A stretch of 32,303 bases of DNA. Source: Methanolobus vulcani (GTDB lineage Archaea > Halobacteriota > Methanosarcinia > Methanosarcinales > Methanosarcinaceae). The notes beneath the pieces were generated by a model. It was given only the letters and a program-made list of their open reading frames with translations. It did not search any database and was not told the origin of the DNA. Numbering within the stretch: the first letter of the stretch is position 1; every line of letters begins with the position of its first letter. Where the stretch lies: the NCBI RefSeq assembly GCF_006546655.1, contig NZ_VIAQ01000001.1, forward strand, positions 1 through 32,303, given 5' to 3'. Positions 1 through 32,303 of the stretch are shown one piece after another. Position numbers and translations under genes: made by a program.

Positions 1-503
1 ATCATTGCAGTTCCAAGATCTTCAGGTGTGCGTTTCATTTTCCTGAAGACAAATGTTGATGATATTACTGAAATGAAGAATACAAGTCCTACAAGAATCC
101 CGACCTTCCATCCGCTTACTTCAAGGGTTGAAGCAAGTATCATGCAGGATACAAAAAGAGCTGTAAGACATACAGGACAGGGAACTGAAATTACAAGGAA
201 GGTCTTTTTTGAGACATCATGTCCACAGTTCCATTTTTTCTGCGTGTAGACACCTGCAGCAATAAGAAGCAGTGCGATGAATACATGTAATGTCATTCCA
301 AGATTTGAAATCTTTTCAAGATATGACTGGTCTACCATTTCTACAAGGCTTCCAAGTATGACGGAGATAAGAAAATAACCATTTGCAAGTATCAGTACAT
401 CTTTTTTCTTTACAGTCGAAAAGCCACACCCTACTCCGGTCTTTAGTCCGAAGATAGAGATGCCTATCAGTATGCCGATCACGGCTGCATATACGTAGCT
501 CAT
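1..503 (-). CDS. DUF2162-like predicted membrane transporter (C-terminus outside window)
   Basis: Reading leftward from ATG at 503-501, an open frame runs off the window edge and gives about 167 residues of a multi-pass membrane protein. The protein starts MSYVYAAVIGILIGISIFG and continues with a GVGCGFST loop, further hydrophobic helices, a CPVC pair inside a helix (VPCPVCLTALFVSC), and a basic RKMKRTPEDLG loop. A GGTGGT ribosome-binding site lies three bases before the ATG. From memory this resembles the DUF2162 'predicted transporter' family, which in methanogens and some sulfate reducers sits beside ExbB/MotA-like, DUF2149 and cobN-type genes. That association would link it to the CobN-like genes at the other end of the window. 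The assignment rests on the helix pattern and the cysteines, not on a search. The substrate is unknown. Confidence 0.6.
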   Translation of the reverse strand, partial: MSYVYAAVIGILIGISIFGLKTGVGCGFSTVKKKDVLILANGYFLISVILGSLVEMVDQSYLEKISNLGMTLHVFIALLLIAAGVYTQKKWNCGHDVSKKTFLVISVPCPVCLTALFVSCMILASTLEVSGWKVGILVGLVFFISVISSTFVFRKMKRTPEDLGTAM

Positions 504-697
504 TGTACCACCAGTAGAATAGAGTATATATTTCAACTACCAACGAGTATGAGTTAATAAAAACTACCTCCTAAGTAGTAAAATATGTCTATTTCATAAC
601 ATACGATAATTGTTTGTTTTTAAGATAATACATGTGTACATCTTTATTGTACATATACATTTCTATTTCCTGATGTTGCACTTGTTTTTTTATATAT

Positions 698-717
698 AGA
701 GGCTCTGTAGAAAACCT
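698..717 (+). repeat. Left copy of a 17-bp inverted repeat (GGCTCTGTAGAAA core)
   Basis: GGCTCTGTAGAAAACCT at 701-717 matches 16 of 17 bases of the reverse complement of 15653-15669, about 15 kb away. The arms face each other and look like ends of an insertion element. No transposase gene and no flanking direct duplication are visible, so this is at most a remnant end. Confidence 0.45.
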
Positions 718-785
718 ATTGAAACCAATATCTATAGTCAAAATCTGTAAAAATGATTATTATTGAAGACAATAATCCTAGTAAC

Positions 786-810
786 AATAAGTTAGAAACG
801 TTAGATTAAT
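786..810 (+). promoter_or_regulatory. 25-bp motif, copy 1 (GTTAGAAACGTTAG core), upstream of the MFS gene
   Basis: This segment matches 2372-2396 at 24 of 25 positions. Its core has two GTTAG blocks nine bases apart, close to one helical turn. It ends 78 bases before the MFS start. The other copy lies just past the 3' end of the ArsR-type gene. A shared operator is plausible but untested. Confidence 0.4.
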
Positions 811-888
811 GCTTATGAGTAACTCTCATCAATCTGTTAAGTGTAACCAAAATATCATATAGTATCACTCCCAGTAATCATTGATTAT

Positions 889-2190
889 ATGACTGACAGG
901 GAAACAAAAGGGATAACCATCTATCCTCTTCTTCTGGTGAACTTTATCGGTACTATGGGTATCAGCCTGGTCACTCCGTTCCTTATATTCCTTGTGGAAA
1001 GGTTCGGTGGCAATGCACTGATATATGGTGTCATTTCATCGATGTATCCTGTTTTCCAGCTCATCGGTTCCCCATTACTGGGACGCTGGTCTGATACCTA
1101 TGGAAGGAAGAAGGTGCTTCTGCTCAGTCAAATAGGCACCCTAATTTCATGGATGATATTTTTTATTGCCCTATTCGTTCCGATAATGATTCTTGTCAAC
1201 GTGGATTCAGGTATATTTGGGAGCTTTGCAATGACGGTCCCACTGGTCCTTTTGTTCATTGCAAGGGGCTTTGATGGATTGACTGGTGGGAATGTCTCTG
1301 TTTCCAATGCGTACATTGCCGACATTACTGAAGATAAAGATAGAAGTAAGAACTTCGGAAAGATGTCGATTTCCACAAATCTTGGTTTCATTGGCGGCCC
1401 GGCACTTGCAGGAATCCTCAGTGTAACGATATATGGTGAAGCACTGCCGGTGCTGGCAGCGATTATCATTTCTCTAGCAGGTGTCATTCTCATAGCTTTC
1501 TATGTGCCAGAATCCCGAAGATCTATCATGAAGGAAAAGATTTCTGATGATTTTTCAATGACATCTGATATGTCTGAAAGGTGTGCGAACCCCGCGCCTG
1601 TACAGAAAAAAGGATTGAGGTATATACTTGGGCTGAAACATATCCCATACATGTTCTTTATCTATTTTCTGCCCACCCTTGGTTTCAATGCCTTCTATAC
1701 CTCTTTTCCTGTATATGCTTTCAACGAGCTTCAATGGAGTATTGCAGAACTGGGACTCTTCTTTTCGTTCCTGAGCCTTCTTCTAATAGTAGTGAAGGGG
1801 CCATTACTCTCGTATTTATCAATAAGATATTCCGACCCTTTCCTTATAATGACTGGATGCCTGATACTGGGAAGCAATTTCATACTTCTGGCATGTGGAA
1901 GCACTAACCTGATCTATGTAGCTGCTGTGCTGTTCGCAGCAGGCAATGGTCTTATGTGGCCATCCACACAGTCTATGCTGTCAAAGCTTGCAGGAAAAGA
2001 TAATCAGGGACTTGTTTTTGGAGTATTCGGCAGTATTTTAAGCGTTGCCAGTATCTTTGGTCTTATGAGTGGAGGATTCATCTACGAGCTTCTAGGAAGA
2101 GGAGCGTTCATAGTTATCGCGATTATCATTTATCTTATATTCCCGTTCTCCCTTCGTCTTAGATCGTTCGATCAGCCGGATAACACATAA
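889..2190 (+). CDS. MFS transporter (drug/tetracycline-exporter-like)
   Basis: A 433-residue protein with about twelve hydrophobic helices, the usual length for a 12-helix major facilitator. The loop after helix 2 carries motif A, GRWSDTYGRKK (residues 65-75), with the conserved Asp and Gly-Arg-Lys. A hydrophilic middle loop (about residues 208-240) separates the two six-helix halves. It would sit in the cytoplasmic membrane as a proton-coupled antiporter, by family resemblance to TetA-like exporters. The substrate cannot be read from the sequence. The ATG has no clear ribosome-binding site and follows a TATA-like stretch closely, so the transcript may have a very short leader. It stands alone, converging with the ArsR-type gene with which it shares a repeated upstream/downstream motif. 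That regulator might therefore control it. Confidence 0.85.
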   Translation: MTDRETKGITIYPLLLVNFIGTMGISLVTPFLIFLVERFGGNALIYGVISSMYPVFQLIGSPLLGRWSDTYGRKKVLLLSQIGTLISWMIFFIALFVPIMILVNVDSGIFGSFAMTVPLVLLFIARGFDGLTGGNVSVSNAYIADITEDKDRSKNFGKMSISTNLGFIGGPALAGILSVTIYGEALPVLAAIIISLAGVILIAFYVPESRRSIMKEKISDDFSMTSDMSERCANPAPVQKKGLRYILGLKHIPYMFFIYFLPTLGFNAFYTSFPVYAFNELQWSIAELGLFFSFLSLLLIVVKGPLLSYLSIRYSDPFLIMTGCLILGSNFILLACGSTNLIYVAAVLFAAGNGLMWPSTQSMLSKLAGKDNQGLVFGVFGSILSVASIFGLMSGGFIYELLGRGAFIVIAIIIYLIFPFSLRLRSFDQPDNT

Positions 2191-2415
2191 TAGCAGTGCA
2201 TTAAGGTCTATGTTCACTTTTATCTGAGCATATACTTTCCATCATAAAAAGAGTGATTTCATGCAAACTTTATGCATGATGGTGATTGTTTGAAAAATAT
2301 GATTGCAGTAGAATTTATGAAATGTTCATCTAAACTTAGTTTTGCAAAAAGTGGATGGAAAAATCATAACTAATAAGTTAGAAACGTTAGGTTAATAACT
2401 AAAATTCATCGGTGA
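2191..2415. other. Intergenic region with nested inverted repeats
   Basis: Lies between two convergent genes. CCATCAT (2249-2255) pairs with ATGATGG (2276-2282), and inside this CATGCA (2260-2265) pairs with TGCATG (2273-2278). No strong T-tract follows on either strand, so a terminator role is possible but weak. The second copy of the 25-bp motif lies at 2372-2396. Confidence 0.35.
2372..2396 (+). promoter_or_regulatory. 25-bp motif, copy 2, just beyond the 3' end of the ArsR-type gene
   Basis: Differs at one position from 786-810 and keeps the two GTTAG blocks nine bases apart. It begins 20 bases past the stop of the regulator gene (2416). Two such long near-exact matches around one MFS gene and one regulator are unlikely by chance. 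It may be an operator pair or a small repeat with no function. Confidence 0.4.
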
Positions 2416-2964
2416 TCATTCACCATCAACAACTATATCAAGTTCTATTCTGGCAACTGGTTCTAACTTTTTCCATGATACTGTTGAGTTCTTTTCAATT
2501 TTATAGTCTTTAACGGTCTTCTTAGAAAACTCGCCATCTACTTCATATACAAAAAACCCTTCTTCGCCATCTGTAGAAACAACACTTTCCTGACCATTGA
2601 TTTTTTTTACTTCTACTGCAGCTACGTTTTCAAGTGCTTCTAACAAGCATGTCCCTTTTTTCACATGCACTTTTTTTTTTGGAGCAAACATATCAAGAGC
2701 AGAAAAAATATTTGTATTATTTACACAAATAACATGGCTTTTCCCATAAATTTTTCTTGTTATGAGTCCGGCATCTTCCAGAATATTAGCATGCTTTGAT
2801 ATAACAGGAACCGATAATCCTAGGTTTCTGGCAATCTCCGATATATGTATTTCATTCTCACGAATCAATTGCATTATCTTAATGCGTGTATCGCTTCCAA
2901 GAGCATTAAGTATCATTAGCTTTTGATCGGTGGTAACCTGTGAGAATGTACTATTTTGAGTCAT
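2416..2964 (-). CDS. ArsR-type winged-helix regulator with DUF4430/transcobalamin-like C-terminal domain
   Basis: A 182-residue cytoplasmic DNA-binding protein. Residues 12-80 form an ArsR-type winged helix: LGSDTRIKIMQLI, then the recognition region ISEIARNLGLSVPVISKHANIL, then a wing KIYGKSHV. Residues about 98-175 look like a DUF4430 (transcobalamin C-terminal-like) beta-grasp domain: KKGTCLLEALEN, then GEEGFFVYEVDGE, then YKIEKNSTVSWKKL. This follows that family's pattern of 'G-T-L-L-x-A-L', 'G-W-x-Y-x-V-N-G' and 'L-x-x-G-D-x-V-x-W'. DUF4430 domains are mostly known from secreted or surface corrinoid-binding proteins. Here the domain would sense a ligand or mediate dimerisation inside the cell. 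Regulators of this layout occur in other euryarchaea, as far as I recall. Only scattered cysteines are present (Cys80, Cys106), with no classical ArsR metal box. The ligand is unknown. Confidence 0.75.
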   Translation of the reverse strand: MTQNSTFSQVTTDQKLMILNALGSDTRIKIMQLIRENEIHISEIARNLGLSVPVISKHANILEDAGLITRKIYGKSHVICVNNTNIFSALDMFAPKKKVHVKKGTCLLEALENVAAVEVKKINGQESVVSTDGEEGFFVYEVDGEFSKKTVKDYKIEKNSTVSWKKLEPVARIELDIVVDGE

Positions 2965-2984
2965 GGATTATAGTAGAAAGTCTA

Positions 2985-3003
2985 ATGCTTATTATACCTT
3001 TCG
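2985..3003 (-). promoter_or_regulatory. Likely promoter of the ArsR-type gene
   Basis: Read on the minus strand, CGAAAGGTATAATAAGC lies 21-40 bases before the ATG. It combines a purine-rich BRE-like CGAAA with a TATA-like GTATAATA. This spacing predicts a short or absent leader. The decamer TAATGCTTAT here also occurs at 808-817 upstream of the MFS gene. Confidence 0.35.
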
Positions 3004-3040
3004 ATTTTAACTAATAATAATACGGAGAATACTAATATTA

Positions 3041-4282
3041 TTAACTAGATTGGATGACATTGATATCATTCATAATAATAGTTATATCACTGCTATTATT
3101 ATATCTGTTTTTATTGAAAGCAATATTCAGACTTTCATTTTGGGAAGTAACATTTGCACCTTGCATCTGGAAATAATTTACCCATGCTTCCTCATATTCA
3201 GTATTCATGACAATACTGAAGTTTGATACATTTCTGTATTCAATCTTATTTTCATCACCCAATAGTACATTCACTATAGATACGCCATTGCCACCAACAC
3301 TTTTTCTATCACCGGTTATATTGTATAATAAAAGAGTAACTTTATTGTTGTTATAGTCAAAAAAAGGATTGCTCCTCATTGTTGAGTTGCCACCCTGTTT
3401 TAATATTACAGCACCATTTTCGAAAATATATTCCTGATCAAGCCATTGATTATTGGATGCTGTGTATCTAAGATATCCACATTTAGAAGAAATATTAATA
3501 TCAAATGGATCTAATAACATGTCATATTTGATATGAAAACGGCCAGTTTTAGGAGGATTTTTTTGGCCTGTTGCTGTTATATAATTTATTCCCACAACAA
3601 AGGTTAAGTTAAATGGCCTTGAAGTCTCACTGAGAATTTCAGAGAATTGATATCTGGGATTAAGAAGATCTAGGTTTAAGAGATTCACAGTATTGGGATG
3701 AGTAGTAACATTGTAATAACTATTATTAAGCACTGTTTCATTGAAAACAATCGTCCCATTTTTAAGTGTTGTGACAAATACCTCCGAGCAATTTAAGAAT
3801 GCTACTGAAATAGAGTTATTCTCATCAACACTTACAGAATAATTGTTTGTTATAAAAGTATCTGTTTGCATTGAAAGAGTAGATACATGATCTATCTGTT
3901 CAATCACACTTTTATTTTCATCGATTTCATATTCCTGTTCCTCTATCGAGTGGGCCCCCTCCATAAATATATTGAAGGAGCTACCATCCGGTGATATTGT
4001 AATAATTCCACTGGAAGAAACTGAAGAAATATATGGAAGACCCCCATCCCCTAGTGGGATAAATACTCTTGAACTGGGATTCCCAGAAGTGATCATGGAC
4101 GAAAGTTCTACAAAAGAATTTCTTACATCCTGCATGTGGTGAATCTCATGATCTGCCGCAAGTGACGGAAGATAATATGCATTGATAGCACTCAGAAAAG
4201 TTATAATCACAGCCATAATGAGAATAGCAGTGACAACTGTTGAAACAGCGTTGTCATCTTCAAAAAATGAGCATATTTTCAT
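3041..4282 (-). CDS. Large archaeal pilin-like protein (type IV pilus minor subunit)
   Basis: A 413-residue protein with a type III (prepilin) signal. A short charged leader, MKICSFFEDDN, precedes the hydrophobic stretch AVSTVVTAILIMAVIITFLSA. The mature part is hydrophilic, Ser/Asn/Thr-rich and carries many N-x-S/T sequons. That suits an exported, probably glycosylated subunit. At over 400 residues it is much longer than a major pilin, so it is more likely a minor or tip subunit. It is the last gene of the pilus operon, and its ATG overlaps the stop of the preceding pilin-like gene by four bases (ATGA). No adhesin or enzyme domain is recognisable in the C-terminal part. Confidence 0.65.
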   Translation of the reverse strand: MKICSFFEDDNAVSTVVTAILIMAVIITFLSAINAYYLPSLAADHEIHHMQDVRNSFVELSSMITSGNPSSRVFIPLGDGGLPYISSVSSSGIITISPDGSSFNIFMEGAHSIEEQEYEIDENKSVIEQIDHVSTLSMQTDTFITNNYSVSVDENNSISVAFLNCSEVFVTTLKNGTIVFNETVLNNSYYNVTTHPNTVNLLNLDLLNPRYQFSEILSETSRPFNLTFVVGINYITATGQKNPPKTGRFHIKYDMLLDPFDINISSKCGYLRYTASNNQWLDQEYIFENGAVILKQGGNSTMRSNPFFDYNNNKVTLLLYNITGDRKSVGGNGVSIVNVLLGDENKIEYRNVSNFSIVMNTEYEEAWVNYFQMQGANVTSQNESLNIAFNKNRYNNSSDITIIMNDINVIQSS

Positions 4283-4698
4283 GTAGAGATAACCCCTTCT
4301 GCAAGTATCCCTCTTGTATGAATCACTGTAACTGTAACTCCTTCAGGATTGGTGTTTAGTAGCTTTGTAATATTGATATCGACAGTCTCAGGGAACCTCC
4401 AGTACGGCTGAGAGGTCAGAGTAGACAACTTAGTATAATTAGTTTGTGATATATTTGATGAATTTGTAATTTCTAGGCTTATCTCCGATACTCGGAGAGA
4501 ATCTCCACCTACATGAGTCAAATGTATAATTGAAGAATTGTTAATATCAGAAGACAATTCGATCTCCATATAAGGAATTCTCTCATCTGGTAAAAGTGAG
4601 TAAACAGAAATAGAAAATACTGCCACCAGAGTAACTGCTATGGATAATTTTAATATTTCTCCTACCATTTCTGAAGCCAAAGTATCACCTAATATCAA
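4279..4698 (-). CDS. Small pilin-like membrane protein of the pilus operon
   Basis: About 139 residues. A single N-terminal hydrophobic segment, ILKLSIAVTLVAVFSISVYSLL, follows a short leader. A beta-rich exported part follows, with several N-x-S/T sites and VGGDSLRVSEISLEI, typical of archaeal type IV pilin-like proteins. The frame opens with TTG at 4698-4696, overlapping the TGA of the platform-protein gene. An ATG ten codons in (MVGEILKLS) would give a shorter, more pilin-like leader, and an AGGTGAT element lies between the two. The true start is therefore uncertain. It probably acts as a minor pilin or core subunit with the flanking genes. Confidence 0.6.
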   Translation of the reverse strand: MILGDTLASEMVGEILKLSIAVTLVAVFSISVYSLLPDERIPYMEIELSSDINNSSIIHLTHVGGDSLRVSEISLEITNSSNISQTNYTKLSTLTSQPYWRFPETVDINITKLLNTNPEGVTVTVIHTRGILAEGVIST

Positions 4699-6527
4699 TA
4701 AATTATAATTTTGTGGAACATGATAAAGGTAACTATCATCATTATGAGTGAATGTTTAAGACCTGCCATGATTTTACCTTCTGCCATTTCACCAAGGATC
4801 AAACCGGAAAATAATCCGAGAATACTACATGTAGTAAACATCGTAGACTTTATCTCATCAGGATTGATAAGTCCCTGATTTGCACCCATTCCTACAATAG
4901 AAACCAGGAATTCATTTGCAAAAGAATAGCAAACATAAAGAAAAGTTCCAAATGCAAGATAAACGGTTGCAAGATATATGAATCCTGTTTCAAACCTGTC
5001 AGTACGTAATTTGTTCATATTCTCTGCATCTTCAGCAGCGATTAGTAGAACATCTTTTGTGTCATCACTCACTTCACTTGCCTTGATTAAAAGAGTAACA
5101 GCGCGCCGAAGAGCGGGGGTTCCTATACGATTCTCAAAGCGTGCAAGTGCGTCTTTCATTTCCCCTCCCCATTCCATATCCATCCATACCCTTCTTACTT
5201 CAGTAGATAACAAACCTATGTTAGATTTAAGAAGAAGTCCCATTGCGCTTTTAAGAGGGAGACCCATTTCATTGATCTCAGCAAGCCTCCTTAAGAAATC
5301 TGGAATTGCATTATCCAGCTTTTTCAGTTTCCTGACTTTATATTCATATGCAAGTGTTATCGGTAAAAAACCCAATATTAGAGAAAGTAAAAGCTGTTTT
5401 TCAAAGTGATTGTCAAAGTATATGAAAGGAAGTACCATCAAGGGAATGCTGTAAACTATCGCATAGAGGGGCTTTTTGACTACTGGAGCAAAGGGGTGTT
5501 TTAAAATATCAAGTACTTTCTTCTTTGCCTTATTGCTCTCAAACTTATCCATATTTTTTTTGTATTCCTTATCACCAATATCCTCTTCTTCTATCGCCAG
5601 AGATCTAGTAAGTATAACCTTATCTACATATTTCATTCCCAGATCTTCTTTAGGTGAAATCGCATCAAGAAGAACTATCAGAGCAATAGAACCTATAGGA
5701 AGACCTATATATAGAGCCTGAAACAAAAATGGACTTTGAGAAGTATTAAGCAGACCAATTGTCACTAGTGTTATCAGAAGAAATATAGGGACTGCAACAA
5801 AAGCTACAACATAAACCTCCGAGATCATTTCCAATGTTTTGATGAACATTATCTGTGTCTTTTTTGCATGATCAAAATACTGATTCATCTTGACGGCAAA
5901 ATACTTGTCCACATGACTGCCGCCTTCAACCATGGGAATCATGTTCTCAAGAAAATCCTTAAATGTGGGAGATGGTGTCACTGCTGCAGTATTATGTATA
6001 GCCTGCATAAGATCAGTTCCCAGAAGTTCAACATCCCTTACTATATACGATGCTTCAATTGCTATCTCCCCATAAATATGAGGGTTTCTGGCAAGTTCCA
6101 TGATGGTCTCATACATTGTCGACCCACCTTTGCACATGCCATAACAAAATGAAGCTGCATGTGGCAAAACAACATCTATTTTGGTTTTGCGTGCAGAAGC
6201 TTTTAGCTTAGGATTGATGAGACAAATATAGTAGACAAATATTGCTCCGACAACAGGACCTATTACCAGAATCTCATAGGAGAGAAGAATGGTGTGAAAA
6301 GTACGGAAGAAAGCAAATATCTCATATTTAAGCAATACTGGCATTAAGTAAAAGAGAATGAATAGTGTCACAAACATCTGTGCTGCATAAACTATGCATT
6401 GCTCAATGTAGACCGAATAATGAATGTCCATTCTAGCCGAACTAAGACTTTTCCTGAGATCCGCATATTTTTCCGGTCTTGATTTCACATAATGACGGAT
6501 AAAATATCTGTTAACTTTAAAATCCAC
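4695..6527 (-). CDS. Type IV pilus/archaellum platform protein (TadC/ArlJ family, double T2SF module)
   Basis: A 610-residue polytopic membrane protein of the type II secretion F superfamily, the membrane platform that works with the ATPase encoded just upstream. Two T2SF modules are visible. The first is around residues 120-290 (LPHAASFCYGMCKGGSTMYE, then a helix pair ending VTIGLL). The second is around 395-560 (IPDFLRRLAEINEMGLPLKSA, then FIYLATVYLAFGTFLYV). Hydrophobic helix pairs flank each module. The duplicated layout and length fit the archaeal pilus platform rather than the shorter ArlJ. The start is GTG at 6527, with GAGGT eight bases before it, inside the end of the ATPase gene. 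The 11-base overlap suggests translational coupling. No archaellum accessory genes (arlCDEFGH) are nearby, so a pilus is more likely than an archaellum. Confidence 0.85.
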   Translation of the reverse strand: MDFKVNRYFIRHYVKSRPEKYADLRKSLSSARMDIHYSVYIEQCIVYAAQMFVTLFILFYLMPVLLKYEIFAFFRTFHTILLSYEILVIGPVVGAIFVYYICLINPKLKASARKTKIDVVLPHAASFCYGMCKGGSTMYETIMELARNPHIYGEIAIEASYIVRDVELLGTDLMQAIHNTAAVTPSPTFKDFLENMIPMVEGGSHVDKYFAVKMNQYFDHAKKTQIMFIKTLEMISEVYVVAFVAVPIFLLITLVTIGLLNTSQSPFLFQALYIGLPIGSIALIVLLDAISPKEDLGMKYVDKVILTRSLAIEEEDIGDKEYKKNMDKFESNKAKKKVLDILKHPFAPVVKKPLYAIVYSIPLMVLPFIYFDNHFEKQLLLSLILGFLPITLAYEYKVRKLKKLDNAIPDFLRRLAEINEMGLPLKSAMGLLLKSNIGLLSTEVRRVWMDMEWGGEMKDALARFENRIGTPALRRAVTLLIKASEVSDDTKDVLLIAAEDAENMNKLRTDRFETGFIYLATVYLAFGTFLYVCYSFANEFLVSIVGMGANQGLINPDEIKSTMFTTCSILGLFSGLILGEMAEGKIMAGLKHSLIMMIVTFIMFHKIIIY

Positions 6528-8208
6528 CTGCTTCTACCTCCTGAGAAGGTGAATCATCAAAAGACAAAAGACTCAATATTTTATCTGGATCTTTTCTAAA
6601 TGCATCCAGCCATTCCACCACTCCTGTATAGTCACGTATACCTCTTTCTATCATAAGCTCAAGAAAACGCTGTTTTTTGCTCAAGTTTTGATCTAACTCT
6701 TCAAGTGTCCAGCCACGTTTATTTCTGATTTCATTAATTATGAAAGATCCTTTATTTTCAAATACATCGTTGATAGGATCCCATACACAACTGTCTTTCA
6801 GGTCCACACCGTTTGAAGAAACACCAATTACTTCAGATATTACAGAACACCTTCTTCTCTGAACTCCCTTCTCATAGGAACTAGACTGCATTGAAATTAC
6901 GTCAAGAGCTGTGAACATTGCCACAGGAACGTTTATTGGGGCATGGGTAAACCTGTTGATAACTTCTCTAGGAGTTCCTGCATGGAATGTTGAGCAGGTT
7001 GCATGTCCTGCATTCATTGCCTGGAAAAGAATCTGGGCCTCAACGCTCCGTACTTCTCCTACCAAGAGGTATTCTGGACGCTGACGCAGTGCTGCTTTAA
7101 GCAGGTCATTTAGATCTACTGTACCAATATCGTTGGCATTCAAGCCATCTCTTGTAACAGTAGGAACCCAGTTTTCATGAGGAAGCTGTACTTCTCTGGT
7201 GTCTTCCAATGTGACGATTCTTACATCCATGGGGATAAACATACAGATAGCGTTAAGAGAAGAAGTCTTACCTGATGCAGTACCACCGCAAAAAAGTATA
7301 TTCTTGCCATTTTCCATACATATCCAGAAATATGACATCATCTCTGAAGAGAATGTTTTCCATGCAATAAGATCAAGAGGTGTGATTGGTACCTTTTTCT
7401 GTTTCCTTATACTGAATGAACTACCTTTAGGACTGACCTCAGTACCATAGGTGATATTGATACGGGAACCATCTTTCATTACTGTATCAAGTATTGGTGT
7501 GGATTTTGAGAGATGCCTACCACTGTTCTGGGCAATGCGCATAACAAAAGAATTAAGTTCATCACTGCTATTGAAAACAATATTAGTAGTAACATTTCCG
7601 TAGATAGTATGATGTATGAACAATGGAATACCAATTCCATTACACCACAAATCCTCTATATTAGGATCGCGCATTATAGAACTTATCTGACCAAATTCTA
7701 CAAAGTCACGTTTTATATAATAAAATACTTTTTCAAATGATCGGGATGTAAGGTCTGAATACTCTGCCAGTATCTTTCTCACTTGTTCCTTGAGAAGTTC
7801 TGTTTTCCTTTCATCTGTGAGCGCTTCAATATCTTCTATCCCTTTAAGTGTAAGCACATCTCCCAGTTCCATGAACAACTGCTCAAGCAAGGTAATTTCA
7901 AACCGATTTAGTTTTGGTTCAACTATATGATATAAATAATCTTTTTTCTCGATATGATAAATAACAGATATGAAAGAGTATGGTTCATCTACCCAGTACC
8001 GTTCTATTTCCTCATACTCTGCAGGAACTTCGAATTCCACTATTTTCTCATCAAAGCCTGATATTTCATTATAAAGAACAGCGAGCTCTTCTTCAGATTC
8101 GTTTATATCGTTTGAAGGATTCTCCACTTTCTTAAGTTTAGAGATAAACTTGTTAGCTTTAATTATACCGTTTTCAAGTAGCGAAGACATTTCTGTTACC
8201 TGTAACAT
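6517..8208 (-). CDS. Type II/IV secretion-system ATPase of the archaeal pilus
   Basis: A 563-residue cytoplasmic hexameric ATPase of the GspE/VirB11/ArlI family that powers pilus assembly. All core motifs are present: Walker A GGTASGKTS (residues 308-316), the Asp-box IVTLEDTREV (331-340), Walker B LLVGEVR (381-387) and the His-box GHATCSTFHA (401-410). The N-terminal domain (about 60-290) matches the family, including DLWCNGIGIPLFIHH. Two starts are possible. ATG 8208 is the longest. ATG 8190 (MSSLLENG) has a partial site (CAGGTAAC) and lies about 27 bases after a TATA-like box at 8212-8222. It is the first gene of the operon that continues with the platform protein and two pilin-like proteins. 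Confidence 0.92.
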   Translation of the reverse strand: MLQVTEMSSLLENGIIKANKFISKLKKVENPSNDINESEEELAVLYNEISGFDEKIVEFEVPAEYEEIERYWVDEPYSFISVIYHIEKKDYLYHIVEPKLNRFEITLLEQLFMELGDVLTLKGIEDIEALTDERKTELLKEQVRKILAEYSDLTSRSFEKVFYYIKRDFVEFGQISSIMRDPNIEDLWCNGIGIPLFIHHTIYGNVTTNIVFNSSDELNSFVMRIAQNSGRHLSKSTPILDTVMKDGSRINITYGTEVSPKGSSFSIRKQKKVPITPLDLIAWKTFSSEMMSYFWICMENGKNILFCGGTASGKTSSLNAICMFIPMDVRIVTLEDTREVQLPHENWVPTVTRDGLNANDIGTVDLNDLLKAALRQRPEYLLVGEVRSVEAQILFQAMNAGHATCSTFHAGTPREVINRFTHAPINVPVAMFTALDVISMQSSSYEKGVQRRRCSVISEVIGVSSNGVDLKDSCVWDPINDVFENKGSFIINEIRNKRGWTLEELDQNLSKKQRFLELMIERGIRDYTGVVEWLDAFRKDPDKILSLLSFDDSPSQEVEAGGF

Positions 8209-8210
8209 TT

Positions 8211-8224
8211 ACATGTATAAATAC
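8211..8224 (-). promoter_or_regulatory. Likely TATA box of the pilus operon
   Basis: On the minus strand GTATTTATACATG precedes the ATPase gene within the 60-base gap after the zinc-ribbon gene. A TATA box here predicts transcription starting near 8190, which would favour the second ATG (8190) as a leaderless start. Co-transcription from the upstream gene is also possible. Confidence 0.35.
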
Positions 8225-8268
8225 ATACTGATTTAGATGTACACATCATTAGAATAATAGATTGAACT

Positions 8269-9873
8269 TTACATATCCCAGTAAATATTTACTTTTTTAA
8301 CTGTACCACCTTCTTCAAAAAAGGCATATCGTGTATTATTTTTGATTTTTAAATAGAAATCATAATCTGCTTCTTTTGCATAATCCCGTGATATAACTCC
8401 GTATTTCTCTCCTTCCTTGACATAAGCAATTTTGTCCCAGTTAATCTGTTTTTCAGTAGAACCCGTGTAATCTATATAGTCCAAGAAATACAGCTCTTCC
8501 AGTTCCTCCAGATCAAGGTTAGTTGTTTGTTTTTTAGTTGTTTGTCCTTTTTTAATAGAACCCGTACAATCTACAAAGACCAGACCCATGTCAGTTGTTT
8601 CAAAAGCATTAAGCGCATGACCTTCTTCCAAATCAGAATAGTCTATTGTGACATAAGCTGCACGAATTCCAGCCTGCTCTGCATTGTTGTGTAATCTTTC
8701 TGCAAAATCTGTGCAGACAAATGTACCATCTACATACATTAATTGATCAGTGTCATCATTATCTAAAAATACCAGTAAGTCATACCATGAACAATTTTTA
8801 GCTAATTGGTTATCTACCAAAACAACTGGTTCCCCGAGACGTTTCATTATAATGTCTTTTACAACAACTGGATCTGCAGCCGGAGCAGAAGAAACAAGAG
8901 CTGAATCTATATCGGGACTCACAGCCGTAATGACGGCTGCAGATAAGAGTAAAGTCAAGAGTGGAGTTAGTATCAAAAAAACAGCTATTTTGGTATATAA
9001 TACCCGTTTGTTAACTTGCTTAGCTGATTTTCCAGTTTTCTTTTGTTTATCCCCTTTTACAAATAGATGGGAAAGTATGCTATTACTACCATTTCTTTCA
9101 GCAAGCATTTTTTCATATTTATTCAAACATGAAGAACAAAAATGATATTCCTTTTGGGATTTTTCATCAATCTCATGTGTTAAACATGATGAACAAAAAT
9201 CATGTTTACACATCGAACATTTAGAAGATACATTTTCAATATCAGTACTATTGATCAAGTCTCCACAGTTTTTACAGAATTTTTTGTATAGTGAAGGAGT
9301 GCTGGACCAAGGACTTAATTTTACCCCATCATGTTTCGTATCAATGGAACTTTTAGATAAAGCATTCTTTGTTGCATCTCTGTCACAAGAATCGAAGTTG
9401 ACAGATTTTGTTTTATTTTCTGCAATACAACTAATCTCAGGAACTGAATCAACATCATTAATCCCATTCCCTTCAATTTCCGGTTCGCATACTTGCATGG
9501 AACAATATGTGCAAACCCACTCCGCACCCTCAATATGTTTAGTCCCATCATCACCCTGACAAGAAGAACAAAACTCTTTTCCACATTTAGAGCAGATAGC
9601 AGAATCAAACTTCAAAACAGATTCATTTTCAAAAAAAACTGTTTCAATACCATTCACAACTTTGATTTTCGGTGTTTTCTTTATTTCATGGACAGTGTTA
9701 ATCTCTTTTCCACAATTAGAACAGTATCTAATGTCGAGGACCTTATTATCTTCACCATCTTCAGATATCCCGGACACAGGTATACTACTACTAATATTTG
9801 TGTTAAGTGAATCGTTGACGTTGCCAACGTTCTCCATTCCTTTACTTTGATCACTATTCATATTGATATCCAT
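8269..9873 (-). CDS. Double zinc-ribbon, single-helix, transglutaminase-like protein
   Basis: A 534-residue protein with an unusual layout. Two similar cysteine clusters occupy the N-terminal half. The first is CxxC at 51/54, 94/97, 102/105 and 121/124. The second is 200/203, 219/222, 227/230 and 246/249. Each could bind two zinc ions, as in RING/FYVE-like double ribbons. One hydrophobic helix follows (about 295-318, AVFLILTPLLTLLLSAAVITA). The C-terminal part resembles a transglutaminase-like domain, with candidate triad Cys387 (TFVCTDFA), His419 (EEGHALNAF) and Asp435 (LVFVDCTG). Basic residues before the helix suggest zinc ribbons inside and the enzyme-like domain outside. No signal peptide is present. 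It lies 60 bases upstream of the pilus ATPase on the same strand, so a role in surface-protein processing or cross-linking is possible but unproven. I do not recognise a characterised homologue. Confidence 0.65.
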   Translation of the reverse strand: MDINMNSDQSKGMENVGNVNDSLNTNISSSIPVSGISEDGEDNKVLDIRYCSNCGKEINTVHEIKKTPKIKVVNGIETVFFENESVLKFDSAICSKCGKEFCSSCQGDDGTKHIEGAEWVCTYCSMQVCEPEIEGNGINDVDSVPEISCIAENKTKSVNFDSCDRDATKNALSKSSIDTKHDGVKLSPWSSTPSLYKKFCKNCGDLINSTDIENVSSKCSMCKHDFCSSCLTHEIDEKSQKEYHFCSSCLNKYEKMLAERNGSNSILSHLFVKGDKQKKTGKSAKQVNKRVLYTKIAVFLILTPLLTLLLSAAVITAVSPDIDSALVSSAPAADPVVVKDIIMKRLGEPVVLVDNQLAKNCSWYDLLVFLDNDDTDQLMYVDGTFVCTDFAERLHNNAEQAGIRAAYVTIDYSDLEEGHALNAFETTDMGLVFVDCTGSIKKGQTTKKQTTNLDLEELEELYFLDYIDYTGSTEKQINWDKIAYVKEGEKYGVISRDYAKEADYDFYLKIKNNTRYAFFEEGGTVKKVNIYWDM

Positions 9874-10158
9874 TGTTCACAGCATTCATATATGGTTAGG
9901 AGTGAACTGTTATTTAAAGTTATATAGATGATAGCATATCATAATAATGATAATACAAATAATACAATGAACAATTGTATATCAGTTAACTAAAATATCC
10001 ATAAACATAATTGGTATAAAGGTATATGCTTATATATAAATTCTGTAAACTTATAATTGACATATTTGAGGCATTCTATTGTAATTATGGACTATAAATT
10101 TTAAAAGTGGTTTCAAGTTGAATCAGCACAATGTTATCTGATATGATTTAAAGATTAG
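9874..10158. other. Divergent promoter region (zinc-ribbon gene / cbiZ)
   Basis: A 285-base A+T-rich gap between divergent genes. Minus strand: CTTTAAATA (rc of 9911-9919) lies about 40 bases before the zinc-ribbon gene start. Plus strand: a strong TATA box at 10029-10040 serves the cbiZ operon. I see no cobalamin riboswitch features such as a B12-box, and no long hairpin. Confidence 0.45.
10029..10040 (+). promoter_or_regulatory. TATA box of the cbiZ-ABC transporter operon
   Basis: CTTATATATAAA is close to the archaeal TATA consensus. Transcription would start near 10065, leaving a leader of about 90-110 bases before cbiZ. Confidence 0.5.
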
Positions 10159-11355
10159 ATGGAGAGAACAATCAAAATGAATGAAAAAACCGAACTCAAC
10201 TCTTCCTTACAAAATAACAATTCAGAAAATATATTTGATAATAAACAATTTTTGTGGGAAACCTCTACCGGGGAGCGTGTATTCCGGCAGGATAAATCAG
10301 TTATCGTTGAATTACCTTCTGGAAGAAGTACACTTACAACTTCACATCTCAATGGTGGATACAGGGAAGATATACAGTACGTATTCAACCATCAGGGAGT
10401 TGATGGATTTGAAGATTGCGGGTCTAAATTAAAGGCAGCTGGATCTATAAGTACATATGAGGCTAATGTTGCTGAAAGAATTGGACTGGATCCATCGAAG
10501 TCAACAGGTCAACACACTGCAGCGAATATGAATAATGTGGTAATAGTAACCAAGACCTTCAGGGATCTGGAAGTAACAGCTGTCACTACCGGGGGAATAG
10601 AGGTGAACGGTGGAAGAGCAGGAGATCCTGCCTCCTACTATCAGGAAAATGGAATGTACAACATGGTACTGGGAACCATAAACACTATTTTGATCATCGG
10701 TGCTGATCTCCCATCAAATTCCATGGTAAGGGCAGTCGTGACCGCAACAGAAGCAAAGACCGTTGCTATCCAGCAGCTCATGGGACGAAGCAAATACTCA
10801 GAGGGAATTGCCACAGGTTCCGGGACTGACTCGATAGCTATTGTTGCTAACAGGAACAGTTCTATGCATTTGACCGATGCCGGAAAGCACTCAAAACTTG
10901 GAGAACTTATAGGAAAATGTGTGATCGAGGCTGTGCAAAAAGCTCTTGCAAAAGAAACAGGACTGACACCCCAATCACAATGTGATATGCTTATACGCCT
11001 TGAACGGTTCGGAATTGACGAGAAAAAATATTGGGAAGTCTCAGCAGCGATGGATGGTGAGAACCGCAAAGTGCAGTTTATCAATTCATTGAGGTGCATG
11101 GCGAAGAACCCTGCGTTAGTAGCTGCTACTGCATCCGTATTACATATAGTTGATGAGATTTCATGGGGATTGGTTCCTGAAAAAGCAGGAAAAAAAGCTG
11201 CATTTGAGACGATGAAGGGACTGCCGGAAGTATTGATGGCAAAGAATTTCCCTCCATTCGATAAGATTCTCAACGAAAAAGAATCAATAATCACGAACTG
11301 GATACGCACAACTGCATGGATAGCCAAGAATGGAATGTATGGTGAAACAGAATGA
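10159..11355 (+). CDS. cbiZ: Adenosylcobinamide amidohydrolase CbiZ
   Basis: A 398-residue cytoplasmic enzyme. CbiZ cleaves the aminopropanol side chain from adenosylcobinamide to give adenosylcobyric acid, so that salvaged incomplete corrinoids can re-enter cobamide synthesis. Family hallmarks are visible from residue 130 onward: NNVVIVTKTFRDLEVTAVTT, GGIEVNGGRAGDPASYY, GTINTILIIGADLP, and GIATGSGTDSIAIVANRN. A C-terminal helical part follows, as in archaeal CbiZ. The first ATG is 10159, but GGAGA at 10161-10165 sits ten bases before ATG 10177 (MNEKTELN), which may be the real start. It heads the operon, and its TGA overlaps the ATG of the binding lipoprotein (ATGA). Its company with a BtuFCD-type transporter supports corrinoid salvage. 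Confidence 0.92.
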   Translation: MERTIKMNEKTELNSSLQNNNSENIFDNKQFLWETSTGERVFRQDKSVIVELPSGRSTLTTSHLNGGYREDIQYVFNHQGVDGFEDCGSKLKAAGSISTYEANVAERIGLDPSKSTGQHTAANMNNVVIVTKTFRDLEVTAVTTGGIEVNGGRAGDPASYYQENGMYNMVLGTINTILIIGADLPSNSMVRAVVTATEAKTVAIQQLMGRSKYSEGIATGSGTDSIAIVANRNSSMHLTDAGKHSKLGELIGKCVIEAVQKALAKETGLTPQSQCDMLIRLERFGIDEKKYWEVSAAMDGENRKVQFINSLRCMAKNPALVAATASVLHIVDEISWGLVPEKAGKKAAFETMKGLPEVLMAKNFPPFDKILNEKESIITNWIRTTAWIAKNGMYGETE

Positions 11356-12569
11356 AAACGAAGGTTATTCTGGTTTTGTTAATCGCAATATCATGTATCC
11401 TTATGTCTGGATGCATGGGGGAGAGTATCTCAGAAGATAATGATTCCATAGAAGATACATATGACCCCACAATGGACTATTTTCCTGATAAGGTAGATGT
11501 TGAATATGCAATTGGTTTCTCTGTGGAATACCACAATAACTACAAATTTGTTACAGTCACTGACCCAAAAACAAGTGTTGAATATTCTTATGTTCTTGTC
11601 CAGAAAGGAACTCCGGTCCCCGAAGGTTACAGCGATTCACTTGTAGTGGAAATTCCTGTTGAAAGCATAGTTGCACTTCCCATATCACATATCCCTGCTC
11701 TTGACGTTATAGGGGAGGTTGACAAGCTCAAAGCTGTAGGTAATTTCAATTATGTTAACTCTGTTCCGGTAAGAGAACTCATAGAAGAAGGAGCTGTGGA
11801 AGAGGTGGGAAGTGGGAATGAAGTAAATGTGGAATCAATAGTAGAAATCAATCCCGACATTGTTTCGACTCTTACCACTGATATGACAGGTAGTGACGAG
11901 TATATATTCGCCCTTAAGGATATGGGCCTAAAACCCGTGAGTACATGTGAATCAAAAGAAGAATCACCTCTTGGCAGGGCAGAGTGGGTAAAGTTCATGT
12001 CTCTTTTCTTTAACGATGAAAAGAAAGCAAATGAATATTTCGCAAAGGTTTCCGAAAATTATACAGAAATGGCCCAGCTAGCAAATAACGTTGAGGAAAG
12101 ACCTATTGTTATGGCAGAATATGCATTACGTGGTACATGGTACGCTCCTGGAGGAAACAGCTTCATTGCACAATTCGTCAAAGATGCCGGAGGTGTCTAC
12201 CTGTGGGAAAATGATAATAACACGGAGAGCTTTGAACTTGATTTTGAATATGTCTTAGATAAAGGAAAAGATTCGGATTATTGGTTCGTATCAGCTGACT
12301 GGGATAGCATTGAAGCTATGGAGTCTTATGATCCATTGTACCTGGAATTCAATCCTGCCAAGACCGGGAATGTATACACATGCTATTACAGGGTATATGA
12401 TACTGGTGAGGATGGTGGATATGGTGGCAATGATTACTATGAATCGGGAGTTTTAAGGCCCGATATAGTTCTTGCGGATTATATAAAGATACTTCATCCG
12501 GAGCTGTTACCGGATTATGAGCTGTATTACCATAAGCAACTAGAGTCAACAAGCGAGGATAGTGAATAA
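11352..12569 (+). CDS. Corrinoid (BtuF/FecB-type) ABC transporter substrate-binding lipoprotein
   Basis: A 405-residue extracytoplasmic binding protein. The N-terminus is a lipoprotein signal, MKTKVILVLLIAISCILMSGC, with Cys21 as the likely lipidated residue after the lipobox MSG. The mature protein has the two-lobe class III fold pattern: IPVESIVALPISHIPALDVIG and VESIVEINPDIVSTL for the first lobe, then a helical linker (FMSLFFNDEKKANEYFAKVS) and ERPIVMAEYALRGTWYAPGG for the second. An acidic stretch follows the lipid anchor. It is longer than a typical BtuF (about 270 residues). It is coupled by overlaps to cbiZ upstream and the permease downstream. Corrinoid as substrate is inferred from cbiZ; iron-siderophore binding by the same fold cannot be excluded. 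Confidence 0.85.
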   Translation: MKTKVILVLLIAISCILMSGCMGESISEDNDSIEDTYDPTMDYFPDKVDVEYAIGFSVEYHNNYKFVTVTDPKTSVEYSYVLVQKGTPVPEGYSDSLVVEIPVESIVALPISHIPALDVIGEVDKLKAVGNFNYVNSVPVRELIEEGAVEEVGSGNEVNVESIVEINPDIVSTLTTDMTGSDEYIFALKDMGLKPVSTCESKEESPLGRAEWVKFMSLFFNDEKKANEYFAKVSENYTEMAQLANNVEERPIVMAEYALRGTWYAPGGNSFIAQFVKDAGGVYLWENDNNTESFELDFEYVLDKGKDSDYWFVSADWDSIEAMESYDPLYLEFNPAKTGNVYTCYYRVYDTGEDGGYGGNDYYESGVLRPDIVLADYIKILHPELLPDYELYYHKQLESTSEDSE

Positions 12570-13645
12570 TGAAAGTTAATGAGCGGGGTTGGGACAGCTC
12601 ATCCAGAGCTGTTCTGCTCATGGTTTTTTCCCTGGCTGCATTATTCATATTCTTCATGCTAGACCTGATTTTGGGGTCGGTAAATATACCTTTCCAGGAT
12701 ACTCTGGCAATACTGCTGGGTAATAAAATGGTAAATGATTCGTGGCAGATCATAATCATGGATATGAGGCTTCCAAAAGCATTTGCAGCGGCATTTGGTG
12801 GTGCTGCACTGGCAGTTGCCGGTCTTCTAATGCAGACCCTGTTCAGAAATCCTCTTGCAGGTCCATTTACTCTTGGTATTAGCTCTGGTGCAAGTCTTGG
12901 AGTTGCTATTGTAATTCTTCTGGTGGGAGGTGGAACAGCAACAACGATTCCTCAAATGCTTGCCGGTCTTGGTTCCTTTGGAAGTGCAGCAGTTGCTATA
13001 GCTGCTTTTGCGGGTTCATCAGCAGTGCTTATGATAGTACTTTTTATATCACGCAAAGTAGAGAGCAGTGTGACAATACTGATTCTGGGATTAATGTTTG
13101 GTTATGCTGCAACTTCTTTAGTTACTATACTTGTACATTTCAGCGATCCTGAAAAAGTTAAAGCATTTACCGAATGGACTTACGGTAGTTTTGACATAAG
13201 ATGTGCCGAGGTTAGCATACTTGTTCCAATCATATCAATTGCCCTGATTTCCTCATTTTTGCTCATCAAACCTCTAAATGCTTTGCTTCTGGGAGAAAAA
13301 TATGCAGAAAGCATGGGGATGAACTTTAAAACAACACGACACTATCTTATTATTATTACTGCATTGCTTGCAGGAACTGTTACTGCATTCTGTGGTCCCA
13401 TTGCTTTCCTTGGGGTTGCTGTACCTCATCTTTGCAGGGGGCTTTTTTTAACTGCAGACCACAGGATACTCGTACCGGGATGTATCATTCTTGGTGGTAG
13501 TCTTGCATTGTTCTCCGACTTGGTAGCACATCTTCCAGGGAGTAATCTTACACTTCCATTAAGTGCCGTAACCTCTATGCTCGGAGCGCCGGTCATAATA
13601 TGGGTGGTACTTCGGGGTAACAAATTAGGAGGGATGCAAGCATGA
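12569..13645 (+). CDS. Corrinoid (BtuC/FecCD-type) ABC transporter permease
   Basis: A 358-residue membrane protein with about ten hydrophobic helices, matching the FecCD/BtuC family. Signatures include MDMRLPKAFAAAFGGAALAV, AGLLMQTLFRNPLAGPFTLG, GISSGASLG, and the C-terminal FCGPIAFLGVAVPHLCRG. The latter contains the family's GPIAFLGL-PH pattern near the ATPase-coupling region. Translation is coupled: the preceding stop and this ATG overlap as TAATG, and its own TGA overlaps the next ATG. It would form the dimeric channel for the lipoprotein's ligand. Confidence 0.92.
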   Translation: MKVNERGWDSSSRAVLLMVFSLAALFIFFMLDLILGSVNIPFQDTLAILLGNKMVNDSWQIIIMDMRLPKAFAAAFGGAALAVAGLLMQTLFRNPLAGPFTLGISSGASLGVAIVILLVGGGTATTIPQMLAGLGSFGSAAVAIAAFAGSSAVLMIVLFISRKVESSVTILILGLMFGYAATSLVTILVHFSDPEKVKAFTEWTYGSFDIRCAEVSILVPIISIALISSFLLIKPLNALLLGEKYAESMGMNFKTTRHYLIIITALLAGTVTAFCGPIAFLGVAVPHLCRGLFLTADHRILVPGCIILGGSLALFSDLVAHLPGSNLTLPLSAVTSMLGAPVIIWVVLRGNKLGGMQA

Positions 13646-14748
13646 AAGAAAAGCCACTGTTATCTGCATGTGATTTATCTATCGGATACACTACTCGGAA
13701 GAAAACTCAAAAAGTTATTTCTGAAAACCTGAACCTGGAGCTTGTACCGGGAGAACTTGTTTGCCTGATAGGGCCGAACGGTGCAGGCAAATCCACATTA
13801 ATAAGAACTCTTATTGGTATGCAGCCATCTTTAACGGGAGACATTTCTCTTATGAATAGACCTCTTGAAGATTTTACTGCTATGGAAAAAGCAAGGGTTC
13901 TGAGTGTAGTGTTGACATCTAATACCAATATTTCTCATTTCAGAGCTTTCGATGTTGTGGCCCTGGGTCGTTATCCATATACAGGCTGGTCCGGAACACT
14001 GTCTGAAGAGGACAAAAAGATCGTTTCTTTTTCTTTGGATTCTGTGGGGGCTACTGAACTTTCCAATCGATTTATGTCTGAGCTAAGTGACGGAGAAAAA
14101 CAAAAAGTAATGATCGCACGCGGACTGGCACAGGACCCTTCGATACTTGTGCTAGATGAACCTACTGCTTTTCTCGATCTCCCTCACAAGATCGAGGTAA
14201 TAAGGATACTTAAATCCCTTTCAAGACATCCGGGGAGAGCTGTGCTGTTATCTATCCATGACCTTGATATCGCCATGCGCACAGCTGACAGAATATGGCT
14301 GTTCAATAAGAAAGGGGAGTTCTTTTCAGGATCTCCTGAAGACCTTATATTACAGGGTGTTTTTGGCTCTGCTTTTGCAATGGGGGGAGTTCATTTCGAC
14401 AACGAAAAGGGGACTTTCATAATCCCTCCTGAAAAGAAGGGTGATGCCAATCTCCTGGGAAACAATGGTGTCGAGCGTATCTGGACAGCGCATGCACTTG
14501 AACGTGCAGGCTATTGTATTTCTAAAGACAATAGCAGTAGCATAACGATCGAGATCGGGAACAATTCAGGGAATACTTGCTGGAAATGTATGAACGGGGA
14601 GCCTGAAAGGGAATTTCCATCAATTGCCGATATGATCAAGTATATCAATCAGATTCATGAGAACAAAGATTCAAAAAAACAGCTACCTGTTGATCTCATT
14701 GATCAGGAATTCGATAATACAATAGTTGATGAGGTATGCTTAACATGA
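13642..14748 (+). CDS. Corrinoid (BtuD/FecE-type) ABC transporter ATPase with C-terminal extension
   Basis: A 368-residue ATPase. Walker A is GPNGAGKST (residues 44-52), the signature is LSDGEKQK, Walker B is ILVLDEPT with a following D-loop, and the switch histidine is in LSIHDLD. A ribosome-binding site GGAGG lies nine bases before the ATG, inside the permease gene. The ABC domain ends near residue 255. About 110 further residues follow, including a CWKC pair (Cys313, Cys316) and a stretch that runs GVERIWTAHALERAGYCIS. Longer cobalamin ATPases of this kind exist in methanogens, as far as I recall, but the extension's job is unknown. It could be a regulatory or redox/metal-sensing tail. Its end overlaps the SUMF1-type gene. 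Confidence 0.9.
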   Translation: MKEKPLLSACDLSIGYTTRKKTQKVISENLNLELVPGELVCLIGPNGAGKSTLIRTLIGMQPSLTGDISLMNRPLEDFTAMEKARVLSVVLTSNTNISHFRAFDVVALGRYPYTGWSGTLSEEDKKIVSFSLDSVGATELSNRFMSELSDGEKQKVMIARGLAQDPSILVLDEPTAFLDLPHKIEVIRILKSLSRHPGRAVLLSIHDLDIAMRTADRIWLFNKKGEFFSGSPEDLILQGVFGSAFAMGGVHFDNEKGTFIIPPEKKGDANLLGNNGVERIWTAHALERAGYCISKDNSSSITIEIGNNSGNTCWKCMNGEPEREFPSIADMIKYINQIHENKDSKKQLPVDLIDQEFDNTIVDEVCLT

Positions 14749-15500
14749 AAAAGGAATGCTTGGGAATGCAGGAAGAGGGAGGACGGTTCAGGAAAGAAAG
14801 AGAGGTGTGTGAGAAAAAGAAACTAACCAACTCCATAGGTATGGAGTTTCTAAAAATTCCTGCCGGTGAGTTTAAGATGGGATCTAATGGGTGTGATTTT
14901 GAAAAACCCATTCATACAGTGAAGATCCCTAAACCCTTCTACCTCGGCAAATACACCGTCACGCAGAAGCAATGGAAAGCTGTCATGGGCAACAATCCGT
15001 CTGATTTCAAGGACGATGATAGGCCGGTTGGGCAGGTTTCATGGAATGATGTGCAGGAGTTTGTCAGGAAGCTGAATGAAATGGAGGGGACGGATGAGTA
15101 CCGCCTGCCGTCAGAAGCTGAGTGGGAGTATGGCTGCAGGGCTGGTACGACCACGAGATATTTGTTTGGTGATGATGCGTCTGATCTGGATGATTATGCA
15201 TGGTGGGATAAAAATTCAGGATGCACAACTCATCCGGTTGGTCAGAAAAAACCGAATCCCTGGGGGTTGTATGATGTGCATGGCAATGTATGGGAATGGT
15301 GTCAGGATGAGTGGCATGATGACTATACAGGTGCTCCTGATGATGGGAGTTCGTGGGAAGATGGTAGTAGCTCGGACCGGATCATACGTGGTGGTGGCCT
15401 GGGTGTCGAAGCCTGGTACTGTCGGTCAGCCTTTCGCTACTACTTCCAGCCGGACGGCAGGGGAAGCCCTGTAGGATTTCGTCTTCTCAGGAAAATATAA
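14745..15500 (+). CDS. SUMF1/FGE-fold protein, probably not a formylglycine-generating enzyme
   Basis: About 251 residues with the SUMF1 (formylglycine-generating-enzyme sulfatase) fold. Signatures are NSIGMEFLKIPAGEFKMGS, YLGKYTVTQKQWKAVMG, RPVGQVSWNDVQEF, YRLPSEAEWEYGCRAG, GLYDVHGNVWEWCQDEW and GFRLLRKI. The ATG at 14745 overlaps the ATPase stop (ATGA) and has GAGGT ten bases upstream. It is preferred over ATG 14736. True FGEs have two copper-binding active-site cysteines near the end. Here the matching region, RGGGLGVEAWYCRSAFR, keeps only the second, so sulfatase activation is unlikely and no sulfatase gene is nearby. It has no signal peptide. As the last gene of the corrinoid operon it may modify or bind a partner protein, but this is inference. 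Confidence 0.82.
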   Translation: MKKECLGMQEEGGRFRKEREVCEKKKLTNSIGMEFLKIPAGEFKMGSNGCDFEKPIHTVKIPKPFYLGKYTVTQKQWKAVMGNNPSDFKDDDRPVGQVSWNDVQEFVRKLNEMEGTDEYRLPSEAEWEYGCRAGTTTRYLFGDDASDLDDYAWWDKNSGCTTHPVGQKKPNPWGLYDVHGNVWEWCQDEWHDDYTGAPDDGSSWEDGSSSDRIIRGGGLGVEAWYCRSAFRYYFQPDGRGSPVGFRLLRKI

Positions 15501-15539
15501 TTGTTTGCTTCTTTAGCACTTTATAACTTTATTGAATGA

Positions 15540-15669
15540 CATGTGTAGAAAAAAATGCGGCCTGTTTCCCATACATGAGTAAAAAGAAGTTAAATTGAAG
15601 CTATTAGTTCACAACCTTGACAGTATGTCAGGCTGTGCATATTGTTAAAACAAGGATTTCTACAGAGCC
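15540..15669. mobile_element. Possible insertion-element remnant with right inverted-repeat copy
   Basis: AGGATTTCTACAGAGCC (15653-15669) is the inverted partner of 701-717. A partial match in the opposite direction, ATGTGTAGAAA, starts at 15540. This 130-base piece could therefore be a degraded small element with ends near TGTAGAAA. No coding content and no target duplication are seen. Confidence 0.3.
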
Positions 15670-15722
15670 CGGTCTTCACGACTACTTAAGCATATGTTAT
15701 TCCCATGTGTTTAAGTAACTAA

Positions 15723-16484
15723 TCAACTCGCAGCATATGTGAAATTATCATATCCAAATGCCTTTTGCAAGTCGTTTAGTGTCGTAGTCGACCCAAACTG
15801 ACTTTCAACCATATTGATAGAAACTTTATTTGCCCATTCACCTTCAAGCGTTTCAGGTGTCTCGTATGCAATAGTGCAATCCCTGATCAGAATCACGTTG
15901 TAACCGAGTTCGCTCATTTTTATAATCCCAGTAGGCCTGTGTAGAATACAATAATTAGACCTATATCCTGCATAGAGCAGATTCGTTATATTATGAGCCT
16001 GCAAGTACTCATCGAAAGAGTCAGTATTACGCAAGCCATTGTCTCTACCTGCGACCATTTCTCCATCTAACGGTTGGCAGTACTCATTCATAGTATAATC
16101 ATGTGGAGAATGGACGATAGTCATGTTTTCTTTCCTTGCAAATTCCAATAAGGGAACCATTTTTGTTTTGACATTAGTATCAAGTCTTGTATCATTTGGA
16201 CAAGCCCAAAGATCAATAAGTAGCAACGCAGTTTTATCCATATCAATAGTGAGATAACTGTAATTGTAAGTAGAATTCATTTCAGTTTTATTAGCGTCAA
16301 ACCCGCAAGGTACAAAAGTTCTAGTAAGTAACGTTATTTCTCTATTTTGCACAATTGAGCTTTCAGAAGTATGTAAGTCATCTGATACAACTTTCACATT
16401 TGTATCATGATTAGTAATGCAGCCGCAGGCAAATAGATTTGTAATGCAGACAAAAAGTAAAGTAACAATTATTGTTTTTTTCAT
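15723..16484 (-). CDS. Exported isochorismatase-like cysteine hydrolase (lipoprotein candidate)
   Basis: About 253 residues from the ATG at 16484. This start gives a clean signal peptide, MKKTIIVTLLFVCITNLFAC, with adjacent cysteines (ACGC) that could be lipidated. ATG 16499 is an alternative. The rest is an isochorismatase-like domain: DKTALLLIDLWACP holds the catalytic Asp, and YRSNYCILHRPTG carries the catalytic Cys in the family's usual place before a helix. It ends with GYNVILIRDCTIAYETPETL. Family members hydrolyse amides, vinyl ethers or nicotinamide. The substrate here is unknown. Members of this family are normally cytoplasmic, so the export signal is unusual. It lies downstream of the two pilins on the same strand, but a terminator at 16619-16657 separates them. 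Confidence 0.75.
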   Translation of the reverse strand: MKKTIIVTLLFVCITNLFACGCITNHDTNVKVVSDDLHTSESSIVQNREITLLTRTFVPCGFDANKTEMNSTYNYSYLTIDMDKTALLLIDLWACPNDTRLDTNVKTKMVPLLEFARKENMTIVHSPHDYTMNEYCQPLDGEMVAGRDNGLRNTDSFDEYLQAHNITNLLYAGYRSNYCILHRPTGIIKMSELGYNVILIRDCTIAYETPETLEGEWANKVSINMVESQFGSTTTLNDLQKAFGYDNFTYAAS

Positions 16485-16618
16485 ATGCTTTTCATCCATG
16501 GTTATTCCCATATATTCCAGGAAGTATCTTTTCAAAGTATAATCTGACCTTTATCAGGATAGTATATTGTCACTGAGGAAATACCAAATATCCTGCAGTA
16601 GCAGCAAACAAAACATCT

Positions 16619-16657
16619 ACAAAAAAGAAAAAGAATGAACCCAAAGGTTATGGGCTC
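16619..16657 (-). terminator. Terminator at the end of the pilin pair
   Basis: On the minus strand GAGCCCA pairs with TGGGTTC (one G-U pair) around a short loop. The sequence ATTCTTTTTCTTTTTTGT follows. The stop codon of the shorter pilin gene lies inside the hairpin. Confidence 0.6.
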
Positions 16658-17151
16658 ATGATGAGGTCTGTCTTACAAACAGTCTGGCCAGTATTTTTGT
16701 CGATTAGAGTTACCGCAAAAGGATCACCTTCAAAAATCATTAAGGTAAACTCATCACTTTCGACAAGTCCGTAGTTATCACCGTTGAAGAACGTCTCTAC
16801 AGGGAAATCAAGTATTGCAATATCACCAGGTCCTAAATGTATACCGTCAGGACTGAGTGTAACATTATCCATATTTACATATCCAGATATAGCTCCATCA
16901 CCACTAGCAATTTCGATATTGAATCGTCCCTTAGTTAATGTGTCACCACTTAGATGTTCCAGTATAAGGCGACCATCAGACATGCTTGCACTTGCCGTAA
17001 TGACAGCCTGTGGTGCAATTTCCTGAGACTCTACACTAGTTGAGTAAGAACTCACTGCTGCAGCCAAGATCACAGTTACTACGATCATTAACATAACTCC
17101 TATTACAGGAGAAACTGCTTTCTCTTCTGAGAATAACTTTGTGAACTTCAT
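16648..17151 (-). CDS. Archaeal type IV pilin (167 residues)
   Basis: A 167-residue pilin with the archaeal prepilin signature: leader MKFTKLFSEEK, then AVSPVIGVMLMIVVTVILAA, the hydrophobic helix that packs in the filament core. The remaining 130 residues form a beta-rich domain (DGRLILEHLSGDTLTKGRFNI, then LGPGDIAILD), common in archaeal pilins that follow this N-terminus. The ATG directly follows the stop of the upstream pilin gene, with AGAGGTGAT as a near-perfect ribosome-binding site, so the two are co-translated. It is probably a substrate of the pilus machinery at 3041-8208, although no prepilin peptidase gene is in the window. Confidence 0.88.
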   Translation of the reverse strand: MKFTKLFSEEKAVSPVIGVMLMIVVTVILAAAVSSYSTSVESQEIAPQAVITASASMSDGRLILEHLSGDTLTKGRFNIEIASGDGAISGYVNMDNVTLSPDGIHLGPGDIAILDFPVETFFNGDNYGLVESDEFTLMIFEGDPFAVTLIDKNTGQTVCKTDLIMSP

Positions 17152-17832
17152 TTACATCACCTCTACATCAGTGGTAAAAATTACTGTCTCACTGGCTATA
17201 TCTATAATTTTCACGTTGACGATATCTCCATCAGAAACATTACACCAATCTGCAAACATGGCTTGCATCTCGGTTGGATCACTGTCATAGTCATAGTAAA
17301 CGTTACCCATTATATCAGTAAGAGGACCCCATTGAGGATATGTTGTTGGGTATCCACTCATAGCACCATCTATGGCATACATGGTAACACCTGGCTTTAC
17401 AGTATAGTTACCGAAAGCATTTTCAGGATTGCCAAATAAATGGTTCCCTTGATTGTTAAAAGGTACAGTACCTGTGTATGTGGAGCCAGCATAACTGATG
17501 GTCTCTCCGGCCACTATTTCGCGAACCATAGTTCCTGTTGCATTATAATTCGTAGTAACAATCTTCAAGTTTTTGGTATCAATTGCATCTCCAGTAATTT
17601 CTTTAATTGAAATCCAATCCGCTGGATTTGGAACTTCTAATGATCCATAAAACAGTGGTTCACCCTTTGCAACCTCTACAGTAAAAACCGCAGTCGGTGC
17701 TGGATCGGAAGATTTTATAAGTCCGGTACTTGTTGAACTTACTGCTGCTGCCAAAATCACTGTCACTACTAACATTAGCATGACACCGATTACTGGCGAA
17801 ACAGCTTCTGAATTTTGTTTTAACATTTTCAT
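17152..17832 (-). CDS. Archaeal type IV pilin (226 residues)
   Basis: A longer frame opens at 17907, but the start is set at ATG 17832 because GGTGG lies seven bases upstream. This start also gives the proper leader MKMLKQNSEA before VSPVIGVMLMLVVTVILAAA. The mature 215-residue part is beta-rich (LEVPNPADWISIKEITGDAI, then VNVKIIDIASETVIFTTDVE) and resembles the next pilin in its N-terminus and overall style. The two form an operon with no gap. Different tail lengths suggest a major and a minor subunit, or two alternative filaments. Confidence 0.88.
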   Translation of the reverse strand: MKMLKQNSEAVSPVIGVMLMLVVTVILAAAVSSTSTGLIKSSDPAPTAVFTVEVAKGEPLFYGSLEVPNPADWISIKEITGDAIDTKNLKIVTTNYNATGTMVREIVAGETISYAGSTYTGTVPFNNQGNHLFGNPENAFGNYTVKPGVTMYAIDGAMSGYPTTYPQWGPLTDIMGNVYYDYDSDPTEMQAMFADWCNVSDGDIVNVKIIDIASETVIFTTDVEVM

Positions 17833-18214
17833 ATCGTTTCCACCTTTATTTATTACCATACAGTGGAGATGGAAAACTCCCGCTAAGAAGCAGGGCATGC
17901 ATGACATATTTTATGTGTGACCACCACACAAGTTCATTGTCATCGTGTTTGTTTTACTCCACTCTGAGATGTATTTTTTGTATATACACGCTTCAGGATT
18001 ACTGCTATGATGTTTATGTATATAAACAATGCGTTTTTGAAAATGTATGTTAACGTTATAGCTAATATTATTAGTAGTAACGATAGAATAGTACATATAA
18101 ACCGGTACATCTCTTATTATTCTAGCTATTTAACTTAATTATAGTGAGCATATTATTAGTTTTTTAGTTAGAGTAGATAATGCAAATATAGCACAAAAGA
18201 GATGAGGATAAATA
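17833..18214. other. Pilin leader/promoter region and pseudogene upstream region
   Basis: On the minus strand, GTGTATATACAAAAAATAC (rc of about 17972-17990) is a good TATA candidate. It predicts a leader of about 120 bases. The leader contains a hairpin TGTGTGGTGGTCACACA (rc of 17914-17930). The short frame across 17911-18096 has no coding look. The 18100-18214 part is A+T-rich and ends with GAGGATAAATA before the pseudogene ATG. Confidence 0.4.
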
Positions 18215-18497
18215 ATGTCAAAAACAACACGTCACTTATTGTTAATACTGGCTGCGATGCTGCTTCATCAACTGCGCAGTAGTCTTTCCGGTGACAGTTA
18301 CAGACCACTATGGTGAAAATATAAAGGATTCAGGAAAAAACGCAGAGAATAATGTCCATGAATTCAGCATCACAGAGATTCTTTTAGCAGTAGGTGCAGG
18401 CGAACAGGTAGTAGGGTTAACCTATCATTGCAACTATCCTGAAGAAACTAAAAACATTACAAAAATAGGGAGATATGTTTCAGAGGATTCCGATTAA
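18215..18497 (+). pseudogene. Degraded binding-protein (BtuF/FecB-type) gene, frameshifted and truncated
   Basis: From ATG 18215, with GAGGAT before it, the frame gives a signal-like MSKTTRHLLLILAAMLL and then goes out of frame. The next frame continues CFINCAVVFPVTVTDHYGEN, and then ITEILLAVGAGEQVVGLTYH, followed by CNYPEETKNITKIG. These are the typical opening segments of class III ABC binding proteins: 'VTDxxG', 'TEILxALGAGDxVVG', and 'CNYPEEAKNxxKIG'. A one-base frameshift near 18255-18265 and a stop after about 70 further residues leave only the first quarter of the normal length. It sits between the pilins and the CobN-like genes, so the locus may once have had its own binding protein. 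Confidence 0.72.
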
Positions 18498-18848
18498 AAC
18501 TGTATTTCTTAAGCCAACAGAATTTTCGGGCTATAATTCACATTCAATTTCCTATATTTCCCTCGTTTTCGATTATTTTCTTGAAATATAGGATAGCACC
18601 CGCAATACTAAATAGTTCCTTTCTTTTTTACGTCCTCAGTTGATACAAATTAAAAGAAAAAAACTGTCATAAATATTATTTACATTCACATTTACCACAG
18701 TCGTAACAACACATTTCCTGCTTAAACCTTCTTTTGTTACCACATATACTTATTCACACGGAACTCTCTGCACACTGACCCTTTTCAGAAAATATTCATT
18801 ATTCCTAAAGGATGGTCTCTTACTGTTCTTTGAATTCTTCATTTCATC
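18498..18848. other. Intergenic region with a long hairpin and gene remnants
   Basis: CCTATATTTC (18551-18560) and GAAATATAGG (18583-18592) form a perfect 10-bp inverted repeat with a 22-base loop. It could act as a terminator or processed structure, but no T-tract follows directly. Further on lies a short cysteine-rich frame on the minus strand (18680-18757). Confidence 0.4.
18680..18757 (-). pseudogene. Cysteine-rich mini-frame, likely gene remnant
   Basis: Twenty-five codons on the minus strand end in EMCCYDCGKCECK and a TAA, preceded by CGNKRRFKQ. Six cysteines in the last 12 residues suggest the end of a small metal-binding protein. No ATG opens it apart from an internal one at EMCC, and a stop lies just upstream. 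It is therefore either a remnant or a tiny peptide. Confidence 0.25.
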
Positions 18849-18956
18849 ATGAAGATCGTTGATTACACCTACAAGGACGTTGTACAGGTCATCGATTTCT
18901 TCGATTTGAAGACATATTTATCTGATCATATAATAAGTGCCATAAACTGCCACTAG
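18849..18956 (+). repeat. Duplicated flank, copy 1 (35-codon frame MKIVDYTYKDVVQV)
   Basis: This segment resembles 25971-26071, so the same sequence follows each CobN-like gene. On the plus strand it holds a 35-codon frame starting MKIVDYTYKDVVQVIDFFDL. It may be the start of an old mobile-element gene that was copied along with the CobN-like gene. The function is unknown. Confidence 0.45.
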
Positions 18957-18990
18957 TTAAAAAAGAACAGGCACTCTTTCAAAGTGCCTT
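18957..18990 (-). terminator. Terminator of the first CobN-like gene
   Basis: On the minus strand GGCACTTTGAAAGAGTGCC forms a six-pair stem, followed by TGTTCTTTTTT. The hairpin starts 15 bases past the stop. The same element follows the second CobN-like gene. Confidence 0.65.
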
Positions 18991-19002
18991 AAATAAATCG
19001 GG

Positions 19003-22000
19003 TTATTTTTGCCTCCTGAATCCTGCATACATTATTCCAACAACAACAAGTAGCAGTATCGAAGCTACAATATCCGAACTTGAAAAACCACTTCCCGAAT
19101 TACCACTTTCGCTATTATCCTGACTTGCTACTGTCATTTCATAGCCTTCTACGTAGTTATCAGGGGTGGATTGATCGCTTGCAGGGGAATCAAGGTCCAG
19201 GCCAGCACCACTATCCGCAGAACTCGTTGTCTGATTTGTGGCTCCTGTTCCACTACTGGACCGGTGGGTTGCTTCCTCCATGATTCTGCTATATTCTGCA
19301 GCTGTTGCCTCACCAACAACACTAGACATCTGACTCTGGATATACGCATCCAGTGGTATATTTCCACATGTGTGGTGGCAACATGTAACTCCATTTTCGA
19401 CAACAGATTCTACATATTCTTTTATCAGAGCTTCTAGAACCTCGTCTGGTGCATCCCAGTATCCGGTACGTTCAGCATCGATCAATCTCGCTGCAATTGA
19501 CTGTTGTGAGTTTGGATATTCTGCGAATGCTTCATCCATTCCAATGTCGTATTTATCGTTGAATAGCACATCATAGACCTCATCCCAATTTGAATCCGAT
19601 ATCAGATCTGTGGTCACATCCATACCATACATATTTTCAACTCTTCTCGTAATCGTTCTCATTCCTGCATAATCAGCTTCTACCTGTCCTGTATTCCATG
19701 TCGGGTTGAAGATTGTGCTTCTTAGTTCAGTTTTAAGAGCTTCATTCAGTGTCATGATCTCCGACTTAGATTCTACTTCCTGATTTGCGATGTACAACTC
19801 CGGCATCTCTCCTGTAAGAACCTCCACAGTCATTCCAACGGATCCCAGATAAGCAGCGTAATCACCACCATCAAGCATACCGAACAAGTTCGTCGAGTCA
19901 CTGTGAATAGCAGCATCGACATCCATCAGGTTCAGTGTGAACAGGTCTTCATGAGAATCTCCCCATACATCCTGTCCGTAAGTATAGGAGGATGTCGAAA
20001 TAAATAGATCTGCAAGTTCTGACTCATTATCCCATGTCTCAGTTGCTGCTATTGCATCTTCCATACGATTGCCATAATTTCCATTTGCCTCACTGAAAAT
20101 CCTGCATTGGGACAGATAATGTGCCTGAGTTTCATTATAACCCATTCCCAGAAGCTCCTCTTCCATGGCAAGTGAGTTTCTTCTGACATAATTATCTTCA
20201 CTGCTTTCGTTCAGTTCTGCAACCGTCCTGACAGCTTCATCAAACAGTTCTACCTGATATGGGAATGTGTCTCTGTACAAACCAGACATATCCACCATTA
20301 CATCAATTCTTGGATGAGTCATTTCCTCCACAGGTATGACCTCAAAGCCGATAATACGTCCATCATCCCTTACAGGTGTAACTCCAAGTAATGAATGTAT
20401 CTGAGCTTCCATGAGTCCACCATGACGCAGTGTTTCCATTGCCCACATTGTATATGATATCTTATCCGGATAGGCACTATGCTCGGCATAATATTTCTCT
20501 ACCAGCTGATCTGCAAGAATCGCACCCATTGCACTCTTCTCTTCATCAGGGAATTTCCTCTGGTCAAAACCATAGAAGTTCCTTCCAGTCGGCAAAGCAT
20601 CCGGATTACGTACCGGGTCATTTCCTACGCCTGGTTCTATGTACTCTGCATCAAGGGCCCGTATGAACTGATCGATCTCACGAGTTGTCATAGCAATCTC
20701 ATCAGAATACTCAACTGCAAGTTCAAGGTCAGCAGTGACATTGACATCTGTGAATCCAAGTACCTGGAGCTGAGCATCCGATACACTCGTTCCGTAGAGT
20801 ATAGTCTCATTCAAAAGCAACATTGCATCCGCATCCGCTTCATCCTCCCAGTCCTCTTCAGTTCCACTATCCTTTGGCAGAACATCACATATGTGGCCTG
20901 TGAAATCATCGTTCAACATTGATTTGATCATACAGACAAGCATCTCACCTTCTGGTGCCACACCAAAGGTATGGACACCGTACGGCATGAGATCCGATTG
21001 CAGATCATGGAGATAGTCATGAACAGTATTACTGACAAAGCCCTCAAAGGTATCATCTGTCATATTACACAATTCATCAGTGGAAACTTCCAGATCCTCA
21101 CCTATACTGAGATTACCATACAGTTGTGTTACTGTGTCCCTGTACATTGATGCCATTGCATCTTCTCCAAGACTACGTGAGTCCGTATAACTGTGTATCT
21201 TGTCGTGTAGTTCGGCAAGCTCACCATACAGACCCGCTTCGATTATTGGCGGGGTCAGATGGTCTATCATGACCGCAAATCCACGGTGTTTGGCCTGGCT
21301 GCCTTCACCTACATTGTCCATGATGTATGGATATATGATCGGTGTGTCATCAGCACAAATGGATGGATAATCATATTCCCATAGTCCAACTTCTTTTCCT
21401 GGCGACCATTCAAGCGTACCATGGCAACCGAAGTGAACAATGGCATCAGCGTCATACACCTGGTTGATCCAGTAATATGTTGCCAGATACTGATGTGTAA
21501 GAGGTATTGTTGAATTGTGGTACATCAATGATTCATCAGATTCAATGGCTTTGGTTGGTTGCGGAATGAAATTAACATTTCCAAGTTGTACCGTGGGTAT
21601 TACAAAGTATTCTCCACTTTCATTCTCATAGACCATTATGTCACCAGGCGCTTCGCCCCATGTTTCCTCTACTTCGTCCCTGATCGATTCCGGCAGGGTG
21701 TTGTACCATGGCAGGTAGTCCTCAACAGGCAAGAGAGTTACCAGTCCTGATTCGACAACCTCCTCCAGTTCTCCCGGAGCCCATGCACCAATAGTCCTGC
21801 TGGTTAGGAAAAGGTCAATAAACTCGCTTCCGTTAGGTATGCCGTCGTTTCCAATGTCGTACCCTTCTGCTTCCATTCTTTCAAGCAGTAATGTAAAGCT
21901 TGGACCAATACCCAGATAGCTTGCACCAATATTGTCCTTACCACCAGCGTGGTTGTAATACAGTATACTTACTTTTTTATCTGCATTGCTGGTCCTTCCC

Positions 22001-25000
22001 AGTTCTGCCCATCCGATGGCACGATCACACAACCATTGCACTTGTCCGGTTATAGGTTGATAATATTGGGTTTCAGTACCGTCTACATATTCAGTTACAT
22101 ATCCGCTTACCCATATGAAATCAAGGCAGCCGTCTATTTCTGGCTGTGTGATCATAGAAGCCCGCATTAATACAGATGTACCTAAGACGCTGTCATAGTA
22201 ATCTTCAGGTGAAGTGAATGCATCCTGCACGGCTTTTAGTACGGGAACATTATATTTCTGCAGATATTCCACACCTTCTTCCTGATCTTCATAGTTGAGA
22301 TAGAAACTCTGCAAACTGATTATTGCATCAACAAGCACTTCACCGTCTTTTGTAAAGTAATCCACATCATCATCATCACACACCTTATTGGTAGTGTAGA
22401 TCACATTACAGCCCTTTGATTCAAGATAACGGATGATCGCATCATCAGTTGTAAGATACAGGGGCTCTTTCTGGATCTCATAAGTTATGATACCTATTGT
22501 TGGTGCAGATTCATTATATCCATGATTTGTATACCATGCCAGGTATTCAGTACTATCCTCGAAAATCATTGGGAACGCATCAGGATGATATATCCCGTCA
22601 TCAGGGATAGTAGGTTCGCCAACGGGACCATACTCAATATAAATACCTTCAATTTCAGCTCCTGCATAACGGATCATGTTTTCTATGTTTACCATGCCGC
22701 CATTGTCCATATATTCTCTTAGGACACCATGCGGAGGATTTAACAGATCTATTGTATCCAGTCCATTCGGATCTTGACTGGTAAATCCGATATCAGCCCC
22801 ATTTGCTTTGGCAGCAGATAATACGGGCAACAAATCTGTAATGTATCCTGAATCAATCATTTCCAGAATAATAAGATCTTGATCAGTTGCATCAGTAAGG
22901 TTTGCAACTGCTTCGCTGCCACCCATGACCTGTATGTTATAACGATCAGTGATCACATTTTTTTCATTAAGGACCTTTTTGAGGTCATAGATATTACATT
23001 CTGATCCGAGAATAAAAGTTACATCCAGTTTCTCATTTTTTATTACAGGTTCAGGTATTTCCTCTCCATCCCATAAGCCTGAGAAATTCTGCCCCATTAA
23101 TGTGAGCATGCTTATCATGTTAGTTTCGCCGCCCTGTATCCAGTACCTTTCGATGTCCGTATACTCATCATCGGACAGATCAATATTTGGCAGGGTTATA
23201 TTGGAAGATATATTGTATCCTATGACATTTGCACCGCCTTCTTTAGCAGACTTTATCCCTGAACTCCAGTTATCCACTGTTGACTCTTCCTGGGATTCTA
23301 TGAAAATAAGTCCATATCCGGAGAAATCAAACTCGGTTGATTCTATTTCCTCTGTGCTGACAATTGTTATGTCCAATTTATCGGATATATCAGTGTCCTG
23401 AGCTGCATTGTTCAATGCATCCTGATTGTAGTCAGTGCCAAGAATAAATAGGAATTTATTGGTGGATACGTGTACGACCCCGTCATATGATGAACATTTC
23501 ACAAATTCTGACGAATCTGATGCAAGATATACCAGCAATTCCTCTGCATTTTCCAGTCCTTCCCCCTCAGTACCCATGTTATTGTAGAGTATTGTAATAG
23601 GGTCAGTGCTCGTTCCATCTGATATGTAATCGAAGTAGTCAGGTACTGCGCTTCCCATCGGTTCCATGCCATAGAACGTTGTCGTGTCGCCGTCAATATG
23701 ACAACTGCTACAACTATCAGTGGAGGTAGGGTGTGTGGCCGGATTAATCCTGTAGAGTATTGCCCCGTTATCATGGGCATTTTCAAGGGCATTCATCACG
23801 GTCTCGTTGTTAAGAATGTTACTACCGATAAAGATAACATCCTGTGTACTCAGGTATCCAGTTTCAGCCGCATCTATTATTTCATCACTTAATGTTTTGG
23901 ATGTGGCATTGTAGAATCCAATGTAGTTGTACTCAATTAGATCACTGTGGGAGTTTGTCTCACTTGCAAGCTCCAGTGCTTCACTTTCGCTGTAAGCGAT
24001 ATAAGTGATCTTTGAATCCATGGTAAGTGAAACAAGGAGGTCCTCGGCATTTTCCAATCCTTTTACCTCTGTACTCATGTTATTGTAGAGTGTTGTGATA
24101 GGATCAGTGTTCGTTCCATCTGATGTGTAATCGAAGTAGTCAGGTGCTGTGGTTCCCATCGGTTCCATGCCATAGAGCGTTGTCGTGTCACCGTTAATAT
24201 GGCAACTGCTACAACTATCGGCCTCACTATCACTCTCGGTGTTCTCCATGTGTAAGAGTTCCATCAACCAAGATAACATGTTACTCAGGATACTTACATG
24301 AGGAGTGCTACAACTCTCAGGTATGCCCAGATTTATCCTGTAGACCATTGTCCCGTTATCATGGGCATTTTCAAGGGCACTCATCACGGTCTCGTTGTTA
24401 AGAAGACTACTACCTATAAAGATAACATCCTGTGTTCTCAGGTATCCGGTTTCAGCCGCATCTATTATTTCATCACTTAATGTCCCGGATGTGGCATTGT
24501 AGAATCCAATGTAGTTGTACTCAATTAGATCACTGTGAGAGTTTGTCTCACTTGCAAGCTCCAGCGCTTCGCTTTCACTGTAAGCGATGTAGGTGATCCT
24601 GGATCCCATAGTAAGTGAAACAAGAAGGTCCTCGGCATTTTCCAGTCCTTCACCCTCAGTACCCATGTTATTGTAGAGTGTTGTAATAGGGTCAGTATTC
24701 GTTCCATCTGATGTGTAATCGAAGTAGTCAGGTGGCGTGGCCCCCATTGGTTGAATACTGTAAAGCACTGTACCATCATTGTGAGCATCTTCAAGGGCAT
24801 TCATTATGATCTCATTGTCAAGAATATCACTGTAGAATGAGCTTATAAGAATCGTATCCTGTGTACCCAGGTATCCTGTCTCAGCCGCATCTATTATTTC
24901 ATCACTTAATGTCTTGGTCGTGGCATTGTAGAAGCCAATGTAGTTGTACTCGATCAGATCACTGTGGGAGTTTGTCTCACTTGCAAGCTCCAGCGCTTCG

Positions 25001-25551
25001 CTTTCACTGTATGCGATGTAGGTGATCTTGGATCCCATGGTAAGTGAAACAAGAAGTTCCTCTGCGTTTTCCAGTCCTTCTCCCTCAGTACCCATGTTAT
25101 TGTAGAGTGTTGTAATAGGGTCAGTGCTCGTTACATCTGATGTGTAATCGAAGTAATCAGGTGGCGTGGCTCCCAATGGTTGAATACTGTAAAGCACTGT
25201 ACCATCATTGTGAGCATCTTCCAGAGCATCCATTATGGTCTCATTGTCAAGAATACCACTGTAGAATGAGGTAATAAGAATCGTATCCTGTGTACTCAGG
25301 TATCCAGTTGCAGCCGCATCTATTATTTCATCACTTAATGTCTTGGATGTGGCATTGTAGAATCCAATGTAGTTGTACTCAATTAGATCACTGTGGTAGT
25401 TCGTCTCACTTGCAAGCTCCAGCGCTTCGCTTTCACTGTAAGCGATGTAGGTTATTTTTGTTTTTTGTTCGTTTGCTGATACAACTGGTATTGATACCAG
25501 TATAACTAATAATAAACTGAAGAATATCAGTTTGTTCGTGATCTTATGAAT
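19003..25551 (-). CDS. Giant surface-anchored CobN-like protein 1 with repeats and CXXCH motifs
   Basis: About 2182 residues, far longer than ordinary CobN (about 1200-1300). Order: signal peptide (basic IHKITNK, hydrophobic LIFFSLLLVILVSIPVV, cut after VSA); four similar repeats (residues 32-677); two divergent related modules (about 698-840 and 841-1000); a CobN/magnesium-chelatase large-subunit domain from about 1018 (GIITYEIQKEPLYLTTDD); the core motif HFGCHGTLEWSPGKE at 1373 and YPYIMDNVGEGSQAKHRGFA; CCHHTC at 2057-2062; a Ser/Thr linker; and a final helix IVASILLLVVVGIMYAG before RRQK. Repeats 3 and 4 each contain CSSCH. No in-frame ATG, GTG or TTG precedes the signal peptide; ATT at 25551 with GGTGGT is the best start. 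The first ATG (25233) would remove the signal. The protein should be exported and anchored, so ordinary ATP-driven cobalt insertion is doubtful. Confidence 0.85.
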   Translation of the reverse strand: MHKITNKLIFFSLLLVILVSIPVVSANEQKTKITYIAYSESEALELASETNYHSDLIEYNYIGFYNATSKTLSDEIIDAAATGYLSTQDTILITSFYSGILDNETIMDALEDAHNDGTVLYSIQPLGATPPDYFDYTSDVTSTDPITTLYNNMGTEGEGLENAEELLVSLTMGSKITYIAYSESEALELASETNSHSDLIEYNYIGFYNATTKTLSDEIIDAAETGYLGTQDTILISSFYSDILDNEIIMNALEDAHNDGTVLYSIQPMGATPPDYFDYTSDGTNTDPITTLYNNMGTEGEGLENAEDLLVSLTMGSRITYIAYSESEALELASETNSHSDLIEYNYIGFYNATSGTLSDEIIDAAETGYLRTQDVIFIGSSLLNNETVMSALENAHDNGTMVYRINLGIPESCSTPHVSILSNMLSWLMELLHMENTESDSEADSCSSCHINGDTTTLYGMEPMGTTAPDYFDYTSDGTNTDPITTLYNNMSTEVKGLENAEDLLVSLTMDSKITYIAYSESEALELASETNSHSDLIEYNYIGFYNATSKTLSDEIIDAAETGYLSTQDVIFIGSNILNNETVMNALENAHDNGAILYRINPATHPTSTDSCSSCHIDGDTTTFYGMEPMGSAVPDYFDYISDGTSTDPITILYNNMGTEGEGLENAEELLVYLASDSSEFVKCSSYDGVVHVSTNKFLFILGTDYNQDALNNAAQDTDISDKLDITIVSTEEIESTEFDFSGYGLIFIESQEESTVDNWSSGIKSAKEGGANVIGYNISSNITLPNIDLSDDEYTDIERYWIQGGETNMISMLTLMGQNFSGLWDGEEIPEPVIKNEKLDVTFILGSECNIYDLKKVLNEKNVITDRYNIQVMGGSEAVANLTDATDQDLIILEMIDSGYITDLLPVLSAAKANGADIGFTSQDPNGLDTIDLLNPPHGVLREYMDNGGMVNIENMIRYAGAEIEGIYIEYGPVGEPTIPDDGIYHPDAFPMIFEDSTEYLAWYTNHGYNESAPTIGIITYEIQKEPLYLTTDDAIIRYLESKGCNVIYTTNKVCDDDDVDYFTKDGEVLVDAIISLQSFYLNYEDQEEGVEYLQKYNVPVLKAVQDAFTSPEDYYDSVLGTSVLMRASMITQPEIDGCLDFIWVSGYVTEYVDGTETQYYQPITGQVQWLCDRAIGWAELGRTSNADKKVSILYYNHAGGKDNIGASYLGIGPSFTLLLERMEAEGYDIGNDGIPNGSEFIDLFLTSRTIGAWAPGELEEVVESGLVTLLPVEDYLPWYNTLPESIRDEVEETWGEAPGDIMVYENESGEYFVIPTVQLGNVNFIPQPTKAIESDESLMYHNSTIPLTHQYLATYYWINQVYDADAIVHFGCHGTLEWSPGKEVGLWEYDYPSICADDTPIIYPYIMDNVGEGSQAKHRGFAVMIDHLTPPIIEAGLYGELAELHDKIHSYTDSRSLGEDAMASMYRDTVTQLYGNLSIGEDLEVSTDELCNMTDDTFEGFVSNTVHDYLHDLQSDLMPYGVHTFGVAPEGEMLVCMIKSMLNDDFTGHICDVLPKDSGTEEDWEDEADADAMLLLNETILYGTSVSDAQLQVLGFTDVNVTADLELAVEYSDEIAMTTREIDQFIRALDAEYIEPGVGNDPVRNPDALPTGRNFYGFDQRKFPDEEKSAMGAILADQLVEKYYAEHSAYPDKISYTMWAMETLRHGGLMEAQIHSLLGVTPVRDDGRIIGFEVIPVEEMTHPRIDVMVDMSGLYRDTFPYQVELFDEAVRTVAELNESSEDNYVRRNSLAMEEELLGMGYNETQAHYLSQCRIFSEANGNYGNRMEDAIAATETWDNESELADLFISTSSYTYGQDVWGDSHEDLFTLNLMDVDAAIHSDSTNLFGMLDGGDYAAYLGSVGMTVEVLTGEMPELYIANQEVESKSEIMTLNEALKTELRSTIFNPTWNTGQVEADYAGMRTITRRVENMYGMDVTTDLISDSNWDEVYDVLFNDKYDIGMDEAFAEYPNSQQSIAARLIDAERTGYWDAPDEVLEALIKEYVESVVENGVTCCHHTCGNIPLDAYIQSQMSSVVGEATAAEYSRIMEEATHRSSSGTGATNQTTSSADSGAGLDLDSPASDQSTPDNYVEGYEMTVASQDNSESGNSGSGFSSSDIVASILLLVVVGIMYAGFRRQK
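23530..25458 (-). repeat. Four tandem repeats coding the N-terminal modules of CobN-like protein 1
   Basis: Boundaries at the recurring motif (K/R)ITYIAYSESEALELASE: 25030-25458 (143 residues), 24601-25029 (143), 24013-24600 (196) and about 23530-24012 (about 161). Each unit runs from ITYIAYSESEAL through IEYNYIGFYNAT, DEIIDAA-TGYL, an IxIxS strand, ALE-AH, PDYFDYxSD, DPITxLYNNM and GLENAE-LLV. The third and fourth carry insertions with CSSCH. Confidence 0.9.
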
Positions 25552-25560
25552 ATTACCACC
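25549..25560 (-). promoter_or_regulatory. Ribosome-binding site and probable ATT start of CobN-like gene 1
   Basis: On the minus strand GGTGGT-AAT-ATT. The same GGTGGT, three bases before the start, is found at the ATG of the membrane-protein gene at 503. A TGA lies six codons farther upstream in frame, with no ATG, GTG or TTG between it and the signal peptide. Confidence 0.5.
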
Positions 25561-25623
25561 AACTGTATATCAAGAGTATCATTTGGAAATACTGCACTTG
25601 TATGACTAACACCTAAGATTAAT

Positions 25624-25642
25624 ATATCACATAGTGTGATAT
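25624..25642. promoter_or_regulatory. Perfect inverted repeat, candidate operator for CobN-like gene 1
   Basis: ATATCACA-TAG-TGTGATAT, two perfect 8-bp arms around three bases. It ends about 73 bases before the ATT start. A TATA-like AATAAATAT (minus strand, about 25640-25648) directly precedes and overlaps it. A bound repressor would then cover the region between TATA box and transcription start. Confidence 0.5.
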
Positions 25643-25826
25643 TTATTGCATATTTCAAAATGGATGTCGTTTTTTAATAATTGTATATTGTGAAATTAAA
25701 ACTATTTATTTCCAAAAAGGATAATGATAGTTCATGTAAATAAAGTATTTGTTTTGTATATACAATTAGATACACATTATAAATAAAAAAATATTAAAAT
25801 ATAAATCACATGTTTGACAGTTTTCA

Positions 25827-25855
25827 CTCTTTAATAAAGAGAATTGTCACAATTC
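25827..25855. promoter_or_regulatory. Two adjacent perfect palindromes
   Basis: CTCTTTAATAAAGAG (25827-25841) shares its last base with GAATTGTCACAATTC (25841-25855). Each has 6-bp arms and a 3-base centre. No gene ends here on either strand, so paired regulator sites are more likely than terminators. The role is unknown. Confidence 0.35.
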
Positions 25856-25970
25856 TTGATAATTTCAGATCACACAGAACAAAAGACAGTGTTTACTTTG
25901 CATTGGAAAACAATATTTAATTGATTTATTTAAAGTGTTTCATGTATATTATTTGGATGGAAATGGTATT

Positions 25971-26071
25971 ATGAAGATTATTGATCATACCCACAAGGAC
26001 TTTGTACAGGTCATTAATCTAAGGCTGTATTGTCTGAGCAGTTCATAAGTGCCATAAACTATCACCAGTTA
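25971..26071 (+). repeat. Duplicated flank, copy 2 (frame MKIIDHTHKDFVQV)
   Basis: Resembles 18849-18956 and stands at the same place relative to the second CobN-like gene. The plus-strand frame MKIIDHTHKDFVQVINL is shorter (25 codons, stop at 26046-26048). AGTGCCATAAACT is shared near the end of both copies. Confidence 0.45.
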
Positions 26072-26147
26072 GTGATGTAAAGCAAGATATAATTTTTTAT
26101 TATAAAAGAAGTCACTTTAAGCACAAAATAAATACTTAATTCGTATA

Positions 26148-26181
26148 TAAAAAAAGAAAAGGCACTCATTCAAAGTGCCTT
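26148..26181 (-). terminator. Terminator of the second CobN-like gene
   Basis: On the minus strand GGCACTTTGAATGAGTGCC is followed by TTTTCTTTTTTT. It has the same stem as the terminator of the first copy, with one loop change, and begins 15 bases after the stop. Confidence 0.65.
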
Positions 26182-26193
26182 AAAGCAATCTGG

Positions 26194-29100
26194 TTATTTT
26201 TGTCTCCTGAATCCTGCGTACATTATTCCAACAGTAACAAGCAGCAGTATAGAAGCTACAATATCCGAACTTGAAAAACCACTTCCAGAATTTCCATTAT
26301 CACTATTATCCTGACTTGCTACTGTCATTTCATAACCTTCGACGTAGTTATCAGGGGTGGATTGATCGTTTGCAGGGGAATCAAGATCCAGGCCTGCACC
26401 GCTATCAGCGGAACTCGTAGTCTGATTTGTAGTTCCTGTACTTGCAGATTGACTGGAGGAACGGTGGGTTGCTTCCTCCATGAGTCTGCTATATTCTGCG
26501 GCGGTTGCCTCACCAACAACACTAGACATCTGACTCTGGATATACTCATCCAGTGGTATATTTCCACATGTGTGGTGGCAACATGTAACTCCATTTTCGA
26601 CAACAGATTCTACATATTCTTTTACCAGAGCTTCTAGAACCTCGTCTGGTGCATCCCAATATCCAGTACGTTCAGCATCGATCATTCTCGCTGCAATTGA
26701 CTGTTGTGAGTATGGATATTCTGCAAATGCTTCATCCATTCCAATGTCGTATTTATCGTTGAATAGCACATCATAGACCTCATCCCAATTTGAATCCGAT
26801 ACAAGATCTGTGGTCACATCCATGCCATACATATTTTCAACTCTTCTTGTAATCTCTCTCATTCCTGCATAGTCAGCTTCTACCTGTCCTGTGTTCCATG
26901 TCGGGTTGAATATTGTGCTTCTTAATTCTGTTTTCAGTTCCTCATTCATAGTCATGATCTCCGACTTAGATTCTATTTCCTGATTTGCGATGTACAACTC
27001 TGGCATCTCTCCTGTAAGAGCCTCCACAGTCATTCCAACTGATCCCAGATAACTATAGTATCCATCACCATCAAGCAGACCGAACAAGTTTGTCGAGTCA
27101 CTGTGAATAGCAGCATCGACATCCATCAGGTTCAGTGTGAACAGGTCTTCATGACTCTCTCCCCATATCTCCTGTCCGTAGGTATAGGAGGATGTCGAAA
27201 TAAATAGATCTGCAAGTTCTGACTCATTTTCCCATGTATCAGTTGATGTTATTGCATCTTCCATTCCATTGTCATAATTTCCATTTGCCTCACTGAAAAT
27301 CCTGCATTGGGACAGATAATGTGCCTGAGTTTCATTATAACCCATTTCCAGAAGCTCCTCTTCCATGGCAAGTGAGTTCCTTCGGACATAATTATCTTCA
27401 CTGCTTTCGTTCAGTTCTGCAACCGTCCTGACAGCTTCATCAAATAGTTCTACCTGATATGCGAATGTGTCTCTGTACAAACCGGATATATCCAGCATTA
27501 CATCAATTCTTGGATGAGTCATTTCTTCCAGAGGTATGACCTCAAAACCGGTAATTCGGCCATCATCCCTTATAGGGGTAACTCCAAGCAATGAATGTAT
27601 CTGAGCTTCCATGAGTCCGCCATGACGCAGTGTTTCCATAACCCACATTGTATATGATATCTTATCCGGATAGGCACTATGCTCGGCATAATATTTCTCT
27701 ACCAGCTGATCTGCAAGAATCGCACCCATTGCACTCTTCTCTTCATCAGGGAATTTCCTCTGGTCAAAACCATAGAAGTTCCTTCCAGTCGGCAAAGCAT
27801 CCGGATTACGTACCGGATCATTTCCAACACCTGGTTCTATGTACTCTGCATCAAGGGCCCGTATGAACTGATCGATCTCACGAGTTGTCATAGCAATTTC
27901 ATCAGAATACTCAATTGCAAGTTCAAGGTCAGCAGTGACATTGACATCTGTGAATCCAAGTACCTGGAGCTGAGCATCCGATACACTCGTTCCGTAGAGT
28001 ATAGTCTCATTCAAAAGCAACATTGCATCCGCATCCGCTTCATCCTCCCAGTCCTCTTCAGTTCCACTATCCTTTGGCAGAACATCACATATGTGGCCTG
28101 TGAAATCATCGTTCAACATTGATTTGATCATACAGACAAGCATCTCATCTTCTGGTGCCACACCAAAGGTATGGACACCGTATGGCATGAGATCCGATTG
28201 CAGATCATGGAGATAATCATGAACATCATTACTGACAAAGTCCTCAAAGGTATCATCTGTCATGTTATACAATTCACCAGTTGAAACTTCCAGGTCCTCG
28301 CCTATACTAAGATTGCCATATAGTTCTATCACTGTGTCCTTGTACATTGATGCCATTGAATCTTCTCCAAGGCTACGTGAGTCTGTATAACTGTGTATCT
28401 TGTCGTGTAGTTCGGCAAGCTCACCATACAGACCCGCTTCAATTATCGGCGGGGTCAGATGGTCTATCATGACCGCAAATCCACGGTGTTTGGCCTGGCT
28501 GCCTTCACCTACATTGTCCATGATGTATGGATATATGATCGGTGTGTCATCAGCACAAATGGATGGGTAATCATATTCCCATAGTCCAATTTCTTTTCCT
28601 GGCGACCATTCAAGCGTACCATGGCAACCGAAGTGAACAATAGCATCAGCGTCATACACCTGGTTGATCCAGTAATATGTTGCCAGGTACTGATGTGTAA
28701 GAGGTATTGTTGAATTGTGGTATATCAATGATTCATCAGATAGCTTGGCTTTGGTTGGTTGTGGAATGAAATTAACATTTCCAAGTTGTACCGTGGGTAT
28801 TACAAAGTATTCTCCACTTTTATTCTCATAGACCATTATGTCACCAGGTGCTTCTCCCCATGTTTCCTCGACTTCGTCCCTGATCGATTCCGGCAGGGTG
28901 TTGTACCATGGCAGGTATTCCTCTACAGGGAAAAGAGTTACAAGTCCTGATTCGACAACCTTTTCGAGTTCACCAGGTGCCCATGCACCACAATTCCTGC
29001 TGGTTATGAAAAGGTCAATGAACTCGCTACCGTTAGGTATGCCGTCATTTCCAATGTCGTATCCTTCTGCCTCCATTCTTTCAAGCAGTAATGTAAAGCT

Positions 29101-32100
29101 TGCACCAATATCCAGATAGCTTGCACCAATATTATCCTTACCACCTTTGTGGTTGTAATACAGTATACTTACTTTTTTATCTGCATTGCTGGTCCTTCCC
29201 AGTTCTGCCCATCCGATGGCACGATCACACATCCATTGCAGTTGTCCGGGTATAGGTTGATAATATTGAGTTGCGGTTGTACCGTCTACATATTCAGTTA
29301 CGTATCCGCTGACCCATATGAAATCAAGGCAGCCGTCTATTTCTGGCTGTGTGACCGAAGAAGCCCGCATTAATACAGATGTACCAAAGGTGCTGTTATA
29401 GTAATCTTCAGGTGAAGTAAATGCATCCTGCACGGCTTTTAGTACGGGAACATTATATTTCTGCAGATATTCCACACCTTCTTCCTGATCCTCATAGTTG
29501 ATATAGAAACATTGCAAACTGATTATTGCATCAACAAGCACTTCACCGTCTTTTGTAAAGTAATCCACATCATCTTCACACACCTTGCTGGTAGAGTAGA
29601 TCACATTACAGCCCTTTGATTCAAGATAACGGATGATCGCATCATCAGTTGTAAGATACAGGGGCTCTTTCTGAATCTCATAATTTATGATCCCTATTGT
29701 TGGTGCAGATTCATTATATCCATGATCTGCATACCATGCCAGATATTCAGTACTATCACCGAAAACCATTGGGAATGCATCAGGATGATAGATCCCGTCA
29801 TCAGGGATAGTTGGTTCTCCAACGGGATCGTACTCAATATAAATACCTCCTATTTCAGCTCCTGCGTAACGGATCATGTTTTCTATGTTTTTCATGCCTC
29901 CATTGTCCATATATTCTTTTAGGACACTATGCGGAGGATCTATCATATTTATTGTATCCAGTCCATTTGGATCCGGGGTGCTAAATCCGATCTCAGCACC
30001 ATTTGCTTTGGCAATAGATAATACGGGCACCAGTTTTGCAATTTCTGCGGCTCCTATCATATCCAGAAGAATAATATCCTGATCAGTTGCATCAGTAAGG
30101 TTTGCAATTGCTTCGCTGCCATCCATGACCTGTATGTTATAGCGGTCAGTGATCACGTTTGTTTCTTCAAGGATCTTATCGACGTAATATACATTACATT
30201 CTGATCCGAAAATCAAAGTTATATCCAGTTTTTCATTCATTATCACAGGTTCAGGTATTTCATCCTCTTTCCATAAGCCGGAGAAATTCTGCCCCATTAA
30301 TGTGAGCATGCTTCTCATGTTAGTTTCGCCGCCCTGTATCCAGTACCTTTCGATGTCCGTATACTCAGCATCGGACAGATCGATATTTGGCAGGGTGATA
30401 TTGGAAGATATATTGTAACCTATGACATTTGCACCGCCTTCTTTAGCAGACTTTATTTCTGAAGTCCAGCCATCCACTGTTGACTCATCCTGGGATTCTA
30501 TGAAAATAAGTCCATATCCTGAGAAATCAAACTCGTTTGATCCCATATCCTCTGTGCTGACGATCGTTATGTCCAAGTTATCGGATATATCAGTGTCCTG
30601 GGCTGCGTTTTTCAAAGCGTCCTGATTGTAGTCAGTGCCAAGAACAAATAGGAATTTATTGCTGGATACGTGTACGACTCCGTTATATGATGAACTTTTC
30701 ACAAATTCTGACGAATCTGATGCAAGATATACCAGCAATTCCTCTGCATTTTCCAGTCCTTCTCCCTCAGTACTCATACTATTGTAGAGTGTTGTGATAG
30801 GATCAGTGTTCGTTCCATCTGATATGTAATCGAAGTAGTCAGGTGCTGTTGTTTCCATTGGCTCCATGCCATAGAACGTTGTTGTGTCACCGTCAATATG
30901 ACAACTGCTACAACTCTCAGTGGAGGTTGGGTGTGTGGCAGGATCTATCCTGTAGAGCTTTGCCCCGTTATCATGGGCAATTTCAAGGGCATTCATCACT
31001 GTTTCGTTGTTAAGAATACCACTACCGATAAAGATAACATCCTGTGTGCTCAGGTATCCTGTCTCAGCAGCATCTATTATCTCCTCACTTAATGTCTTGG
31101 ATGTGACATTGTAGTATCCAATGCAGTTGTACTCAATTAGATCACTGAGGGAGTTTGTCTCACTTGCAAGTTGTAAAGCTTCGCTTTCGCTGTAAGCGAT
31201 GTAAGTGATCTTGGAACCTATGGTCTGTGAAACAAGAAGTTCTTCTGCATTTTCCAGTCCATCTTCCTCTGTACTCATATTATTGTAGAGTGCTGTAATG
31301 GGGTCAGTGTTCGTTCCATCTGATATGTAATCGAAGTAGTCAAGTGCTGTTGTTCCCATCGATTCTATGCCATAGAGCGTTGTTGTGTCACCGTTTATAT
31401 GGCAACTGCTACAACTTTCACTTTCACTTTCACTCTCGGTTGGTTCCATGTGTAAGAGTTCCATCAACCAGGATAACAGTTTACTCAGGCTACTTACCTG
31501 AGTACTGCTACAACTCTCAGGTATGCCTGGATTAATCCTGTAGAGTATTGCCCCGTTATCATGGGCATTTTCAAGGGCGCTCATTACGGTCTCGTTGTTA
31601 AGAATACCACTGCCAATAAAGATAACATCCTGTGTACTCAGGTATCCAGTTTCAGCTGCATCTATTATTTCCTCACTTAATGTCTTGGTCGTGGCATTGT
31701 AGAATCCAATGTAGTTGTACTCGATCAGATCACTGTGGGAGTTTGTCTCACTTGCAAGTTGCAAAGCTTCGCTTTCACTGTAGGCGATGTAGGTGATCTT
31801 AGATCCCATGGTAAGTGAAACAAGAAGTTCCTCTGCATTTTCCAGTCCTTCCACATCAATTCCTATGTTATTGTAGAGTGTTGTAATAGGATCAGTGTTC
31901 GTTCCATCTGATGTGTAATCGAAGTAATTAGGCGGATTAGCTCCCATTGGTTGGATGCTGTAAAGCACTGTACCATCATTGTGAGCATCTTCCAGAGCAT
32001 TCATTATGATCTCATTGTCAAGAATATCACTGTAGAATGAGGTTATAAGAATCGTATCCTGTGTACCCAGGTATCCTGTCTCAGCCGCATCTATTATTTC

Positions 32101-32303
32101 ATCACTTAATGTCCCGGATGTGGCATTGTAGAATCCAATGTAGTTGTACTCAATTAAATCACAGTGAGAGTTTGTCTCACTTGCAAGCTCCAGCGCTTCG
32201 CTTTCAATGTAAGCGATATAAGTGATCTTTGATCCCATAGTAAGTGAAACTAGAAGGTCCTCGGCATTTTTCAGTCCTTTCACATCAGTTCCCATGTTAT
32301 TGT
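26194..32303 (-). CDS. Giant surface-anchored CobN-like protein 2 (N-terminus outside window)
   Basis: The frame stays open to the window edge, giving at least 2035 residues. The signal peptide and the first repeat are presumably beyond it. The visible part matches CobN-like protein 1 throughout: three repeats (32229 down to about 30730), two divergent modules, the CobN domain with HFGCHGTLEWSPGKE, the CCHHTC motif (26566-26583), a slightly longer Ser/Thr linker and the C-terminal helix before RRQK. CSSCH occurs at 31399-31413 and 30898-30912. The offset to copy 1 is exactly 7,200 bases over most of the length, with long identical stretches in the CobN core and more differences in the divergent modules. 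It has its own terminator and lies upstream of copy 1 on the same strand. By location it should work outside the cell. Substrate (corrinoid, heme, other tetrapyrrole or free metal) is unknown. Confidence 0.85.
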   Translation of the reverse strand, partial: NNMGTDVKGLKNAEDLLVSLTMGSKITYIAYIESEALELASETNSHCDLIEYNYIGFYNATSGTLSDEIIDAAETGYLGTQDTILITSFYSDILDNEIIMNALEDAHNDGTVLYSIQPMGANPPNYFDYTSDGTNTDPITTLYNNIGIDVEGLENAEELLVSLTMGSKITYIAYSESEALQLASETNSHSDLIEYNYIGFYNATTKTLSEEIIDAAETGYLSTQDVIFIGSGILNNETVMSALENAHDNGAILYRINPGIPESCSSTQVSSLSKLLSWLMELLHMEPTESESESESCSSCHINGDTTTLYGIESMGTTALDYFDYISDGTNTDPITALYNNMSTEEDGLENAEELLVSQTIGSKITYIAYSESEALQLASETNSLSDLIEYNCIGYYNVTSKTLSEEIIDAAETGYLSTQDVIFIGSGILNNETVMNALEIAHDNGAKLYRIDPATHPTSTESCSSCHIDGDTTTFYGMEPMETTAPDYFDYISDGTNTDPITTLYNSMSTEGEGLENAEELLVYLASDSSEFVKSSSYNGVVHVSSNKFLFVLGTDYNQDALKNAAQDTDISDNLDITIVSTEDMGSNEFDFSGYGLIFIESQDESTVDGWTSEIKSAKEGGANVIGYNISSNITLPNIDLSDAEYTDIERYWIQGGETNMRSMLTLMGQNFSGLWKEDEIPEPVIMNEKLDITLIFGSECNVYYVDKILEETNVITDRYNIQVMDGSEAIANLTDATDQDIILLDMIGAAEIAKLVPVLSIAKANGAEIGFSTPDPNGLDTINMIDPPHSVLKEYMDNGGMKNIENMIRYAGAEIGGIYIEYDPVGEPTIPDDGIYHPDAFPMVFGDSTEYLAWYADHGYNESAPTIGIINYEIQKEPLYLTTDDAIIRYLESKGCNVIYSTSKVCEDDVDYFTKDGEVLVDAIISLQCFYINYEDQEEGVEYLQKYNVPVLKAVQDAFTSPEDYYNSTFGTSVLMRASSVTQPEIDGCLDFIWVSGYVTEYVDGTTATQYYQPIPGQLQWMCDRAIGWAELGRTSNADKKVSILYYNHKGGKDNIGASYLDIGASFTLLLERMEAEGYDIGNDGIPNGSEFIDLFITSRNCGAWAPGELEKVVESGLVTLFPVEEYLPWYNTLPESIRDEVEETWGEAPGDIMVYENKSGEYFVIPTVQLGNVNFIPQPTKAKLSDESLIYHNSTIPLTHQYLATYYWINQVYDADAIVHFGCHGTLEWSPGKEIGLWEYDYPSICADDTPIIYPYIMDNVGEGSQAKHRGFAVMIDHLTPPIIEAGLYGELAELHDKIHSYTDSRSLGEDSMASMYKDTVIELYGNLSIGEDLEVSTGELYNMTDDTFEDFVSNDVHDYLHDLQSDLMPYGVHTFGVAPEDEMLVCMIKSMLNDDFTGHICDVLPKDSGTEEDWEDEADADAMLLLNETILYGTSVSDAQLQVLGFTDVNVTADLELAIEYSDEIAMTTREIDQFIRALDAEYIEPGVGNDPVRNPDALPTGRNFYGFDQRKFPDEEKSAMGAILADQLVEKYYAEHSAYPDKISYTMWVMETLRHGGLMEAQIHSLLGVTPIRDDGRITGFEVIPLEEMTHPRIDVMLDISGLYRDTFAYQVELFDEAVRTVAELNESSEDNYVRRNSLAMEEELLEMGYNETQAHYLSQCRIFSEANGNYDNGMEDAITSTDTWENESELADLFISTSSYTYGQEIWGESHEDLFTLNLMDVDAAIHSDSTNLFGLLDGDGYYSYLGSVGMTVEALTGEMPELYIANQEIESKSEIMTMNEELKTELRSTIFNPTWNTGQVEADYAGMREITRRVENMYGMDVTTDLVSDSNWDEVYDVLFNDKYDIGMDEAFAEYPYSQQSIAARMIDAERTGYWDAPDEVLEALVKEYVESVVENGVTCCHHTCGNIPLDEYIQSQMSSVVGEATAAEYSRLMEEATHRSSSQSASTGTTNQTTSSADSGAGLDLDSPANDQSTPDNYVEGYEMTVASQDNSDNGNSGSGFSSSDIVASILLLVTVGIMYAGFRRQK
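30730..32229 (-). repeat. Repeats coding the N-terminal modules of CobN-like protein 2
   Basis: Units 31801-32229 (143 residues), 31213-31800 (196) and about 30730-31212 (about 161) match the second to fourth units of copy 1 in order and length. The end of one more unit (NNMGTDVKGLKNAEDLLVSL) is seen at the window edge, so at least four units existed before the split of the two genes. Confidence 0.88.

Follow-up and report, generated by a model that had tools for sequence, protein, structure and literature searches.

What two very large CobN-like genes standing in tandem do for a methanogen, on which side of the membrane their products act, and with which partners, is the question raised by a 32,303-nt stretch of Methanolobus vulcani DNA (the window; NZ_VIAQ01000001.1), which is the entire contig C20 of the assembly. 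The preliminary description placed the proteins outside the cell, acting without ATP and possibly passing corrinoids, heme or metals to an ABC transporter encoded in the same region.

Extent of the two genes and the start codon of gene 1

Both genes lie on the minus strand, and each product exceeds 2000 aa (Table 1). Counted from its first ATG, the ORF of gene 1 covers positions 19003–25233 (2076 aa), with the frame staying open to about 25569. The ORF of gene 2 (26194–32301, 2035 aa) is open at the window end; because the window is the whole contig, this gene is truncated at the assembly end. The PF02514 gathering cut-off (24.5) was passed with 1054 bits (gene 1) and 1069 bits (gene 2) over profile positions 2–1089 of 1090, and both proteins terminate in RRQK directly after a hydrophobic helix. 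This confirms the initial observation of two genes of more than 2000 codons with a CobN domain, a C-terminal helix and RRQK. The protein cores are 93% identical, and the dN/dS of 0.26 for the body of the pair indicates purifying selection. Contig C7 of the same genome carries the 5′ end of a further CobN copy (92% identical DNA). Joining C7 to the right window end was rejected, and no such join is claimed here, since the two ends differ (89% identity over 284 bp).

Read from the first ATG, gene 1 lacks a signal peptide, but one is encoded in frame upstream (IHKITNKLIFFSLLLVILVSIPVVSA/NEQKT). This region has no ATG, GTG or TTG start; instead, an ATT (25551) occupies the start position. The C7 copy has the identical ATT and signal peptide, four of the five base differences between C7 and gene 1 within the peptide-coding region fall at third codon positions, and the relatives L032 and L083 have a signal peptide at the matching place with an ATG start. 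Therefore, the signal peptide of gene 1 is very probably real and has an unusual start codon. The complete copy thus has the signal peptide ascribed to it earlier, provided that translation begins at the ATT upstream of the first ATG.

Table 1. Features of the window, ordered by position
Feature	Coordinates	Strand	Basis or remark
DUF2162 membrane protein, cut by contig end	3..503	-	98.2% DNA-identical to DUF2162 of the C18 cassette
ArsR-type regulator	2416..2964	-	putative link to CobN genes
CbiZ, BtuF-like, BtuC, BtuD corrinoid-salvage genes	10159..14748	+	link to CobN genes not conserved elsewhere
CobN/HmuS-like surface protein, gene 1	19003..25551	-	2182 codons from ATT at 25551
C-terminal membrane helix preceding RRQK, gene 1	19018..19074	-	sequence prediction
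TCCHHTCGN motif, aligned with HmuS SCSGFVCDN	19360..19386	-	alignment with HmuS
CobN/Mg-chelatase body (PF02514), gene 1	19438..22716	-	PF02514 match
HFGCHG motif, its second His (gene 1 His1377) matching catalytic His538 of HmuS	21418..21435	-	alignment with HmuS
Head-domain unit H2, counterpart of HmuS domain I	22621..23037	-	hhalign vs HmuS head 94.3%; phmmer match to 9d26 63-172
Extra head-domain unit H1	23068..23460	-	hhalign: H1 vs H2 97.6%, H1 vs HmuS head 87.6%
Four tandem 143-aa-type units, two enlarged by insertion	23512..25458	-	TRF period 429
CSSCH, heme-c-like, gene 1 residues 614-618	23698..23712	-	motif in translation
CSSCH, heme-c-like, gene 1 residues 447-451	24199..24213	-	CSDCH in M. 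psychrotolerans orthologue
Predicted signal peptide IHKITNKLIFFSLLLVILVSIPVVSA	25474..25551	-	non-canonical ATT start; same in C7 copy; ATG counterparts in L032, L083
CobN/HmuS-like surface protein, gene 2	26194..32303	-	5′ end outside window
CobN/Mg-chelatase body, gene 2	26638..29916	-	PF02514 match
CSSCH, gene 2	30898..30912	-	motif in translation
CSSCH, gene 2	31399..31413	-	motif in translation

Family placement, export and partner genes

Among solved structures, HmuS was nearest (421 bits), followed by ChlH (404) and CobN (384). A tree of 94 bodies (quick search, root not inferred) split 77 from 17 sequences with an SH-aLRT of 100; the larger side holds HmuS and TonB-receptor-linked bacterial as well as archaeal surface proteins, the smaller one BchH and cytoplasmic CobN. 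HmuS of Bacteroidota (PDB 9d26) is a proven heme dechelatase; the 2025 study of HmuS (PMC12583661) called the function of the many archaeal CobN homologues open. According to Rodionov 2003, cited in PMC6460266, the BtuS family is a “third type” of CobN; the catalytic role of BtuS in B. fragilis was disputed (PMC6460266).

That the genes encode a normal CobN cobaltochelatase of the cytoplasm, the start being miscalled or the signal peptide spurious, appears extremely improbable. In favour of this reading, NCBI applies the name CobN to such proteins, NF004645 is passed by a class A paralogue (2588 bits against a cut-off of 1619), the signal peptide depends on the ATT start, and the genome does encode a ChlI-ChlD pair. 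However, the window copies reach none of the CobN/BchH equivalog cut-offs (TIGR02257: 536 and 551, cut-off 822; NF004645: 1104 and 1112, cut-off 1619), whereas a cytoplasmic CobN of a Methanolobus passes TIGR02257. Export and anchor signals, sequons and tree position also stand against this reading. Cobaltochelatase identity was rejected: the proteins group with exported BtuS/HmuS, apart from cytoplasmic CobN and BchH.

The same division appeared when the surface class was compared with cytoplasmic CobN. A hydrophobic N-terminus was found in 57 of 60 vs 1 of 12 proteins, a C-terminal helix in 61 of 63 vs none of 12, and sequons numbered 17.3 vs 2.6 per 1000 aa. The location outside the cell is thus supported by the signal peptide, the C-terminal anchor with its positive tail and the sequon enrichment in the class. 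ExbB was encoded within 8 kb of 41 of the 67 surface-class genes (cytoplasmic CobN: 1/12) and DUF2149 likewise of 41 (0/12), whereas ChlI/ChlD was nearby in 0/67 vs 5/12 cases. Independence from CobS/T- or ChlI/D-type ATPases is also supported, as none is near any of the 67 surface-class genes. A caveat is the single ChlI-ChlD pair of the genome, on contig C16; it is not linked to a CobN gene, and by prediction the membrane separates it from a surface CobN. Action without ATP, as proposed before, is likely right, which does not imply action without energy.

An intact DUF2162-ExbB-DUF2149-CobN operon exists in the same genome (contig C18) and in most Methanolobus examined. Across 40 Methanosarcinales genomes, DUF2149 was present in 29 of the 29 with PF02514 and in 4 of the 11 without it (p=2e-5). 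The co-occurrence with DUF2162 and ExbB-like genes, a check put forward at the outset, was confirmed. The window pair has no ExbB/DUF2149 of its own directly following, and of the cassette genes its contig contains only the truncated DUF2162. In the hmu operon of Bacteroidota, ExbB and DUF2149 go by the names HmuU and HmuV; both occur in Bacteroides hmu operons. HmuT is absent from the cassette and DUF2162 stands in its place; homology between the two was rejected (hhalign probability 1.1%). The structural matches of the DUF2162 model (pLDDT 63), each a 6-helix half of an MFS-type carrier, scored Z 9–11, below the informative level for helical bundles. A plasmid search with DUF2162 gave no match, and the term was not found in the literature searched. 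The preliminary description had overlooked HmuS as the nearest characterised relative, ExbB/DUF2149 as the putative partner motor, and the CxxCH motifs.

Active-site motifs, repeats and possible substrates

We assign the window genes, as archaeal representatives, to the exported BtuS/HmuS branch within the CobN/ChlH superfamily. Their role would be the extracellular salvage of tetrapyrroles or their metals, with partners that are powered by the membrane potential instead of being ATPases. We give this explanation as a whole a probability of about 0.6; it also fits the finding that BtuS proteins of M. barkeri change with the Fe/S source (PMC10846266). The products would be type I membrane proteins with the entire body extracellular and one C-terminal helix as anchor. 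The likeliest ligands of the chelatase body and the duplicated head domains are metallo-tetrapyrroles (heme, corrinoids or Ni-tetrapyrroles), from which the metal may be removed or exchanged, or whose ring may be presented for salvage. Cytoplasmic AAA+ subunits (CobST, ChlID) would not be used; ExbB, DUF2149 and DUF2162, as conserved membrane partners, probably form a device driven by the membrane potential and acting outside, with ExbB as its putative energiser.

Both copies contain the HmuS HFG(T/A)HG motif with His538 as HFGCHG, with Cys at the T/A position. The second metal-facing motif reads LDGGDYAAYLGS / LDGDGYYSYLGS in the window class vs LSLDHVYEFMGG in HmuS; HmuS LSLDHxxEFMGG with His1209 and Glu1212 was not found in the window copies. 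Because these positions are changed, catalysis by the window copies is less sure than binding.

We consider a non-catalytic tetrapyrrole receptor or decoy, a surface binding array that kept the fold and lost the chemistry, somewhat unlikely. The second motif is altered in all four members of the window class, the head-like units are multiplied, and class D is conserved although, in six proteins, FTIFSS stands in place of HFGTHG and the catalytic His is gone. Against it, 47 of the 49 superfamily-invariant columns and the equivalents of His538 and Glu577 are intact in the window class, and the body evolves under purifying selection, as noted above.

A strict HmuS-type dechelatase, demetallating heme outside so that Fe(II) enters via a ferrous-iron transporter, is unlikely. 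HmuS is the closest solved relative and shares the ExbB and DUF2149 partners, the C14 paralogue keeps both HmuS-type FDHVYEFFGG and HFGRHG, and the levels of the M. barkeri BtuS proteins on Fe(II)/Cys and on FeS2 exceed those on Fe(II)/HS- (PMC10846266). The window copies, however, lack not only His1209/Glu1212 but also the site-1 heme ligands Met79/His254, for which the alignment shows Ile and either Ser or Cys (a divergent part where the alignment is less sure). The methionine-rich HmuS insertion is missing (the two aligned halves are about 71 residues apart, vs about 230 in HmuS), and the cassette has DUF2162, unrelated to HmuT, in place of HmuT.

Corrinoid capture, or cobalt stripping or insertion outside, feeding the regional CbiZ-BtuFCD genes, is likewise an unlikely reading. 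CbiZ, BtuF, BtuC and BtuD are encoded at a distance of 4–9 kb from the CobN genes in the window, a Trichlorobacter cassette (CobN 35% identical) adjoins cobT, bzaF and TonB receptors, and paralogue classes A–C have the same acidic D-D motif as cytoplasmic CobN. However, the BtuFCD genes are on the opposite strand with pilin genes in between, BtuF and BtuC were nearby only at the window locus among 67 surface-class loci, and orthologues of these genes adjoin a cytoplasmic CobN in another Methanolobus. BtuFCD was thus rejected as a conserved partner, and the suggested hand-over to this transporter found no support. A second ArsR-type gene is located upstream of the C7 copy.

Newly described here are the duplicated head domain, the 143-aa repeats and, for the window class, the heme-c-like CxxCH motifs; also new are paralogue arrays of up to five divergent members, one of them His-less. 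The AF2 model of the 143-aa unit is an alpha/beta fold (pLDDT 60) with the same strand/helix order as the head domain, and the HmuS head was among its tied structural matches (Z 7.2, rank 3), together with dehydroquinases and sugar-binding lobes. Homology of repeats and heads by sequence alone was rejected (H2, 31%; HmuS head, 2%), and the repeats had no sequence match in the PDB. With this pLDDT and these tied matches, the case for a kinship between repeats and HmuS-type heads is only suggestive.

CSSCH occurs twice per copy in these proteins, which are predicted to be exported, and the genome encodes a cytochrome c maturation system (CcmA, CcmB, CcmC, CcmF); the motifs may carry heme c. A far-reaching extension, which we think very unlikely, would make the window class tetrapyrrole demetallases of the cell surface that have c-type hemes of their own. 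In it, the CSSCH repeats would feed electrons to an external site where the metal is removed reductively, a membrane complex of ExbB, DUF2149 and DUF2162 would supply power or reductant, and each paralogue in the arrays, with its different active-site motif, would take its share of the metals or rings (Fe, Co, Ni).

Databases label archaeal CobN homologues as cobaltochelatases; the placement proposed here moves a large methanogen and ANME set to the exported BtuS/HmuS branch. The window genes would accordingly encode surface-exposed relatives of the gut-bacterial enzyme that extracts iron from heme. Conserved motor-like partners, earlier reported to be lacking, give the family a testable function, and residues, paralogue classes and partner genes are now named for testing in Methanosarcina. 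If the salvage reading is true, methanogens would recover metals at their surface from the tetrapyrroles that dead cells leave behind (heme, B12 and possibly F430), and this would bear on how Fe, Co and Ni become available in anoxic sediments.

Comparison with known systems

Like HmuS (PDB 9d26; PMC12583661), the window proteins have a six-domain CobN-like body that is predicted to be exported and membrane-anchored, and the catalytic His538 motif; the operon partners ExbB (HmuU) and DUF2149 (HmuV) are shared by the surface class and by the C18 paralogue of this genome. In contrast to the HmuS system, HmuY, HmuR and HmuT are absent here, and the window class differs in its second motif, Met79/His254 and methionine-rich insertion; its genes are archaeal tandem paralogues with extra head units, 143-aa repeats and CxxCH. 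Predicted export and membrane attachment are shared with BtuS, of which methanogen members were already noted; unlike the account of M. barkeri BtuS, which stressed a missing operon (PMC10846266), an ExbB-DUF2149-DUF2162 cassette is found in Methanolobus and ANME-2 relatives. The cytoplasmic type of CobN encoded beside ChlI/ChlD (Methanolobus G007, locus L059; Halococcus, L077) has the PF02514 body at roughly 27–30% identity, but differs in having no signal peptide or anchor, in its adjacent AAA+ partners and in its place on the other side of the 77/17 split. The plasmid cassette of Trichlorobacter lovleyi (L073) has DUF2162-ExbB-DUF2149-CobN in the same order with an exported CobN of 35% identity; it differs in its added TonB receptors and TonB/ExbBD for the outer membrane, its lack of repeats and its position beside B12 lower-ligand genes (cobT/bzaF).

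Placement and layout of the two window proteins

Among solved structures, HmuS (9d26) was the best relative of the products of the two tandem CobN/HmuS-like genes, ahead of ChlH and CobN, and its match reached further upstream than theirs, into the head domain. A tree of 94 bodies (a quick search with long branches and no inferred root) split, with SH-aLRT 100, 17 sequences of cytoplasmic CobN and BchH from 77 comprising HmuS, TonB-receptor-linked bacterial and archaeal surface proteins. In profile scoring, both window copies fell below every CobN/BchH equivalog cut-off; a Methanolobus cytoplasmic CobN passed TIGR02257. As a surface paralogue of the same genome passed the NCBI model NF004645, named CobN, while the window copies missed all cut-offs, the database name CobN for the surface proteins is inherited, not tested.

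The window is an entire contig (32,303 bases; genome 2.92 Mb, 20 contigs). Both gene products have the same layout: an N-terminal repeat region is followed by the head-domain units H1 and H2 and by a complete PF02514 CobN/Mg-chelatase body, after which come TCCHHTCGN, a linker rich in Ser and Asp, and a C-terminal helix ending in RRQK. A signal peptide is predicted at the start of the gene 1 product. The sole start codon available in its frame is ATT, the first ATG falling within the first repeat unit; relatives have ATG at the corresponding position. ATT seems to be the start codon both here and in the CobN copy on contig C7 of this genome (L164), whose 5′ end is 92% identical. Because the C7 copy has the same ATT and peptide, with base differences mostly at third codon positions, the signal peptide is probably translated. 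A dN/dS of 0.26, overall and in the body, indicates purifying selection on both window copies.

Coordinates of features in the window and at related loci
Locus	Position	Strand	Feature
Window	3041-8208		Operon resembling Tad/type IV pilus system
Window	14736-15500		Formylglycine-generating-enzyme-like protein (PF03781)
Window	19003-25551	minus	Gene 1, CobN/HmuS-like
Window	25551		Gene 1 ATT
Window	25233		Gene 1 first ATG
Window	26194 to past window end	minus	Gene 2, CobN/HmuS-like
L164 (G000:C7)	CobN copy start		ATT
L009 (G000:C14)	11292-17903		Class F CobN-like
L157 (G000:C16)	7308-10152		ChlI-ChlD pair
L033	9062-13339		Class D
L036	3373-7635		Class D
L037	3328-7614		Class D
L040	1138-5457		Class D
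L055	5369-9688		Class D
L082	12899-17485		Class D
L058 (G007:C2:2760000-2779999)	1-10984		Nitrogenase-like and chelatase cluster
L074 (Runella slithyformis plasmid)	2374-14275		ExbB-DUF2149-CobN cassette
G007:C2	1868772-1872008		Decayed CobN-like gene

Location and partner genes

Exported CobN-like proteins of the BtuS/HmuS branch (surface class) have a hydrophobic N-terminus in 57/60 cases and a C-terminal helix in 61/63; for cytoplasmic CobN the counts were 1/12 and 0/12. Surface-class proteins of these archaea carried 17.3 sequons per 1000 residues, 1.9 times the expected number, and cytoplasmic proteins 2.6, or 0.7 times expectation; gene 1 lies lower than its class (26 vs 19 expected). 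Taken with the signal peptide and the lone C-terminal helix with its positive tail, the sequon enrichment of the class thus predicts a body outside the cell, bearing out the surface location proposed in the preliminary description; cytoplasmic AAA+ subunits could not reach such a body. The genome encodes a single ChlI-ChlD pair, with no CobN nearby. Since no cytoplasmic CobN was found in this genome, we assign the pair no role; a link to the surface genes is possible.

In loci gathered by CobN search, many of which stop at contig edges and come from related, non-independent genomes, surface-class genes neighboured ExbB (41/67), DUF2149 (41/67) and DUF2162 (33/67), as had been anticipated for DUF2162 and ExbB-like genes, and ChlI/D in 0/67; cytoplasmic-class neighbours were ExbB (1/12), DUF2149 (0/12), DUF2162 (0/12) and ChlI/D (5/12). 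Across 40 non-independent Methanosarcinales genomes, DUF2149 occurred in 29/29 with PF02514 (which here takes in cytoplasmic CobN) vs 4/11 without, and DUF2162 in 28/29 vs 2/11. Contig C18 of this genome holds DUF2162-ExbB-DUF2149-CobN in one operon, and in most Methanolobus loci examined this trio precedes one to five tandem CobN-like genes; ANME-2/Methanosarcinales MAGs likewise combine them. The window DUF2162, interrupted at the contig's left end, shares 98.2% identity with its C18 counterpart, and the opening stretch of contig C14 matches the end of the C18 DUF2149 at 96% identity; it is plausible that a second trio, broken up by the assembly, lies near the window.

Two loci (L057 and L065, in G001 and G020) pair a class F CobN with a diverged trio of its own, whose DUF2162 is 51% identical; this makes a second system, parallel to the first, within one genome. 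The decayed CobN-like gene of G007, with several stops, lies near a DUF2162 and a DUF2149 gene.

The preliminary description was right in its observation and half right in its interpretation: its suggested hand-over to the ABC transporter was not supported, as the neighbourhood is not conserved among surface-class loci, which makes the window's corrinoid transporter genes a poor guide to substrate. The pilus-like operon encodes a TadA-like ATPase, a TadC-like membrane protein and pilin-like proteins, and the PF03781 gene overlaps the btuD end. At L058, after the BtuFCD orthologues, a B12-type transporter, come a fused NifH-NifD of 735 aa, a NifD-like protein of 430 aa, CbiK and a cytoplasmic CobN.

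Paralogue classes and additional domains

Two motifs separated six paralogue classes.

Motifs of the paralogue classes
Class	First motif	Second motif	Remark
A	NMGRHG	LDTDDFYQYMGG	
B	HFGTHG	DNDDxYQYLGG	
C	HLGTHGTHEW	DNDDFFQYFGG	
D	FTIFSS		Catalytic His lost
E	HFGCHG	LDGGDYAAYLGS or LDGDGYYSYLGS	Window class
F	HFGRHG or HFGQHG	FDHVYEFFGG-type	

Class E retains the equivalents of HmuS His538 and Glu577 and 47/49 superfamily-invariant columns, so that it is an intact body with the second face of the pocket changed; class D loses 8 columns. In its second motif, the class F protein of this genome keeps a His and a Glu of the HmuS type. Such diversity within one array would be expected from division of labour between substrates. 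Class D (HFGTHG to FTIFSS), conserved in six genomes despite the His loss, is a pseudo-chelatase, and the class F protein on C14 has adhesin-like repeats inserted within its chelatase body.

Profile comparison backed the H1/H2 duplication. The upstream 143-aa units were modelled, with modest confidence, as alpha/beta domains with four strands and, at the C terminus, two helices, in the strand/helix order described for the HmuS head, although other Rossmann-like folds score alike. Insertions in these units carry CSSCH twice in each window copy; the M. psychrotolerans orthologue has one such motif (CSDCH), and the G001 orthologue no CxxCH-type motif. As CcmA, CcmB, CcmC and CcmF are encoded in this genome, covalent heme on the CSSCH motifs is possible.

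Proposed mechanism and known systems

The analysis establishes homology, topology signals and the cassette; ligand, direction of the reaction and coupling are inferred. The outside body would bind a metallo-tetrapyrrole, an ExbB-type complex, presumably like HmuU/V, would deliver work or couple conformational change across the membrane, and metal or ring would then enter through separate importers. The Runella plasmid cassette is accompanied by a TonB receptor and a membrane protein of the NicO/DsbD-like kind; it lies within a hypF-hypC-hypD-hypE hydrogenase maturation cluster, which suggests a nickel-related substrate there.

The Bacteroidota hmu operon has the order CobN(HmuS)-HmuT-ExbB(HmuU)-DUF2149(HmuV) (PMC10434189), which we also saw on locus inspection; pairwise comparison of HmuT and DUF2162 revealed no sequence relationship. 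Trichlorobacter has the trio likewise, with a single CobN. BtuS is already recognised as an exported third type of CobN (PMC6460266), and two BtuS are mentioned for M. barkeri, said to lack the entire operon (PMC10846266). HmuS is a proven heme dechelatase, and the function of archaeal members was called unclear in 2025 (PMC12583661). The window genes are an archaeal, repeat-bearing, arrayed form of this known BtuS/HmuS kind, their products possibly carrying heme c.
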